A stretch of DNA of 64,000 nt, taken from NCBI GenBank assembly GCA_002724185.1, contig PBOB01000079.1:1-64000 (forward strand), written 5' to 3'. A model generated the notes under the pieces. It did no database searches. It worked only from the letters and a program-made list of their open reading frames with translations, and was not told where the DNA came from. Positions 1-64,000 of this stretch are shown in pieces; the first letter of the stretch is position 1, and every line of letters starts with the position of its first letter. Source of the stretch: Acidiferrobacteraceae bacterium. GTDB taxonomy: Bacteria > Pseudomonadota > Gammaproteobacteria > Arenicellales > UBA868. The position numbers and the translations under genes were made by a program.

Positions 1-356
1 CGACTTACCAGCCGAATAGAAGGCTTCTCGGCCCAATCGTCGCTTTCATCTTCCCACATTAAAGGCATTAGGTCATTAACATCGAGTCCACGCTGCAAAA
101 GAGACTCGCTCTCTACGTATAAACGTGTGATATCGTAGTCGCCTAGGGCCTTATAAGTGGGAGAAAAGTTTTTCATGCCCGTGGCTTTCGTCTGCTGATT
201 AGTTTTTAGCTGGAACACGCCATCATCTAAAAATGCCATACTAACATCCTGATCAAACGCAGCACCAATCAACGCCACCTCGAGACCCTCCAGGGGGTAT
301 ATAGTCCCATAGGGTGCCCGACGGTTGACATACATAAACTTTTTCTGGATGGGCAC
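1..356 (-). CDS. dsrF: DsrF, sulfur-relay subunit (partial, cut by window edge)
   Basis: DsrF is one of three subunits of the cytoplasmic DsrEFH hexamer, which passes persulfide sulfur toward DsrC in sulfur oxidisers. The visible N-terminal 118 codons include KKFMYVNRRAPYG, the AFDQDVSMAFLDDGV segment and KNFSPTYKALGDYD, all hallmarks of the family, which is usually about 136 aa, so only about 20 residues lie off the left edge. I take the GTG at 356 as start (VPIQKKFMY); it lies 10 bases after the dsrE stop. An in-frame ATG at 335 would cut into the conserved N-terminus. It is the fourth visible gene of dsrABEF. In known operons dsrH and dsrC follow, here presumably outside the window. Confidence 0.93.
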   Translation of the reverse strand, partial: MPIQKKFMYVNRRAPYGTIYPLEGLEVALIGAAFDQDVSMAFLDDGVFQLKTNQQTKATGMKNFSPTYKALGDYDITRLYVESESLLQRGLDVNDLMPLMWEDESDDWAEKPSIRLVS

Positions 357-366
357 TGTACTCGTC

Positions 367-765
367 TCAGCCACCAAATGCCACTAAGCGATCTGCCTCA
401 ATACCGGCTTCAATTAACTGTCCAAGTCCAGAAATTCTAAAACCTGACGCGAGATTATCACCGTCTTTACCATGTCTTTTCGCTTCATCCCTATCGAGTA
501 TTCCCCGTCTTTGGGCGGCCGCGACACAAACTACTAGATCTAAGTTGTAGTCGTTACCTAGTTCACTCCATCTCTCAACGATGTGGCGATCATCTTGTGG
601 TGGTGTTGTCATCCGTGTCCCATTATTAACGCCATCATGATAGAAAAAAACTCGAATAATTTTGTGTCCAGCTGCTAGAGCAGCGCGTGTAAATTGATAA
701 GCCGTATCTGACGCTTGATGCGTATACGGACCCTCGTTCACCATGATTACGAATTTCAAAGGCAA
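367..765 (-). CDS. dsrE: DsrE, sulfurtransferase subunit
   Basis: DsrE carries the active-site cysteine of the DsrEFH sulfurtransferase. The 132-aa protein has the family length (about 130 aa) and fold markers: an N-terminal beta strand KFVIMVNEGPYTHQ, the HDGVNNG loop and a Cys at residue 80 in DLVVCVAAAQRRG, which corresponds to the persulfide-carrying Cys78 of the Allochromatium protein (known from the family). It starts one base after the dsrB stop, so the two are probably translationally coupled. DsrEFH is a marker of the oxidative, sulfur-oxidising direction of the Dsr pathway and is absent from typical sulfate reducers. Confidence 0.96.
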   Translation of the reverse strand: MPLKFVIMVNEGPYTHQASDTAYQFTRAALAAGHKIIRVFFYHDGVNNGTRMTTPPQDDRHIVERWSELGNDYNLDLVVCVAAAQRRGILDRDEAKRHGKDGDNLASGFRISGLGQLIEAGIEADRLVAFGG

Positions 766-766
766 T

Positions 767-1843
767 TTAGAAGCGAATATGAGTAGAGGAATTTAAACTC
801 TTTCGGGCACCGCGCCAATTATCAATGTGAAATTTAGTAAAAGGCAAATCGCAAAGCTCAAAAAATCGTGGCCACCCTATACGTTCAACCCAGTCGTTCA
901 GTCGCTCCCAATCTCGCGCATCTTCCTTGTACACTTTCAAAATGCGTTTCACTATTGCTGTCGCTTCTGGCCAACGAGGTGGATTATTTGGGACGCCAGA
1001 TGCAACTAGTTTTTGAAACGTCGGCTTACCTCTCGCATTGGAGTGGTTACCACCAACCCATATTGCTAGTTTCGTATGTTCTGGATCGTTAATCTGCATC
1101 GGGGGGCAAGGAGGGTAGCATGCGCCGCAGCAGATACACTTTTTTTCATCAACTTCTAATGTCGGCTTCCCGTTCACCTGTGCGGGTCGAATAGCAGCTA
1201 CGGGGCACCGAGCTACTACGGAAGGCCTCTCACAGACATTACTAACCAGATCGTGATTAATCTTGGGTGGCTTCGTGTGCTGCACATTGATTGCAATGTC
1301 ACCCTGTCCCCCACAATTAACCTGACAACATGAAGTTGTAATATGCACACGATTAGGCATGTTACAGTTTCGGAATTCATCAATCAACTCATCCATCATC
1401 GCTTTCACAACTCCCGATGCATCTGTTCCAGGAATATCGCAGTGCAACCAGCCCTGAGTATGAGATATCATGGCGACTGAATTCGCGGTTCCACCGACAA
1501 TAAAACCAGCGCTCTCAAGTGCATCGATCAGTGGCGCGACCTTTTCTTCATCGCTAACCATGTACTCGATATTACTTCGAATCGTAAACCGTACATGGCC
1601 ATCTGCATACTTGTCACCGATGTCACATAGCTTTCGTAAAGTAAAAACATCCAAAATACGTTGCGTGCCTGCTCTCACTGTCCAAATCTGATCTCCACTG
1701 TGTGCGAAATGACGCAAGACTCCAGGTCGAGGATGATCATGCTTCTGCCATTGGCCAAAGTTACTCACCATCACCGGATGCATATACTGAAAGCCATCCG
1801 GACAACCAGATTCAACAGGCTGGCGCATTTTCTTTTTTGCCAT
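767..1843 (-). CDS. dsrB: Reverse dissimilatory sulfite reductase beta subunit DsrB
   Basis: This is the beta subunit of siroheme sulfite reductase. With DsrA it forms the A2B2 enzyme that oxidises DsrC-bound sulfur to sulfite in the cytoplasm. The 358 residues carry the sulfite-reductase iron-sulfur/siroheme cysteines (TSCCQVNCGG near residues 171-179, then C204 and C213 in CERPSVVARCP) and an inserted ferredoxin domain with C236, C239, C242 and C246 (CICCGACYPPCP). The length is normal for DsrB. It lies 45 bases downstream of dsrA and 1 base upstream of dsrE. The linkage to dsrEF makes the oxidative type likely; a tree would confirm it. Confidence 0.97.
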   Translation of the reverse strand: MAKKKMRQPVESGCPDGFQYMHPVMVSNFGQWQKHDHPRPGVLRHFAHSGDQIWTVRAGTQRILDVFTLRKLCDIGDKYADGHVRFTIRSNIEYMVSDEEKVAPLIDALESAGFIVGGTANSVAMISHTQGWLHCDIPGTDASGVVKAMMDELIDEFRNCNMPNRVHITTSCCQVNCGGQGDIAINVQHTKPPKINHDLVSNVCERPSVVARCPVAAIRPAQVNGKPTLEVDEKKCICCGACYPPCPPMQINDPEHTKLAIWVGGNHSNARGKPTFQKLVASGVPNNPPRWPEATAIVKRILKVYKEDARDWERLNDWVERIGWPRFFELCDLPFTKFHIDNWRGARKSLNSSTHIRF

Positions 1844-1888
1844 CGTAGTTCTCTCTTGTAGGCTGTGTAATACCGTAGCTTTAGATAG

Positions 1889-3157
1889 CTAGGCGGCTGC
1901 GGACTGCTTCTCTTCTCGTTTGCGCGCAAACCACTTGATAGCCTCCTCGTCCCAATTATCCATTCGGACATAAGACGATTCCCGTGGGTTGGCAATCATA
2001 TTAGGATCAACATCCACCTCAATTCCCTCAAGGAAATTTATCAGTCCTATCCGCTCAATCATTTCCCCACAACGCTCATGTTCAAGTCCATTATCAGCCC
2101 AAAAATCAATTATTCGTTCCGCCAAATCAACTATCTTCTCGTAATCTTCATCGTTCTCTAGCTTCATAAACGGTATGACAACGGTACCCATGAGATCACC
2201 TATCTTAAGTGTTCGCTTACCACCGATTAATACGGACACTCCTCGGTCTTCCCCGGGAGAAAAAGCAGCCGGCACAACATTAAGACAATGCATACATTTC
2301 ACGCAATTTCTATCATCAATCTCAATCGAATCGTCATTCCTCAAGCTCATGCAATTCGTTGGACAACGCGTAATAATGTTATCAATAACGTGTTGTCTTC
2401 CCTTTTGATCAACGTAAGCTTTCCACTCCGCTTGATCTACTTGAATTTCATCGCGCCAAGTTCCTATAACAGCCATATCAGCGCGCTCAATAGAGTTCAT
2501 ACAATCATTAGGGCAACCTGAGATTTTGAACTTAAACTTGTATGGCAACGCTGGTCGATGGACATCATCTGTAAAATTATTTACCAACGTCCTATGAATC
2601 TTATGCTCATTTGCACAAGACTGCTCACATCGAGCTGCTCCAACACAAGACTGAGAAGTCCGAACACAGGGTCCAGCTCCACCTAAATCCCAACCATATT
2701 CATTTATTTCATCGAAAAAATTCTGTGTGTTCTCGGTGCTAGCTCCAATAAACATAATATTTCCTGTCTGGCCATGAAACGTGACAAGACCTGAGCCCCA
2801 CTTTTCCCAGCTGTCAGCAAGCTGTCTCAAGGCAGCCGTTGTGTAGTGATGTCCGGCTGGTGGCTGCACGCGCAAGGTGTGAAACTCTTTAGATTCAGGG
2901 AACTGCTGACCAACTTCAGAGAATCGAGGAATAATTCCACCTCCATATCCATATACACTAACAACACCACCTTTCCAGTAACCTTTGCGTGTCTCGTAGG
3001 AATGTTCGAGCTGCCCCAGAAGATCATTCGCGACACCATTCACTCGCTCACTTGAATGCTGATCGCGCAAATTCTTGATTCCACTAATAAAACTTGGCCA
3101 CGGCCCATTCTCCAGTTCATCGAGCATAGGCGTAGGGTGTTGAGAATTCTTGTCCAT
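1889..3157 (-). CDS. dsrA: Reverse dissimilatory sulfite reductase alpha subunit DsrA
   Basis: This is the alpha subunit of the siroheme sulfite reductase and the first gene of the dsr operon, as in Allochromatium-type clusters. The 422-aa protein shows the siroheme-[4Fe-4S] ligands C171-x5-C177 and C215-x3-C219 (SGCPNDC), and a ferredoxin domain built from CPTNC (265-269) and CVKCMHC (285-291). The basic active-site surroundings HTLRVQPPAG and YETRKGYWKGG are also present. It is full length with an ATG start. Upstream is a 340-base gap holding a possible promoter. The downstream partners dsrB, dsrE and dsrF follow closely on the same strand. CysG at 8110 supplies the siroheme. Confidence 0.97.
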   Translation of the reverse strand: MDKNSQHPTPMLDELENGPWPSFISGIKNLRDQHSSERVNGVANDLLGQLEHSYETRKGYWKGGVVSVYGYGGGIIPRFSEVGQQFPESKEFHTLRVQPPAGHHYTTAALRQLADSWEKWGSGLVTFHGQTGNIMFIGASTENTQNFFDEINEYGWDLGGAGPCVRTSQSCVGAARCEQSCANEHKIHRTLVNNFTDDVHRPALPYKFKFKISGCPNDCMNSIERADMAVIGTWRDEIQVDQAEWKAYVDQKGRQHVIDNIITRCPTNCMSLRNDDSIEIDDRNCVKCMHCLNVVPAAFSPGEDRGVSVLIGGKRTLKIGDLMGTVVIPFMKLENDEDYEKIVDLAERIIDFWADNGLEHERCGEMIERIGLINFLEGIEVDVDPNMIANPRESSYVRMDNWDEEAIKWFARKREEKQSAAA

Positions 3158-3497
3158 GCTGTCTCCCTTATGACAATAATTTCAGTCCACAAACAAACCC
3201 GCATTTGTCCAAAATATAGCGAACTATTGTGTTGTAACAGCGGCGTAACAACTACTGTCCACTTGGGTGATAAGCAAGGCAATAAGAATATCTCTAATGG
3301 GATAGACGTATGCAATTTAGATCATGCTTTACCACCGAGAATGGTCGCACCATTAAAGACCAAAATATTTCTAGCAAGGAGATGCACTTGTCTTTCGATC
3401 TGTATGGCGCTACGACTATGACGAAGTAACACCCTCCAAGTCTAAGAAGCATAGAGAGGCTATAATTGCCCGATTAAACTATCTTGATCTATTTGAA
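3158..3497. other. Divergent intergenic region between dsrA and the TauD-like gene
   Basis: This 340-base spacer separates dsrA (leftward) from the dioxygenase gene (rightward). ORFs of 70-120 codons run through it or its edges on both strands, but they lack recognisable families and overlap dsrA, so I treat them as noise. It should hold promoters for both directions: a weak leftward candidate is listed at 3213-3240, and a TATAAT at 3461-3466 lies about 30 bases before the rightward start without a clear -35. No terminator or repeat was recognised. Confidence 0.5.
3213..3240 (-). promoter_or_regulatory. Candidate promoter of the dsr operon
   Basis: Reading leftward, CTGTTA (3240-3235) is followed after 16 bases by TATATT (3218-3213), a 3/6 and 5/6 match to sigma-70 -35 and -10 boxes. 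It lies about 55 bases before the dsrA start. The match is weak and rests on consensus only. Confidence 0.3.
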
Positions 3498-4406
3498 GTG
3501 GAAATCCCCAATTCTTCGAACAATCTAGCATCAAGAGGCTGGCTAACCAGTAACTTTGAATCCTGGTTTCAAAACAAACTGGCGCGGTACCGTGATGCTA
3601 TCCGTGATCTTGTCATAGATATTAAGGACCCTTCTCAGCTTTCAGCAGCTGAGTACTTGACTCTAACTTCTCGAGCTGCGGATACAAATATGGTGATCTA
3701 TCGCTGTATGAAACCCGATACGGTAAAAAAAGACGTTATCGTGCGACTCGCCCAACAAGTTGGACTCAAGCAATTAGACATCGCCCCAATAGCTCAATCA
3801 GACCAACTCACTGAAATCCGGCTGCATAGTACAAGACCACACCAACGGTATATACCATATACCAATCGCCCACTAAATTGGCATACAGACGGCTATTATC
3901 ATCCTGATTCACATCGAATTAAAGGAATGCTACTACACTGTGTCCAAGACGCCGAAGACGGTGGTGAAAATTTCTTTATGGATCACGAAATCGTCTATGG
4001 TTTACTTTATCGTCAAAATCCTTCCTGGATACAAGCCCTAAGACATCCTAAAACTATGACTATCCCCCCCAATCAAGATGCGCACGCAAGTCGGCAAGAT
4101 CCTCAAAGTGGTCCCGTTTTTGAAATAACAGCTAACCGACTACATATGCGATACACCACACGACAGAAAAATGTTATATGGAGAAAAAACGCATTAACAT
4201 ATGAAGCACTCAAAGCCATACACAATATCCTTGGCAATACATCAGACTTGATTGTGCGACACCACTTTGCCCCAGGAGAAGGAATTTTGACGAACAACGT
4301 CTTACACGGACGAAAGGGATTTAGTGATGATGATAGCAAATCTCGACTGCTATACCGCGCACGTTTTCTCGATTCAATAGATTACAGTGGAGTTAACCAT
4401 CAGTAA
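3498..4406 (+). CDS. TauD/TfdA-family Fe(II)/2-oxoglutarate dioxygenase
   Basis: This is a non-heme Fe(II) and 2-oxoglutarate-dependent oxygenase of the TauD/gamma-butyrobetaine hydroxylase superfamily. The metal triad is visible: H129 and D131 in NWHTDGYY, and H270 in NVLHGRKGF, followed by R288 in YRARF, the usual 2-oxoglutarate-binding arginine. At 302 aa the length is typical. The start is a GTG at 3498. It faces away from dsrA and leads the tight series with the Cmx6-like gene 18 bases downstream. The substrate is unknown. Its place in a dsr locus suggests organosulfur or sulfonate chemistry or a modification linked to sulfur oxidation, but that is inference. Confidence 0.82.
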   Translation: MEIPNSSNNLASRGWLTSNFESWFQNKLARYRDAIRDLVIDIKDPSQLSAAEYLTLTSRAADTNMVIYRCMKPDTVKKDVIVRLAQQVGLKQLDIAPIAQSDQLTEIRLHSTRPHQRYIPYTNRPLNWHTDGYYHPDSHRIKGMLLHCVQDAEDGGENFFMDHEIVYGLLYRQNPSWIQALRHPKTMTIPPNQDAHASRQDPQSGPVFEITANRLHMRYTTRQKNVIWRKNALTYEALKAIHNILGNTSDLIVRHHFAPGEGILTNNVLHGRKGFSDDDSKSRLLYRARFLDSIDYSGVNHQ

Positions 4407-4424
4407 TCTACCCATAAGCAAATT

Positions 4425-5096
4425 ATGCAAGTCGGATTAGATAGCCAGATGTCATCAAAAGCTATCGATCTATTATTTCGCATGTCAGGGAATCGTCTCC
4501 CAACAGATTATGCGTGGGGTTTATCTGAAGCAATTCAACACGCTTTACCTTGGCTAGAAAATGATGAAGAAAGTGGCATTCACCACATAAACATTCTTGA
4601 GTCCGGCAGTGGATGGCAACGGCCGCTTCACGAAGATTGGATACATTTATCAAAACGCAGCCGTCTTATGCTCCGAATCCGACGGGAGCGAATACAAGAC
4701 GCCAATGCTCTATGCAACTTAACCCTAAACTTTCTTGGCTGTTCAATCACCATAGGTAGAGCGACTCCAAGGGAGCTGTCCCCAATAACAACTTTATATG
4801 CTCGCCATGTTGCAACTCCCACGAAGGTCACTAGTGAGGAAAAATTCATAGATTGGAGCAAGAATCTAATAGGTCGTCAAGGTGCACATCCAATCACGAT
4901 ATTGTGTGGTCAGGAACGCTACATCAACACACCCGACGGAACAATTAGTACTCGAAGCCTTATGATTGATAACTTAGCACCTTCAGAATCTCTGCTACTC
5001 CAACAGTCAGGTATAGGCCCATATCGGCAACTTGGGTGCGGTTTATTTTTGCCTCACAGGGGTATTGCAGAAATACAAAATGCTAAACATAGTTGA
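4425..5096 (+). CDS. Stand-alone Cas6/Cmx6-like RAMP protein
   Basis: This 223-aa protein resembles the Cas6 subtype named Cmx6 (type I-MYXAN), an endoribonuclease family that processes CRISPR RNA. It ends in the glycine-rich RAMP loop G196-I-G-P-Y-R-Q-L-G204-C-G206 followed by LFLPH, and has the preceding RSLMIDNLAPSESLLLQ segment and an internal HLSKRSRLMLRIRRER stretch, all as I recall from that family. H48 and H49 near the N-terminal third, or H74, could serve as catalytic histidine; this is uncertain. There is no CRISPR array and no other cas gene in the window. It sits 18 bases after the dioxygenase gene beside dsr, so a non-CRISPR RNA-binding or RNA-cleaving role is possible. Confidence 0.75.
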   Translation: MQVGLDSQMSSKAIDLLFRMSGNRLPTDYAWGLSEAIQHALPWLENDEESGIHHINILESGSGWQRPLHEDWIHLSKRSRLMLRIRRERIQDANALCNLTLNFLGCSITIGRATPRELSPITTLYARHVATPTKVTSEEKFIDWSKNLIGRQGAHPITILCGQERYINTPDGTISTRSLMIDNLAPSESLLLQQSGIGPYRQLGCGLFLPHRGIAEIQNAKHS

Positions 5097-5149
5097 TAAT
5101 CTAGAATTCGACGGCATAATTAACGCCTACAGCCTACAATTGTAAAACT

Positions 5150-5353
5150 ATGAACAAAAAACAGAAGATTATTCAACGTATGATCGAGATGCAAAGAAAT
5201 TTCATCGAAGAGGAACAGAAGAAAGGCGTTAAACTTGAGGACTATTATTGTCCAGAAGATGGACATCCGCTTGAAAATTATCGAGAAGAGTTTGCCGATC
5301 TCGCAACGCAGGTGGTAGACCTAGCACACGAAGAAAAAGGGTCAAAAAGGTAG
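5150..5353 (+). CDS. Small unknown protein of the dsr-flanking block
   Basis: I do not recognise a named family. The 67-aa product is highly charged and probably helical at both ends (MNKKQKIIQRMIEMQRNFIEEEQKK and the EEFADLATQVVDLAHEEK region, described by position 1-25 and 46-63), with a central CPEDGHPLENY motif carrying its single Cys (C34) and a His. There are no membrane segments. It lies 53 bases after the Cmx6-like gene and shares frame with the next gene, on the same strand, so it is likely part of the same transcript. The compact, motif-containing composition argues for a real gene. Confidence 0.6.
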   Translation: MNKKQKIIQRMIEMQRNFIEEEQKKGVKLEDYYCPEDGHPLENYREEFADLATQVVDLAHEEKGSKR

Positions 5354-5386
5354 GCCTGGAATTTATGGAATGCGCTCGTTAGCCTT

Positions 5387-5992
5387 TTGTCGTCCACACA
5401 AGTGATCTCTGTTAACCGAATTCGTGATACCTGGCACTCTGGATCAGGCAATACCTCAATTGAGGACAATGGTATAGCATTGGCCTATGTTGGATGGCAG
5501 CTTGCGCTAGCTGCAACAAAAAACCTGCATGAGCAAGATTTCCAATATGTTGATGACAACCAACGCTTGAGTGTATTGCTCGAATATCTAGTGTTTCTTG
5601 CACACCATGCCGATAGATTGACATTTGAAGTCTTGTCGAGCCAGGAGCGTGAGCATTTTATGCATTCGTTTATTGAGGCAAGTTGTCGGCACTTCCAGCG
5701 TAATGCGGAAGAAATATTAGGCACAGCAGATTATCATGATCAATTTGTTAAGCTTCTTAGAAGACGTAACAGTGAATATAACTTGCATAAAGCGCCGAAT
5801 GGCCAACCAGGATATGGTTTATTCCGATCATTCGGAAGTCACATACAAGCAAGAATGGGTGACAAACAAACAAATCGTTGGGTTATAGATCAAGTAATCG
5901 ACATCGATGCACCTGAAGCTACCTCATCGTTAGCAAAGTCAATCAATCATCTTCTTGAAACCACTAACCAGGTTCTAGATAAACCCAACTGA
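5387..5992 (+). CDS. Unknown, probably all-helical cytoplasmic protein
   Basis: Function not recognised. The 201-aa product has no signal peptide or membrane segment. It looks mostly alpha-helical, with a His-rich middle (FLAHHADRL, near residue 65) and a C-terminal region NGQPGYGLFRSFGSHIQARMG. No ATG is available between the preceding stop (5351-5353, same frame) and the coding start, so translation must begin at TTG 5387 or GTG 5402; neither has a convincing ribosome site. It follows the 67-aa gene by 33 bases and closes the rightward block that begins at 3498. The absence of stops and protein-like composition support it. Confidence 0.6.
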   Translation: MSSTQVISVNRIRDTWHSGSGNTSIEDNGIALAYVGWQLALAATKNLHEQDFQYVDDNQRLSVLLEYLVFLAHHADRLTFEVLSSQEREHFMHSFIEASCRHFQRNAEEILGTADYHDQFVKLLRRRNSEYNLHKAPNGQPGYGLFRSFGSHIQARMGDKQTNRWVIDQVIDIDAPEATSSLAKSINHLLETTNQVLDKPN

Positions 5993-6023
5993 TATTCAGT
6001 AGACGTAGTCTACGCTCTGTACG

Positions 6024-6221
6024 CTATGGAACTCTATGCTTTGACGAGTGATCAGTATTCTTTTCTTTCCCGTCCTTGTAGCCAACACGATAAGGCTCAG
6101 TTTGCCGTTGCTCTTCACGCTCCGGATTGCCCAAGTACCCACCAACCCAACCTTGTATATACTCGGAATCAATCCCACTATTCTCAAGCTGCTTTACAGT
6201 ATTGTAATAAGTTGAATCCAA
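6024..6221 (-). CDS. Small unknown acidic/basic protein with TTG start
   Basis: The 65-aa product has no family I can name, but it looks like a genuine protein: NSGIDSEYIQGWVGGYLGNPEREEQR followed by YRVGYKDGKEKN, described as residues 13-38 and 44-55, with a pattern of aromatic and Gly residues flanked by charged helices. The start is a TTG at 6221 with GGAG seven bases upstream, a good ribosome site that decides the start. It lies 40 bases downstream of the phosphoribosyltransferase-like gene on the same strand, so they are probably co-transcribed, and it converges with the unknown 201-aa gene. Confidence 0.55.
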   Translation of the reverse strand: MDSTYYNTVKQLENSGIDSEYIQGWVGGYLGNPEREEQRQTEPYRVGYKDGKEKNTDHSSKHRVP

Positions 6222-6261
6222 ATCTTATCTCCGATATTGCTAACAATTAGACGCTGTCATC

Positions 6262-7401
6262 CTATTGTACGCGAGGGGTGCAAACCCTCTCAAATCGAGC
6301 CAGTGGTTCACCACTATCTATCATAGATGCAGTCTTATCGACCCCTGCGCGCAATGAATCTACTCTGCCAAGGTGGAAAAGACACTGGGCAGCCGCATAC
6401 AACAGACTATTTCTAGTTGGGCCGGCACTCCCAGCGAGCGCTTCCCTGCCCGCAGCAGCGGCAAAGTGTGCCAGCGAATTATTGCTAGCGCCTGCTACTG
6501 TCATATGTAATTTTGAGGTTTGCAACCCCTCATCTGGTAAAGGTGTCCCCCTAGTTAAGCAGTGCACTCCCGCACCCTGCGGATCCAAACGAAGCTCCTC
6601 ATCTTGTCCATCCCCAAAAAACCTTGTTAATCTCGATGGTTGGTTTAAAGAAGCAAAGATTCCACCTTCTATGCCTCTTATGACCATTGCTGATGTATAG
6701 CCAGATGCTCTTGCAAGCATCGTATATATGGGAGGATATGGCTTGTGCACGTAACCTGTCATTAAATGTGTTGAGCAAGCGCCTCGAATAGGCATCAAAA
6801 GAACTTCAAGCGTTGTTAGGCATGGGCGTTTCACGATTCTTGTCCTAAGGTCACGAAGACTATTAAGCGGGGGGTTCGCATAACTTTGATCAACATAAGC
6901 CCAACCAATGCTGGTATCGCTAAGCTGATTTGCTGCGGCTGTTGGATCTAGACTCGTGTCTATCCCCGCAGCCTGTAAAACCTGGAAATGGGTAAGACCA
7001 AACTTTGGACCCATAGAATCAACACCCTGGCTAACTGATGGAATCCCCAGAGATGCTAGAATCGGCAGAAGAAAAGGACCTGCCGGTAACGAGCGTGTAT
7101 ATCCGTCAAATGGATCAGATAGATCGAGGACCTCAGGAACATCTGCGATTACCTGAATAGAAGATTGCTTTAGGGCTTTGAGTATGCCGAGGAGCTCTTC
7201 ATCTGTTTCGCGCTTCATGCGAAGAGCAATTAGAAATATAGCCGCTTGAACCTCGTCTACCCTCTCCTCTAGAATTAGTGACATTGCACTATAGGCCTCA
7301 CGCTCCGAAAGATTCTTGCTAAGCTCTGGCCCTGTAGCAATCTTTTGTAGGCATGTATACATATCAACATCTGAACTGACATCTTTTTGCATAGCAATCA
7401 T
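6262..7401 (-). CDS. TrpD2/YbiB-like anthranilate phosphoribosyltransferase homologue
   Basis: This belongs to the glycosyltransferase family 3 fold shared by TrpD and thymidine phosphorylase. The N-terminal helical domain (LSEREAYSAMSLILEERVDE) and the central GVDSMGPKFG and DLRTRIVKRPCLTTLEVLL segments resemble the YbiB/TrpD2 branch, reported as nucleic-acid-binding in E. coli. The canonical TrpD phosphoribosyl loop GTGGD is not seen, so tryptophan synthesis is unlikely. I prefer ATG 7401; a TTG at 7425 would add eight residues. Relatives occur near assimilatory nitrite/siroheme genes in other bacteria (from memory), which fits its place between dsr and cysG. Its role here is unknown. Confidence 0.72.
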   Translation of the reverse strand: MIAMQKDVSSDVDMYTCLQKIATGPELSKNLSEREAYSAMSLILEERVDEVQAAIFLIALRMKRETDEELLGILKALKQSSIQVIADVPEVLDLSDPFDGYTRSLPAGPFLLPILASLGIPSVSQGVDSMGPKFGLTHFQVLQAAGIDTSLDPTAAANQLSDTSIGWAYVDQSYANPPLNSLRDLRTRIVKRPCLTTLEVLLMPIRGACSTHLMTGYVHKPYPPIYTMLARASGYTSAMVIRGIEGGIFASLNQPSRLTRFFGDGQDEELRLDPQGAGVHCLTRGTPLPDEGLQTSKLHMTVAGASNNSLAHFAAAAGREALAGSAGPTRNSLLYAAAQCLFHLGRVDSLRAGVDKTASMIDSGEPLARFERVCTPRVQ

Positions 7402-7506
7402 TGATAAATCATCCAAATCGCCCAAAATCTTTATTTTATATAGTTAGCTATATCCTACTGAATTAGGTAATGTTAACTGAAGAATTGCCGTACCCAAAGT
7501 GAAAAC

Positions 7507-7962
7507 ATGATACAAGACGACGATATTGACCTCACGAGTGGTTTTTCAGCATTTGAATCAAAGCACTTTAGCCGTGCAATGCAACTGCTCTCTCCCTATG
7601 CTGAAAAAGGTAATTCGGAAGCTCAGTATAGCCTTGGCATAATGTACCAGAATGGTCTCGGAACCATACGTAATCCTGTGCTTGCATTTCGATGGATTCG
7701 GGAGGCAGCCAAACAGAAACACGGTTTATCCTGCCATAGCCTAGGATTAATGTATCTTGAAGGAGACTGTGTCGAGAAAAATAATACTAAAGCATTCGAA
7801 TATTTCTCTCTCGCGGCAGACCAGGGCTTAGCCGGCTCTATTATCGTTCTCGCTCAGATGTACGATCAGGGTATAGGCGTAAAAAAAGACCATGAACGAG
7901 CGAAAAAACTTTACCAGAAAGCCGGAATAGACAACGTTTCGATGTTGGAACAACTACCCTAG
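7507..7962 (+). CDS. Sel1-like repeat protein
   Basis: The 151-aa protein consists of about three Sel1-type tetratricopeptide-like repeats of 36 residues. Repeat cores are visible as GNSEAQYSLGIMYQNGLG, GLSCHSLGLMYLEGDC and LAGSIIVLAQMYDQGIG, each followed by a basic/acidic helix. Such repeats form protein-protein interaction superhelices. There is no signal peptide, so it is probably cytoplasmic. It is transcribed away from the phosphoribosyltransferase homologue across a roughly 100-base divergent spacer and lies upstream of cysG. The partner is unknown. Confidence 0.85.
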   Translation: MIQDDDIDLTSGFSAFESKHFSRAMQLLSPYAEKGNSEAQYSLGIMYQNGLGTIRNPVLAFRWIREAAKQKHGLSCHSLGLMYLEGDCVEKNNTKAFEYFSLAADQGLAGSIIVLAQMYDQGIGVKKDHERAKKLYQKAGIDNVSMLEQLP

Positions 7963-8109
7963 ATCTAGACAAACAATGGTATAAGTAAAATATAGACCAA
8001 AATGTGTCAAAGCAGAAACAGTATGACTGGATTTATAGAGCTAGAATTTTGCATTAAGCCCGCAATTCCAAGCTATGCTTAACCATTAAACGAAGCTATT
8101 AAACCCAAA

Positions 8110-9537
8110 GTGGACTATCTACCTATCTTTCTAAAACTAACCGATGAGCCTTGCCTAGTTGTGGGAGGCGGTGAAACCGCGCAAAGAAAAATAGATCTTT
8201 TGCTCAGAGCGCGGGCACAGATAACCGTCGTAGCGCCAGATATCACTAATCATATTCACACTTTGGTGAAACGAGGTAGGATCGACTATATCCGAGACCA
8301 GTTTTACGACGAATACTTGGACAAAACTCGGATTGTAATAATTGCTACAAATAACATTGATACGAACAAACGAGTAGCAGCAGCAGCGCGTAAGTTACGA
8401 CTACCGATAAATGTTGTCGACCAACCAGCTCTATGCGACTTTATCATTCCCTCTATTGTGGATCGATCTCCAGTGATTGTTGCGGTTGGGACTGGCGGTA
8501 CCTCACCGGTTTTAGCGCGCATTCTACGCGCCAAACTCGAAACAATAATTCCAGCAAGTTACGGTCAACTGGCTATCCTTGCTCGTGACTTTAGGGCGAA
8601 AGTTCGCTCCAAGCTTCCAACAACTCAACAGCGTCGAGCTTTTTGGGAACAGGTTTTCCAGGGTCCAATAGCTGAGATGATGTTTTCTGGAAAAGAAAAT
8701 AAAGCACGACATTTACTCAATAAACTCCTGAATTCAGCTGATCCACACTCCTTTAAACAGGGCGAAGTTTATCTTGTTGGTGCTGGACCTGGAGATCCGG
8801 ATCTTCTTACATTTCGCGCACTTCGTCTAATGCAACAAGCGGACGTCGTCCTATACGACAGACTTGTATCAGATGGCGTACTTGATCTTGTTCGTCGCGA
8901 AGCTGATCGTATCTATGTTGGGAAAAAAAGAGCGCAGCATGAAGTTCCCCAAAATAAGATTAATCAACTACTCGTTGATCTTGCTAAATCTGGCAAACGA
9001 GTCCTTAGGCTAAAGGGTGGCGATCCCTTTATTTTCGGTCGTGGTAGCGAGGAAATTGAAGACCTATTTCATAATGGTATCCCATTTCAAGTAATACCTG
9101 GCATCACAGCCGCTTCTGGCTGCGCATCTTACGCAGGAATTCCCCTAACACATAGGGATTTTGCACAGTCTTGTGTTTTTGTCACCGGTCATCTGCAAAG
9201 CGAGAATCTTGAGTTAAATTGGAAGCAGCTCTGCCAGCCAAGTCAGACGGTTGTTGTCTATATGAGTCTCACTGGCCTCGATACAATTTGTAAACAAATG
9301 ATAAACCATGGATCACCAGCCCACCTTCCGGCAGCGTTAATACAGCAAGGAACCACGTCTGATCAACGGGTGGTCTGTGGCACGCTTAATACTCTACCCG
9401 GCCTAGTCTCCAAGCTTAAGATTAAGCCCCCAACACTATTGATAATTGGGGAGGTTGTACAATTACATAGCATGCTGAATTGGTTTCAACCTGGTCAGAG
9501 CGAACTCGGAACATTACAACTGGGAAATACAGGTTAG
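8110..9537 (+). CDS. cysG: Siroheme synthase CysG (trifunctional)
   Basis: CysG converts uroporphyrinogen III to siroheme by SAM-dependent bis-methylation, NAD-dependent oxidation and ferrochelation. The 475-aa protein has the N-terminal dehydrogenase/chelatase domain (CLVVGGGETAQRK near residue 15; TGGTSPVLARILRAKLE near 125-140, including the regulatory serine region) and the C-terminal SUMT methyltransferase domain (YLVGAGPGDPDLLT, LRLKGGDPFIFGRG). The length equals the E. coli type. The start is GTG 8110. Siroheme is the cofactor of DsrAB encoded 5 kb away, and a Rieske protein gene follows by 21 bases. Confidence 0.96.
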   Translation: MDYLPIFLKLTDEPCLVVGGGETAQRKIDLLLRARAQITVVAPDITNHIHTLVKRGRIDYIRDQFYDEYLDKTRIVIIATNNIDTNKRVAAAARKLRLPINVVDQPALCDFIIPSIVDRSPVIVAVGTGGTSPVLARILRAKLETIIPASYGQLAILARDFRAKVRSKLPTTQQRRAFWEQVFQGPIAEMMFSGKENKARHLLNKLLNSADPHSFKQGEVYLVGAGPGDPDLLTFRALRLMQQADVVLYDRLVSDGVLDLVRREADRIYVGKKRAQHEVPQNKINQLLVDLAKSGKRVLRLKGGDPFIFGRGSEEIEDLFHNGIPFQVIPGITAASGCASYAGIPLTHRDFAQSCVFVTGHLQSENLELNWKQLCQPSQTVVVYMSLTGLDTICKQMINHGSPAHLPAALIQQGTTSDQRVVCGTLNTLPGLVSKLKIKPPTLLIIGEVVQLHSMLNWFQPGQSELGTLQLGNTG

Positions 9538-9558
9538 TAAAATAACAGGGGGGATGAT

Positions 9559-9903
9559 TTGAATAGTCGAGTCGCCTATCAAGATGTAGCAGCAACCAAC
9601 GATCTTCTGAAGAATGGAATGCTGAGGGTACAAATAAATGATGAGTGGATACTAATTGCAAATGCCGCAGGTACTTATTATGCAGTCTCGGATACCTGCA
9701 CTCATGAAGATGCATCTTTATCCCTTGGCGCTTTGAGCGATGATTGCATTCGCTGCCCATTGCATGGTAGCCGATTTCGATTACGAGACGGGAAGGCACT
9801 GGATGATCCTGCCGATGTTGACCTAGCTGTTTATGCGATAGAAGTCAAAGACGGGCGGATTCTCGTGGCCCCCTGTACGAAGATCAATATAAAGTCACCC
9901 TAG
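9559..9903 (+). CDS. Small Rieske [2Fe-2S] ferredoxin (NirD-like)
   Basis: The 114-aa protein is a single Rieske domain. The cluster ligands are visible as C-T-H (in DTCTHEDASL) and C-P-L-H (in IRCPLHGSRF). It resembles the small subunit NirD of assimilatory nitrite reductase or ring-hydroxylating-dioxygenase ferredoxins. The start is TTG 9559, placed five to ten bases after an AGGGGGG ribosome site; the nearby ATG is out of frame. It follows cysG closely, and its end overlaps the converging hemD stop by 4 bases. No large nitrite reductase subunit is in the window, so its redox partner is open. Confidence 0.87.
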   Translation: MNSRVAYQDVAATNDLLKNGMLRVQINDEWILIANAAGTYYAVSDTCTHEDASLSLGALSDDCIRCPLHGSRFRLRDGKALDDPADVDLAVYAIEVKDGRILVAPCTKINIKSP

Positions 9904-10685
9904 AGGTCAGAAACAACCGTGTATACGCCTTCCAATATTGATTCTTCAGTAGGACATGTTGCAACGATTATCTTACCTTGGTAGCCAATCACTCTGCAAT
10001 GCTGTTCCACCCTTGCACTTACCACAACTAGAGGTGCCTCTTTAAGCCATAACCTCTTTCCTTCCGACATTAGGTTCCATAGATTCTGAGCAGCGCTTAC
10101 ACTCATAAGAGTAACCACGCTGATACCATATTGCTCCAAATATCTGAGTGCACTCGCATTTAGTTGACTTGGCGCGGAACGTCTATAACATGTCACCGCC
10201 ACAACGTTAGCATTGCGCTCAACCAGACGCATAGTCAGCCACGCGCGCCCATGTTCTCCAGAGAAAATGTAAACAACCTTCCTGACGGGGGCTGCCAACT
10301 CCGGAATTGCTAAGAGATTCTCACTTTTGAACGGAGGAGTTGCCACACCGCTCACCTTTATCCCAGCTTCTCTAAGCTTGAAGGCCGTGCCTGGACCAAT
10401 TGCAAAAATCTTAGCCTCAGAACGCAAAGTTTGACCGCACCGCTGTAAAAGGTTGATTCCGTACGCAACAGCATTGACACTCAGAAATATAACTATATCA
10501 GCATTTTGAATATTACGAATATTTTGTTTCGCAACTGTCTCATCATCAGGTGCTTCAATAATAAGTGTGGGGCATCTTATGGGCCTCCCTCCACATGCAT
10601 CTATCAATTCACAAAGACTAGCCGATTGGTGTTCTGGCCGGGTTACTAGTACCGACGCTCCATTCAGATTAATCACTGGATTCAT
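9900..10685 (-). CDS. hemD: Uroporphyrinogen-III synthase HemD
   Basis: HemD closes and inverts hydroxymethylbilane to uroporphyrinogen III, the branch point to heme and siroheme. The 261-aa protein shows the two-domain HemD pattern with the N-terminal VLVTRPEHQSASL strand-helix, the FLSVNAVAYG segment around residue 67 and a second-domain TLMSVSAAQNLW motif near 190. HemD sequences are generally poorly conserved, but the position directly after hemC, with a 17-base overlap, supports the call. The pair is transcribed leftward, converging with the Rieske gene. Confidence 0.92.
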   Translation of the reverse strand: MNPVINLNGASVLVTRPEHQSASLCELIDACGGRPIRCPTLIIEAPDDETVAKQNIRNIQNADIVIFLSVNAVAYGINLLQRCGQTLRSEAKIFAIGPGTAFKLREAGIKVSGVATPPFKSENLLAIPELAAPVRKVVYIFSGEHGRAWLTMRLVERNANVVAVTCYRRSAPSQLNASALRYLEQYGISVVTLMSVSAAQNLWNLMSEGKRLWLKEAPLVVVSARVEQHCRVIGYQGKIIVATCPTEESILEGVYTVVSDL

Positions 10686-11592
10686 TATTTAGTATTTGTT
10701 GGGCACCAAGTTTTTGCATTTTTTTTGCAAGATCGTAGCCAACATTCTTTGGAGAAGCTTTAGATCCACGATGCTCACAGAAAATTACTTCTTGCCCATC
10801 AGGATCTCCAACCATACCCCTTAAATGCAAGATATCACCATCTATCTCGCAATAAAACGCAACTGGAGATTCACAACCAGCGTTCAATGCTTCATTTGCA
10901 GCACGTTCAGCGTTCACTCGCACTTCGGTATCCCGATCATTAAGAGATTCAAGAATCGAATTGGTTAATTGGTCATCTGCACGACACTCAAGACCAATTG
11001 CCCCCTGACCCGCTGCCGGCAACATATTCTCGATGGGTATAACATCAGTAGCGCGATGCTCTAAACCTAATCGTTGTAATCCCACATTAGCAAGAACTAA
11101 GGCATCAAAATCTCCTCTATCTAAGCGCTCAAGACGTGTTTGCACATTGCCCCTTATTGGTCGCACTTGGACCCATGGTGTAAAGTACTTGATAAGGCAT
11201 TGACGCCGAAGGCTACACGTACCCACCCTAGCGCCTGGTTGCAAAGAACGAAGCGTCTGGGAGCTAGTCGAAACCAATGCATCTCGTGGATCTCCTCGAT
11301 TACAAATAGCGGCAATGTGTAACCCAATAGGCAAGCTCACAGTTACATCTTTCATTGAGTGAACAGCGACGTCGATCTGGTCTCTCAACAAACATTCCTC
11401 AAGCTCTTTCAAGAATAAGCCTTTGCCGCCCTCTTTCGATAGAGACAATTTCTGTTGACGGTCGCCCTGTGTAGTGATGGCAATCAACTCAATCTGAATA
11501 TCCGAGTGTAACGACTGTAGCCGCTCAGATACATAATTAGCCTGCCAAAGAGCTAGCTTGCTTTTTCGAGTACCGATCCGAAGCTTTGTCAT
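10669..11592 (-). CDS. hemC: Porphobilinogen deaminase HemC
   Basis: HemC polymerises four porphobilinogens to hydroxymethylbilane. The 307-aa protein has canonical motifs: RIGTRKSKLALWQA at the N-terminus, the catalytic SMKDV region (HSMKDVTVSLP), the arginines in ARVGTCSLRRQ and RPIRGNVQTRLERL, and the dipyrromethane-cofactor cysteine in NAGCESPVAF near residue 240. The start is ATG 11592. It is the first gene of the leftward hemC-hemD pair, and a divergent spacer of 231 bases separates it from hemB. Confidence 0.97.
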   Translation of the reverse strand: MTKLRIGTRKSKLALWQANYVSERLQSLHSDIQIELIAITTQGDRQQKLSLSKEGGKGLFLKELEECLLRDQIDVAVHSMKDVTVSLPIGLHIAAICNRGDPRDALVSTSSQTLRSLQPGARVGTCSLRRQCLIKYFTPWVQVRPIRGNVQTRLERLDRGDFDALVLANVGLQRLGLEHRATDVIPIENMLPAAGQGAIGLECRADDQLTNSILESLNDRDTEVRVNAERAANEALNAGCESPVAFYCEIDGDILHLRGMVGDPDGQEVIFCEHRGSKASPKNVGYDLAKKMQKLGAQQILNNESSD

Positions 11593-11814
11593 TTGATGTC
11601 TATGCCTATCTAGAGATATAACGCTAGTTTATCAAGCCCAGTAGTTGTAGCCACGAAAGCCCATAATGTATACCTCAGATCCCGCCATGGAGCTATATCC
11701 ACCATAATAATTGGGTGATTTATTTATTGAACAACCCAGATATCGAATAATAAAGTCCAAATTAGAAAATCGCATCACAATTGTGGATTCACATTCGATT
11801 GGATCAGTGCATAA

Positions 11815-12831
<1,017 letters not shown>

Positions 12832-12845
12832 AGTTAAATGAACTT

Positions 12846-13757
12846 CTATTTAGGTATTACTTTCATAGAATTCTTCGAGCGTTCCCAATCAAGACCAGCC
12901 TCAAGATTGGGGAAAAAAGGTGTCACGCCTAGCCATTCGCGCATTCGCGTGTTATCGATGCGTTTTGACTCATTGAGATATGACAGGATACTGGAGGTAA
13001 GTACATGCTTTGCCATCTCATATCGAATAATCGGTGGTGATGGCAAGTCATGAGCTTCAGCCACGGCTAGAAAATATTCTGACATCGTAGATGGATTACC
13101 GTCACTAACATTGCATATCACTGGCTCTATAGTTGATTGATCTAATTCAACTCTTGATGCAGCAATACAAGCGCGAGCCAAATCAGTTACGTGAATACGG
13201 TTACTCCAAGGTGAATCTTCGATCGCCAACACAGGTTCTCTGCGCTTTAACCGCTCAATTGGTAGTTTGCTAGGGCCATAGATTCCAGGCACACGCAATA
13301 TCACAGTTGGTACACCTGACTCTACAGACCATTTTGTAGCTACCATCTCAGCATCTACGCGTCGAATCGCTCGATCAGTGTTTGGATTTAAAGGCTGGGA
13401 TTCATTGATCCAATTTCCACCACAATCACCGTAAACTCCTGTGGTGCTAATCAAGATGAAACGAACGGGTAAATTCGGACCAGTGATCGACTGCAATACC
13501 CTAGCAATTCGAGTATCGCTGCTAGCCCAATTGGGTGGTGGAACAAACCAATAAAGTATCTTTCCCGAAACGTTGATTGCTAACGTTTCGTCAGCAGTAT
13601 CAAGATCTTGTACTACTGAATCGATCTGACATTTTAGCAGCAAATCTGCACTTTCTTTACTACGTACTAGAGCAGTAACCACGCCACCATCTTCTACCTC
13701 ACGAAGTGCTACCTGGCGACCCACATATCCACAACCCACAAAAAAACTATCTGTCAT
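12846..13757 (-). CDS. NAD(P)-dependent epimerase/dehydratase, YeeZ-like
   Basis: This is an extended-SDR Rossmann protein. The nucleotide-binding start FFVGCGYVGRQVA has the GxGxxG-like pattern, followed by LISTTGVYGDCGG and RVPGIYGP segments as in YeeZ/YbjS-type sugar-nucleotide epimerase homologues. Its biological substrate is unknown. I choose ATG 13757, immediately before the Rossmann strand; an ATG at 13808 would add 17 residues that look non-conserved. It is encoded 51 bases after the VOC-family gene on the same strand and converges with hemB. Confidence 0.8.
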   Translation of the reverse strand: MTDSFFVGCGYVGRQVALREVEDGGVVTALVRSKESADLLLKCQIDSVVQDLDTADETLAINVSGKILYWFVPPPNWASSDTRIARVLQSITGPNLPVRFILISTTGVYGDCGGNWINESQPLNPNTDRAIRRVDAEMVATKWSVESGVPTVILRVPGIYGPSKLPIERLKRREPVLAIEDSPWSNRIHVTDLARACIAASRVELDQSTIEPVICNVSDGNPSTMSEYFLAVAEAHDLPSPPIIRYEMAKHVLTSSILSYLNESKRIDNTRMREWLGVTPFFPNLEAGLDWERSKNSMKVIPK

Positions 13758-13808
13758 TGGCGTTGCCACCGAAGATATGCTGCTGCATTCATAGGTCAAA
13801 TAATGCAA

Positions 13809-14300
13809 TCATCTAGAGTTAGTGTTCGCCGCTGATGTAGTCCACAGATCAAGAGTCTTCCTAGCACTTCTTACAGAATCCTTGGTAGTGCTAGTATGGT
13901 CACTCGGTGCAGCAAGCTCAATAACGTAGCCATTAGGATCGCGAAAATAGACTGAATCTATAGAGCCGTGGTTCGAAATCCCACGAGTTTCTATCTCCTT
14001 CTGCCTACCTTTGTCTAGGAATCGATGTAGTGTATTTCGATCAACTTTAAGCGCTATATGAAGATCAAAATCATCCTGCCTTTTGAATTCAAAAGGTTGG
14101 CCTGGAGCTTCAAAAAAAGCCAAGAAAGAATCATCTAGCATTCGATAAAACGTATGCAGTACGCGTGTACTCCGACCAGTCTTTGTTTTCTGAATTTCAA
14201 ATGCGCTTACAAGAGGGAGCTCAAGAAAGTCTTCATAGAATTTTCTTGTTTCCTCTGAATTCCGGCAGCGATACGCGTTGTGATGAAGTCCATGAATCAT
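13809..14300 (-). CDS. Vicinal-oxygen-chelate (glyoxalase/dioxygenase-like) protein
   Basis: The 163-aa protein is a VOC-fold member. It opens with HGLHHNAYRCRNSEETRKFY (metal-ligand His near residue 5-6) and ends the module with VYFRDPNGYVIELAAP, the usual second-half signature with a metal-ligand Glu. The length fits one two-module VOC unit. Candidate roles are dioxygenase, glyoxalase or lyase; the sequence does not decide. It precedes the YeeZ-like gene and follows the cupin gene by 73 bases on the same strand. Confidence 0.78.
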   Translation of the reverse strand: MIHGLHHNAYRCRNSEETRKFYEDFLELPLVSAFEIQKTKTGRSTRVLHTFYRMLDDSFLAFFEAPGQPFEFKRQDDFDLHIALKVDRNTLHRFLDKGRQKEIETRGISNHGSIDSVYFRDPNGYVIELAAPSDHTSTTKDSVRSARKTLDLWTTSAANTNSR

Positions 14301-14373
14301 GTTAGCTTCCCCATGCTAAGCATTAAGCCTAATAATATCTAAGTTTAACGATAAATATAGCAACACGAGAACT

Positions 14374-14739
14374 CTAATCGTCCCGGTGCACAGTATCTAT
14401 TGAAAAGGCAGGTAGGCAGACTGCGATGTAGTCCGCACCACCAGGATAAGGTGTGCTGTACCTAACCCACTCATGCTTTTGTGCCTGAACTGCCTGACCA
14501 GCCTCTACATTAAAAGTCAGATCTTTTGTTTCAACCTTCAGAATACCATTTAACACATATGTAAACTCATCAAACTCGGGACACTGGCCAGGCTCTTCCC
14601 AGCCCTCAGGACTGGTCATATGAGCAATGCTAAGATGGGAATCCTGACTATTTACAAGACCGAAAATTTCTCTGATGATTTTGTCTTTCGTGCCAACAGC
14701 TTTAACAATGGTAGGTTTCTCAATCCTACTTGCCATCAA
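14374..14739 (-). CDS. Small cupin-domain protein
   Basis: A single beta-barrel cupin of 121 aa. The first cupin motif is degenerate (PGQCPEFDEFTYVLNGILKVE, residues about 51-71) with E/D in place of the usual His pair, and the second motif is the GQAVQAQKHEWVRYSTP region with one His. Metal binding is therefore uncertain. Two adjacent ATG codons (14739 and 14736) are possible starts. It is followed on the same strand by the VOC gene. Function unknown. Confidence 0.72.
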   Translation of the reverse strand: MMASRIEKPTIVKAVGTKDKIIREIFGLVNSQDSHLSIAHMTSPEGWEEPGQCPEFDEFTYVLNGILKVETKDLTFNVEAGQAVQAQKHEWVRYSTPYPGGADYIAVCLPAFSIDTVHRDD

Positions 14740-14967
14740 TTGCTCCTTAATTAGTATATATTTTGTAGCTGCTAATTATATGTCACTGATATGATTAGTT
14801 CTTATCATACTTTAATGCAATCTTTGTTCGATGACTGCATAAAGGAGCTCTCGTAGTAAAAACCTGAAAATAGCTGTAACGCACGAATTAGCAACAAAAT
14901 AGTACAATGTTCAGTTATTACATATTTTATACATCCATCAATTGATTAAAACGAGATATCACCCAAT

Positions 14968-16170
14968 ATGACAGCCTCTGACATTCGTTGTGGAAATGAT
15001 CTTAAGCTCTATGAAAAACTGCTTAGAAATACTGATGTGAAGCAAGCGCAACAGAAAATTGCAAAACTTGAGAAGGAACAGAAAAATCATGGCATCCGAC
15101 GACATTTGCTAGCCACTTCGGTTCGCCTCAGTCAATCAATGTCTAAACCACTACATCATATGGTAAGTCATTGCAGAGAGAAACTTGGAGTAGATTCGCC
15201 CCTTGAACTTTATGCCTACGCCAGCCCTCAATTTAATGCAGCCTGCTTTAAACCCGAAGATGGTAGAGTGTTTGTGATGTTTTCCTCTGCGATTCTAGAG
15301 TCATTCTCCGAGACTGAACTTCTTTTTGTTGTGGGGCATGAACTTGGTCACCATTACTACCGGCACCATGACATACCAATCGGATATGTGCTAAAGCAAC
15401 GTAAGCATACTCCTCCAGAATTAGCTCTTGACCTTTTTACATGGTCTAGATATGCAGAAGTTTCAGCAGATCGAGCTGGTGCTTTTTGCGCTGAAAATCT
15501 CAACAGCGTCGCAAAAGCGCTATTTAAGTTGGCCTCTGGTATCAGTAGTGACCATATCATTAAATTTGATCTCGACCAATTCTTAAATCAAGTAGATGAC
15601 ATGATGGCATTTGATTCTCAACCTGGTTATAGCTCGTCGGAACAAGATTGGTTTCTTACACATCCCTTCAGCCCTCTTCGAGTAAAAGCACTGAAGTACT
15701 TCCATGAGTCAGAACTAATGGATGGCACTATCTCATCTATTGAGCTAGAAGACCGTGTCAGACAAATAATGGAAGTGATGGAGCCATCTTATTTGGAGGG
15801 AAAAACAAGTGGAACGAGGGCGATGCGAAATCTATTTATAGCAGCAGCAATTGCTATTGCAGATGCCCATCTAGGCATTGGAAAAAAAGAAAGGGAAGTG
15901 TTACAACAATTTTTATCCAAGAATTTTACTATAGAGAATCTTGATAGAGATAAACTTCGTGAACTGTTACCCCAGAGAATTGTCGAAGCCAAAGCGCATA
16001 CTACCGTACCACAAAGAATGCAGGTTGTCCGAGATCTCTGTATTGTTGCCAGTGCAGAGCAAGAAATTGCTGATGCAGAAATTGAGGTTCTTCTCCAGGT
16101 AGTGACGGACTTGGACATTGCTCCTAGCTTCCTTACAGCATGTATAGAGAGCTCGACAGAGCTGGATTAA
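14968..16170 (+). CDS. M48-family metallopeptidase fused to a TerB-like domain
   Basis: The N-terminal half is a zinc metallopeptidase: H124-E125-x-x-H128 in VGHELGHHYY and a downstream E164 in YAEVSADRAG, the M48 third ligand and ADraG signature. The C-terminal about 125 residues (from about 270) look like a TerB/DUF533-like helical domain (AAAIAIADAHLGIGKKEREVL, then SAEQEIADAEIEVLLQ), whose acidic repeats can bind metal. No membrane helices are present, unlike HtpX. ATG 14968. Stand-alone gene with a 228-base upstream spacer, and it converges with the DAO gene seven bases away. Substrate unknown. Confidence 0.82.
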   Translation: MTASDIRCGNDLKLYEKLLRNTDVKQAQQKIAKLEKEQKNHGIRRHLLATSVRLSQSMSKPLHHMVSHCREKLGVDSPLELYAYASPQFNAACFKPEDGRVFVMFSSAILESFSETELLFVVGHELGHHYYRHHDIPIGYVLKQRKHTPPELALDLFTWSRYAEVSADRAGAFCAENLNSVAKALFKLASGISSDHIIKFDLDQFLNQVDDMMAFDSQPGYSSSEQDWFLTHPFSPLRVKALKYFHESELMDGTISSIELEDRVRQIMEVMEPSYLEGKTSGTRAMRNLFIAAAIAIADAHLGIGKKEREVLQQFLSKNFTIENLDRDKLRELLPQRIVEAKAHTTVPQRMQVVRDLCIVASAEQEIADAEIEVLLQVVTDLDIAPSFLTACIESSTELD

Positions 16171-16176
16171 TTCTTA

Positions 16177-17244
16177 TCACTTAAGAAATCTCTCGATGCT
16201 ATACATCTCAAATAGATCTATGGATCTGCCATGGATAATCTCGTCAGCGGTCAATCTACCTACAATGGGCGCTAACGTAATACCACTATGCATCACTAAA
16301 ACATACAAACCTGGAGCATTTGAAATTCGTCCGATAGCTGGAAGACCATCATCTGGTATAGGCCGAACACCAATACTAAAATCGGCCAAATCAAAATGAC
16401 CTGGTCCTAGGAGCTTGCATGCCTCCGATGCAATGAGTTGCGCTTCGTCACTGTAACTAGAGGTTGCAAATCCAGCACCGGAAAAATCCCGTCCAGCTAT
16501 TAACCGACCATCGTACAATTGTCGAATGTGAATTCCTGGCGCTAAGATAATCCCATTTAATATGGTCGGCATTCTATAACTATATGCGAGCAAACCACTG
16601 CGCTTATTTATCGGCAATCGTACATTAGCCTGTGCAAGCAATGTATTAGCGCATGCACCTGTTGCTATTATGATTTCGTCTCCACTTAACTGCTCCCCAG
16701 ATATAGAGACACCTACGACTCGCCCTCCCTTAAAGATAAGCGAATCCGCAACGCCAGGACGAATAATAGCCCCCAAAGATACCGCGCGATCCAGAAGCAG
16801 TTGAGCAACGTTGTCGGGTGATACAGAACCCTCAGTATTTGCATGCGCTACATATTCTGGACAGTAAGCAATAGAAGGTTCGATGGTTCGTGCCTCTTTA
16901 CGGGAGACCAACTGTATCGGATAACCCCATGATGAAAGCTGATCAACTGTTTGCTCTACTATCTTCGGCTTACTTTCCCACCATAATGAACCATTCCAAT
17001 TCAGCCTAATCAGTCCATCTAGCTCCTTTTCCAGGCGATGCCAATCACTCATCGCAGCTAACCGGAATTCAAAATACTCTCGGTTATCTTGCTCAGCAGC
17101 GTTAATCCATCCAAAAGATTTTTTGGTAGCCGAACCACCGGGGTCATTTCCCGGAATAACCGTGACTTGAGCGCCTCCAATAATCAGATGATAGGCAACG
17201 GAGGATCCAATAATGCCACCACCAATAACTATGACTCTGATCAA
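16177..17244 (-). CDS. FAD-dependent amino-acid-type oxidoreductase (DAO family)
   Basis: The 355-aa protein has the N-terminal FAD-binding VIVIGGGIIGSSVAYHL motif and the DAO-family ending GVRPIPDDGLPAIGRI plus YVLVMHSGITLAPIVG. Family members oxidise D-amino acids, glycine, sarcosine or hydroxyproline. It lies 20 bases downstream of a LysR regulator on the same strand, an arrangement suggesting that the regulator controls it. The exact amine substrate cannot be read from the sequence. Confidence 0.85.
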   Translation of the reverse strand: MIRVIVIGGGIIGSSVAYHLIIGGAQVTVIPGNDPGGSATKKSFGWINAAEQDNREYFEFRLAAMSDWHRLEKELDGLIRLNWNGSLWWESKPKIVEQTVDQLSSWGYPIQLVSRKEARTIEPSIAYCPEYVAHANTEGSVSPDNVAQLLLDRAVSLGAIIRPGVADSLIFKGGRVVGVSISGEQLSGDEIIIATGACANTLLAQANVRLPINKRSGLLAYSYRMPTILNGIILAPGIHIRQLYDGRLIAGRDFSGAGFATSSYSDEAQLIASEACKLLGPGHFDLADFSIGVRPIPDDGLPAIGRISNAPGLYVLVMHSGITLAPIVGRLTADEIIHGRSIDLFEMYSIERFLK

Positions 17245-17264
17245 GTGCAGAATGGCATCGACAA

Positions 17265-18188
17265 TCAGTCGGTAACAACGTTATCTATTGTGGCCTCAGA
17301 AACCAGCCAGTTCCAAAATGCCTTAATTCGAGGTTCTTCACTTTTCTCGTCACTCATAACACTATAATAACCATAATTACCTGGATAGTTGACATTGAAT
17401 AGGCGAATTAGACGAGACTGAGATACCAGCTCATCAGCCATCAAGCTAACCGCGAGCGCGACACCCTGACCCTGTAACACAGCTTGGATAGTGAAGTTGG
17501 GTGAACTGAACCGAGGCCCGCTATTAATATCGATGTTATTAATCTTCGCTGCGCTCAACCACTTTTCCCACTGCGGCCAGTCAGGATCATGAAAATTTGG
17601 GTCGAAATGTATAAGGGTATGCCATTTTAGATCACTAGGCGATAACAGGGGGTACTTGCCCTCTAGAAGAATCGGGCTGCATACTGGAAATACTTCCTGC
17701 TTCATCAGTCGATGAGCGCGTAAGCCTGGATAACGACCACGCCCAAAACGGATAGCAACATCAGTCTCTCGCCCATCAAGCTTAGAAATACTTTGCAGTG
17801 GATCTATGCGTATTTGAACTTCTGGATGGGCAACCGAGAATTCTGCTATTCGCGGCACTAGCCACTTAGCCCCAAAGATCGGTGGTGCACTGATCACTAA
17901 CGGTTCAATAGCTGCCGCCGACTTTACCCTTTCTATTGCTGCAATCAAGTGATCAAACCCCTGCCGCAATCCAGGCAAACACGCTTGCCCAGCAGCAGTC
18001 AGTTCTAGTGATCGACTGCGCCTATGGAATAATTTTGCACCGAGATATGATTCTAACGCTTTAATTTGATGACTAATGGCAGCCGGCGTGACATTCAACT
18101 CCCTTGCAGCCACAGTGAAGCTCATATGGCGACCTGCTGATTCAAATGCCTTTAGGGCGTTCAATGATGGCATCGAAATAGGATGCAT
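17265..18188 (-). CDS. LysR-family transcriptional regulator, GcvA-like
   Basis: The 307-aa protein begins with a winged helix-turn-helix (SLNALKAFESAGRHMSFTVAA, residues 9-29, then PAAISHQIKALE), followed by the effector domain. The start PSLNALKAFE and the ISHQIKALE recognition helix are typical of the GcvA subgroup that often governs amino-acid metabolism. It is upstream of and likely co-transcribed with the DAO oxidase. ATG 18188. The effector is unknown. Confidence 0.93.
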   Translation of the reverse strand: MHPISMPSLNALKAFESAGRHMSFTVAARELNVTPAAISHQIKALESYLGAKLFHRRSRSLELTAAGQACLPGLRQGFDHLIAAIERVKSAAAIEPLVISAPPIFGAKWLVPRIAEFSVAHPEVQIRIDPLQSISKLDGRETDVAIRFGRGRYPGLRAHRLMKQEVFPVCSPILLEGKYPLLSPSDLKWHTLIHFDPNFHDPDWPQWEKWLSAAKINNIDINSGPRFSSPNFTIQAVLQGQGVALAVSLMADELVSQSRLIRLFNVNYPGNYGYYSVMSDEKSEEPRIKAFWNWLVSEATIDNVVTD

Positions 18189-18506
18189 AACTGTGAATTA
18201 AACTAATACCGAGGCATATATGTGGAAGCAATATATATCAATAATACTAGACATCTGAAGCTACAATAAGTGTGAAATAAGATAATATCGGTTTAGTTAT
18301 TCTAATCTATTAATTAGAAATGATCAATTGCTGGAGTTACATAAAGAACAGATAATATTGCTAAGTCGCATGCTCTTTCCTCCTTGGTGTGTGATAACGA
18401 TTGAACCCCACACCAGTGGGGTTCTTTTTTAAGGAACAGTTAACTAGAAACAAGCATGCTTAATACCTCGCCAAATCCATAGTTTCTGAGTCTGTACTGA
18501 CAAAGG
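18189..18506. other. Gene-poor spacer with an orphan rightward terminator
   Basis: This 318-base spacer lies upstream of the leftward LysR gene and downstream of the leftward HAD gene, so a protein-coding transcript reading rightward is not expected. I find no convincing ORF, tRNA or rRNA. It holds an intrinsic terminator oriented rightward at 18403-18430, listed separately, which raises the possibility of a small RNA between about 18190 and 18430. The LysR promoter should lie near 18200-18260. Confidence 0.5.
18403..18430 (+). terminator. Intrinsic terminator without an annotated upstream gene
   Basis: A perfect nine-base-pair stem GAACCCCAC/GTGGGGTTC with an ACCA tetraloop (stem arms 18403-18411 and 18416-18424) is followed by six T residues on the plus strand. 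The minus strand lacks a T tract after the stem, so it acts rightward only. Confidence 0.8.
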
Positions 18507-19163
18507 CTAGATTTCCAGATTCTTAATTTCATCGGGTGCTGACAGAAGCTGATTTGGACTTTCCTGCTCAAGCTCCAAACGACTACCATAACCCCAAAGC
18601 ACACCAACTGATCTGATTTCGTTTGCCTTGGCTGCTCGGATATCAATAAACCTGTCACCTATCATAATGGAATTGTGACTAATAGCTTTCTTCTTCAACA
18701 ACTCTGCGATCTGCGTCGATTTTTCAACACCAACATCACCACCACTAATAAACTCAAACAAGTTTCTTAGTCCAAACATTTTCAGTATTTTTTTTGCTAT
18801 GGCACTAGGCTTCGAAGTGCATATTCCCAAACCACCACCTGCTGTTTGTGCGAGATGATTCAAGCTACTCTCTATCCCCTCATAGAGCGAATTCTCACGA
18901 TACCCGAAAATATGATAGCTCTCCCGATATGCAGCGATAAGTAATTCAAGCATAGATGCTTCAATTTCCCCACACAATTTCAAATAGATTTCGTCAAGAG
19001 GCAATCCTATCAGTGCCGATATATCCTTCTCACGAGCTTGTTCAAACTGATACCGATCAAGCGAATAGTTAATCGACCTGATCATCCCTATTCTTGGATC
19101 ACTAATCGTCCCATCCAGATCAAATATAAAATAATCCTTAGCGAGTTTTAGGTTAGAAGTCAT
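18507..19163 (-). CDS. HAD-superfamily phosphatase, Gph/PpaX-like
   Basis: The 218-aa protein has the haloacid-dehalogenase motifs: nucleophile Asp in FIFDLDGTISDP (near residue 15), motif II Thr/Ser in GICTSKPS, a lysine in GVEKSTQI and motif IV in MIGDRFIDIRAAKAN. The helical cap between motifs I and II is the phosphoglycolate-phosphatase type. Substrate unknown. It follows the PLP enzyme by 42 bases on the same strand. Confidence 0.88.
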   Translation of the reverse strand: MTSNLKLAKDYFIFDLDGTISDPRIGMIRSINYSLDRYQFEQAREKDISALIGLPLDEIYLKLCGEIEASMLELLIAAYRESYHIFGYRENSLYEGIESSLNHLAQTAGGGLGICTSKPSAIAKKILKMFGLRNLFEFISGGDVGVEKSTQIAELLKKKAISHNSIMIGDRFIDIRAAKANEIRSVGVLWGYGSRLELEQESPNQLLSAPDEIKNLEI

Positions 19164-19205
19164 GAGTATGTAACTGCAATAAGATCATCTTATCCGGAGC
19201 TTGAT

Positions 19206-20732
19206 TTAGAACCGAATCCCAACCTCTCTATTGAATCTCTCAATTAGCTCATCCCAGATTGGTGCTATCTTATGCAGTTGATCCCAAAAACTTGATTTTC
19301 GACGTAGTTCGAAATCATGAATATGAACATTCTGCTGCTCAACCCAGGTGTAGTAACCTAGATTAAAAATCCGCTCTCGGGCTACTTTGTCCAAACTGTT
19401 AACATGACTCGTATCTGCCCCGAACCAATATGTTGAGATTATCTCCTTAGCGTTTGCGAGAGAAAACTCACTCGGATAGCTGTTAGACAGTAGTTTTTCT
19501 TTCTCACTAATATATAAATCTGCTCCGTCTGTTGCAGCAGCCATAACAATATCATTTTCATCTAAATCAAGAAATTTGGCGGTCTTTATTGCAGCGAGAG
19601 TATTAGCGATCGCTGACAGGCCAAAATGCTCCATCTGGCGAACAATCGTCCGATCAATACCAATTTCGTCGACTAGGTATTCCTGACCCACTTCGGTGTT
19701 AAAGGCAATATTTAGCCCATCAGTAGCTTTATCAGTAACTGCAATTGCTAGATCAGTATTTAGAACGTTATGAATCAGGGGTATATGCTTGTCCCCTATG
19801 CCTTGAATGTTATGTTCTCCGTACCCATTGTAGAGCATAGTAGGACATTCCAGCGCCTCAACCGCCACGATTTTTGATCCAAATTTATCCTTTAAATAAT
19901 CTCCAGTGCCCAAAGTTCCTGCTGAACCAGATGCTGCGACAAAAGCAGCTAACCTAGCTCGTTCATTTACTTTTTGAAGCGACCTGAATACATTAGCAAA
20001 TGCTGGGCCACTGATTTGATAATGAGCGATGTGATTCGAAAATTCTGAGAACTGGTTTAAGATGTAGTTTTCCGGCGATTGATCCAATTCTCGGCACATG
20101 TCGTAAATTTCTTTGACATTACTCTCGGAGCCTTGGGTTCTCACAATGTCATCAGAATTTGCAACCCATTTCTCCAGCCAGTTAAAGCGTTCTGTACTCA
20201 TATTTTCTGGCAAAACCGCGACACCGCGACACCCCATTATCCGCGAGATAGCAATGCCTCCACGTGCGTAGTTACCAGTTGACGGCCAAACTGCTCGATG
20301 ATAGGTAGGGTCGAATTGGCCTGTGACCACACGTGGAACGAGGCAAGCATAAGCTGCGAGCACTTTATGGGCTCGAATCATAGGAAATCTATCACCAAAT
20401 AGAAGCACAATGCGGGCCTCTACTCCAGTCAGCTCAGGTGGCAATTCAATGTAATCTGGGAGATTGCTCCAAGACCTGGAGCCTAAGCGATTATACCAAT
20501 GCACACGGAACAAATTTAGCGGATGGGCTGAATCAATTGAAACTTCTAGAAGAGCATTCTTAACTTCTGCAGGAATGGTCTGGGGATCGCTTAGCTGCGC
20601 AAATTTAGGTAGCTTAATCTTGGTGTCACGAAACCTACTGACAGCGCGCTTATAAATAGATGGATCTTGGATATCAGTTACGAGCCCGTAACGCGATTTT
20701 TCTGTAACTAGCTCTAGTTGCGATTCCAGCAT
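19206..20732 (-). CDS. PLP-dependent fold-type II enzyme (cysteine-synthase-like)
   Basis: The 508-aa protein is a beta-family PLP enzyme. The Schiff-base lysine is likely in IRAHKVLAAY (near residue 122), followed by the WPSTGNYARGG loop that binds the substrate carboxylate and the ASGSAGTLGTGDYL phosphate-binding loop near residue 268. It is much longer than CysK (about 315 aa), with added N- and C-terminal regions, like a branch annotated as cysteine-synthase-family or PLP-dependent lyase in other bacteria. The reaction is unknown. It precedes the HAD phosphatase and lies beyond the terminator of the potD gene. Confidence 0.78.
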   Translation of the reverse strand: MLESQLELVTEKSRYGLVTDIQDPSIYKRAVSRFRDTKIKLPKFAQLSDPQTIPAEVKNALLEVSIDSAHPLNLFRVHWYNRLGSRSWSNLPDYIELPPELTGVEARIVLLFGDRFPMIRAHKVLAAYACLVPRVVTGQFDPTYHRAVWPSTGNYARGGIAISRIMGCRGVAVLPENMSTERFNWLEKWVANSDDIVRTQGSESNVKEIYDMCRELDQSPENYILNQFSEFSNHIAHYQISGPAFANVFRSLQKVNERARLAAFVAASGSAGTLGTGDYLKDKFGSKIVAVEALECPTMLYNGYGEHNIQGIGDKHIPLIHNVLNTDLAIAVTDKATDGLNIAFNTEVGQEYLVDEIGIDRTIVRQMEHFGLSAIANTLAAIKTAKFLDLDENDIVMAAATDGADLYISEKEKLLSNSYPSEFSLANAKEIISTYWFGADTSHVNSLDKVARERIFNLGYYTWVEQQNVHIHDFELRRKSSFWDQLHKIAPIWDELIERFNREVGIRF

Positions 20733-20845
20733 TGCTTATTCTCAAAGATGTTAATCCCACAACATAAAATTAAACTGCTAATAATACTTAATGAATAATT
20801 AAATGGCATATAAGCTCATTGTAATTCAAATACCGAACCGCAAAC

Positions 20846-20875
20846 AAAAAAGGCGGGCATTAAGCCCGCCTTTTT
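20846..20875. terminator. Bidirectional terminator after potD
   Basis: The stem GGCGGGC (20852-20858) and GCCCGCC (20864-20870) encloses ATTAA and is flanked by A residues at 20846-20851 and T residues at 20871-20875. It sits 17 bases past the leftward potD stop, ending the transporter operon before the PLP gene. Confidence 0.9.
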
Positions 20876-20891
20876 CAGTTACAGAGAAAAA

Positions 20892-21977
20892 CTACTGTGC
20901 AAGCCAGCTATTAAATCGGTCAGTTAGCGTATCCATATTGTCAGCCCAGAAGTTAAAGTCATACAGTAAAGCTGTTTCCGGGTTAAAGTTTTCAGGCGCA
21001 GTAGGCAAATGCGGCAAGATATCCGGATTCACAAATGGCGCTGCAGACATTCTCAAAGGACCATATGAAATGTAGTTGGTAGTATCTGCTAGAGCCTCAG
21101 CTGTGGTACAGAACTTCAAGAACTCTAGCGCTGCCGCCTCATTTGGAGCGCCCTTGACGACAACATAGGTATCAAGATCGAATACCTGGGGTCCCCACAT
21201 GATTTCAAATGGCTTGCCTTCCTTGTACATTGCATTGAAAAGCCGCCCATTGTATGCAGTGGTCATCACAACCTCACCATCCGCCAGTAGCTGTGGAGGC
21301 TGAGCGCCAGCTTCCCACCAAATTACATCATCTTTAATTGTATCAAGCTTAGCAAAAGCACGATCTTGACCTGCTTGTGTTCCAAGAACTTCATAGACGT
21401 CTGCAGCTGCGACGCCATCCGCCATCAGGGCCCACTCTAGATTAACTCTCGGCACCTTTCTTAGACCACGACGACCTGGGTACTTTTCGGTATTAAAAAA
21501 ATCAGCAATTGTTGTTGGCGTCCCATAACCATGTCCTGAGATTGTAGTCTTGTTATACGCGGGTACGGTTGCCCATGAAATATTACCAACATGACAATCT
21601 TCCAACGCACCCTCTACGAAATCTTCAGTAGCCGGTGTTCCGTCTGGAGCGGGTGCCCACTGGCTATGGTCTAGCTCGACAAGTAAGCCCTCATCGCAAC
21701 CACGAATGGAATCCTGCGGGGTCATATCAACGATATCCCATTGAACGTTTCCAGCTTCAACTTGGGTGCGAACTTCTGCCAAACCGCCATTGTAGTCAAC
21801 AACATTAAATTCCTGACCGGTCTGAGCCGTCCAAGGTTCTATGCACGCTTTAACCTGGCTTGCAGTATAGGATCCACCCCAAGACACAAACGTAATCTTG
21901 CCAGCGTATGCTGAGGAACTCAGCAAACCGATTCCTACAGCAGCAGCCAAAACAACTCCAGCTTTAAAGTTAGTCAT
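20892..21977 (-). CDS. PotD/PotF-type periplasmic substrate-binding protein
   Basis: This is the binding protein of the ABC importer encoded upstream. The 361-aa product begins with a clear signal peptide (hydrophobic VVLAAAVGIGLLSSSAYA, cleavage probably after AYA) and continues ITFVSWGGSYTASQVKAC, characteristic of the spermidine/putrescine-type family. The ligand could be a polyamine, GABA, betaine or related amine. A strong AGGAGGAG ribosome site precedes ATG 21977. It is the last gene of the potA-potB-potC-potD order, after a 174-base spacer with a hairpin. Confidence 0.9.
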   Translation of the reverse strand: MTNFKAGVVLAAAVGIGLLSSSAYAGKITFVSWGGSYTASQVKACIEPWTAQTGQEFNVVDYNGGLAEVRTQVEAGNVQWDIVDMTPQDSIRGCDEGLLVELDHSQWAPAPDGTPATEDFVEGALEDCHVGNISWATVPAYNKTTISGHGYGTPTTIADFFNTEKYPGRRGLRKVPRVNLEWALMADGVAAADVYEVLGTQAGQDRAFAKLDTIKDDVIWWEAGAQPPQLLADGEVVMTTAYNGRLFNAMYKEGKPFEIMWGPQVFDLDTYVVVKGAPNEAAALEFLKFCTTAEALADTTNYISYGPLRMSAAPFVNPDILPHLPTAPENFNPETALLYDFNFWADNMDTLTDRFNSWLAQ

Positions 21978-22031
21978 TTACTCCTCCTCTCCTCTACTCT
22001 TGTGGCGACGAATTTAATAGGGAAAAACCTG

Positions 22032-22055
22032 GACGCTGATGCCGCCAACAGCGTC
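22032..22055. promoter_or_regulatory. Hairpin between potC and potD
   Basis: Inverted arms GACGCTG (22032-22038) and CAGCGTC (22049-22055) enclose a 10-base loop in the potC-potD spacer. It lacks a T tract, so it is more likely a transcript-stabilising or processing element that allows higher expression of the binding protein than a terminator. Confidence 0.4.
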
Positions 22056-22151
22056 ATATACCCCGACTCTACCCAAAACTCACCCGTTCGGGCAACATTC
22101 AACTTTCTTCACTACCCAATAGATAGTGCTATCTTATTGAATACAAACGAT

Positions 22152-23030
22152 TTATGTGACTGCTGAGGTCCTTAGCCTTTCACTTCTTCGGCGCAATAAC
22201 TCAACAGCAACTAATAAAATAACAGAAAACGTAATTAACAACGTGGCGACAGCTAGGATGCTCGGACTGATCTGCTGTCTCAATCCCGACCACATTTGAA
22301 TAGGAATAGTTTTCTGCTCAGCATCTGCAAGGAAATATATAAGCACAACTTCATCAAACGAGGTTATAAATGCGAAAAGTGCTCCAGAAATCACCCCAGG
22401 AGTAATCAAAGGCATAATCACTCTAAAAAATGTGCGCAAAGGTTTAGCGCCAAGACTAGCAGATGCTCTAATTAGTGTTTCATCAAATCCCACCATCGTA
22501 GCAGTAACAGTAATCACAACATATGGCGTGCCGATTGCAGCATGTGCCAAGATCACTCCCAAGTGAGAGTATGCGAGCCCTACCTTTGAATAAAAGAAAA
22601 ACATACCGGCCGCAATGATGATAATCGGAACAATGAGAGGTGAGATTAGAAGAGCCATAATTGGTTTACGAAATGGCATTTGTGTACGACTTAATCCAAC
22701 TGCAGCGAGTGTGCCTAATGCTGTAGCTAATAAAGTTGCGAAAAATGCTATGAAAAGACTGTTCCTTGCGGCAAAAGCCCACTCATAGCCACGATTTGCA
22801 CCAGTCCCCTCACCTATTCCGAGTACATCTAAATACCATCGAAAAGAAAATGCTTCTGGATCGAGCCGCAACATAGCCGGAGTAAAGGTAAAATATGGTT
22901 CCGCGTTGAATGATAATGGCACGATTACTAATATAGGAGCCATAAGGAAAATGAACACTAAACAACAGATGGCAATAAAAGCAGCGTGCCATATTCTCCC
23001 AACAGGTCCGGTGTAAGCAGGTAAACTCAT
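22152..23030 (-). CDS. ABC transporter permease, PotC-like
   Basis: This is the second membrane subunit of the importer. The 292-aa protein has about six membrane helices (for example LVFIFLMAPILVIVPLSF and PIIIIAAGMFFFYS) and the cytoplasmic EAA loop seen as RASASLGAKPLRTFFRVIMP. It is 1 base from potB and likely translationally coupled. A close paralogue lies at 25752. The heteromer is presumably PotB with PotC driven by PotA. Confidence 0.9.
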   Translation of the reverse strand: MSLPAYTGPVGRIWHAAFIAICCLVFIFLMAPILVIVPLSFNAEPYFTFTPAMLRLDPEAFSFRWYLDVLGIGEGTGANRGYEWAFAARNSLFIAFFATLLATALGTLAAVGLSRTQMPFRKPIMALLISPLIVPIIIIAAGMFFFYSKVGLAYSHLGVILAHAAIGTPYVVITVTATMVGFDETLIRASASLGAKPLRTFFRVIMPLITPGVISGALFAFITSFDEVVLIYFLADAEQKTIPIQMWSGLRQQISPSILAVATLLITFSVILLVAVELLRRRSERLRTSAVT

Positions 23031-23031
23031 T

Positions 23032-24282
23032 TCAGCCTAACTTCATCTTATCAATACCCACTACCTTGTCATATAGCCAATATAGGACGAGTACTCCGAC
23101 AAGCAAGATGGTTCCCAATGCGGCCGCTAAACCCCAATTCAGTGATGACTTCATATGGAACGCAATTTGATTGCTTATCATTTGACCCTTGGCACCACCG
23201 ACTAACGCGGGGGTGATGTAGTAACCGACTGAGACAACAAATACCAAAAGACCACCTGCACCAATACCTGGAATAGATCTCGGCAAAAAGATTCTGAAAA
23301 ATGTTATGAACGGATTCGCCCCCAAAGACTGTGAAGCACGTAGCTCTGACAGTGGTATCGTTTTCATTACACTGTACATCGGCAAAACCATAAAGGGCAG
23401 CAGTATTTGAGTCATGGCAATGAGTGTGCCTTGAAGGTTATAGATCATCTGAATCCGACCATCGTCTGAGATAACACCCATCCATACCATAAGATCATTC
23501 AACACACCCTGCGTCTGTAACAGTACAATCCAAGACGTCGTTCTTACCAAAAGTGAAGTCCAGAATGGTAGTAAAACCATTATTATTAATAGGTTACTGA
23601 TTCGGGGCGGTTGAGTGGAGATTAAGTACGCAATTGGGTAACCTAGAATCAAAGTGAGCACGGTAACCAGCAAAGCAATCCATAGCGTGCGCACGAACAA
23701 CTTCACGTATATTCTCTTTTCGGATGGCTGTTTTACAATATTCCCGTCACCATCCAAATCTCTATCAATTGCGTTCAAAAAGTATACTGGAGTGTAAGGA
23801 ACACTTACTTTCTTCAGAGTCTTCCACGTGTCCAATTCACCCCAACGTTTATCGGCCTTAATCATGACCTCGCGGTATGGACCTTCTGTAACGTTCTTAA
23901 ATTTACGCTTTGACTTCACTATCAAACTACGCGCTCCAGCCATACTATAATTAACGCGTGTTGCAATTCGGCCGAGTGTTCCAGCCTCAGCCGCTAACTT
24001 AAAGTCTTTAACCGCAGCTTCGAAGACCTCTTCAGGCGGCATATCCTGCCCATCCCACTCACTAAGTTCCGCAGTTAACTGAGGCGCAAGAGTGATCATC
24101 CTTGGGTTGTCAACACTTCGAAACAACATACTGCCAATTGGGATGGCAAAAGTTATAAGAATAAAGAGCAAAAGTGGCAGTACCATAGCAAAAGCAACGT
24201 ACTTCTTGCGTCGCTCAGCCCGAGCAAGCTGCTCTTTTAGCGGCCTTCCGTCAATGATTATAGGTTGCTGAACAGTTGCCAT
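23032..24282 (-). CDS. ABC transporter permease, PotB-like, with large N-terminal insertion
   Basis: The protein of 416 aa is about 120 residues longer than a usual PotB (about 290). After the first membrane helix (about 29-50) comes a hydrophilic region (about 55-190) before the remaining helices; topology places it outside the cytoplasmic membrane. This region contains D175-x-D177-x-D179-G-N-I182, an EF-hand/dockerin-like DxDxDGxI loop, a possible calcium site. The EAA loop RASQSLGANPFITFFRIFLP is typical. It follows potA by 48 bases. Long-insertion permeases occur in marine proteobacteria, from memory. Confidence 0.88.
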   Translation of the reverse strand: MATVQQPIIIDGRPLKEQLARAERRKKYVAFAMVLPLLLFILITFAIPIGSMLFRSVDNPRMITLAPQLTAELSEWDGQDMPPEEVFEAAVKDFKLAAEAGTLGRIATRVNYSMAGARSLIVKSKRKFKNVTEGPYREVMIKADKRWGELDTWKTLKKVSVPYTPVYFLNAIDRDLDGDGNIVKQPSEKRIYVKLFVRTLWIALLVTVLTLILGYPIAYLISTQPPRISNLLIIMVLLPFWTSLLVRTTSWIVLLQTQGVLNDLMVWMGVISDDGRIQMIYNLQGTLIAMTQILLPFMVLPMYSVMKTIPLSELRASQSLGANPFITFFRIFLPRSIPGIGAGGLLVFVVSVGYYITPALVGGAKGQMISNQIAFHMKSSLNWGLAAALGTILLVGVLVLYWLYDKVVGIDKMKLG

Positions 24283-24330
24283 TACACGTTATTTACGATT
24301 GAGCCTGCATTTAGTTTCACTAAGATTCCA

Positions 24331-25428
24331 TTAAAGGGCGTCAAGAGCCCGACAATCCTCAATGTGCCATCCAACCTGAACTGTCTCACCCTCCAACAAA
24401 TGGCTGTGACGAGCTGCATTCTGGACCTTAACAATGAAGTTGTCCTGCCCACACAGTTCAAGACGAGTACGAATATGATCTCCCAGGTAGATTAGCTCCT
24501 TAACCTTGCCAGAAACAACATTCTTAAACTCTCCAGCATTCGGATTAATCGTAACTCGCTCTGGCCTCAGAGAAAGGGTTGTCTTAGTTTCTGACTGACC
24601 AATATTGATAGCCAGTGCAGTTAGAGTTTCGCCAGTATCTACCTGTGCTACACATTGATCACCATTTTTCTCTTTTACTGTAGCCAAAAAGGTATTATTT
24701 TCACCAATAAACTGAGCAACGAATGCATTGTCAGGTTGCTCATATAGGATATTTGGTGCGGCAACCTGCTGTACCACGCCATCATCAAAGACACACACAC
24801 GATTTGACATTGTCAACGCTTCAGCTTGATCATGCGTAACATAGACGACTGTTACACCAAGGTTCTCATGAATATGTTTGATCTCATACTGCATTTGCTC
24901 ACGCAGTTGTCGGTCTAGGGCGCCCAACGGTTCGTCCATCAAAACAAGCTTTGGCTCAAAGACAAGTGCACGCGCAACTGCTACCCGCTGCTGTTGGCCG
25001 CCAGATAACTGTCCTGGCCGTCTACCAGCAAAACCATCTAACTGGACCATGCCTAATGCCTTCTTGACACGATCCTCAATGTCGGATTTGGATACCTTTC
25101 GAACTTGCATCGGATAGGCCAGATTCTCCTGAACCGTCATATGTGGAAATAATGCATAATTTTGGAAGACAATACCAATATCACGTTTCCATGGTGGCAC
25201 ATCATTAATAGCGTCACCATCTAGAATTATGTCCCCGCTTGTGGCAGTTTCGAATCCAGCCAGCATCATCAAACAAGTCGTCTTTCCCGAACCTGAAGGG
25301 CCTAGCATGGTCATGAACTCTCCACGCTGCACGTCTAGCTTTAAATCTTTCACAACAAGATTTACACCATCATAACTCTTCTGGACGTTATTAAAACTTA
25401 CATAGGCTTCTCTAGCGCTCTTATCCAT
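24331..25428 (-). CDS. ABC transporter ATP-binding protein, PotA-like
   Basis: This is the nucleotide-binding subunit. The 365-aa protein shows Walker A GPSGSGKTT (near residue 43), the signature LSGGQQQR, Walker B VLMDEPLGALD and the switch THDQAEA, followed by a C-terminal TOBE-type regulatory domain (LRPERVTI region). It starts the potABCD-like operon with ATG 25428; a 323-base spacer separates it from the second PotC gene upstream. Confidence 0.94.
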   Translation of the reverse strand: MDKSAREAYVSFNNVQKSYDGVNLVVKDLKLDVQRGEFMTMLGPSGSGKTTCLMMLAGFETATSGDIILDGDAINDVPPWKRDIGIVFQNYALFPHMTVQENLAYPMQVRKVSKSDIEDRVKKALGMVQLDGFAGRRPGQLSGGQQQRVAVARALVFEPKLVLMDEPLGALDRQLREQMQYEIKHIHENLGVTVVYVTHDQAEALTMSNRVCVFDDGVVQQVAAPNILYEQPDNAFVAQFIGENNTFLATVKEKNGDQCVAQVDTGETLTALAINIGQSETKTTLSLRPERVTINPNAGEFKNVVSGKVKELIYLGDHIRTRLELCGQDNFIVKVQNAARHSHLLEGETVQVGWHIEDCRALDAL

Positions 25429-25751
25429 AAAAAATTCCGTATTAGTCTCTATTGAAGATCTAACTTAATCGCAAGATTAGATTAAAGGTATGCTTATTCT
25501 CCTAATTGTATGCCAATAAATATACGATATTGCAATACTTTTATCCTCAAACTAGAACCAATTCTAGGCCGAACCAATCAACAACTGACCTGGCTTGTTG
25601 AAATCATTACACAAATATCATCTATAAAACAAAAATTAGACCTTACTATAAGTGATAGAAACTTGCGAACCGATCAATCTAAACTACCGATTACAAGACA
25701 CTAACATGGATACTCAAATATACTGCAATTAGCTTCCTAGTGAAAAAGCTG
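25429..25751. other. Spacer between the second PotC gene and potA
   Basis: This 323-base AT-rich spacer contains no gene I can support; a 64-codon rightward ORF at 25510 has no family features or ribosome site. It should contain the promoter of the leftward potABCD operon and the 3' end of the transcript from 26660, but I see no clear terminator or -35/-10 pair. Confidence 0.45.
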
Positions 25752-26660
25752 TCATCCGTTACGCATGTTTGACGACATTGAACCCAATCCCAACCGCTCA
25801 TTTCTCCTGCGCAGTAACTCAACGAAATACAAAAGCACTATAGAGATCATTATCATGATAGTGGCGACAGCTAGGATCGTTAAAGTAATTTCCTGCCTAA
25901 TGCCAGACCACATAAGCCTTGGCAAGGTTACCTGATCCTCACCACCAAGAAATATAATTACAACCACTTCATCTAATGATGTAACGAAAGCGAATAATGC
26001 TCCAGTAACAATACCAGGAAACGTCATAGGCAAGATCACTTTCCAAAAAGTTCTTAAAGGTCGGGCTCCTAAACTAGACGATGCACGTATATAACTTTGG
26101 TCAAAACCAATCAGTGTCGCTGTGACTGTAATTACCACAAAAGGCGTGCCTAACGCAGCATGCGCAATGATTAGTCCAGCGTGTGTATATGCCAAATTAA
26201 ACTTTGAATAGTACAGGAAGATGCCAGCCGCAGTGATAATGATAGGTACAATCATTGGAGAGATCAAAAAAGCCATAATCAACCTCCGAAATGGCATGCT
26301 AGGTCGACTTAGGCCAATAGCTGCAAGAGTGCCTAGAGATGTAGCCAATAGGGTCGCCGGCAATCCAATGATGAGGCTATTCCAAGCTGCCTCCAGCCAT
26401 TCTGAACCACCTTCTGGTCGAGAAGCACGAATATCTTCATATACCCCAAATATTTCACGATACCATTTAAGCGAATAGGCAGCAGGGTCACCCCGAAGCA
26501 TGCCCTCTGTGAATGTGTAAAACGATTCCGCATTAAAAGACAATGGGACTACAACTAAAATAGGTGCTATCAGTAGAAGAAACACTAAACTACACAATAA
26601 CAAAAAGAGATAATGCCAAACTCTACCAAGTAGTCCCGTGTATGACGGTAAAGCGCTCAT
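25752..26660 (-). CDS. Second PotC-like ABC permease (tandem paralogue)
   Basis: The 302-aa protein closely parallels the PotC at 22152 along its length: shared segments include APILVVVPLSFNAE, GTLAAIGLSRPSMPFRR and the EAA loop RASSSLGARPLRTFWKV. It is full length with intact helices. No second PotA, PotB or PotD gene accompanies it. It lies 51 bases downstream of the ureohydrolase-like gene on the same strand. It may be an alternative membrane subunit for a different ligand or a remnant of a second transporter. Confidence 0.88.
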   Translation of the reverse strand: MSALPSYTGLLGRVWHYLFLLLCSLVFLLLIAPILVVVPLSFNAESFYTFTEGMLRGDPAAYSLKWYREIFGVYEDIRASRPEGGSEWLEAAWNSLIIGLPATLLATSLGTLAAIGLSRPSMPFRRLIMAFLISPMIVPIIITAAGIFLYYSKFNLAYTHAGLIIAHAALGTPFVVITVTATLIGFDQSYIRASSSLGARPLRTFWKVILPMTFPGIVTGALFAFVTSLDEVVVIIFLGGEDQVTLPRLMWSGIRQEITLTILAVATIMIMISIVLLYFVELLRRRNERLGLGSMSSNMRNG

Positions 26661-26711
26661 AAATGTTTCAGGTTATGTAAGAACTCACAAGATTTAACGA
26701 TCAGTATGTTA

Positions 26712-27773
26712 TTACTGCCGCGATATTACTAGCCCCGCAAGAAGAAAAGTTATGATATATACAATTGTTCTATAAATAACCATAGATCCAGGTGGAATAC
26801 AGATAAACGACATGCCGGTAAGTCCACGCAGGCCAATTTCGTGGGCTAAACGAATAATTTCGTAATCCGACATGCCCATTGGCTCAGCAAGTTCGCCGAG
26901 AATATCTCCAGGAGCAGGACCTGCGCCACCAAGAACATCCATGTCAAAATGCACATAAATGTCCTCTGTATTCTTGTAAGCATGCTTAAGCTCACGACAT
27001 AGCCCCTCGATGCCAAGGTGGCCACGAATTTGCCACATCGGATAAAAGTGTGCTCCTCTTGTACGATACCAGCGCACAATGTCGGCATGCTCTAGCATGC
27101 CGCGTTCACCAATCTCGACCAAATTTGATACAGAAAAATTGGCATGGTCTCGATATGTCTTTGACTTCCAATTACCACTACCGGCAATCCTTTTGTCATT
27201 AGTTAAATGGTCAATAGGTCTTGAATCCCAATGTGTATCGGTACTGATCATGCCAACACTACCGTTACTCCTCTCCGCAATCGGTTTAGCAATAGCATAA
27301 GATCCACATGGTGAATTCTGACCTATAACAACCGGAATAGCTCCGCTATCCAGCGCTTTATTAACCATTAATTCAACAGCAGCTTGCGCTATCAAAATAT
27401 TTTCGGCATTGGGATTTTCATTGGCGTCTGATGGGATCAAAGCATCGCCCATGTCTACAACATTAAGCTCTTGCAAAACATCAAAATCAAACTCTTGAAG
27501 ATAACCAGTGGGATACCTAGCAGACTGTTGACGAACTCGTCTAGGCGCTAACACCCACTCCGTCTTATCCACTCCAGCATACTTCCCAGCAGCGCCCGCC
27601 ACGTAGGGCGCACCAATAATTGCTACGTCTGCGCACTTTAATTGCTGCTGATCATGTGCCAATGGCACACCCATAAACGTCGGGGTTTCGTCATCAATCA
27701 TAGGTAATTGTGCACTATTTACTTCCGTATAACCCTGCATACCCTCCCATGGTCTTTTTTGCATTACTGTCAT
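26712..27773 (-). CDS. Ureohydrolase-superfamily protein lacking one metal ligand
   Basis: The fold is that of arginase/agmatinase/guanidinase. D179-T-H181-W-D183 (the DxHxD motif) and D277-M-D279 are intact metal sites, but the usual GGDHS motif reads G151-Q-N-S154-P, so the first metal-binding histidine is a serine. Canonical agmatinase activity is therefore uncertain; it may use one metal or a different substrate. The C-terminus (residues 331-349) is unusually hydrophobic. The 353-aa gene lies between a GMC oxidoreductase and PotC-2 in a leftward cluster, suggesting a guanidino- or amide-compound role. Confidence 0.78.
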   Translation of the reverse strand: MTVMQKRPWEGMQGYTEVNSAQLPMIDDETPTFMGVPLAHDQQQLKCADVAIIGAPYVAGAAGKYAGVDKTEWVLAPRRVRQQSARYPTGYLQEFDFDVLQELNVVDMGDALIPSDANENPNAENILIAQAAVELMVNKALDSGAIPVVIGQNSPCGSYAIAKPIAERSNGSVGMISTDTHWDSRPIDHLTNDKRIAGSGNWKSKTYRDHANFSVSNLVEIGERGMLEHADIVRWYRTRGAHFYPMWQIRGHLGIEGLCRELKHAYKNTEDIYVHFDMDVLGGAGPAPGDILGELAEPMGMSDYEIIRLAHEIGLRGLTGMSFICIPPGSMVIYRTIVYIITFLLAGLVISRQ

Positions 27774-27817
27774 ACCCCATTTGTCTCAATATGCTGATTG
27801 TATGTGCTGACCTACAT

Positions 27818-29449
27818 TCAGTTATAAAAATGAAAGCGTGCTTGCTCAGGCTTTAACTGATTATGGCCTAATATAAAGTCTGCCGCGCGTTCAGCCAACA
27901 TCAGAACAGGTGCATTAAGATTGCCACTCACAATATTCGGCATAATAGATGCATCAACGATATGTAATCGCTCTACTCCTCCAACCCGCATCTCACCATC
28001 GACTACTGCCCCCTGATCGCCACCCATACGACAGGTTCCACAAGGATGGTAATCAGTTGTTACTGTAGATCGTATATACGACTCAATATCGCTTTGCGAT
28101 ATTGCGCCTGGCATAGGAGCAATACGTCTGCCACGATATTTATCAAAAGCTCGCTGGGAAAACAAATCCTCCATCATTACTAGCGATTCTCCTAACTCTT
28201 TAATGTCATGCGGATCACTAAGATAGTTGAAACGAACCGCTGGAGCAGCACGAGGGTCATCTGATCTCAACTGCACCTTGCCTTTACTTCTAGGGCGCAG
28301 TTGATCACAATTTAATTGGTAACCTTGTGTCAACTTCAATTTTCGACCCTGCCATTCACTATAGACCGGCGTGAAGTGATATTGTAGATTGGGATAAGGA
28401 ACTGCATTGTTTCCATATACCAGGCCACCCATTTCCCATATGTTTGATGCTCCAATTCCTGAGCGCATAAGTAACCACCGCAAACCAACTCCTGCTTTTA
28501 CAATAGGTTGTGTGAGCCGATCTAAGGTTACTGGTTGAGTACACTCAAATCCCATACTAACTGTTAGGTGGTCCTGCAAATTTTCACCAACCCCAGGGAG
28601 ATCTATAATTGGATTAATGTTCATTGAGCGCAGATGATCAGCTGGACCAACACCCGATAGCATTAAGAGCTGCGGCGTCTTAATCGAGCCACAGCTAAGA
28701 ATCACGCCTTTGTTCGCGCGAGCCTGAAATATTTTTGAATTTTTCTCATACTCCACCCCAACTGCCAAATATTGCTCGATTAGAACATGATTCACTTCTG
28801 CCCTGGTTACTAACCGGAGATTAGACCTGCTCAATGCCGGCTTTAGATATGCCACAGCTGCACTACTTCGCCGCCCATTCTTGATAGTACTGTCTAAACG
28901 AGCAATACCTTCTGGCTTATAGCCATTTAGATCATCTGAAACACCTTGGCCGGACTGAGCACCCGCATCCAGTAACGCATCAAATAATGGATTTTCTAGT
29001 CGTCCTTTAGTAACACCCAGCAAACCATCGCCACCACGCCACTCGCTTGCACCTCTATCAGACGACTCGCAACGCTTAAAGTAAGGCAAACATCGATCAA
29101 AGGTCCAGTCTGGCAAATTAAAATCACGTGACCAACCATCGTAATCGTGAGGATGACCACGCATATACACCATAGAGTTAATCGACGAAGAACCACCGAC
29201 TACTCGCCCCCTAGGTAATTCTATTTGACGATTATCACATGCTCTTTCGATCTCGCTTTTATAATTCCAATTTATAGAAGGATCCTTATATACGTGATAT
29301 ACACCAGCAGGAATATGAATAAGTAGCTTGTTGTCGATTGGGCCAGCCTCAATCAATAGCACGCTATTATCAGGATCTTCTGATAAACGGCTTGCCAGAA
29401 CACAACCCGCGGACCCAGCACCAACAATAATGTAATCGTATTCGAACAT
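27818..29449 (-). CDS. GMC-family FAD oxidoreductase (choline-dehydrogenase-like)
   Basis: The 543-aa protein has the FAD-binding start YDYIIVGAGSAGCVLASRL and GMC signature 1 (LPRGRVVGGSSSINSMVYMRG, about residues 79-99) and the catalytic C-terminal YHPCGTCRMG with a histidine, plus the final NLNAPVLMLAERAAD. The family oxidises alcohols, including choline to betaine aldehyde. The substrate is not certain; context with a DMGDH-like and an MttB-like gene downstream on the other strand fits choline/betaine metabolism. It heads the leftward cluster and diverges from the SDR gene at 29627. Confidence 0.9.
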   Translation of the reverse strand: MFEYDYIIVGAGSAGCVLASRLSEDPDNSVLLIEAGPIDNKLLIHIPAGVYHVYKDPSINWNYKSEIERACDNRQIELPRGRVVGGSSSINSMVYMRGHPHDYDGWSRDFNLPDWTFDRCLPYFKRCESSDRGASEWRGGDGLLGVTKGRLENPLFDALLDAGAQSGQGVSDDLNGYKPEGIARLDSTIKNGRRSSAAVAYLKPALSRSNLRLVTRAEVNHVLIEQYLAVGVEYEKNSKIFQARANKGVILSCGSIKTPQLLMLSGVGPADHLRSMNINPIIDLPGVGENLQDHLTVSMGFECTQPVTLDRLTQPIVKAGVGLRWLLMRSGIGASNIWEMGGLVYGNNAVPYPNLQYHFTPVYSEWQGRKLKLTQGYQLNCDQLRPRSKGKVQLRSDDPRAAPAVRFNYLSDPHDIKELGESLVMMEDLFSQRAFDKYRGRRIAPMPGAISQSDIESYIRSTVTTDYHPCGTCRMGGDQGAVVDGEMRVGGVERLHIVDASIMPNIVSGNLNAPVLMLAERAADFILGHNQLKPEQARFHFYN

Positions 29450-29626
29450 TTTAAGGCTAGAAAATTATTGCCTACTCCTAAGGCTTTCTCTGCAATAATA
29501 ACAATCTCTCAGTCATAGACAAAATACGTATCATACAATGGCAAAATAAGACCAATATATAAATGCTACCCATGCCAACAACCTAAATAGAATAACTTAA
29601 CAAAGCTGATAGGAGGAAATAGATTC

Positions 29627-30358
29627 ATGGCTGATCTTGCTGGTAAAAAGGCGCTAATAACAGGAGCAAATGGCGGAATAGGAAAATCGCTAGTAACTGC
29701 TTTCATGAATCATGGTGTGTCGATCGTGGGGGCTGATCAACAGACGAATATGGTGGATGCGGACTATTGGTTAGCTGGAGACCTAACCGATACTAAATAC
29801 TGTGACATGCTCCCTCATAATGCTGCTAATCTACTTGGCGGGCTTGATATTGTAATCAATAACGCCGGCATTATTCGCCGAGGGCCAATTACAAGCGCAA
29901 CTGATGATGACTTTATTGCTTCTTTTTCCGTTAACGTAGAAGCGCCTTTTCGAATCTGCCGAGCAGCTATACCAATACTTGCTAAGACTAAGGGTAGCAT
30001 CGTCAATGTGGCCTCCTGCTGGGGAATACGCCCTGGCCCCAATCATCCTATTTATTGTATGTCGAAAGCAGCGATCGCATCTATGACACAGTGTTTGGGG
30101 CATGATCATGCCCATGAAGGTGTACGGATCAATGCGGTTTGTCCGAATGAAGTAGATACCCCAATGCTCCGATCCGGATTTAGCGCTCGTGGATTAGATC
30201 CAAATACAGCCATCAAACAACTTAACAGCACAGTGCCTCTTGGATATATTGCAGAACCAGGGGAGATTGCTGATGTTGTTCTATTCCTAGCATCAAACCA
30301 ATCTCGCTATATGTGTGGTGCACTAGTTGAAGTAAATGGCGGAAAACCAGTAATTTAA
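29627..30358 (+). CDS. Short-chain dehydrogenase/reductase
   Basis: The 243-aa protein is a classical SDR: coenzyme-binding ITGANGGIGKS, NNAG (VINNAGIIRRG), catalytic Ser in VASCWG and Tyr-Lys in YCMSKAA. An excellent ribosome site (AGGAGG about eight bases upstream) supports ATG 29627. It heads a rightward operon with a DapA-like aldolase, a DMGDH-like oxidase and an MttB homologue. The alcohol or ketone substrate is unknown. Confidence 0.93.
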   Translation: MADLAGKKALITGANGGIGKSLVTAFMNHGVSIVGADQQTNMVDADYWLAGDLTDTKYCDMLPHNAANLLGGLDIVINNAGIIRRGPITSATDDDFIASFSVNVEAPFRICRAAIPILAKTKGSIVNVASCWGIRPGPNHPIYCMSKAAIASMTQCLGHDHAHEGVRINAVCPNEVDTPMLRSGFSARGLDPNTAIKQLNSTVPLGYIAEPGEIADVVLFLASNQSRYMCGALVEVNGGKPVI

Positions 30359-30438
30359 ATTGAATCGTAGGTAGTGATGTCTACCACCTTCTTGATGGTT
30401 AGCCAACAGATATGCAAGATTACATAAGGAGAAAATCA

Positions 30439-31359
30439 ATGAACTTTGAAGGCATCTACCCACCAGTCATTACGCCATATGCTTCAGACGGATCTATCAA
30501 TTATCAAGATTTGGAAGTGATTATCGAGTATCTGCTATCTACACAAATTGATGGACTTATTATTGGTGGAACAACAGGAGAATATCACGTTCAAACCTTA
30601 GAGGAGCGAATCGAGTCAATGCGAGTGGCTAAAGCAATAATTGCAGATAGAACTCCAATGATTATCGGAATCGGTGCGATTCGCACTCGGGACTGTATCG
30701 AAATTGGAAATCACGCTAAGGATAGTGGTGCAGACGCCATTTTGATGAATGCGCCTTACTATGCGGTGCCAACGCAGGCAGAACTAGCAGAACATGCACT
30801 ATCAATAGATAGAGCTGTAAACCTCCCGATAATGCTATACAACTATCCTGGGCGAACAGGCACGACTATGAAAGCAGAGTTCTTTGACCGCATAAGCGAG
30901 AGTCAGAACTTCGTTGCTATCAAAGAATCAACTGGCGATATTGATCAATTACATATGCTTGCACAAGATTATCCACATCTAACGTTACTATGCGGTATGG
31001 ATGACCAGGCACTTGAATTTTTTGCTTGGGGGGCAAGAGGCTGGGTCTGTGCGGGGGGCAACTGTTTGCCCAATGAGCATATTGCGCTATATCGAGCTGT
31101 TGCCGTGAATAATGATGTGGCTCTTGGAAGACGAGTAATGTCGGCGATGATGCCATTTATGCGAATACTTGAACAAGGTGGCAAACTAATCCAGAACGTA
31201 AAACATGCCTGCACTGTTAAAGGCCTCCCATCAGGAACAGTCCGCCTACCACTGCAACCATTGTTCGAAGAAGAAGTTGCTACACTCGAAACAGTATTGG
31301 CCAAATTGGAAGTAGAAATGGCGGGTATTGATACTAGTTTCGTATCACCTAAACTTTGA
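30439..31359 (+). CDS. DapA-family (class I aldolase/lyase) protein
   Basis: This is a dihydrodipicolinate-synthase-superfamily TIM barrel. The Schiff-base lysine is in FVAIKESTGD (near residue 163) and the catalytic tyrosine in MLYNYPGRTG. Members cleave or form 2-keto acids, and the exact reaction is open; a second dapA would be unexpected next to catabolic genes. I use ATG 30439 with AAGGAG upstream; an ATG at 30412 would add nine residues without a good ribosome site. It lies 80 bases after the SDR. Confidence 0.87.
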   Translation: MNFEGIYPPVITPYASDGSINYQDLEVIIEYLLSTQIDGLIIGGTTGEYHVQTLEERIESMRVAKAIIADRTPMIIGIGAIRTRDCIEIGNHAKDSGADAILMNAPYYAVPTQAELAEHALSIDRAVNLPIMLYNYPGRTGTTMKAEFFDRISESQNFVAIKESTGDIDQLHMLAQDYPHLTLLCGMDDQALEFFAWGARGWVCAGGNCLPNEHIALYRAVAVNNDVALGRRVMSAMMPFMRILEQGGKLIQNVKHACTVKGLPSGTVRLPLQPLFEEEVATLETVLAKLEVEMAGIDTSFVSPKL

Positions 31360-31386
31360 ATATTTCCTAGTTACCTAATATCAGGC

Positions 31387-33843
31387 ATGGAAAACACTAT
31401 TCAATCGCATGCTCGAGTGGTCATCGTTGGTGGCGGCTGTGTCGGAGTTAACATACTCTATAGTCTCGCACACCGTGGATGGTCGGATATCTGTCTTCTA
31501 GAACGAACCGAATTAACAGCCGGATCAACCTGGCACGCCGCGGGACTCATCCCACTGTATTCTTTTTCATATCGATTCGGTCGTATTATTAGCAAGACGA
31601 TAGAAATATATGAGCAACTTGAGGCAGAAACTGGTCAAAGTGTCAGCTGGCACAAATGTGGCCAGTTAAGAGTTGCAGAAAGCCGGGACCGAATGGACGA
31701 ATACCTAAACTATGCATCCATTGCACCTACGCAAGGAGTACGTGCAGAAATTTTAACACCGGCGGAAACGATTGAACTTTGGCCGCTGATGAAGAAAAGC
31801 TCCAGCTTGGTTGGATCAGTTTACAATCCTGACGATGGTCATATTGCACCAGCTGATGTTACCCAGGCTCTTGCAAAAGGAGCGACGCAACTGAATGCGC
31901 GAATCTACAAAAATACTGAGGCGACGAGCATTGATCTATTAGATACTGGTGAATGGCGAGTCCAAACAAATAAAGGTGACATAATTTGTGAGCATGTTGT
32001 CACTGCGACCGGTAATTATGCACAACAAACTGCTCATATGCTGGAATTAGATCTCCCTTGCTTTCCAGTTCTACATCAATATTGGGTTACTGACAGCGTG
32101 CCACAAATAAAACAACGTAGAACTCAGGGCTGCATAGAATTGCCGATCTTAAGAAACGAAAGAATCAATGGATACATTAGAGAAGAAAGAGATAGTTTGA
32201 TGTTTGGACCCTATGAGCGTCCCGAACGGCTTGAACACTTTGCACGTAATGGAGTGCCACCGTGGTTTGGCGCCGATCTGATGCCGGAAAATATTGAGGC
32301 AGTACAAGAAAACTGGGAAGCGGCCATTGAGCTTGTGCCTATACTGGGGGATGTAGGTATTAGGACAAACGTCCGTGGTCCGATCTGTGGTACACCTGAC
32401 AACCTACCGCTCTGTGGGCCAGCTTGGGGTAAAAAAAATCTGTGGTTAGCAGAAGGATTCACTGGTGGAATTCTAATGGGTGGGGGTCTAGGACTTGAAC
32501 TAGCCAACTGGATCGTGGATGGTGAGCCACATGTTGATTTAAGCGAAGTTGATCCACGCAGATTTGGCGATTACGCAAACAAAACATACACAGGGATCAA
32601 AAACAAAGAAGCATTTGGAAACAACTTTGGCATCCATTATCCTGGCTATGAATGGCCTGCTGCCAGACCAGCGAAGTCGACACCAAGTTATGAGCGTCTG
32701 ACTCAGGACGGTGCCGTATGGGGTGCCGTCTATGGATGGGAAATTCCACTTTGGTTCGCTCCGACTGATGAAAAACCTCATGACATCTGGAGTTATCGAA
32801 AATTTAACTCAATGGTTCATGTCGGTAAGGAGTGTCGCGCTGTGAGACAAACCGCCGGGCTATTTGAAATGACCCCAATGACTAAATTTGAAGTACGTGG
32901 CAGTGGGGCTGAAAGGTGGTTGAACTCTATCCTGGCCAATAAAATGCCCGCAACTATAGGCGGAATAAGACTTGCACATCTCCTTACAGAGAAAGGCACA
33001 GTTCGATCTGAATTCACTGTAACTCGATTAGCAGCTGATCTTTTTTATCTTATAGGTACTCCACGTGGCGAGCGCCATGATTTCGATACGCTATCAAAAT
33101 ACTTGCCAAGAAATGGTAACGTACACTTACAAAATGTGACACTAGAGCGAGGTGGTCTAGCATTAGTTGGGCCAAATGCGCGAGCAATATTGCAAGCACT
33201 GGTTGAAGTTGATCTTTCTACTGATGAATTTCCTTGGCTAACATCACAAACGCTTACAGTCGGTTTGGCGTCTGACGTTCGGGCGCTGCGTATAAACTAT
33301 GAGGGTGAACTTGGTTGGGAGCTATACCATCCAATACCTTATAACCAGCATATCATGAGCGAACTTATTCGCGTAGGTGAAAACTATGGACTCAAGAACT
33401 GCGGGTATCGTGCAATTGAATCTTTGCGCCTAGAAAAATCTTACCGAGCTATATACCGAGACTTGGACACAGAACATACAGCGTTAGAAGCAGGGCTCGA
33501 TAGATTTATACAGTGGGACAAAGAACATTTTGTTGGCAAAACCTCTTTGGTAGGGCAAAAAAATCAAGGGTTGTCGAAACGCATGGTGACGCTACAAGTT
33601 GAAACTATCGATGCGGATGCATATATGAATGAATCCATCTATAAAGATGGATGCCTCGTAGGCCGGATCACATCTGGAGCCACATCTCACAATATCGGCA
33701 AATGTATATCAATGGCGTATGTCGATATCGAAGTCGCAGACGTAGGCACAAATCTTGAAGTACAGATTCTAGAAAATCGCTGCCATGCAACAATTGTCGC
33801 TGATTCTCCCTACGATCCACTAAACGAAAAGCCTCGTCAGTGA
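31387..33843 (+). CDS. Dimethylglycine/sarcosine-dehydrogenase-like flavoprotein
   Basis: The 818-aa protein is a two-part enzyme: an N-terminal DAO-type FAD domain (VVIVGGGCVGVNILYSL) with the STWHAAGL motif whose histidine carries covalent FAD in this family, and a C-terminal GcvT-like folate-binding region (GYRAIESLRLEKSYR near residue 670, then GLDRFIQWDK). Such enzymes oxidatively demethylate N-methylated glycines and pass the one-carbon unit to tetrahydrofolate. It precedes the MttB homologue by 25 bases. The exact substrate (dimethylglycine, sarcosine, other) is unproven. Confidence 0.9.
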   Translation: MENTIQSHARVVIVGGGCVGVNILYSLAHRGWSDICLLERTELTAGSTWHAAGLIPLYSFSYRFGRIISKTIEIYEQLEAETGQSVSWHKCGQLRVAESRDRMDEYLNYASIAPTQGVRAEILTPAETIELWPLMKKSSSLVGSVYNPDDGHIAPADVTQALAKGATQLNARIYKNTEATSIDLLDTGEWRVQTNKGDIICEHVVTATGNYAQQTAHMLELDLPCFPVLHQYWVTDSVPQIKQRRTQGCIELPILRNERINGYIREERDSLMFGPYERPERLEHFARNGVPPWFGADLMPENIEAVQENWEAAIELVPILGDVGIRTNVRGPICGTPDNLPLCGPAWGKKNLWLAEGFTGGILMGGGLGLELANWIVDGEPHVDLSEVDPRRFGDYANKTYTGIKNKEAFGNNFGIHYPGYEWPAARPAKSTPSYERLTQDGAVWGAVYGWEIPLWFAPTDEKPHDIWSYRKFNSMVHVGKECRAVRQTAGLFEMTPMTKFEVRGSGAERWLNSILANKMPATIGGIRLAHLLTEKGTVRSEFTVTRLAADLFYLIGTPRGERHDFDTLSKYLPRNGNVHLQNVTLERGGLALVGPNARAILQALVEVDLSTDEFPWLTSQTLTVGLASDVRALRINYEGELGWELYHPIPYNQHIMSELIRVGENYGLKNCGYRAIESLRLEKSYRAIYRDLDTEHTALEAGLDRFIQWDKEHFVGKTSLVGQKNQGLSKRMVTLQVETIDADAYMNESIYKDGCLVGRITSGATSHNIGKCISMAYVDIEVADVGTNLEVQILENRCHATIVADSPYDPLNEKPRQ

Positions 33844-33868
33844 GAAATCTGCAAGCCCCCCTAATTCA

Positions 33869-35398
33869 ATGGTAACGCAACAAGATAAAATGCAGCGAAA
33901 AGGTGGCCGTACAGCTCGCCTTGCAGAGCGCATCAACGGCCCCATTATTCATAAGCCAGCACTGGTTTCCAAGGTTCCACTTTACGACGTAGTAAATGAG
34001 GAAGGTGTTGAACAAATTCATGAACTGGCTATGCGAATTGTCGAAGAGGTAGGTGTTGAATTTCGCGATGCCGAAGCGTTAGAAATATGGCGCAAGACCG
34101 ATGCTGAGATCGATAGCTCCAACGTAAAGATCGGAAGGAAGACCCTGCTTGAACTGATTGAAAGCGCACCTACTGAATATATGCATCATGCTCGAAATCC
34201 TGACCGTTCAGTGCTGGTGGGCGGTCGTTCAATGGTTTTATCGCCGTCTTATGGGCCACCGTTTATTTATGATTTCGAGGGCATCCGAAGGCCGGCGACC
34301 CTCGATGACCTGCACAATCTACAAAAGCTGAATCACATGGCGCCTAGCGTTCATATTGCGGGTGGACCTATAGTGGAACCGCTTGATGTGGTGGTTCCAC
34401 ATCGCCACCTACATATGACGTATAGCTCTATGAAGTATTCCGACAAGCCGATCATTGGAAATGTGACAGCGCGCGAGCGAGCTCAAGATACGGTAGATAT
34501 GTGTAGTATTGTATTTGGCAAAGAATTTGCATCGAACAACTGTTGCACTACATCGCTAATAAACTCGAACTCGCCCCTGGTATGGGATGCAACTATGCTG
34601 GATGCACTCAAGATTTATGCATCAAATAATCATGCCGTGATGTGCTCGCCATTTTCTATGACAGGAGCATCGACACCAGCAAGCAATATTGGCACCATGG
34701 CGGTAGTAACAGCAGAAGCACTTATGGCAATTGCTTTTGGCCAACTAGTCCGCAAAGGAGCGCCCATGTTGTTTGGTGTTCCCGCAATGACAGTGGCACT
34801 GAATTCTGGAGCGCCTGTTCATGGGAGTCCGGATTCCGCAATCGTCCAATTCTTGTCTGGGCAAATGGCACGACGATACAAAATACCTCACCGAGCAATT
34901 GCCAACTGCGCCACGTCCAAAGTCCCTGACATGCAAGCTGGATTTGATTCTATGTGGGGTCTTTTCCCTTCCTTTCTTTCTGGCGCACAGTGGATCACTA
35001 TGGCAGGAGGGATAATGGAGGGGACATTAGGTGTCAGTTATGCCAAAACTATGATTGATCTTGAGCAAATTGATGCCTTCTATCACTTTTGTCAAGGATG
35101 CTATTTTGAAGATATTGAAGAAATATTTGAAACAATACAAGAAGTCGGCTCAGGAGGTCATTTTCTTGGCTCTGCTCACACGAGAAAGGCAAATTTATTT
35201 ATCTTTCCGAGTCAGAACAATGTCCCTTATGAACAATGGGAGCTTGATGGTAGAAAGGATAGTGCACAAGTGGGGTTAGAAAAAGCCAAGAATTGGCTAT
35301 CACGGTATCAGACACCATCCATGCAAGACGATGTGGATAAAGCTTTGCAAGACTTCATATCGCAAAGAGAATCAGAACTGTCAATTAATATTGAGTAA
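33869..35398 (+). CDS. MttB-family (COG5598) methyltransferase, non-pyrrolysine type
   Basis: The 509-aa protein resembles the trimethylamine:corrinoid methyltransferase superfamily. The reading frame lacks any internal amber codon, so it is the non-pyrrolysine branch, which includes glycine betaine methyltransferases (MtgB-like). Supporting segments are HARNPDRSVLVGGR and PSYGPPFIYDFEG in the first third. No corrinoid protein is encoded nearby, so methyl acceptance is uncertain. It forms a tight pair with the DMGDH-like gene, fitting betaine-type compound breakdown. Confidence 0.85.
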   Translation: MVTQQDKMQRKGGRTARLAERINGPIIHKPALVSKVPLYDVVNEEGVEQIHELAMRIVEEVGVEFRDAEALEIWRKTDAEIDSSNVKIGRKTLLELIESAPTEYMHHARNPDRSVLVGGRSMVLSPSYGPPFIYDFEGIRRPATLDDLHNLQKLNHMAPSVHIAGGPIVEPLDVVVPHRHLHMTYSSMKYSDKPIIGNVTARERAQDTVDMCSIVFGKEFASNNCCTTSLINSNSPLVWDATMLDALKIYASNNHAVMCSPFSMTGASTPASNIGTMAVVTAEALMAIAFGQLVRKGAPMLFGVPAMTVALNSGAPVHGSPDSAIVQFLSGQMARRYKIPHRAIANCATSKVPDMQAGFDSMWGLFPSFLSGAQWITMAGGIMEGTLGVSYAKTMIDLEQIDAFYHFCQGCYFEDIEEIFETIQEVGSGGHFLGSAHTRKANLFIFPSQNNVPYEQWELDGRKDSAQVGLEKAKNWLSRYQTPSMQDDVDKALQDFISQRESELSINIE

Positions 35399-35501
35399 TC
35401 GAGCTGTCGGACTATTCTATCTGCTAAGAATAATTGTGTAGCCAAACTAACTTTCGTAGAGTGCAATTTTCCCTAGAAGAGACTATGGCATATATCTACT
35501 T

Positions 35502-35858
35502 ATGAAAAAGTATTTTTTCTTCCTGACAGCGCTATTCTTACTGGGAATTTCCGTTGGCGCGATAGCTCGGGAAGACTCAAACCTACAAAATATTTGGGTT
35601 CAGTCTTATCTAAAAATGCACTCTAGTCTTATGCCAGTCAAGACCCAAGAATACTTAATTGTCATACACAACGATCTCATCCAGTTAAAGCAGGCTGTCT
35701 CAGAATACGAATTGTCGATCGAAGTAGAGGAAAGCCAATTTAAAAATGTCGCCTACCTTGAACTTGATAGCCGAGATAATAAGACTCCTCAACTAATCAG
35801 GCAGCTACCATTTGTCCAATTTGTTACTAGTAAAAACATCATATTCTTTTGTCATTGA
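35502..35858 (+). CDS. Unknown exported protein
   Basis: The 118-aa product begins with a good signal peptide (MKKYFFFLTALFLLGISVGA, about 20-22 residues, with a likely signal-peptidase site at AIA-RE) and a short mature domain without recognised motifs. A C-terminal HFFCH-like tail is not motif-bearing. It converges with the SCO1-like gene, with 25 bases between the stops. No family recognised. Confidence 0.55.
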   Translation: MKKYFFFLTALFLLGISVGAIAREDSNLQNIWVQSYLKMHSSLMPVKTQEYLIVIHNDLIQLKQAVSEYELSIEVEESQFKNVAYLELDSRDNKTPQLIRQLPFVQFVTSKNIIFFCH

Positions 35859-35883
35859 ACTACACTCATTTCAGCTAAGCTAC

Positions 35884-36555
35884 TCAATATTCCGTCGTAT
35901 ACCAATCGCGTATAGCATCGAAATCAGTAGACAGCTCATCTGCGCTATAAGGAGGTGTGAATATCGCCTGGAGAGAGCCTTTGGGATTGATGAGTACCAA
36001 AACGTCCGAATGACTAACACTATAATATTCTCCTGTCTCTGATGAGAATTCGAAGCTCACAGCTAATTCACTAGCGAAACTTGTAAGTTCATCAATGCTT
36101 CCAGTTATGCCAATTAGATTTGAGAAGAAATACTCGGTATACGACTTTAGAATCGGCAAGGAGTCTCTCTCAGGATCAATGGAAACAAATATGTACTGCA
36201 CTGGGACAGCGGCTTCTTCGCTGCGCAATGTATTCAATCTAGCGAGTATGCTGAGTGCCGTGGGGCAAATGTCAGGACAATGAGTATAACCAAAATAGAT
36301 AAATGACCAGATATCCTGCAACCGATTAAAAACAAAAGAATCTCCGCTATGATCAATCAATTCAAATTGCTCAATTGGCAGAGATTCATCGAATACAACC
36401 CCGTTGGTCCTCGGTATAGATAGACTTCCAAATAATGGTATTTTCCAACCAATCACAATTCCTGCTGCAACAATAGCAACCGATAAGCCGTAAATGATTA
36501 AAGCTCGATATATCGATGCTTTAGAATTATTGAAAATTTTTATCGTTTTTCCCAT
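35884..36555 (-). CDS. SCO1/SenC-family copper/thiol protein
   Basis: This is a membrane-anchored thioredoxin-fold protein that assists cytochrome c oxidase copper-centre assembly or redox homeostasis. After an N-terminal membrane helix (about 20-40) comes the YFGYTHCPDICPTAL motif with the CxxxC pair and, near the end, the copper-ligand His in SHSDVLVLINP. I choose ATG 36555 (MGKTIKIF); ATG 36579 would add eight residues. It diverges from the zincin gene at 36618. Confidence 0.9.
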   Translation of the reverse strand: MGKTIKIFNNSKASIYRALIIYGLSVAIVAAGIVIGWKIPLFGSLSIPRTNGVVFDESLPIEQFELIDHSGDSFVFNRLQDIWSFIYFGYTHCPDICPTALSILARLNTLRSEEAAVPVQYIFVSIDPERDSLPILKSYTEYFFSNLIGITGSIDELTSFASELAVSFEFSSETGEYYSVSHSDVLVLINPKGSLQAIFTPPYSADELSTDFDAIRDWYTTEY

Positions 36556-36617
36556 ATATTTTATTTTGCAGTAGATCACAATTTTTTTTCCATTTTATCC
36601 AACCAACGGCAGCTATT

Positions 36618-37124
36618 GTGGATAATACAGCTTCAGGGACAAGCCTTAAACTACAAGCACTGTTCATATCTTTCATGCGAGATTTTCAGCGAACAAAACT
36701 TTATCGATTTGAAGCAGATGTTCTGGAAAAGCACCCCTTAAACAAAATACTAACGCTTAATGAATGCATTAAATTAGCGAGAAAATACAATCCAGAGATT
36801 GTAGTTAAAGATGGGCGAGGTCGCCGGCATGCTGGCGCTTCATTTGAGGAACAACTAATCACACTACCAATCTGGTCCCGACAAACAGTTATTGTGCTCC
36901 ATGAAGTTGCACATACACTGGTAAATGATTACAAATATCCACACCATGGTGCTGAATTTGTTGGAACGCTAATTGGGCTGCTTTCAAACGAATCGATCAA
37001 TGATGTAAGCTTTAACATGATTAAATTCGGCGAAACAAAGCTCAAATATTCAAAAAATTGGATAAACTGGGCACTGAAACTACCCTATGCTAAAACAAAC
37101 AATAGTGATAGCCTCTCTAATTGA
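36618..37124 (+). CDS. Small HExxH zinc metallopeptidase-like protein
   Basis: The 168-aa protein has H-E-V-A-H in VLHEVAHTLV (near residue 99) and a following HGAEF with a third possible ligand His, as in short SprT- or TIGR04338-like zincins. There is no signal peptide. GTG 36618 is the start; the 62-base spacer to the SCO1 gene is divergent. Substrate unknown. It converges with the oxidoreductase gene downstream (stops 2 bases apart). Confidence 0.78.
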   Translation: MDNTASGTSLKLQALFISFMRDFQRTKLYRFEADVLEKHPLNKILTLNECIKLARKYNPEIVVKDGRGRRHAGASFEEQLITLPIWSRQTVIVLHEVAHTLVNDYKYPHHGAEFVGTLIGLLSNESINDVSFNMIKFGETKLKYSKNWINWALKLPYAKTNNSDSLSN

Positions 37125-37125
37125 G

Positions 37126-38124
37126 CTACATGTAAACCAAGCACTTACCTAGAACCTGACGATTAATGAGAGCTTTGACTGCATCTCCACCCTTTTCTAG
37201 TGGAAATCTATGTGAGATATGAGGTGTGAGTCCATTTCTCTGAAGCCAGAACAATAATTGATCAAAATTCTCCCGACTTCGTTCGGGCTCTTCCTCTGCA
37301 AATCGACCCCAGTATACTCCTACAAGCGCGCTACCCTTTAACAAAAGAAGATTTGTTGGCGCTCGAGGCAGGTTCTTGCCATCAGCAGCAAATCCTACAA
37401 CAAGAATCCGTGCCTTCCAATTTACAGCACGCAATGACTGCTGAAATATTTCTCCTCCTATCGGATCAAAAACAACATCTGCGCCCCTATTGTTAGTCAA
37501 ATTCTTTACCCTATCCTTAAAGGTCGCCTCACCCGAAGAATAGTTAACAGTTGTGATGCCCTGATAAAAGCTTGCTAAATCTTCTAACTTCTTATCGCTA
37601 CTACCAGCAGCGATAACACGAGCACCAAGTTTTCTGGAAATATCTACCGCAGCGCTGCCAACTCCACCCGTGGCACCTAAAATAACAATCGTTTCTCCAG
37701 GTCGCACGTTCGCCCTATCTACTAAGGCGTGATAACTGGTCCCATAGGTCAGAGAAAATACTGCTGCTAGGTCCAAATCCGCCTTTCTCGGAATAAGGAG
37801 GCATTTACTAGCTGCGATAGTTATCTCTTCTTGCATACCGCCAAACCCTGGAATTGCAATTACTCGATCATCCTTACAGTAATCTTGGACTGCTTCCCCG
37901 ACTTCCAAGATCGTGCCAGCAACTTCGCAACCAGGGGCAAACGGTAATGCCGGCTTGATTTGATACTGACCTCGAATCATCAATATATCAGGAAAATTGA
38001 CACCGCAGGCGTGCACCTTTATGCGTACTTCGTTTGATCCAAGGCGCGGCCTTTGAATTTCTTCCAGCCTCAGTTGATCTGGCTCCCCATACTGTTTGCA
38101 CAATAATGCTCTGACCTTACCCAT
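37126..38124 (-). CDS. Zinc-independent quinone-oxidoreductase-like MDR protein
   Basis: The 332-aa protein belongs to the medium-chain dehydrogenase superfamily, QOR branch: GVNFPDILMIRGQYQ near residue 48, CEVAGTILEVG, and the Rossmann motif ILGATGGVGSAAVDI near 147. No structural-zinc cysteine cluster is seen. It probably reduces quinones or enones with NADPH. ATG 38124. It has no obvious operon partner; the next gene on the strand is 62 bases upstream. Confidence 0.9.
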   Translation of the reverse strand: MGKVRALLCKQYGEPDQLRLEEIQRPRLGSNEVRIKVHACGVNFPDILMIRGQYQIKPALPFAPGCEVAGTILEVGEAVQDYCKDDRVIAIPGFGGMQEEITIAASKCLLIPRKADLDLAAVFSLTYGTSYHALVDRANVRPGETIVILGATGGVGSAAVDISRKLGARVIAAGSSDKKLEDLASFYQGITTVNYSSGEATFKDRVKNLTNNRGADVVFDPIGGEIFQQSLRAVNWKARILVVGFAADGKNLPRAPTNLLLLKGSALVGVYWGRFAEEEPERSRENFDQLLFWLQRNGLTPHISHRFPLEKGGDAVKALINRQVLGKCLVYM

Positions 38125-38186
38125 AGGATAGCAATACAGGTTTTAGCAATGTATGTGGCAGACTTAAACGTTGGCATATTGCGCAG

Positions 38187-38813
38187 TTAATTAGCATCTC
38201 TAAAGCCCTGGATTAGGTATGGCAATTCGCTTGGCAAATTCTCTAATACGTTTCGCTCTATCAATAATTCAACTAGTTTTTCTAGGTTTTCGTTGATATA
38301 TGGCACCAAAGCAGGATTCTTTTTTGGACGCCAGCCATACCGCTCCATTTCACTCATGGCAAATTTAATAGATTTACCCTGGACAAGAATTCTATACATT
38401 GCTATGACTCCACCGGTTCGTTGTGCTCCAGCAGCACAGTGGACCAACACCTTCTTGCTGGATCGAACAGAATCGTGAATTTTCTCGATAGCAGCAGCAT
38501 ATTTATCAATATCCCCAGTACCATCACCGAATAATGGATATACATACCTTTCAAGTCCTTCTTTGGTTAAACCTACCTCAGCCTCATACGAAAGATCACC
38601 GGGAAGGGGGGTCATCAAAGAAATAATGACATCAATATCATGTGCCGTTACCTGCCTACGAATCTGCCTTGGGGTAAGCTGACCACTGCGGAAGATCGAA
38701 GATTTTTCAACTATACCCCAACGCTTAGGATACAAATGCCATTTTACATATCGGTCAAATAGATAGAGTAATAAAGCAACTGCGATAATGATAATAATCC
38801 AATCGTCAAACAT
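38187..38813 (-). CDS. Membrane-anchored PTP/dual-specificity phosphatase-like protein
   Basis: An N-terminal membrane helix (WIIIIIAVALLLYLF, residues 5-19) is followed by a phosphatase domain with the P-loop VHCAAGAQRTGG (HCx5R, near residue 122-132) and an upstream aspartate-containing PLFGDGTGD segment. It likely dephosphorylates a phosphotyrosine or a phospholipid/phosphoinositide at the membrane. Its ATG is six bases from the stop of the dehalogenase-like gene upstream, so they may be co-transcribed. Confidence 0.85.
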   Translation of the reverse strand: MFDDWIIIIIAVALLLYLFDRYVKWHLYPKRWGIVEKSSIFRSGQLTPRQIRRQVTAHDIDVIISLMTPLPGDLSYEAEVGLTKEGLERYVYPLFGDGTGDIDKYAAAIEKIHDSVRSSKKVLVHCAAGAQRTGGVIAMYRILVQGKSIKFAMSEMERYGWRPKKNPALVPYINENLEKLVELLIERNVLENLPSELPYLIQGFRDAN

Positions 38814-38819
38814 TAGCTT

Positions 38820-39689
38820 TTAGTCCAGGGTTCCCAGCCAACTGACAATAGCTTGCCCTATTTCTATGGGTGAATCCTCCTGAATAAAGTGCTTCCCACT
38901 GACAGTCACCTCTATTTGATTGGGCCATGCCCGACAATACTCTCGCTGCCGGCCGACCAGGATTGAACCTGGATCAGCATTGATAAATAGCTTGGGAAGG
39001 AAATCGCTTTCCTCCAGCCATCTGCCATACTCCGACACCAAGGCCACCATCTCCGCAGGTTCACCATCAATGGGTATCTGTCTAGGCCAGTTCAACATCG
39101 GTTGTCGATCATCTGGCTGGATAAACGCTGCACGATAACAATTCATTTCATACTCATTTAGTTCTCGTATGATCGCGTTAGGAAGAACCACCTCAATAAA
39201 CAAGTTGCGTTCCAGTATTAAATTCTCTCCCTTATTTGAACGAAAATCTCTAAATATGTCTCTCGCTAATTCAGGCCAATCATTCCAACCGATGGGAGAT
39301 ACCAAGGCTTCCATATAGGAGAGCCCACGAACATTAGATGGATGATTTTTGGCCCAGTGAAATGCTAATGCACTACCCCAGTCGTGCCCCACTAATACTA
39401 TATTCGTGGTCGCATCCAACTGATGTAGTAAGCCATCTAAGTATTGATATGCAATTTGGAACGTATACCGATTTGGACCGTCACTAGTAGGTAGCTTTTC
39501 TGAGTCACCCTGGCCAATTAAGTCAGGGGCAATCACACGACCGCAGTCAGCTAACGCCGGAACAATATTTCGCCACAGGTAAGAAGAAGTCGGATTGCCG
39601 TGCAAAAGTATAATTGGGCTACCTTGCCCTGCCTCTATATAGCCAAGACGCCGACCACCCACCTCTTGAAATCGCTTCTTGAAAACCAT
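38820..39689 (-). CDS. Haloalkane-dehalogenase-like alpha/beta hydrolase
   Basis: The sequence has the DhlA/LinB pattern: oxyanion-forming LLHGNPTSSYLWRN, nucleophile Asp in VGHDWGSALAFHWA, and a C-terminal SGKHFIQEDSP with the catalytic His. A tryptophan directly after the nucleophile is the halide-binding position. I choose ATG 39689 (MVFKKRFQEVGG); an ATG at 39770 would cross the terminator at 39761-39784, so it is unlikely. Natural substrates in such marine enzymes are often unknown. The phosphatase-like gene follows. Confidence 0.83.
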   Translation of the reverse strand: MVFKKRFQEVGGRRLGYIEAGQGSPIILLHGNPTSSYLWRNIVPALADCGRVIAPDLIGQGDSEKLPTSDGPNRYTFQIAYQYLDGLLHQLDATTNIVLVGHDWGSALAFHWAKNHPSNVRGLSYMEALVSPIGWNDWPELARDIFRDFRSNKGENLILERNLFIEVVLPNAIIRELNEYEMNCYRAAFIQPDDRQPMLNWPRQIPIDGEPAEMVALVSEYGRWLEESDFLPKLFINADPGSILVGRQREYCRAWPNQIEVTVSGKHFIQEDSPIEIGQAIVSWLGTLD

Positions 39690-39755
39690 CAGCTCATTAT
39701 ACGTGCAGGAAGTAAATGAACATACGTACCTTCCCATACACAAATTACTGGTCAA

Positions 39756-39785
39756 TAAAAATGGGGCCAAATAGGCCCCATTTTA
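39756..39785. terminator. Terminator after the Tat-exported binding protein gene
   Basis: The stem ATGGGGCC (39761-39768) and GGCCCCAT (39774-39781) encloses AAATA and is flanked by A and T runs, so it could work in both directions. It lies about 85 bases past the leftward 39868 stop. Confidence 0.85.
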
Positions 39786-39867
39786 CAGTGGACAAGAGTA
39801 AAACTAGTCCAGAAAAATAAATCGCTTATCCCGATTATTATCGGAAGCGATATCAGTCGTGCCTAGG

Positions 39868-41553
39868 CTACTTCTCGATCCAAACATCATTATAGTAGGG
39901 ATAGAGATTCCACAAAGTGGGCTGCCAACCGTGCACATTATTACGCTTAGCGAAAACTGCATTTCGCGTCACAGTGCTAACATATGGGACCTCTTCACAA
40001 TATGCCTTCTGGAATGCGCTAGCAGCAGCCTGGCCAGCCTCAGCATCCCCTGCTTGTTGCCAATCTGACATAGCCTTATCAATCGCTGGCGAATTTGCAC
40101 GAGACATATTTGGGAAAGGAATCGTAACACTATTTACAAAAAGATTTAGCACATCAATAGGAATGGGCCATAACCAATAGAATAGAGTCATCGGCGCTGC
40201 ATCCCGCCCTGGAGTTGCCTGCTTCTCAAACAAAACAGCTCGATCAGCAATATTCAGCTGGGCATCAAACCCGCCTTCTCGCAACATAGATGCTACAACC
40301 GTTGCAACTGCCTCATTAATCGATTCTGCTTGAGCAACAAATTCAAACGACATCACAGTACCATCTTTCTCCCAAATACCATCACTATTAAGAGCCCAGC
40401 CTGCATCGCTCATGATCTTAGCTGCAGCATCCGGGTTGTAACTGATGAGCTTCTCTACGATTGGATCATATGTCCGATCTGTTGGAGGCAGTGGACCGGG
40501 AGTTGAAACTGCATCACCGAAGAAAACGATGTCTCTCATCGCATCACGATCAATCAAGTGCGCAAGAGCTCGCCTTACATTGACATCCCCAAATAACTCA
40601 CTATGGTCTTGATTCAATGTAAGAATATATCCCGACCACTCTGGAAATCTATAAACCGTGATATCAGGGTTGCTTTCGAGCCGACTGACATCCTGCGGTG
40701 CTGGTCCCTTTAGCGTATCTATATCACCATTTTCTAACTGAACCGCCCGTTGACTTGCTTCCGGAATGAACGTCCATCGAACCGCATCAACATGAGCCTT
40801 ACCCTGATTTTCAAACCACGGAGTATTGGACCCAGGATAATCTTCCCATCGCTTTACCAGCACGTGACTACCTGGTACCCACTCTTCATGAGTGAATGGT
40901 CCAGTACCATCGGCCAGCTCAGTGCCATATGTCGTACTTTTATCGGCGCCCGCTTCACGCCATGTATCAGTACAACTAATTCGGAAGTACCCTGTCTTAT
41001 GTGGACCTAAAGTGCCGACCCACGGATTCTTCATATTAATTACTAGCTGATCACCTTCTGACGTATAGTTATCAACAGCTGCTGCTAGCGTCGCGATAAA
41101 CGATAGTGACTTAAACGTCTTCAGATAATCCGCTACGGCCGCTGCATTTGCAGGCTTGCCGGAATGAAATGTTCTACTGGGATCAATGTCAAATCGATAT
41201 TGCATGCCATCATCTGCCATTGACCAACCTGTCGCAAGCTGCGGTGCGTCTCCGCCATCGGGGGTATTCGTCAGAATTGCCTCGTAAATCGCAAAGAATG
41301 CAGGATCGTACCAGTTGGTGGTAATAGGATCGTGTTTTGAAAAATCCAAATCATATCCTTCACGTAATGTCCCACCTTTTTGCACATGGCCATCTGCATG
41401 TGCCACTGACCCTGCAGCCAACATGGATCCAGCCGCGCTTGCCGTCACGCCCAAGGCGGCAGCACCCTTCATAAAGGCTCGTCTAGTCAATACGCCGTGC
41501 CGGTAGTCGTCGACAAGTTGATCTAATTGTTTAGTCGTCTCCATCTCCTTCAT
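39868..41553 (-). CDS. Extracellular solute-binding protein, peptide type (SBP_bac_5), Tat-exported
   Basis: The 561-aa protein is a DppA/OppA-class binding protein. A twin-arginine signal LTRRAFMKGAAALGVTASA (about residues 22-40) precedes the mature domain. The VNVRRALAHLIDRDAM segment near residue 320 and the long two-lobe length are typical. A strong AGGAGGAAGG ribosome site lies upstream; ATG 41553 and ATG 41544 are both possible. The membrane and ATPase parts of an opp transporter are encoded 5-9 kb away at 44735-50357. Confidence 0.9.
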   Translation of the reverse strand: MKEMETTKQLDQLVDDYRHGVLTRRAFMKGAAALGVTASAAGSMLAAGSVAHADGHVQKGGTLREGYDLDFSKHDPITTNWYDPAFFAIYEAILTNTPDGGDAPQLATGWSMADDGMQYRFDIDPSRTFHSGKPANAAAVADYLKTFKSLSFIATLAAAVDNYTSEGDQLVINMKNPWVGTLGPHKTGYFRISCTDTWREAGADKSTTYGTELADGTGPFTHEEWVPGSHVLVKRWEDYPGSNTPWFENQGKAHVDAVRWTFIPEASQRAVQLENGDIDTLKGPAPQDVSRLESNPDITVYRFPEWSGYILTLNQDHSELFGDVNVRRALAHLIDRDAMRDIVFFGDAVSTPGPLPPTDRTYDPIVEKLISYNPDAAAKIMSDAGWALNSDGIWEKDGTVMSFEFVAQAESINEAVATVVASMLREGGFDAQLNIADRAVLFEKQATPGRDAAPMTLFYWLWPIPIDVLNLFVNSVTIPFPNMSRANSPAIDKAMSDWQQAGDAEAGQAAASAFQKAYCEEVPYVSTVTRNAVFAKRNNVHGWQPTLWNLYPYYNDVWIEK

Positions 41554-41802
41554 ACCTTCCTCCTATCCTAATTGTGCTGATGATCAATAGATAACCACTC
41601 CCAAAACCTCAGCTAGTCTCTCCGCATAGACTGTCACAGTATGTGAACGAGTGACCTATGTCAAGCGAGCTTTACACGCCAAAAGATGGATGGTTATGAC
41701 TTGGCACTAACATTAGCTAATTTGGGCCAGAACATAGCGTTCTAATGAGCCAAGTGAATTGTTCTGCTATATCCAGTGTTGACCAAAACCACCGCAAATT
41801 GT

Positions 41803-42606
41803 TTAGACACTAAGCTGCGGGTATTTGGTGCAAAACATGTTTTCCGCAGCCGGTGTCCACCTTTCCGCAAGCGGTAGATCCAAGTAGTTGTAGGTGCCAG
41901 CATCACACGGCCTCCCCTTCTTGACTGCCATCGACATCGATCCATGATTAAAATGCAGTACATACGAATAAACTGTTTGATACAAACTATGGTTGCAAAT
42001 GCCCGTGTCCTCATGATCGTGACTACTTTGGAGAGACAGGATATCTTCGATACTACCCGCACTTGCCAGTCTTCTTTGAGATGATGATAGTCGAGACTGG
42101 CTCGTCACTCTATCTGCGTCCAGATCACTTGGGCTAAAAAGAAGATGATGGTTGGTTCGGGTAAGTCGATCTGAACTCCTTTCGACTTTAATTTCATCTC
42201 CATGAACCTCAATAGCAGCTACCGACTCATTGCTAATAAGTATCAAATTCGCACACCAGTACGAGTGACGTTTAACAGCCTCGTCTACTGCGCTAATGGC
42301 AGAATCAACATCCTTGCCCTCTCGTAGCGCAACCTCTGTCAGAAGATCGTAATTCAACCCAGACTTAGGCTCTTCACGCACATTAGCATCACAACAAAAA
42401 AGCCCATACTGATTTGCACCAATCGAAATGCCAGAAAAGTGATCTGGCTGGGAATCTACATTTGCCCACGTAGACACACCTTTAATACCAACGATTTCTT
42501 GTGATGTTATTAATTGATCTTCAAAACTATCACGGACGAAATCCTTGTTCTTAAACAAGAAATATTCGTTGGCATTTAGCCTAAGTGCGCCAATCGTGCA
42601 CATCAA
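41803..42606 (-). CDS. Ntn-hydrolase (C45/choloylglycine-hydrolase-like)
   Basis: A linear amide hydrolase of the N-terminal-nucleophile superfamily: the chain starts MMC, so removal of one or two residues exposes the catalytic Cys, and FKNKDFVRD near residue 18 matches the conserved K-N-x-D/R-D-F pattern of the penicillin acylase V/isopenicillin N acyltransferase-like group. The following CCDANVREEPKSG and NHHLLFSP segments are consistent with the family. The true start may be ATG 42603. The acyl or amide substrate is unknown. Confidence 0.75.
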   Translation of the reverse strand: MMCTIGALRLNANEYFLFKNKDFVRDSFEDQLITSQEIVGIKGVSTWANVDSQPDHFSGISIGANQYGLFCCDANVREEPKSGLNYDLLTEVALREGKDVDSAISAVDEAVKRHSYWCANLILISNESVAAIEVHGDEIKVERSSDRLTRTNHHLLFSPSDLDADRVTSQSRLSSSQRRLASAGSIEDILSLQSSHDHEDTGICNHSLYQTVYSYVLHFNHGSMSMAVKKGRPCDAGTYNYLDLPLAERWTPAAENMFCTKYPQLSV

Positions 42607-42691
42607 ATATCGATTCGAAAATTAAAAGATCGTGCTCTAGCCAGGAAAAACAGTTAACAACGTCCACATCCGCTAGTATCACCAGCCACAA

Positions 42692-43255
42692 TCAGCTAAT
42701 TCCCTTGTGCGCCTCTTCCCAAGTTGCCCCGCCAGTCGTATCTACCCAGTAGCTCTTGGCCCATCCGACACCTTGCCATGTTCTAACTCTGGTAGGTACT
42801 AGCCTAAACAGCCAACGCGGCTGATTTAATGTTGGGCCAAGATACTTGGGGCCATCAGGGCCAAGATAACGAATTGACATCTTCTCGGCAATGCCGACCC
42901 ACTTACCCCCAATCACACTTTCTTCTACAAGCTCAGCAACACCGTCAAAATGAAATTTTTCCATTGTGCTTACATCATCAATACAGGCAGAGACTCTTGG
43001 GTCATTCTTAAGATACTCAGCCCATTTTGACCGAGAACGTGGCACGACCCAAAAGGTGCAGCCACAATCCTTGCCATGTGTGCATCCCTCTTTCTTTTCC
43101 CATTGATGCCAACAGGGAATAAGAAACGGATCACCGTTTGGCTTGAGACACGCTAACCTCAAAGTCATCCCCTTTGAAAGAAACGCCTCGATGCTATCTG
43201 TCTCCATCGCGCCAGCTTTTAAGCTATGTTCCTCGTTCTCATATTTCTTTTCCAT
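42692..43255 (-). CDS. PPOX-class flavin/deazaflavin-binding protein
   Basis: A pyridoxamine-5'-phosphate-oxidase-like split barrel. The first beta-hairpin LRLACLKPNGDPFLIPCWHQ and the later VPRSRSKWAEYLKNDPRVSACID stretch are typical of the FDOR/PPOX group. An inserted cysteine cluster, C-T-H-G-K-D-C-G-C, could bind a metal and is unusual. Because F420 is made in this genome, an F420-dependent reductase is possible. A GGGGGAG ribosome site places the start at ATG 43255. Confidence 0.78.
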   Translation of the reverse strand: MEKKYENEEHSLKAGAMETDSIEAFLSKGMTLRLACLKPNGDPFLIPCWHQWEKKEGCTHGKDCGCTFWVVPRSRSKWAEYLKNDPRVSACIDDVSTMEKFHFDGVAELVEESVIGGKWVGIAEKMSIRYLGPDGPKYLGPTLNQPRWLFRLVPTRVRTWQGVGWAKSYWVDTTGGATWEEAHKGIS

Positions 43256-43437
43256 CGGTCTCCCCCATCTGGTCATTCCACAATTTGATTAGCTAATTAA
43301 GGTTAAATATTATCCACACACCTCAGTATGTCAATCCTAGGAGACGCTTTTTAATTTGTATGTTACGCTCCCGCGGTAGAAAATTGTTTCCAAAAAACAA
43401 AGATGTACTGCAATATCAATGCATGGAGGGCCTGAGG

Positions 43438-44220
43438 ATGCCAAGATTCACTGGAAAACGGATTTTTATCACAGGAGCGGGAAGTGGTATCGGGTTAAGG
43501 ACAGCTGAAAAATTTGCGGATGAGGGAGCCTCGGCGATTTACCTCGTGGAATATATCCAAGACCGACTCGACTTAGTAGCATCGGAAGTCGAAAAACGAG
43601 GCAGTTTAGCTATTCCGATGTGTTTTGACCTTGGTGATCCAGATAACTGCAGGAGCGCAATGTCCCGTGCTTTATCGGACGCCCCACTAGATGTTTTGAT
43701 ATGTAATGCAGCGGCGGTAGCAGAAGAAAGATTCCTGGATATTAGCTATGAATCGTGGAGGCGTCAGATTGATGTAAACCTAAATGCCTATTTTGTTCTC
43801 GCCCAGGAAGCAGCTAGGTCAATGGCAAAGAGAAAGTCAGGTGTCATACTATTTACAGCGTCTATTGACGCGCAGGGACATTCTCTTCGTTTCACACCCT
43901 ATTGTGTATCAAAAGCTGGGGAGGTCTCCTTAATGAAATCGATGGCTGTCGAGCTTGGCCGATCTCAGGTCCGAGTTAACTCCGTGAGCCCCGGGCCAGC
44001 TGATACGCAGCAGAGCACAGACCTAGTCGGTGAAGAACTGATGAAAAAATGGCGAAAGCACGGCTTCCCAGAGGTACCCATGAACAGACTTGCGTCTCCG
44101 GACGACATTGCAAATGCATTCTTATTTCTTGCATCTGATGATGCCTCTTATATAACAGGGCATGACCTCGTCGTCGATGGAGGGCATACTGCGGATGTTT
44201 ATGAAATACCTTATGAGTGA
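43438..44220 (+). CDS. Short-chain dehydrogenase/reductase
   Basis: A classical SDR with cofactor motif ITGAGSGIGLRTA, LICNAA in place of NNAG, Ser in FTASIDAQG and Tyr-Lys in YCVSKAG, ending with the usual ITGHDLVVDGGH. I choose ATG 43438 because a GGAGGGCCTGAGG stretch lies directly upstream; a 26-codon longer form from 43360 would lack it. Substrate unknown. The gene is alone between the PPOX gene and the small unknown ORF. Confidence 0.9.
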   Translation: MPRFTGKRIFITGAGSGIGLRTAEKFADEGASAIYLVEYIQDRLDLVASEVEKRGSLAIPMCFDLGDPDNCRSAMSRALSDAPLDVLICNAAAVAEERFLDISYESWRRQIDVNLNAYFVLAQEAARSMAKRKSGVILFTASIDAQGHSLRFTPYCVSKAGEVSLMKSMAVELGRSQVRVNSVSPGPADTQQSTDLVGEELMKKWRKHGFPEVPMNRLASPDDIANAFLFLASDDASYITGHDLVVDGGHTADVYEIPYE

Positions 44221-44321
44221 AACACGTAACGTTTATACTGAACTTTAAACTACGAACTTAAACAACATTGTAGAACTAGGCAATAGCAACATATTTTATA
44301 GTTAATATACCGTCGGGATTT

Positions 44322-44693
44322 ATGAAAAAGGAAGTAATAGATAATTCTAGGAGGCGATTCATACAAGGAAAAGTCCGCTCCGAAACAACTACCGGGAAAC
44401 TTGACCCTTCAGTAGAGCTATTTGAATGCTCTCGAGCATTTCTTGACGACCTAAACACACCATCTATAACCTATGGTCTAGTTAACCGTGGTAATCATAG
44501 AACTTCAGTGCTCGTTAAATACATAGTAAGAATGCCGCAGGTTATCAAACTATTGCATCTTGCGCCGAAAGAAGTTTTCAGAGGTACATGGAATGAAACC
44601 ATTCCGGCATCAAAAGAGCCCTGCTCGATAGAGATCGAAGCAAGATGCGGAAAACAAGTTGCAACTCAACGTTATAAACTAGAAAGTTTGTAG
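44322..44693 (+). CDS. Unknown small protein upstream of oppF
   Basis: I do not recognise this 123-aa product. It is basic with a few Cys but no motif, signal or membrane helix, and the start at 44322 has only a poor ribosome site. It is on the same strand as oppF, 50 bases upstream. An antisense 151-codon ORF covers part of it and oppF, so one of these is spurious; this one is favoured because it does not overlap a known gene. Confidence 0.35.
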   Translation: MKKEVIDNSRRRFIQGKVRSETTTGKLDPSVELFECSRAFLDDLNTPSITYGLVNRGNHRTSVLVKYIVRMPQVIKLLHLAPKEVFRGTWNETIPASKEPCSIEIEARCGKQVATQRYKLESL

Positions 44694-44743
44694 GAATGAA
44701 TGCGACATCATAAATACAAGTATTCTGATAATCATTGCTTCTA

Positions 44744-45787
44744 ATGCAAACTAAACCCCAAAATATCTCAGGCGACATCGTACTTTCCGTTCGCCATCTA
44801 GTTAAGAATTTCAATCTCGGTAGTCGCTGGTTTTCGGGAAAGAGTGGAGGGGTTGTCTCAGCAGTAGCCGATGTCTCATTTGATATTCCAAGAGGGAAAA
44901 CAATGGGACTCGTTGGCGAGTCTGGTTGCGGCAAATCTACGACGGCAAGATGCATTCTGAGATTGATTGAGCCTACTTCAGGTTCTGTAACTTTTTCAAC
45001 GGATGGTCGTGCTGAAAACATCGTTGACGTCACAACTGCATCATCAGAAGCATTGAGGCGTCTTAGACAGAGTATGCAAATCGTCTTTCAGGACCCATTT
45101 GCTTCGCTCAATCCGCGTATGACAGTAGGTGACACAATTGAAGAAATGCTCCTCGTCAATACAGACATGGATCGCACTAGTCGGACTACACGTGTTGTTG
45201 AATTGCTTGATCTAGTTGGCCTCGAATCTATGCATGCCAAGCGGTTTCCGCATGAATTTTCTGGTGGACAAAGACAACGCATTGGGGTTGCTCGCGCATT
45301 AGCTTTAAATCCAAGCTTTATAGTTTGTGATGAGCCGGTATCTGCTCTAGATGTATCAATTCAGGCTCAAGTACTTAACCTGCTTGCAGAACTTCAGGAG
45401 AACTTCTCGCTGACTTACCTATTCATCACACATGACTTAGCAGTAGTCCGTCAAGTCTGTGACGACGTTGCAGTTATGTATCTTGGTAAAATTGTTGAAC
45501 AAAGCCCCGTTGAAAAGCTATTTGCAGAACCGATGCATCCTTATACGCAGGCACTTGTCTCAGCTGCTCCAATACCCAACCCCGCTAAACAAAGAGAACG
45601 CACTCGTATACTGCTTGAAGGCGACGTTCCTAGCCCAATTAATCCACCTGATGGCTGCCGTTTTCAATCTCGCTGTCCTATAGGAAAAGCAGAGGTAAAA
45701 TGTCGAAGCGTAGAGCCTCGACTCATTGATGTTGATGGGGTACATCAGGTAGCCTGCCACTTTCCCGAAGTACGATCTGTACTCTAG
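44744..45787 (+). CDS. Oligopeptide ABC transporter ATP-binding protein, OppF-like
   Basis: The protein has Walker A GESGCGKST, signature LSGGQ-equivalent FSGGQRQR, Walker B VCDEPVSALD and the C-terminal oligopeptide-transport domain with CRFQSRCPIGKAEVKC, a Cys-rich tail found in OppD/DppF. I use ATG 44744; TTG 44735 is a longer alternative. The partner OppD (47432) is on the opposite strand, and the amidohydrolase gene follows 100 bases downstream. Confidence 0.92.
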   Translation: MQTKPQNISGDIVLSVRHLVKNFNLGSRWFSGKSGGVVSAVADVSFDIPRGKTMGLVGESGCGKSTTARCILRLIEPTSGSVTFSTDGRAENIVDVTTASSEALRRLRQSMQIVFQDPFASLNPRMTVGDTIEEMLLVNTDMDRTSRTTRVVELLDLVGLESMHAKRFPHEFSGGQRQRIGVARALALNPSFIVCDEPVSALDVSIQAQVLNLLAELQENFSLTYLFITHDLAVVRQVCDDVAVMYLGKIVEQSPVEKLFAEPMHPYTQALVSAAPIPNPAKQRERTRILLEGDVPSPINPPDGCRFQSRCPIGKAEVKCRSVEPRLIDVDGVHQVACHFPEVRSVL

Positions 45788-45890
45788 GCTAATGTCAATC
45801 GCGAAAATACAATACAGATCTAGACCAATAGAAAACTGGCTGTGCAACAATCCTCGCTATAAATCGAGGTCTATTACGGAGAATCATTGA

Positions 45891-46760
45891 ATGTCATTAA
45901 TTGATGGTCATCTTCACTTGTTCAGAGCAGCATCAACTCGATATCCTCGAACAATTTATCCTGGCCTTGCCGATGCTGAGCTTGATGTTCCAGCCGAGAG
46001 ATTGATTTCACTGATGGATAGCACGGGCGTCGAGAAGGCAGTAGTGGTGCCGCTTGGCCCTGAGGATCATTACTTGGCCGAGATTATAAGTGATTACCCA
46101 GGTCGATTCGCTGGAGTAGGCGTCTATGACCCCAAGGCAGCTGATCAAGCCAAGAATCTAGATGAGAGGATTAAAGCAAGTAAGATACAAGGAATACGCA
46201 TTGGCGAAGTAGATAATCAGTTAGAAACAACAAAAGATCCGACACAATATTCGATGTTTCCGTTATTACAAGCCATGGAAGAGAGAAACCTCCGAGTCTG
46301 GTTCTACGCAGAGGCTGCGCAGGTACTGTTATTAGAAAAAGCACTCAATCTACTACCAGATCTCATCGTCGTTTTAAATCACTGCGGATTCATGGTTTCC
46401 CTAAATAATCTAGGAATTGATGAAAATAGTAGACCACATTTTACGAGTGACATCCCACCTTTAACGTTGGACTTACTCGGACGCCTTGCCAAACGTGCCA
46501 ATACATATATCCATTTTTCTGGGCAATATGCTTTTAGTCATGAGCCTTATCCATATCAAGATATGCTTCCTGTAGCAAAGTTTATTTACGACAAATTTGG
46601 AGCAGACCGAATGATATGGGCATCAGATTTCCCATGGATTGCGGAAGAGCCTGGCTATCAGGAACAGCTAATGCTCGTGGATTATCTACTACCAGGCATT
46701 ACACAAACTGAAAAGCAACAAATTATGGGAGGAACAGCTTCTTCACTTTTTTACTTCTAG
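45891..46760 (+). CDS. Amidohydrolase-2 family TIM-barrel protein
   Basis: The 289-aa protein opens with the metal motif HxH (DGHLHLF) and later shows NHCG near 162 and WASDFPW near 240, which match the amidohydrolase-2 family that includes decarboxylases and lactone or amide hydrolases. CGGAGAAT precedes ATG 45891. Its last 18 bases overlap the converging alpha/beta hydrolase gene. Substrate unknown; association with an opp transporter hints at a peptide- or amide-derived compound. Confidence 0.82.
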   Translation: MSLIDGHLHLFRAASTRYPRTIYPGLADAELDVPAERLISLMDSTGVEKAVVVPLGPEDHYLAEIISDYPGRFAGVGVYDPKAADQAKNLDERIKASKIQGIRIGEVDNQLETTKDPTQYSMFPLLQAMEERNLRVWFYAEAAQVLLLEKALNLLPDLIVVLNHCGFMVSLNNLGIDENSRPHFTSDIPPLTLDLLGRLAKRANTYIHFSGQYAFSHEPYPYQDMLPVAKFIYDKFGADRMIWASDFPWIAEEPGYQEQLMLVDYLLPGITQTEKQQIMGGTASSLFYF

Positions 46761-47435
46761 CTGCTCTCTCTCTTCATCTGTAATGGCTTCACGTAGCGCG
46801 TTATCCTGCCATTTCACATGAGAAGGAACAAGATAACGCTGCAAGAAAATCGTCATGTCACCAATAAGATGAGCGTGATTCTGAATTAGCTCCGGTCCAT
46901 GATTAGTAGAAGCCACGGATGCCCAGAGCTTGCTTGGACCCAAGTTTTCAAAAATGCGTCGTGCTTGGCTGGTGTGGTTATCATCGCCCGTGCTAGAAAT
47001 CATGAGATACGCGGTGTTTTTACTGGAAACAGCCGATGAAACCGGAACAGTACTGGGTAAAACGGGTGAAATTGCAATATGAACCAATGGTGAATACTGC
47101 TCACCCATTGAACAAAGAATTCCGGCAACGCTACCGTATGTACATACAGCAACTGGGCCCCAAACAGTCTGAACTTCTCTTAACAAGGCTGGAGCATCTA
47201 TTTGTAAGGTTTCTGAATCAGGTTCTCCATCAGAGAATCCGTGCCCGCGTAGCTCTACATTAATAACACGAAAACTGCCTTCAGCAAGCTTCTGATCCAA
47301 TCCATGCCACGCATCCAGATCCTCTCCATAATCATGCAACATCACTACTGGAGCGCCGCGAGCTGGCCACTCATAGCCACGCAGCACAATACCACTATCA
47401 AGCACTATTTCTATACTTACTGGTTCAATTTTCAT
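46743..47435 (-). CDS. Alpha/beta-hydrolase-fold protein with a degenerate nucleophile
   Basis: The 230-aa protein has the fold markers LHDYGEDLDAWHG and VINVELRGHGFSDGE, but the nucleophile elbow (usually GxSxG) reads C-T-Y-G-S-V-A-G, with Tyr at the expected Ser position. It may be a pseudoenzyme or use the next Ser. The C-terminal His region TNHGPELI is present. It overlaps the oppD stop by 4 bases, so it is translationally coupled to that operon, and converges with the amidohydrolase. Confidence 0.72.
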   Translation of the reverse strand: MKIEPVSIEIVLDSGIVLRGYEWPARGAPVVMLHDYGEDLDAWHGLDQKLAEGSFRVINVELRGHGFSDGEPDSETLQIDAPALLREVQTVWGPVAVCTYGSVAGILCSMGEQYSPLVHIAISPVLPSTVPVSSAVSSKNTAYLMISSTGDDNHTSQARRIFENLGPSKLWASVASTNHGPELIQNHAHLIGDMTIFLQRYLVPSHVKWQDNALREAITDEEREQLEVKK

Positions 47436-48421
47436 GTTATCAGTGGTTGTGGATTAAAACATCGCAATTTACCTTCGCCACTTCCTTCGAGTAACGGACG
47501 CGACTCCCAGCACTCTTCAAGAGCATGAACGCATCGCGGTGCAAATTCACACCCTGGTGGAGGAACTTGAGGAGGTGGCACTCTACCGGGAATAGCATGG
47601 AGCGATCCTCGCCGAGCCGTAATATCCGGGATAGCACCAAGCAACCCTTGTGTGTAGGGATGTTGAGGTTTGTCAAACAATGTCTGAACTGATGCTTCCT
47701 CAACAATCTCACCTGCGTACATCACAGCAACGCGATCTGCAACCTCAGCCACCACAGCCAGATCATGCGTGATTAATAACATGCCCATTTTTTGCTCGCG
47801 CTGTCTTTCTCTAAGCCGCTCAAGTATTTGCGCCTGGACCGTCACGTCTAGTGCAGTTGTTGGCTCATCTGCAATTAAAACTGCTGGATTTAAGGCAGTT
47901 GCTAATGCAATCATTACCCTTTGTCGCATACCTCCAGATAATTCATGTGGATAACTCTTCAACCGCTGACGAGCATTAGGTAATTGTGCTGCTTCCAACG
48001 CATCGACAGCCATATTTTCTGCTTCACTGGAGCCTACGTTTCGATGTACGCGAATTATCTCTGTTAAGAGACTGCCGATAGTAAAAACAGGATCCAATGA
48101 AGTTATTGGATCCTGAAAAATCATTGAAATCTCATCTGACCTTAATCGTCGCATATCGCTGGCGCTCAACTTTAAAAGATCCTGTCCGCGAAAAAGAATT
48201 TCACCATTTGTTACCTGTGCAACGTCCGTGGGAAGCAACCCCATAACTGAAAGCGCTGTTATAGATTTGCCACAACCACTTTCTCCAACAAGACACAAGA
48301 TCTCGTTCGAACAAACAGATAAAGATAATCCCTTAACCACATCAAAGTACGAGCCTTCACTATAGATTGATATGCGCAGATCGTGAATCTGTATCAGATT
48401 GTCTTGGATCTCTTCCTTCAT
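47432..48421 (-). CDS. Oligopeptide ABC transporter ATP-binding protein, OppD-like
   Basis: The 329-aa ATPase has Walker A VGESGCGKS (near residue 41), LSGGMRQR, Walker B VLIADEPTTALD and the THDLAVVAEVADRVAVMYAG segment with the family's C-terminal cysteine motif CEFAPRCVHALEECW. It follows oppB by 71 bases. It pairs with OppF (44744) to form the heterodimeric ATPase; the translational overlap continues to the alpha/beta hydrolase. Confidence 0.93.
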   Translation of the reverse strand: MKEEIQDNLIQIHDLRISIYSEGSYFDVVKGLSLSVCSNEILCLVGESGCGKSITALSVMGLLPTDVAQVTNGEILFRGQDLLKLSASDMRRLRSDEISMIFQDPITSLDPVFTIGSLLTEIIRVHRNVGSSEAENMAVDALEAAQLPNARQRLKSYPHELSGGMRQRVMIALATALNPAVLIADEPTTALDVTVQAQILERLRERQREQKMGMLLITHDLAVVAEVADRVAVMYAGEIVEEASVQTLFDKPQHPYTQGLLGAIPDITARRGSLHAIPGRVPPPQVPPPGCEFAPRCVHALEECWESRPLLEGSGEGKLRCFNPQPLIT

Positions 48422-48492
48422 TAAGCTATCGAACTGTCCAATATGAAAATTGTGTTAAGCACTAAGAGTGGTACCTAGGCGATACAGTTCAA

Positions 48493-49413
48493 CTACCTCG
48501 ACCGCCTTAATCTGGGATTAGCTAGCGTATAACCCGTGTCCGCAAGCCAGTTGCCTAAAACTACCAATACTACCAAAACAAGAGAAAAGAACTGCGCAAC
48601 AGGGTAATCGCGGCGTAAAACAGCCGTCACGAGGGCTTGGCCAATACCAGGCCAGCTAAAAATCTGTTCGACAATAAGCGCGTAACCAACAATCTGGCCG
48701 ATCCTAAGGCCAGCCAATGAAATAATGGGTATCATGGCATTTCTTAATACATGCTTACCCATTACGCGCCATTCTGACAAGCCTCCCGCCCTCAAGGTTC
48801 TAACAAAATCATTATTCTGATTCTCAATCATAGCTGAACGCGTCATACGGACCGTTAACGCGATCCCCTCAAAAGCGAGAACAATAGCTGGTAGTATCAG
48901 CTGCTTACCACTACAACATCCAGCAGCCGGCAATATTCGAAATGTTGACGCAAAAAGCCAGATTGCAAGTAATGCTAGCCAAAAATTGGGTATAGCCATC
49001 CCAGCTATAGAAAAGGACATAATGCCATGGTCAGCCCAACTGTTACGCCTCAACGAGGCCAGTACACCCAGGGGGACTCCAATCAAAAACACTAAAGCGA
49101 AAGCAGCACCTCCCAGCACCAAACTATTCTTACCGTGCTCCTTCAACATCTCCACTAAAGAAGCATTATTTGTGATCGAGTGACCGGGGTCACCCTTTAG
49201 GATTTTGCCCATATAAGCAAAATATTGGAGATAAATGGGCTTGTCCAATCCAATCCGAGCTCGAAATTCTTCACGGAACTCTTCTGTTGCAGAGCCTGGC
49301 AAAGCCGCAGCGGTGGCGTCACCACCTGAAAGTCGGATCGCATAGAAAACAGCAACCGAGCTAATGAGTAACACAATTAGCATGTAGCCCAACCCTCCTA
49401 AGACTCGCCTCAT
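48493..49413 (-). CDS. Oligopeptide ABC transporter permease, OppB-like
   Basis: The 306-aa membrane protein begins MRRVLGGLGYMLIVLLISSVAVF and has the GIGLDKPIYLQYF-like segment after the first helix, the usual EAA motif (TLRAGGLSEWRVMGKHVLRNAMIP, about residues 205-228) and the final RDYPVAQFFSLVLVV. It overlaps the upstream oppC by 4 bases. Confidence 0.92.
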   Translation of the reverse strand: MRRVLGGLGYMLIVLLISSVAVFYAIRLSGGDATAAALPGSATEEFREEFRARIGLDKPIYLQYFAYMGKILKGDPGHSITNNASLVEMLKEHGKNSLVLGGAAFALVFLIGVPLGVLASLRRNSWADHGIMSFSIAGMAIPNFWLALLAIWLFASTFRILPAAGCCSGKQLILPAIVLAFEGIALTVRMTRSAMIENQNNDFVRTLRAGGLSEWRVMGKHVLRNAMIPIISLAGLRIGQIVGYALIVEQIFSWPGIGQALVTAVLRRDYPVAQFFSLVLVVLVVLGNWLADTGYTLANPRLRRSR

Positions 49414-50357
49414 TTCAGCTTCTTACGCCCCCTTTCATGCCTAAGACGTGGATCAAAATGATCTCTCAGACCATCTCCGATCATGCTTACTGCCAACACT
49501 AATACAACTATACCAACTCCTGGGACGGTCGCCTCCCAATGATTGATCCGAAGAAAGCCTCGACCATCCGCTATCATCTTTCCAAGACTAGGTAGAGGCG
49601 GTTGAGCGCCTAGCCCTATAAAAGACAAGGCGGCTTCAGCGATCACTGCAACAGCAATTAGATAAGATGCCATAATTAGAGCTGGAGCGAGCACGTTGGG
49701 AAGCAGATGGCGCCACATAATGCGAAATCTTGATACGCCTGCTGCACGCGCCGCCTCAACAAATTCCCTCTCTTTCAAAACCACGACCTCTCCTCGGACA
49801 ACACGCGTTATCGCAGCAACATTAACAATTCCTACAGCAAGTATTACAGGAAACAGTCCCTCGCCAAGCCCGCCGACCAGAAGAACCGCAACAAGAATAA
49901 GAGGAAAACCCCATATAAAGTCAGTTGAGGACCTAACAACACGATCTGTTGAGCCCCCCACATAACCGCCGATCATTCCTAACGCTACACCAACTAACAA
50001 TGAGAGCGCCGTAACAGCCGCTGCCACAAAAAGTGACACTCTAAAACCCACAAAAAGGCGTATTGCCATATCACGCCCAAAAGCATCTGTACCGAGAAGG
50101 TAACCCTTATATAGTGGCGGTTTGTGGGCGTTTCTTAACGATTGGCGAGCATAGTCAGCATCATAAAACAATGGTCCTAGAAGAGCTAAACCCAACACTA
50201 CTAGTCCCAAAATCACACCGGTTAAAAGCATTTTGTTACGAAATACCGACTGGAATCTCTTCCGCCATGGGTTAGCCCGAAGAGTTTCTTCGTGGACTAT
50301 TAGTTCCTGCTCCCATTGGATTGCGCGAGTGAACAGCGATTTGTCAGAAGTATTCAA
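49410..50357 (-). CDS. Oligopeptide ABC transporter permease, OppC-like
   Basis: The 315-aa protein has the N-terminal cytoplasmic segment, a membrane helix near 52-74 and the LLGTDAFGRDMAIRL motif, followed by the EAA loop AARAAGVSRFRIMWRHLLPNV. It is the first gene of the leftward oppC-oppB-oppD-hydrolase operon; its ATG is at 50357. Confidence 0.92.
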   Translation of the reverse strand: MNTSDKSLFTRAIQWEQELIVHEETLRANPWRKRFQSVFRNKMLLTGVILGLVVLGLALLGPLFYDADYARQSLRNAHKPPLYKGYLLGTDAFGRDMAIRLFVGFRVSLFVAAAVTALSLLVGVALGMIGGYVGGSTDRVVRSSTDFIWGFPLILVAVLLVGGLGEGLFPVILAVGIVNVAAITRVVRGEVVVLKEREFVEAARAAGVSRFRIMWRHLLPNVLAPALIMASYLIAVAVIAEAALSFIGLGAQPPLPSLGKMIADGRGFLRINHWEATVPGVGIVVLVLAVSMIGDGLRDHFDPRLRHERGRKKLK

Positions 50358-50726
50358 TGTTTCGACACAGTCTCCCGGCTATACTCTATCGTTCCTAAAT
50401 CAATAATTAGGCGATGGCCATAAATGATATAACATATAGATATCTAGTCCATATAACCAACACATTCTATTGTGACGTCTCACACCTTGCCACTGTCAAC
50501 CGCAACGTTACAAGAATCGTCAACTTTGCGCAACGCCTTCAGAGCAATAGGATAACTACAATTACAATTCAAGGATTATTACTAGATCTAAAGAGCTGCC
50601 TCAGCAACATTGTTTACTCTGACTCAAAGAGCTCTACTATAAGGGTGTCGCATTATAGATCCCGTCGGTACAATACCATGATACATCCAGACTCCCAGAC
50701 ACCGTAAAAACGCCCCACATTAAATC
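50358..50726. other. Divergent spacer between oppC and the aminotransferase
   Basis: This 369-base spacer holds no convincing gene; a 97-codon rightward ORF at 50414 has no recognisable features. A weak rightward sigma-70-like pair (TTTACT at 50613-50618 and TACTAT at 50635-50640, spacer 16) lies before the aminotransferase, and the oppC promoter is expected in the left half. Confidence 0.4.
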
Positions 50727-51884
50727 ATGTTGAGAGAACTACGCCGTACTATTGAAGAAATGCCTATCTCCCAGATTCGAGAGATCGCTAATGATGCGAT
50801 CGGACTCGAAGATATGATACCGCTTTGGTTTGGGGAGCCTGACATAGCCACACCGGACTTCATTTACAATACTGCTATTGAGGCGATGAAGGCAGGACAC
50901 ACTTTCTACACACCGAACCGGGGCATCCCAGAACTACGTGATGCAATCTCCAGCTACACCAAACAATTGTATAACATTCCGATAGATCCGGATCGTGTTA
51001 CGGTAACAGCCTCTGGAATGAGCGGCATCATGATTAGCAACCAACTCCTAGTTGAACCTGGAACAAATGTTGTTTGTCCTGTGCCTCTTTGGCCGAATAT
51101 CCGGGGAACAATCGATATTTTAGGAGGTGAGTTTCGGGCAGTACCTCTCCGACTAATCAACAAATCATGGGAACTCGACCTTGATCAGCTTTTCCAATCA
51201 GTGGATCAACAAACGCGTGCCATTTTTATTAATTCGCCGAATAACCCCACTGGTTGGATCATGTCTAGCGACCAACAACAAGCCTTACTTAAATTCTGCC
51301 GAGACCGTGGCCTTTGGTTAATCGCTGATGAAGTGTACGCTCGCATAGTTTATGGGATGCGACATGCGCCTTCTTTCCTGGAGCACTCGGATCCCGAAGA
51401 TCGCCTAATCATAATAAATAGCTTTTCGAAACCTTGGGCAATGACCGGTTGGCGACTAGGCTGGCTGATCACGCCTAAGAGATTCGGAAAGACTCTTGAG
51501 ATGATGAATGAATTTAATTTCGCTGGTGCGGCAACCTTTACTCAGATGGCAGGAATTACCGCCCTCAGACATGGTGAGGCATTTCTGACGGATCAAATTA
51601 AACGCTATGAAGATGCGCGCGACCTTGTCTATGAGCGGTTTTCTACACACCCAAAAATAACAATGGGCTGGCCCGAAGGAGCTTTCTATGCGTTCTTCTC
51701 GGTAGCTGGTATGACAAACGGACTCGCTTTTTGTCGAAAGTTAGTCCAAGAAGCGCGAGTAGGCCTTGTTCCTGGAACAACTTTTGCTGCGCCGGAAGAA
51801 GGCTGGCTCCGATTATGTTTTGCCAACAGCCTGGAAACTCTCAATACAGCTATTGACCGACTGGAAGAGCATTTAGATAAATGA
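50727..51884 (+). CDS. PLP-dependent class I/II aminotransferase
   Basis: The 385-aa protein belongs to the aspartate aminotransferase fold type I. The Schiff-base Lys lies in INSFSKPWAMTGWRLGW, and INSPNNPTGW plus IADEVYARIVYG are conserved. The C-terminal Arg contact (LRLCFANS) is present. Keto-acid specificity is unknown. It is convergent with fbiC, which ends 12 bases beyond its stop. Confidence 0.92.
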   Translation: MLRELRRTIEEMPISQIREIANDAIGLEDMIPLWFGEPDIATPDFIYNTAIEAMKAGHTFYTPNRGIPELRDAISSYTKQLYNIPIDPDRVTVTASGMSGIMISNQLLVEPGTNVVCPVPLWPNIRGTIDILGGEFRAVPLRLINKSWELDLDQLFQSVDQQTRAIFINSPNNPTGWIMSSDQQQALLKFCRDRGLWLIADEVYARIVYGMRHAPSFLEHSDPEDRLIIINSFSKPWAMTGWRLGWLITPKRFGKTLEMMNEFNFAGAATFTQMAGITALRHGEAFLTDQIKRYEDARDLVYERFSTHPKITMGWPEGAFYAFFSVAGMTNGLAFCRKLVQEARVGLVPGTTFAAPEEGWLRLCFANSLETLNTAIDRLEEHLDK

Positions 51885-51896
51885 CAAAAGATCTGC

Positions 51897-54353
51897 CTAA
51901 TTTGCTCTAATGATCCGAGATGATTTAGCAGATGGCGTTTTGGTGATATGAAGTAAATCACTATATCTTGTCCCCGTTTTTTCGTACGAAATATCGTCTA
52001 TGGGTGGCGCATTGTAAGATTTTTCAGATCGGCCAATTTGAGGAACACCGTAGGTAGGAGTCCTTTGCTTTGATGAACGTCCAGCGCGCCTAATCAGATC
52101 ATCCATGCCCTCTGGCAACAACTCCTGACCATTTTGATTTCCAGCAGCGCGAGAAATTGACTCATTCATCAATGTCCCCCCTAGATCATTGGCGCCCGAT
52201 TTAAGGCACTCTACGACTCCTGCCTCACCCATCTTGGTCCAAGAAGCCTGAATATTATGCACATACCGATAAAGTACAATCCGAGATACTGCATGCATCA
52301 AGATTGCCTCACGAAACGTAGGCCCTCTGCGACATTCTTGGTGATGATACATGGGCGCTTCTTGATGGATAAACGGAAGCGGCACAAATTCCGTAAAGCC
52401 ACCCGTCTCTCTCTGCAAGTTCCTAATGTGGATCAAATGACGAGCCCAATTAGAAGCATTATCTACATGGCCAAACATTATGGTTGCAGTGGTTGGTAAT
52501 CCTACCTTATGTGCTGTTTCAATAGTTTGTAGCCACTCAGTAGTCGTTATTTTGTCGGGACATATGATCTTTCTAACTTCATCGTCAAGAATTTCTGCTG
52601 CTGTTCCTGGCAATGTCGACAAACCAGCATGCCTCAAAGCAATCAAGAACTCAGCAGTTGATATTCCAAGAGTTTGCGCACCTTGGGTTACTTCAAGTGG
52701 AGAAAATGCATGTATATGAATATCGGGCACTTCACTTTTTATAGCTTTGCAGATTGATAGATATGTTTCACCGGTAAAACTAGGATGAATACCACCCTGC
52801 AGACAAACTTCTGTAGCTCCTCGAAGCCACGCCTCCCGACTTCGTCGACATATCTCTTCAAGATCTATGACATATGGATGATCTCGTGAACTTGTTCTCG
52901 GACTACCCTTTGAGAAAGCACAAAACCCGCATCGATAAGTGCATATATTAGTGTAATTGATATTTCGATTCACAACATAAGTGACAATATTTCCGTTGAT
53001 ATCAGTTCGAAGTTCATCCGCAAACTTGCATACCGAGACAAGCTCATCGCCGCGAGATCGAAATAACTGAACAATTTCGCTCTCTGTTAAATCTTTACCT
53101 CCTGACACAAGGTCAAATACCCGATGCAACGCACTGCTCTTGGAGTGTGTTTTAAGAGCTGGGATCGTAAATGGAACATCAGAAATTTTCCCTGCAATCC
53201 AATTATCAGTCCGAGGCCAACCATCGCTGTCCGAGCATTGATGAATATGTTTCGAAATGCTTGGCGACAGCCAGTGGCTCGCATGTTCAATATATTTCGG
53301 ATACACGGGCAGCCTCGGAATGAGAGTCTTGCCTGCGCTCTCTGTAGCGTTCCGTAATTGAGCAATTCTAGGCCAAGGGGCTTCTGGATTAACGTGATCC
53401 ACAGTTATTGGAGATACTCCCCCCCAATCATTTATCCCGGCGTCAATTAATTCCTGCTCTCTACCGGGAGAGAGGTTTGGCGGTGCTTGGATATTCATAT
53501 TCGGGCCGAATAAAATACGAGCCATCGAAATTGTCCAAATCAGCTCTTCTTGAGATGGCTCGGGAAAGTTAACCATAAGCGTATTTTTCTTTGCACGAAA
53601 AGGTTGAATTATCAGTTCCTGTATGTGCCCATAACGATCATTTAGACCCCTCAGTTGGAGCAAAGCATTAATGCGCTCCCCACGAGTTTCTCCAATACCT
53701 ATCAAAATACCTGTTGTGAATGGAATCCGAAGTTCTCCTGCTTGCTCTATATTCGCTAGACGGACTGTGGGGTGCTTGTCGGGTGAACCAAAATGAGGTC
53801 CGCCACGTTGGCACAAACGCTCGCTCGAAGACTCCAGCATAATCCCTTGGGACGCAGAGACTTCCCGGATTTCAGCCATTTCATCCCTCGATAAAATACC
53901 AGCATTAATATGTGGCAGAAGACCGGTCTGCTCAAATACCACTTTAGCTGACTTCTGCAAGTATTTGACTGTTGAACTAAATCCGAGCCGACTAAGTTCT
54001 TCTCGAGCTACACGATACCTAAGCTCTGGCTTATCGCCCAGAGTGAACAAAGCCTCATGACAGCCCAATGACTTACCCGAGGTTGCAATATTATGAACCT
54101 GCTCCTGAGACAGATAAACTTCGGAAAGCTCACGCGGGATTTTTGCAAAAGTACAGTAGTGGCATACATCACGGCACAATACCGTCAAAGGGATAAACAC
54201 TTTCGGAGAAAAAGTAATAAGCTGGCCATGACCTTCGTTTCGCAATATCCGACTCACTTGCGTCAAGAGAGCATCATTATCCAGATCTATTAGTTCTTCT
54301 GCTTCAGCTTGAGTTGGCCTTCGCTCCAAAAAGCAGTCTAGATCAATGCTCAT
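51897..54353 (-). CDS. fbiC: FO synthase FbiC (CofG-CofH fusion)
   Basis: FbiC makes the deazaflavin ring (FO) of coenzyme F420 from tyrosine and the pyrimidine 5-amino-6-ribitylaminouracil. The 818-aa protein contains two radical-SAM domains: the CofG half with C60-x3-C64-x2-C67 (CRDVCHYC) and the CofH half with C471-x3-C475-x2-C478 (CTYRCGFC). Both SAM/cluster motifs are intact and the order matches the actinobacterial fusion. Its ATG overlaps the cofC stop by 11 bases, so it is the last gene of the leftward F420 operon. The organism has no other F420 gene in view. Confidence 0.95.
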   Translation of the reverse strand: MSIDLDCFLERRPTQAEAEELIDLDNDALLTQVSRILRNEGHGQLITFSPKVFIPLTVLCRDVCHYCTFAKIPRELSEVYLSQEQVHNIATSGKSLGCHEALFTLGDKPELRYRVAREELSRLGFSSTVKYLQKSAKVVFEQTGLLPHINAGILSRDEMAEIREVSASQGIMLESSSERLCQRGGPHFGSPDKHPTVRLANIEQAGELRIPFTTGILIGIGETRGERINALLQLRGLNDRYGHIQELIIQPFRAKKNTLMVNFPEPSQEELIWTISMARILFGPNMNIQAPPNLSPGREQELIDAGINDWGGVSPITVDHVNPEAPWPRIAQLRNATESAGKTLIPRLPVYPKYIEHASHWLSPSISKHIHQCSDSDGWPRTDNWIAGKISDVPFTIPALKTHSKSSALHRVFDLVSGGKDLTESEIVQLFRSRGDELVSVCKFADELRTDINGNIVTYVVNRNINYTNICTYRCGFCAFSKGSPRTSSRDHPYVIDLEEICRRSREAWLRGATEVCLQGGIHPSFTGETYLSICKAIKSEVPDIHIHAFSPLEVTQGAQTLGISTAEFLIALRHAGLSTLPGTAAEILDDEVRKIICPDKITTTEWLQTIETAHKVGLPTTATIMFGHVDNASNWARHLIHIRNLQRETGGFTEFVPLPFIHQEAPMYHHQECRRGPTFREAILMHAVSRIVLYRYVHNIQASWTKMGEAGVVECLKSGANDLGGTLMNESISRAAGNQNGQELLPEGMDDLIRRAGRSSKQRTPTYGVPQIGRSEKSYNAPPIDDISYEKTGTRYSDLLHITKTPSAKSSRIIRAN

Positions 54354-55080
54354 AGTTCACCACCCCCAATCTAACTTGCTGACTTCCTGATGCCGCTAGA
54401 CTCCCACCGTCATAACCCCTATAAATTAGGTCTAATTGTGAGATAAATTCCTGAGTTTTTGAGCCACCTTCCATTGCTGCCAGTCGAAGAAGATCACTAG
54501 GCCAATCTACATCAAAACCAAGTCCAGGCAATTTTAGGATGTTCACACTAACACCAGACTGTTCTGCAGATTGGACATGAACTGCGAAACTGTTCTCTCC
54601 GAATTGGGGTCTAATAATCATTGGAATATTAGACATTATGCTATTTGTGCCAACTCCATCGCGAGAAGGTACAAGCGTAATACCATCGTTCGACAGTGAA
54701 AACTCAATCAACTGATTGACCTCCAAATGATCTAACAGTGGCACATCCGCTGGAATCGTAAAAAAATTATTGACCCCATTATGCGCAAGAAACTGAATCG
54801 CTTTGGTGATCGCATCATTAAGATTAGTTGGATTATTTTCTTCAAGCACTTGAACATCAAAATCATCTAGATACCTTCGGATTGCATTACAATTGGTGAT
54901 AACCAAGATCCCGCCCAACTGATGCACACCCAGTAAAACGTCCAGCACATCACTAACCATAGAAAGCGACAAATATCTGCGTTCGGCCGGAGAGAGGATA
55001 GCCGATAACCGACTATTGGACGTCTCTACTGACTTCAAAGGCAACACTACCCATGGTCTATGTTGATCGCTATTTTGCAT
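54343..55080 (-). CDS. cofC: CofC/FbiD-like guanylyltransferase
   Basis: CofC activates 2-phospholactate, phosphoenolpyruvate or 3-phosphoglycerate with GTP to the precursor used by CofD. The 245-aa protein has the nucleotidyltransferase start WVVLPLKSVETSNSRL (in place of a longer LxxGxGxR motif) and the metal-binding TIPADVPLLDHL near residue 100. The identity rests on this weak family pattern and on the tight operon position between CofD and FbiC. Which three-carbon acid it uses cannot be read here. Confidence 0.85.
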   Translation of the reverse strand: MQNSDQHRPWVVLPLKSVETSNSRLSAILSPAERRYLSLSMVSDVLDVLLGVHQLGGILVITNCNAIRRYLDDFDVQVLEENNPTNLNDAITKAIQFLAHNGVNNFFTIPADVPLLDHLEVNQLIEFSLSNDGITLVPSRDGVGTNSIMSNIPMIIRPQFGENSFAVHVQSAEQSGVSVNILKLPGLGFDVDWPSDLLRLAAMEGGSKTQEFISQLDLIYRGYDGGSLAASGSQQVRLGVVNYEH

Positions 55081-55092
55081 GAATAAATTAAA

Positions 55093-56067
55093 CTAGCACT
55101 CCAATGTGCGCGCAAAATCCAGAACTTCTCCGGCTAATCTTGTCTTGTCTTCGGATGTATTCATTGAAATATCAGTGACATATGTTTGGATACCTAGCTG
55201 CTGGATCTGCGGTACAAGCTCACTATCTTCTGTGTCTAAAACAAATCCGTCAATTAAGTTTGACGTATAGTGAGATGCTACAGCAAAAGCCGAGACTTCG
55301 TAACCAAGTTCTCGCATAATTTTTGCTGTAGGCCCCTTAAAAGCACGGGCGCCAACCAGAGGCGACACTGCAACAACAGGTTTTCGACAGCGAGCAATCT
55401 CTTGCTTAAAGCTTGAAACGGACAACATTGGGTCAATACTAAGAAATGGATTAGAGGGGCTGATTATTATGGCCCTCAAGGCTGAGCTCCGAAGACATGC
55501 ATAAATTTCAGGCTGGATCACAGCTCTATTACAGCCCGTATAGTGCAATTTAGTGACTTGTGGTGCGCACTTGTGTCGGACAAAGTATTCCTGGAACTCC
55601 AAAGACCCAACATCTGTATCTAGTACAGTTCTAACTATGCGGTCAGTTATAGGAAGAAGCGCGCACTCTATACCGAATTTTTTAGCAAGATCTTGTGTGA
55701 TGGTAGATAATCGCTGTCCTTGAGATAATCGTTCGGTTCGCTCAATATGAACAGCAAGGTCTCGATCGCCGAGTTGAAACCAGCTATCCCCTCCCAAATT
55801 GCGCATCTCTTCCAACACCGACCACGTCTCACTACTTCTACCCCAGCCCCTTTTTTGATCAGATACTCCAGCTAAGGTATAGAGCAATGTATCTAAATCC
55901 GGCGATATATTGAGCCCCCAATACTTGAAATCATCACCAACATTACCTACGACCATAAGCCGAGATGGCTCATGACAAGACAAAAATCCGTATGCAAGCT
56001 TAGCACCACCCACACCGCCGGATAAGATAATGTAGTTAAAATCCAAGTTTAGAGATGGCATTGTCAT
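55093..56067 (-). CDS. cofD: CofD/FbiA, transferase making F420-0
   Basis: CofD transfers the activated phospho-acid to FO, forming (dehydro-)F420-0. The 324-aa protein begins ILSGGVGGAKLAYG, the family's GGVGGAKL nucleotide-binding motif, and continues VGNVGDDFKYWGL and SPDLDTLLYTLAG, all conserved. A SPSNPFLSIDPML segment also matches. It overlaps the upstream cofE by four bases (ATGA type). Confidence 0.95.
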   Translation of the reverse strand: MTMPSLNLDFNYIILSGGVGGAKLAYGFLSCHEPSRLMVVGNVGDDFKYWGLNISPDLDTLLYTLAGVSDQKRGWGRSSETWSVLEEMRNLGGDSWFQLGDRDLAVHIERTERLSQGQRLSTITQDLAKKFGIECALLPITDRIVRTVLDTDVGSLEFQEYFVRHKCAPQVTKLHYTGCNRAVIQPEIYACLRSSALRAIIISPSNPFLSIDPMLSVSSFKQEIARCRKPVVAVSPLVGARAFKGPTAKIMRELGYEVSAFAVASHYTSNLIDGFVLDTEDSELVPQIQQLGIQTYVTDISMNTSEDKTRLAGEVLDFARTLEC

Positions 56068-56846
56068 CGGAAAAGATCAAACTCCTTTCGACGCACCAGC
56101 TCTTGCGCAGATGACGTTGCTCTTTCAACAGGTGCACCTCTAATCAGCACCACTGGCCTGCCCTCAGATGCTTGCCCTTGCATCAAGTTAGCGGCGCACG
56201 CAAGCTCATCAGCAATCGCTTCTTCGCTAGAGGTGAGAAGCGTACCAAATAAATCCGGTTTACCTCGATGATCCTTAATCGCTGAAAATCCCGCAAGACC
56301 AATCGCTACACCTATGGTGCCATTTCGCCAAGCACGACCAGCGCTATCAGTAATCAATATACCAACTTCCTTCCCCGTACGGTCAAAAAACTGTTGCCTA
56401 TATTTTTCACTCGTCGAGTCTGGATCACGTGGCAGCAAAAGTACTTGATCTCCATGATCGCTAGGCCCGACATTCGAATGATCAATTCCTGCATTTGCCA
56501 AAACGATCCCAAGCCTATGAGCTGAGATAATAAGATCTGGTATGTGGCGAATAATGTCTTCCGATTCAGATAAGATCAACTCGACAAGACGAGGATCTTT
56601 CCCGGTCTGATGTCCTAAATCTATTGCTTTTGGTCCGGGATCAATATCATGCAAATACACTGCTCGATCTTCAGCCTTAGAAACAATTTTTTGCGCGAAC
56701 GCGATAACGTCTCCAGATTGAATATCAATTCCCTGTCTGGATAGACAAGACACGGTCATTTCAACAATGTCATCCCCAACCTCGACTAAGGGGAATCTGT
56801 CTATCACGGTTATGGTGAGAGTTAACCCGAGCTGTTCTTCAAGCAT
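56064..56846 (-). CDS. cofE: F420:gamma-glutamyl ligase CofE (FbiB N-terminal type)
   Basis: CofE adds glutamates to F420-0. The sequence shows the ISPLVEVGDDI-like start (VIDRFPLVEVGDD), AFAQKIVSKAE, GIDHSNVG and SDSAGRAWRNGTIGVAIG, which match the family. The C-terminal nitroreductase-like dehydro-F420-0 reductase domain of actinobacterial FbiB is absent. I choose ATG 56846 rather than 56894 because the longer form runs into the npdG gene and the conserved region begins right after it. Cytoplasmic. Confidence 0.94.
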   Translation of the reverse strand: MLEEQLGLTLTITVIDRFPLVEVGDDIVEMTVSCLSRQGIDIQSGDVIAFAQKIVSKAEDRAVYLHDIDPGPKAIDLGHQTGKDPRLVELILSESEDIIRHIPDLIISAHRLGIVLANAGIDHSNVGPSDHGDQVLLLPRDPDSTSEKYRQQFFDRTGKEVGILITDSAGRAWRNGTIGVAIGLAGFSAIKDHRGKPDLFGTLLTSSEEAIADELACAANLMQGQASEGRPVVLIRGAPVERATSSAQELVRRKEFDLFR

Positions 56847-56859
56847 TGTACGTTTTATG

Positions 56860-57528
56860 TCAGTATTCTTCGCTAATGATCTGAATGCCAGCACCTTTAA
56901 ATTGATAGAACTTATTGATGAAAATCATGGTCGAAGTTAGCGCTTCCGACGCGGCTGAGTTCTCAATAGAGCCCGCATGCCAACCTTTTAATCCTAAATC
57001 CTCAATTAAGTCTGCGATGATTTGTCGAGAAGCTTTTCGATTGCCACAAATAAGAACATGACCATTAAGCTTGTGATCCAAATTGATGAGATGAGCTGCA
57101 GAAACGGTATGCAATGCTGAAACTACCGAAACATGCTCACCTAAATAGTCTTGCGTCATCGCCGCCGCACTGCCTCGTTCCGGTAGTGATACACGAGCAA
57201 CGCGGGGTGGTTTAAGAGGCACAGTCGTATCTAAAACAATCTTACCCTGCACATGCTCATATATCTCTTCTAAAGTAGTCTGATGCGCACCAAACGGCAC
57301 TGTCAGTACTATAATTTCCCCCCTTGTCGCCGCCTCGATATTAGTAACTCCCGTAATGTTTGTTATACCTGATTTAGCACGAATTTCGTCAACCACAGTG
57401 CACGCTTTTTCTCGGGTGCGGGAACCGACAAAAATAGTGTGCCCTGCAACAAGCCATCGTTGTGCTAAGCCAGATCCGAGAGACCCGGTCCCACCGATAA
57501 TCCCGATCATCTTGATATGATTTTCCAA
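56860..57528 (-). CDS. NADP:F420 oxidoreductase-like protein (NpdG/Fno family)
   Basis: This family moves hydride between NADPH and F420, linking the cofactor to cell redox. The 222-aa protein starts with the Rossmann motif MIGIIGGTGSLGSGLAQRW and has FVGSRTREKA, VLTVPFGAHQ and TLEEI, as in archaeal Fno. Start choice is uncertain: TTG 57528 (with GGGGGGAG close by) or ATG 57510. It heads the leftward F420 operon and lies 13 bases before cofE. Confidence 0.88.
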   Translation of the reverse strand: MENHIKMIGIIGGTGSLGSGLAQRWLVAGHTIFVGSRTREKACTVVDEIRAKSGITNITGVTNIEAATRGEIIVLTVPFGAHQTTLEEIYEHVQGKIVLDTTVPLKPPRVARVSLPERGSAAAMTQDYLGEHVSVVSALHTVSAAHLINLDHKLNGHVLICGNRKASRQIIADLIEDLGLKGWHAGSIENSAASEALTSTMIFINKFYQFKGAGIQIISEEY

Positions 57529-57578
57529 ACTCCCCCCTCTAGATTAAATTTCAGGTGCATATACCCATGTTTTTACAA

Positions 57579-58412
57579 CTATAAAAGATTCATATATTTA
57601 TCCAATAACGGTAAGACAGTATCCCTGCCCTCCGATGGCAGTGGAAGTAGAACTCGATCAATACCCGCCTCTCTACACTTCTCAATATATCCTTGATCAG
57701 TCGGTGCTCGGAAAATAGAAACAGAGAGTGATGTCACATCTCGACCTGCGTTGTCCGAATGCTTTCGAAGTCGCTCCATAGCAGCCATTGGGTCTGCCAT
57801 CTTATTTCCTCGGGGTAACCAACCATCGGCAAAATCTACAACACGCTGCAAAGTATAATCCGTCTCTCCGCCGAGTAATATTGGTGGATGTGGCTTTTGG
57901 AGGGGCTTTGGCCACGACCAGAGAGATTCAAACTGAACGAATTCGCCCTCATAAGTAGCTTCCTCATGCGTCCAGATTTCTTTCATGGCCCTGACTCTAT
58001 CAACCATGACCCGGAAACGATCTTCAAATTTGGTCCCATGATTCTCCATTTCCTCAGCGTTCCAACCAGCACCAAGCCCCAATTCGAATCGACCACTTGA
58101 TAAATGATCCAGGCTAGCTACTACCTTTGCTGTGACTATCGGATCTCGTTCACTTATCAAACAGATACCAGTCGCGATCCTCAGATTATTAGTTTGTGAC
58201 GCAGCTGCCGTCAAAGCAATAAATGGATCCAAAGTATGTGAATATTCACGAGGTAACGAACCCCCTCCGGGAAATGGAGAAAAGCGATTCGTGGGGATGT
58301 GTGTGTGCTCAGGTACGAATAATGACTCAATACCACGCTGTTCAAGATTTATTGCCAAATCGCTTATCCCAATTGCGTAAACAGTTGGAAAGATGTAAAC
58401 GCCTATTTTCAT
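57579..58412 (-). CDS. F420-type LLM-class oxidoreductase (luciferase-like TIM barrel)
   Basis: The protein is a luciferase-like monooxygenase-fold oxidoreductase of the F420-binding group (like TIGR03619 members): FVPEHTHIPT, LRIATGICLISERDPI, RFELGLGAGWN and PILLGGETDYTLQ match conserved features. The protein probably uses F420, made by the operon next door, as hydride carrier; FMN remains possible. Start ATG 58412 begins MKIGVYIFP, the family N-terminus; ATG 58436 is a longer option. It precedes the npdG gene on the same strand and diverges from the RidA gene. Confidence 0.88.
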   Translation of the reverse strand: MKIGVYIFPTVYAIGISDLAINLEQRGIESLFVPEHTHIPTNRFSPFPGGGSLPREYSHTLDPFIALTAAASQTNNLRIATGICLISERDPIVTAKVVASLDHLSSGRFELGLGAGWNAEEMENHGTKFEDRFRVMVDRVRAMKEIWTHEEATYEGEFVQFESLWSWPKPLQKPHPPILLGGETDYTLQRVVDFADGWLPRGNKMADPMAAMERLRKHSDNAGRDVTSLSVSIFRAPTDQGYIEKCREAGIDRVLLPLPSEGRDTVLPLLDKYMNLL

Positions 58413-58623
58413 ACTACAAACCTCCGCTATAGTCATAATAAATAATCCTAAGTCTACATCGTCTGACTAATATAAAGCTTATCTGACTTCGCAGCCTTTG
58501 AAATCAATGTTTTCGTACTCGTGCTTCTTTCGTAATTTGTTATGATTAGTCTAGAGCATAAATCAATTATTATTCGAAACTAAATTGTGTCGAAAGACCG
58601 AGAATTAACGAGGACAATACTTT

Positions 58624-59016
58624 ATGAATTGGCATCCAATCTCAGTACCTAAACTTGGCCCTCCTATCGAACCATATGAATATGCGATACAGTCCGGCCG
58701 TACTATATACCTAGCTGGTCAAGTCGCATTAGACAACGAGGGTAAGATAGTTGGTACAACCACTGAGGAACAATCGCGTAAGGCCTGGGAAAATATTTCT
58801 ACTGTTTTAGCAGCAGCTGGAGCATCTGTCCAAGATATTGTAAAGGTTACTTACTACCTTGAAGATATACGTGAACTAAAAGAAGAAATGAAAGTAAGGA
58901 AAGAAATATTTGCAGGTCGGGCATTTCCAGCTGTAACTGCAATTCAAGCCGCGGCGCTTGGAATGCCAGGTCTTAGGTTAGAAATTGATGTCATTGCCGA
59001 AATCGAGAATGCATAA
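58624..59016 (+). CDS. RidA/YjgF/RutC-family protein without the usual Arg
   Basis: RidA-type proteins hydrolyse reactive imines or aid pathways such as Rut. The 130-aa protein has the family core (IYLAGQVALDNEG, VKVTYYLEDI), but the segment that carries the deaminase arginine in archetypal RidA reads FPAVTAIQAAAL (101-112), with Val at the expected Arg place. Canonical enamine deamination is thus unlikely, as in some Rid4-Rid7 groups. It starts a rightward run with a small ORF and an amidase. Confidence 0.85.
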   Translation: MNWHPISVPKLGPPIEPYEYAIQSGRTIYLAGQVALDNEGKIVGTTTEEQSRKAWENISTVLAAAGASVQDIVKVTYYLEDIRELKEEMKVRKEIFAGRAFPAVTAIQAAALGMPGLRLEIDVIAEIENA

Positions 59017-59017
59017 A

Positions 59018-59197
59018 ATGATTAAAAAGAAAATTCACTTACTTCTTCAACAGCAAGGTTTATCCCCATTACAATTTGACAGTGAAACAATTTGGAACGA
59101 TTTACGTGAACGTACCGCATTGAATGCTAGTCTTGACGATCTCCTCGAAGAAGAACAAGAAAAGTCAACTAATTTTGACTGTTTTTGGGAAAAATGA
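59018..59197 (+). CDS. Small GatC/AtzG-like candidate amidase subunit
   Basis: The 59-aa product (from ATG 59018, two bases after the RidA stop; ATG 59009 is an alternative) is charged and helical, with an acidic stretch SLDDLLEEEQ near its end. Its TGA (59195-59197) overlaps the ATG of the amidase (59194) as ATGA, a strong sign of translational coupling. Position and size recall AtzG, the small DUF4089-type partner of the amidase AtzE, and GatC of GatCAB. Sequence similarity to these is not evident to me, so the role is inference. Confidence 0.6.
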   Translation: MIKKKIHLLLQQQGLSPLQFDSETIWNDLRERTALNASLDDLLEEEQEKSTNFDCFWEK

Positions 59198-60609
59198 CGA
59201 GCTCTCTGATCAAAAAAATGTCGCGGGCTATACGTGACCAAACTGTTTCGACTCAAGAATTAATACTTGAAACGCTGGAGTCTGCGAAGAAGCTTAATCG
59301 CGATCTTAGGGCATTTGAATTGATTGATGAGGCAGGCGCCCTGGAGACAGCGAGCATTCTTGACAGGGAGCTAGCCACAGGTATAGATCGAGGTCCTTTG
59401 CATGGCATTCCTGTCGCTGTTAAGGACATCATTGATGTAGCTGGATGGCCAACACGGTGCGGTTCGCAAGCCTATAAAACCACACCCGCCACTAGAGATG
59501 CAAAAGTTATAACTAATCTGAAATCCGCAGGTGCCGTTTTAATTGGGAAGACTGTACCACATGAATTGGCCTGTGGTGTCTACAGCCAGCCCACGCGCAA
59601 CCCCTGGAATCCAGATTATGTGCCAGGAGGGTCCTCAGGAGGCTCCGCTGCAGCTGTTGCTGCCGGTATAGTGCCAATGGCTGTTGGCAGCGATACTGGG
59701 GGCTCGATTCGAATACCGGCGTCAGTATGCGGCATAGCTGGCATCAAACCAACATTTAATAGAGTCTCTTGCTCGGGTGTAGAACCACTATCTTGGTCTC
59801 TTGATCATATCGGCCCTATCGCAACGTCAGTAGAAGACTGCGCTATCTCATTAAACTCTATGCTTGAGGAAAATAGCTCATCCACTCATCACTTCGACTA
59901 CAGTAACAATAACCTTTCAGGTGCTATACAGGATATAAGAATTGGAATTCTTCGGGGTGAACCGGTAGATCCAATGCTACCCGAAATAGAAACTGCTTTT
60001 ATGGATGCGGTTAAGCAGCTTAGGAGCAGAGGTGCCAAGATTGCTGAGGTTACGATTCCAGAACTACGGCACACTATAGCTGCCGAGTTTGCCATAATTG
60101 GACCCGAAGCTGGCTACTACCATAAGCAACGACTAATAGATCATCCAGAAAAGATCGACCCCGATATACGAGCATTGCTTGTCTCCGGGCTACTATTACC
60201 TACCTCACAATATATACGCGGACTTCAGGCCAGAACAATTATCGCAAACTCTATACAGCGATGCTTTAACGACAATCATCTGGATATTCTGTTGACACCA
60301 ACATTACCTGCAACGGCGGCTAGAGTAAAACAGACTGAATTTGAATATGAAGATCGGACTGAAGCAGTAACTATTTCTTATGTTCGAACTACAGCTCCAT
60401 TTAACTTGGCTGGCCTTCCTGCGTTGTCTGTTCCTTGTGGATTTGACAAGAATAATATCCCTATTGGTATTCAGTTTGTTGGAAAACCCATGGGTGAGGC
60501 TGTTATTTTACGGGTGGGCTACGTCTATGAATCAATCACGTCATGGCGAGATCAGAAACCGATGATAGCTAAACCTGATTCTTTCGGTATCAGCCAACTT
60601 TTGATGTAA
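59194..60609 (+). CDS. Amidase-signature family hydrolase
   Basis: The 471-aa protein carries the Ser-cisSer-Lys triad: Lys77 in PVAVKDIID, Ser148 in [12 protein letters not shown] and Ser171 in [13 protein letters not shown]. The length and motifs match GatA/AtzE-type amidases. I prefer ATG 59194 over TTG 59185 because it forms the ATGA overlap with the small ORF upstream. It probably hydrolyses an acyclic or carboxylated amide; substrate unknown. An AGGAG site at 60622 separates it from the alpha/beta hydrolase gene. Confidence 0.93.
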
Positions 60610-60634
60610 TCTAACTTACACAAGGAGAATAGTT

Positions 60635-61453
60635 ATGCCATTTGCCAAGCTTCCAACGGGAATAACGATGTACTATGAGGTCGAGGGGCAAGGGCAACCC
60701 TTGCTACTAATAATGGGCACTAACGCTGATCATAGTATCTGGGCGCCCCAAGTCGCAGCCTATCGTGACCACTACATGGTCATTACTTATGATGCCAGGG
60801 GCACGGGTCAATCTACCCATCCTGCTGAACTTGAAAAATACTCGATGCGCATTCTCGCCGACGACGCAGCGGCGCTACTTGATGAGCTAAACATACCATC
60901 AGCGCATGTGAGCGGCCTATCTCTAGGCAGTGCTACTGCTCAAGAGCTAGCCATAAATTATCCGACGAAAATAAGGTCGCTGCAACTTCATGGAACTTGG
61001 GGATTCTCAGACGAGTGGTTTATACGAATGATTGATACGAATGAATACCCGGTACAAAATAATGACTTTGAAAGGTATGTTCGAACAGCGCTGTTGTGGG
61101 TATCCAGCCCTGCGTTTATCAACGATGAACCAGAAAAAGTCGCTGAGTTCGAAAGAGGAATCATTGCGGGCAATCCGCATCCTCCATCTAAAGAGGGAAT
61201 GTTGGGTCATTTTCATGCTGACAAAACACATAATACACTTGATCGACTGGGTAACATCGATGCCCCTACTCTAGTCACCTCTGGGGAAATGGACTGGCAA
61301 GTTCCAACTCGGTATGGCCTAATAGTGCAAAATGAAATACCTGGTGCGGAGATGCATGTATTCCAAGGCCCTAACTCTAGCCACATAGCATTTGCCGAAA
61401 TGACAAACGAATGGAACGACTTTACTCTAAGGTGGCTAGCTCAACGCAATTAG
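60635..61453 (+). CDS. Alpha/beta hydrolase (RutD-like class)
   Basis: The 272-aa protein has the esterase pattern: LLLIMGTNADHSIWAP, VITYDARGTGQS, the nucleophile elbow GLSLGS with Ser, Asp in SGEMDWQVP and His in NSSHIAF. The YDARGTGQS strand resembles RutD and 3-oxoadipate-enol-lactonase-like hydrolases. AAGGAG precedes ATG 60635. It closes the rightward run RidA, small ORF, amidase, hydrolase. Confidence 0.87.
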   Translation: MPFAKLPTGITMYYEVEGQGQPLLLIMGTNADHSIWAPQVAAYRDHYMVITYDARGTGQSTHPAELEKYSMRILADDAAALLDELNIPSAHVSGLSLGSATAQELAINYPTKIRSLQLHGTWGFSDEWFIRMIDTNEYPVQNNDFERYVRTALLWVSSPAFINDEPEKVAEFERGIIAGNPHPPSKEGMLGHFHADKTHNTLDRLGNIDAPTLVTSGEMDWQVPTRYGLIVQNEIPGAEMHVFQGPNSSHIAFAEMTNEWNDFTLRWLAQRN

Positions 61454-61693
61454 CCCAATCTCGCCAATACATAGTGGGATTCTCATGGAATATTGCCCAC
61501 ACTTTAATTGAATTGGCCAGGATTCTGCCCACTCTATCCCTTCACAGGTTTATCACAACGAGTCGCATGAAATATGATTTGCGTCGCGCACACTAGAAGT
61601 ACTGATAAACAGTTTCATGTAACCTGTAATCAACAACAATCCGATACCAGTTTCGATTGCGATGCGGTTCGGGACTACGCCAAATTAGGAACG

Positions 61694-62083
61694 ATGAAAA
61701 TGACGAGTATTGCAAAACGATTAAGTAAATTGCGCACCAAGAAAGGTTTAAATCAGAGTCAGCTAGCCCGCACGGTTGGAGTAACACGGGCAGCAGTTTC
61801 ACGTTGGGAGCAGGGAGATATCGACTCGATTTTAGCAAGGAATGCTATTCGGGTAGCGCACGCTCTAGGGACGAGTGTTGAGTTTCTTTTTACAGGCAGG
61901 CATTGCATTGACCAGACTGATCTAGATGCGTTATCGCGCTCCATTAAGATAGTAGACCAGGCGCTTACGGATAATATAAGCTCAACAGGGAAGGCAACTA
62001 TAACCAGCCTAGTTTATCAATTGATAATTAATGGTGAAACTGTATCAAAAACAAAAGTTCGTCAGCTCAAAGCGGCTGCCTAG
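61694..62083 (+). CDS. XRE-type helix-turn-helix transcriptional regulator
   Basis: From ATG 61694 (AGGAACG just upstream) the 129-aa protein begins with an XRE/Cro HTH (IAKRLSKLRTKKGLNQSQLA then TRAAVSRWEQGD), followed by a short C-terminal helical region with no peptidase or ligand domain. A 40-residue extension from 61574 lacks support. The gene lies behind the amidase run and converges with the PAS gene. It may regulate neighbours; target unknown. Confidence 0.85.
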   Translation: MKMTSIAKRLSKLRTKKGLNQSQLARTVGVTRAAVSRWEQGDIDSILARNAIRVAHALGTSVEFLFTGRHCIDQTDLDALSRSIKIVDQALTDNISSTGKATITSLVYQLIINGETVSKTKVRQLKAAA

Positions 62084-62144
62084 GATGCACTTAGGTTCGC
62101 TTGGCACCCAGAAATACGAACACTAACGAAAAGCTTTTAGCGCC

Positions 62145-62624
62145 TCACATACATGCAGTTTTCTTGCGGCCAGCCGCAGGTAAAGAAACAATCTTTCCAT
62201 CGATGTGCGATGCCTCACTACCTATGTCCAATTCATCGATGAGCATAGAGGCAAACACAAAAGCTTTCCCGCCAATTGCTATCAACTGAGCCTCGTAAGA
62301 TACATAGTGGATTTTGCCATCGTAACCGAGAATTGGTTTCTCGGACCTTAACATACCGTATTGCTCAATGGAGTCGAATACCTCGCTGGTGGCCTTTTCT
62401 ATTTCGAGCGTTGGGCACCTTTCGCGATAGTGTGTACCTTGAAGATCGCCCTTTGCAACCAAATCACAGAAAATCGAGTTGCAATCCATCAGTGTGCCAT
62501 CAAGACTACTGATAACGTAGGGGCTATCAACCGAATCACCAGGACGGAGAGACCCCCCCCTCAGGGCTGAATACAATGTCGAGATAACACGCCGCTCAAT
62601 AGACACTAGCTCCTTCTCCTTCAT
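62145..62624 (-). CDS. Orphan PAS-domain protein
   Basis: The 159-aa protein looks like a single PAS fold: VISSLDGTLMDCNSIFCDLV (near residue 38), RERCPTLEIEKATSE, and VSYEAQLIAIGGKAFVFASM with the typical C-terminal beta strands. No kinase, cyclase or HTH output domain is attached. It could bind a small molecule or a flavin. The ATG is at 62624; the stop faces the XRE gene 61 bases away. Confidence 0.62.
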   Translation of the reverse strand: MKEKELVSIERRVISTLYSALRGGSLRPGDSVDSPYVISSLDGTLMDCNSIFCDLVAKGDLQGTHYRERCPTLEIEKATSEVFDSIEQYGMLRSEKPILGYDGKIHYVSYEAQLIAIGGKAFVFASMLIDELDIGSEASHIDGKIVSLPAAGRKKTACM

Positions 62625-62875
62625 GGTACGCGTTCTGAGAAACCCGCCCGCCGTTCAATCCATTTTTGCAGATTGTCACAAACTGATTCTATAGAGAAAT
62701 ACAACGACATTGTAATGAAAAGGTCAGCGCTGGATGCATAGCGTCAATGTGAATATGTTATGGGAGATGTAACTCCTTGAAGAATAAGGAGTTCAATTAC
62801 GTTAGCCGACTATCAATGATAAGATCTCCGTAAGTAAAATTGCATCCTATCTTGCTTTAGCTCTATAAGAAATGA

Positions 62876-64000
62876 TCAGCTAGCGTCTAGATTATCAGCA
62901 TTCTCTATCTTCACTGGCTTGATAACATCATGTGGCTCAAACCCCATAACACAACCATAAAAAAATAGTTCTGCTTCCATAGCTCGCTTGATATTTTCAG
63001 GCTGCCTAAAACCATGCTGCTCCTTCGCAAACGGAACATAAGCAAAAGGTAACCCTTTCTTGCGTAACACATCTGACATCATAATTGCTTGGGCGGGAGG
63101 CACCACTTTGTCATCAAGACCCTGAAATATTATGATCGGACAGGATAAACGTTCCATATAGTTGATCGCTGAGCGCTCGTAGTAGCGTTCTTTCATATCC
63201 TGATATGGACCAATTAAGCTTTCTAAATAACGTGATTCAAATTTATGAGTGTCCTGCAACAACGCATTCAAATCAGCGATACCATAATAAGTAGCACCAA
63301 CTGTAAAGATATCAGCGAACGTTAGCGCATTAATCGTAGTATAACCACCAGCTGAGCTCCCACGAATCGCTAGTCGTGTCTCATCTGCTAGGCCTTCCTT
63401 GATCAGGTATTGGGCAGCGGCCACACAATCTGCTGTGTCGTATATTCCCCACATCCCCTTAAGCGATTCTCTGTAACTTCGCCCATAGCCCGAAGATCCC
63501 CTGTAGTTAACATCAACGACGGCAAACCCACGACTAGTCCAGAACTGTACTTTCAAATCTAACTCGGGCCCAGTTGCGCCAGTTGGCCCTCCATGACTCA
63601 TGACAATAAGAGGTGGTTTCTCGTATTCGGGGGCTCGTGTACTGGAGTTCTGGGGTGCATAGTAGTAGGCATAAGCATATGCATTTTCGGTCGTCAAGAA
63701 CTTGATCGACTTTGGCAAAGAAAAATCCTCTGCACAAATGTCGAACTCACTAGATTTCTTCAATATAGATTGATCATAAGTGCGCGAATTGATACAAACT
63801 ATTTCCGGCAGTACTGTTGGCGATCTACCCACGTAAAAAATAGTCTCATCAACAGCGGCAATATATCTTGTAGAATAGTGGTCACACGGTATAGCAGCCA
63901 ACTCACGTCCAGATGGGGAAAAATGTCGTAACAATGGCTGTCCACCTAAAGATGCTCCTACAATTATTGAACCATCTCCGAGAAACACGTAACTAGAATA
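62876..64000 (-). CDS. S9 prolyl-oligopeptidase-family peptidase (partial, C-terminal part)
   Basis: The visible part holds the C-terminal catalytic alpha/beta-hydrolase domain of an S9 peptidase: SHGGPTGATG oxyanion region, DVNYRGSSGYGR, nucleophile Ser in IRGSSAGGYTT, Asp in QGLDDKVVPP and His in KEQHGF, plus the last part of the beta-propeller. The frame stays open through the window edge at 64000, so the N-terminus (family about 640 aa) lies outside. Likely an intracellular or periplasmic acylaminoacyl or oligopeptide hydrolase. Cut by the window. Confidence 0.92.
   Translation of the reverse strand, partial: YSSYVFLGDGSIIVGASLGGQPLLRHFSPSGRELAAIPCDHYSTRYIAAVDETIFYVGRSPTVLPEIVCINSRTYDQSILKKSSEFDICAEDFSLPKSIKFLTTENAYAYAYYYAPQNSSTRAPEYEKPPLIVMSHGGPTGATGPELDLKVQFWTSRGFAVVDVNYRGSSGYGRSYRESLKGMWGIYDTADCVAAAQYLIKEGLADETRLAIRGSSAGGYTTINALTFADIFTVGATYYGIADLNALLQDTHKFESRYLESLIGPYQDMKERYYERSAINYMERLSCPIIIFQGLDDKVVPPAQAIMMSDVLRKKGLPFAYVPFAKEQHGFRQPENIKRAMEAELFFYGCVMGFEPHDVIKPVKIENADNLDAS

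Follow-up and report, generated by a model that had tools for sequence, protein, structure and literature searches.

What does a gene for a Cas6-like protein do beside the genes of reverse Dsr (the oxidative dissimilatory sulfite reductase, rDsr), which is central to the sulfur cycle but little understood in its regulation and assembly? In our study, this question was raised by an open reading frame at positions 4425-5096 (plus strand), which has an ATG start and encodes a Cas6-like protein of 223 amino acids. The window, by which we mean the whole stretch of DNA analysed, is 64,000 nucleotides long and comes from an Acidiferrobacteraceae bacterium (assembly GCA_002724185.1, contig PBOB01000079.1, positions 1-64,000, forward strand), whose genome assembly is 2.69 Mb in size and 92.9% complete. 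The gene had been predicted to lie between a TauD-like dioxygenase and small genes beside dsrA, and this placement was found, with the TauD-like gene at 3498-4406 on one side, the genes of a 67-aa and a 201-aa protein on the other, and dsrAB in divergent orientation. The features of the locus are as follows.

367..765, minus strand: dsrE-like gene (gene order dsrABE), called from its position and its sequence conservation against dsrE at other loci
767..1843, minus strand: dsrB (TIGR02066, 1.1e-162)
1889..3157, minus strand: dsrA, for the alpha subunit of sulfite reductase, transcribed away from the module (TIGR02064, 1.2e-184)
3289..3304, no strand: palindrome of 16 bp, TATCTCTAATGGGATA, between dsrA and tauD, probably an operator for the two divergent promoters (strict form conserved in relatives)
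3498..4406, plus strand: TauD-like Fe(II)/2-oxoglutarate oxygenase, named dsrQ in publications and leading the divergent operon (PF02668, 1.6e-17; synteny; PMC7596348)
4425..5096, plus strand: Cas6-fold protein of 223 aa with a Gly-rich loop at residues 196-208 and Y29/H53 at the Cas6 active-site positions (PF09559, TIGR02807, AlphaFold2 fold match, alignments)
5150..5353, plus strand: 67-aa protein, adjoining the Cas6-like gene in many gammaproteobacteria (no Pfam match; family alignment; synteny)
5387..5992, plus strand: 201-aa all-helical protein, co-inherited with the Cas6-like gene (87/89 genomes, including unlinked cases; AlphaFold2 pLDDT 90.5)
6024..6221, minus strand: 65-aa protein of family F18, convergent, often closing the module (13/41 loci)

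The TauD-like, Cas6-like, 67-aa and 201-aa genes were separated by 18, 53, and 33 bp, respectively, and therefore probably form one operon. At the far end of the window (51897-58436), an apparently full coenzyme F420 biosynthesis cluster, unusual for a gammaproteobacterium, was seen by eye; it seemed to contain a CofGH fusion, CofC, CofD, CofE, an NADPH-F420 reductase-like protein and an LLM-type oxidoreductase.

The Cas6-like protein matched the Pfam family PF09559 (Cas6) with an E-value of 7.4e-52 and 176.5 bits (cut-off 26.7) and the NCBIfam family TIGR02807 (cas6_cmx6) with 110 bits (cut-off 98.85), and six PADLOC Cas6 models also matched it. The glycine-rich RAMP loop was found at residues 196-208 (GIGPYRQLGCGLF), where G198, G204, and G206 were invariant in an alignment of 38 sequences; the original prediction of a Cas6/Cmx6-like protein with such a loop was thus borne out. 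The profile of the 38 homologs led to the Cas6 in 8fcj, from a type I-B CRISPR-associated transposon, with an E-value of 1e-25. The AlphaFold2 model had a mean pLDDT of 89.8, and its top Foldseek matches were Cas6 proteins throughout. In VIA-align comparisons, the model matched the Cas6 chain 8fcu_B from the Cascade of a type I-B CAST at a Z-score of 24.7 (1.8 A, 193 residues), followed by Pyrococcus Cas6 with Z-scores of 15-16. A lack of similarity to RAMP folds had been named as one outcome that would speak against the prediction, and the RAMP fold was clear. As judged from the profile matches and the predicted model, the product of this reading frame is a protein of the Cas6 family with a double RAMP fold, and we regard both family and fold as settled. 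The protein contained 23 K+R and 22 D+E residues and is not markedly basic.

Is it then a part of a CRISPR system? No CRISPR-like direct repeats were found in the 64-kb window, and the neighbours of the Cas6-like gene were dsr and module genes without cas genes, as had been predicted. A cas locus elsewhere in the genome would also have explained the gene; in the whole genome (92.9% complete), Cas1 and the general Cas6 model PF10040 had no match, and Cas3 had none above the cut-off, with weak helicase-type matches only. Among 194 relatives, the presence of PF09559 showed no association with Cas1, which was found in 21/89 carriers versus 22/105 non-carriers (p=0.73). No cas genes were found around two unlinked copies of the Cas6-like gene (L036 and L047), and no viral copies were found. 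The CRISPR-linked PF09559 proteins were located on cyanobacterial plasmids and were flanked by cas3, cmx8 or cas8, cas7, and cas5. With no Cas1, no Cas3 above the cut-off, no repeats in the window and no association with Cas1, a role of the gene as a CRISPR component was rejected. In a separate observation, a Cas6/Cmx6 on a Gloeobacter plasmid (L183, NZ_CP063846.1 80074-80691) had no cas3, cmx8 or cas7 nearby; its neighbours were a PAPS-reductase-family gene, a cupin gene and a DNA cytosine methyltransferase gene, and it is possibly another non-CRISPR Cas6.

The distribution of the Cas6-like gene was found to follow that of dsrA. With dsrA called at an E-value under 1e-40, PF09559 was present in 89 and dsrA in 93 of the 194 relatives; both genes were found in 87 genomes, PF09559 alone in 2 and dsrA alone in 6 (Fisher p=5e-45, a test that ignores shared ancestry). 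The worry over ancestry is reduced by the consistent synteny and by a sample of one genome per family (84 families), in which 26 had both genes, with 1 and 2 exceptions (p=3e-18). In all 71 genomes with both genes on one contig, the two were divergent, at distances of 349 to 4144 bp. Of 398 Pseudomonadota genomes drawn evenly, five contained PF09559, each with dsrA divergent alongside, and 48 dsrA carriers outside the class were without PF09559. A scan of one genome per species found at least 579 relatives; dsrA was in reach at 55 of the best 80 loci, which were the ones examined, and the order was divergent in 55/55. The named sulfur oxidizers Thiohalobacter thiocyanaticus and Thiodiazotropha had this divergent order; the Thiosymbion, Parabeggiatoa, and Thioploca loci contained the Cas6-like gene with no dsrA in reach. 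The genomes were mostly metagenome-assembled, and some absences of the Cas6-like gene are due to contig ends: in four of the six genomes with dsrA only, dsrA lay at a contig end, so that a Cas6-like neighbour could be cut off. The other two were real absences, of which one genome (G084) retained the 201-aa gene and the other (G101) retained the DsrC paralog and the 67-aa gene. The Cas6-like gene is co-inherited with the reverse Dsr genes in Gammaproteobacteria, including the former Betaproteobacteria, outside of CRISPR. Co-occurrence, synteny and the structure of the clade, taken over dozens of families, bear out the predicted dedication to sulfur metabolism.

Clustering of the genes near the Cas6-like loci defined a conserved module. 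The order of the genes, away from dsrA, was the TauD-like oxygenase, a 62-aa protein (F9), a 235-aa protein (F11), the Cas6-like protein, a DsrC paralog, the 67-aa protein and the 201-aa protein, and a PKHD-type hydroxylase gene was often present on the opposite strand before the 201-aa gene. The window's version contained the TauD-like, Cas6-like, 67-aa, and 201-aa genes. In the betaproteobacterial loci (n=4), the Cas6-like, DsrC paralog, 201-aa, and TauD-like genes were rearranged but together, and at one betaproteobacterial locus (L152) neither the DsrC paralog nor the 201-aa protein was called. The dsrQ gene (TauD-like) was reportedly placed upstream of dsr operons by Lenk et al. in 2012 (cited in PMC7596348). 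Four alphaproteobacterial dsr loci (L165, L167, L168, and L169) contained TauD/dsrQ and the 62-aa protein F9 divergent from dsrA, with no Cas6-like gene; TauD and F9 therefore appear as a sub-unit of their own.

The DsrC-family paralog (PF04358) adjoined the Cas6-like gene at most loci (L040:5857-6192, minus strand, and about 100 more), and its C-terminus contained an invariant RKGGY and no catalytic or sulfur-carrying cysteines. The source genome had one true DsrC, on a contig other than that of the window, and the cysteine-less paralog was not found in it. The 201-aa protein was present in 87 of the 89 carriers of the Cas6-like gene (p=8e-49), including genomes where it was unlinked, and in 86-87 genomes its presence went with that of dsrA and of the Cas6-like gene. 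Its AlphaFold2 model (pLDDT 90.5) was all-helical, and Foldseek found nothing under an E-value of 0.001. On a second look, the best match was a homolog of Cbp3, a cytochrome bc1 assembly factor; the Z-score of 9.1 at 4.5 A is too weak for a helical protein, and this likeness was set aside. The protein falls into no Pfam family; a Pfam BART match occurred in 1/38 members and was treated as chance.

In a maximum-likelihood tree, 45 dsr-linked proteins were separated from seven CRISPR-type proteins by a branch with 100/99 support. The Gloeobacter protein, with no cas3 nearby, was one of the seven. Since it has no root and places several betaproteobacterial rows on long branches, the tree does not order the CRISPR and dsr forms by age. 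R78, E138, and G162 were conserved in 131/131 proteins as marker residues of the dsr clade, and R84 was also invariant. The clade contained a C-terminal PHK motif and, in the gammaproteobacteria, a GNGWxRP insert, the loop of which had low confidence in the AlphaFold2 model.

The positions of a possible active site were also conserved. Histidine was found at both positions 29 and 53 in 122 of the 131 distinct dsr-linked proteins (93%), and the window protein contained Tyr29 and His53. Two relatives contained Phe29/Tyr53 and one betaproteobacterial protein contained Tyr29/Leu53; from these variants, cleavage may have been lost in a minority of members. In the CRISPR-linked forms, H29 was kept in 6/6, and the H53 position was kept in 8fcj. 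PfuCas6 makes use of Tyr31, His46, and Lys52 (PMC3652601, PMC3727216), and two histidines have been implicated in Cas6b of M. maripaludis (PMC3652601). From the order of the motifs, we infer a match of position 29 with Tyr31 and of position 53 with His46 of PfuCas6. Cas6 active sites vary, and some active Cas6 enzymes contain no catalytic histidine at all (PMC3652601, PMC3727216).

The dsrA-tauD intergenic region of many gammaproteobacterial dsr loci contained a palindrome with the consensus TATCYC-N4-GRGATA, the strict form of which was found in 36 of 77 distinct regions versus 0.04 in shuffles. The median distance to dsrA was about 206 bp, and that to tauD 234 bp. The 3289-3304 site was the only strict match in the window, and the palindrome was not found in the alpha- and betaproteobacterial dsr loci examined. 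No base-pair covariation was detected (33/43 paired versus 31.8 in shuffles). The palindrome was rejected as an RNA hairpin: its half-sites vary independently and neither strand pairs better. It is for these reasons best read as a DNA operator, probably that of a dsr regulator. Together with the conserved module, this palindrome in the divergent promoter region goes beyond what the original prediction had described.

No conserved RNA hairpin specific to the Cas6-like/dsr loci was found, and hence no defensible substrate candidate. The 5' regions of dsrA, tauD, cas6, and the other module genes had no notable excess folding energy, and window positions 1-12000 had no Rfam match. Hairpins upstream of dsrB and dsrM had excess stability (mean z of -1.16 and -1.62, respectively). 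At many loci (e.g., L052, L133, and L093), stable GC-rich hairpins were seen at the dsrA-dsrB and dsrC-dsrM junctions, and these are likely elements of mRNA processing or stability. As substrates of the Cas6-like protein they were rejected, because comparable hairpins were found in alphaproteobacterial operons without the gene and no hairpin was found at the dsrA-dsrB junction of the window.

What the Cas6-like protein may do at this locus can be read from these patterns with a confidence somewhat short of even. We tentatively propose, as the likeliest role, that it assists reverse Dsr as an accessory protein that binds RNA and possibly cleaves it. An action on RNA is suggested by how strongly the fold, the Gly-rich loop and the pair of histidines have been conserved. 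The protein would retain the RNA-binding face of Cas6 and would bind a cellular RNA, which most members would probably cleave. We infer, with less support than for the action on RNA, that the target belongs to the dsr regulon; the likeliest target would be a dsr regulon transcript or a small RNA made from one. The synthesis or assembly of the Dsr machinery would thereby be adjusted post-transcriptionally, with the TauD-like DsrQ, the cysteine-less DsrC paralog and the helical 201-aa protein as possible partners. Several findings speak against this proposal: no hairpin proved unique to these loci, the one conserved palindrome fits a DNA site, histidine is not universal at positions 29 and 53, the dsr-specific motifs could point to another task, and the protein has no marked excess of basic residues. 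A narrower version is unlikely: a Cas6-type endoribonuclease would cut a specific dsr-regulon RNA, and the cysteine-less DsrC paralog would sense the sulfur status and so set the amount of reverse Dsr.

Other explanations were weighed as well. The RAMP fold may have been put to another use, in which the protein no longer acts on RNA but binds Dsr components (for example, the cysteine-less DsrC paralog or DsrAB) as a scaffold or assembly factor and aids the maturation of the complex. The dsr-specific motifs (GNGWxRP, E138, G162, and PHK) are absent from CRISPR Cas6 and may reflect a new function, most of the partners look like protein factors (the DsrC paralog with RKGGY, and the 201-aa protein with its weak Cbp3 match), and the histidines are lost in a few members. 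However, the histidine pair is kept in 93% of the members, more strictly than one would expect of a pure scaffold, and we consider this explanation a serious one that is still rather unlikely. The database names of these proteins point to a Cas6 that processes crRNA in the usual way for a CRISPR system encoded at another site of the genome, or to the remnant of such a system; this is scarcely credible, given the missing Cas1 and above-cut-off Cas3, the lack of association with Cas1 set against a near-perfect association with dsrA in the 194 genomes, the separate clade, and the two unlinked copies without cas neighbours.

DsrEFH and DsrC are relatives of TusBCD and TusE, and an RNA-binding protein together with a DsrC paralog could therefore link sulfur flow to tRNA thiolation. 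The Cas6-like protein would then act on tRNA or another sulfur-relay RNA and, with the paralog, make this link or sense it. The established kinship of DsrC and TusE and the frequent presence of the paralog beside the Cas6-like gene agree with this; however, the paralog contains no sulfur-carrying cysteines, the source genome has one DsrC and the paralog was not found there, and to our knowledge Cas6 proteins are not tRNA enzymes, which makes such a role improbable. Equally poor are the prospects of a nucleic-acid fold turned to DNA, in which the Cas6-like protein would be part of the regulator acting on the TATCYC-N4-GRGATA palindrome. The strong conservation of the palindrome and its position between dsrA and the module would suit such a regulator, whereas the betaproteobacterial loci contain the Cas6-like gene without the palindrome, Cas6 folds bind RNA, and an unlinked transcription factor would be a simpler candidate for binding the site.

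A Cas6-like protein tied to dsr seems to be undescribed so far. No mention of such a neighbour was found in the open literature, which was the scope of the search, and the main text of two large studies of Dsr evolution (PMC10504309, PMC11406059) contained no mention of it. These proteins carry CRISPR names in the databases, and this may explain why they were passed over. Hundreds of proteins named 'type I-MYXAN CRISPR-associated protein Cas6/Cmx6' seem to be encoded by genes of sulfur oxidation, and the reassignment of the dsr-linked forms corrects both annotations and false CRISPR calls. A defined gene set was found to follow reverse Dsr, consisting of the Cas6-like, cysteine-less DsrC paralog, 201-aa, and 67-aa proteins. 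If RNA is involved, this would connect CRISPR-type RNA processing with chemolithotrophic energy metabolism for the first time. If the endoribonuclease reading is true, a CRISPR-family RNA processor would have entered lasting non-immune service across many sulfur-oxidizing Gammaproteobacteria.

Among the known systems, the dsrQ locus of the literature is the same divergent locus as in the window, and the TauD-like gene of the window is dsrQ; tauD/dsrQ has been reported upstream of dsr operons, but only this gene was named, and neither the Cas6-like protein nor the other module members were mentioned (PMC7596348). The paralog of the module is a member of the DsrC/TusE family but contains no C-terminal cysteines and ends in RKGGY. 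PfuCas6 has a like fold (Z 15-16) but no detectable sequence relation to the window protein, and Cas6b of M. maripaludis likewise has no detectable sequence relation; both process crRNA. Their placing of Tyr/His or His/His in the active site is likely common to the dsr-linked family (PMC3652601). The closest forms were Cas6/Cmx6 of type I-MYXAN and of the type I-B2 CAST (TIGR02807, PF09559; PDB 8fcj/8fcu), which share with the window protein the sequence family, the double RAMP fold (Z 24.7), the Gly-rich loop and an N-terminal LPxDH motif. The CRISPR-linked Cas6/Cmx6 proteins contain no GNGWxRP loop, E138, G162 or PHK, and keep one histidine where the dsr-linked forms mostly have two. The CRISPR-linked homologs adjoin cas3, cmx8, cas7, and cas5, whereas the dsr-linked forms adjoin dsrAB instead.
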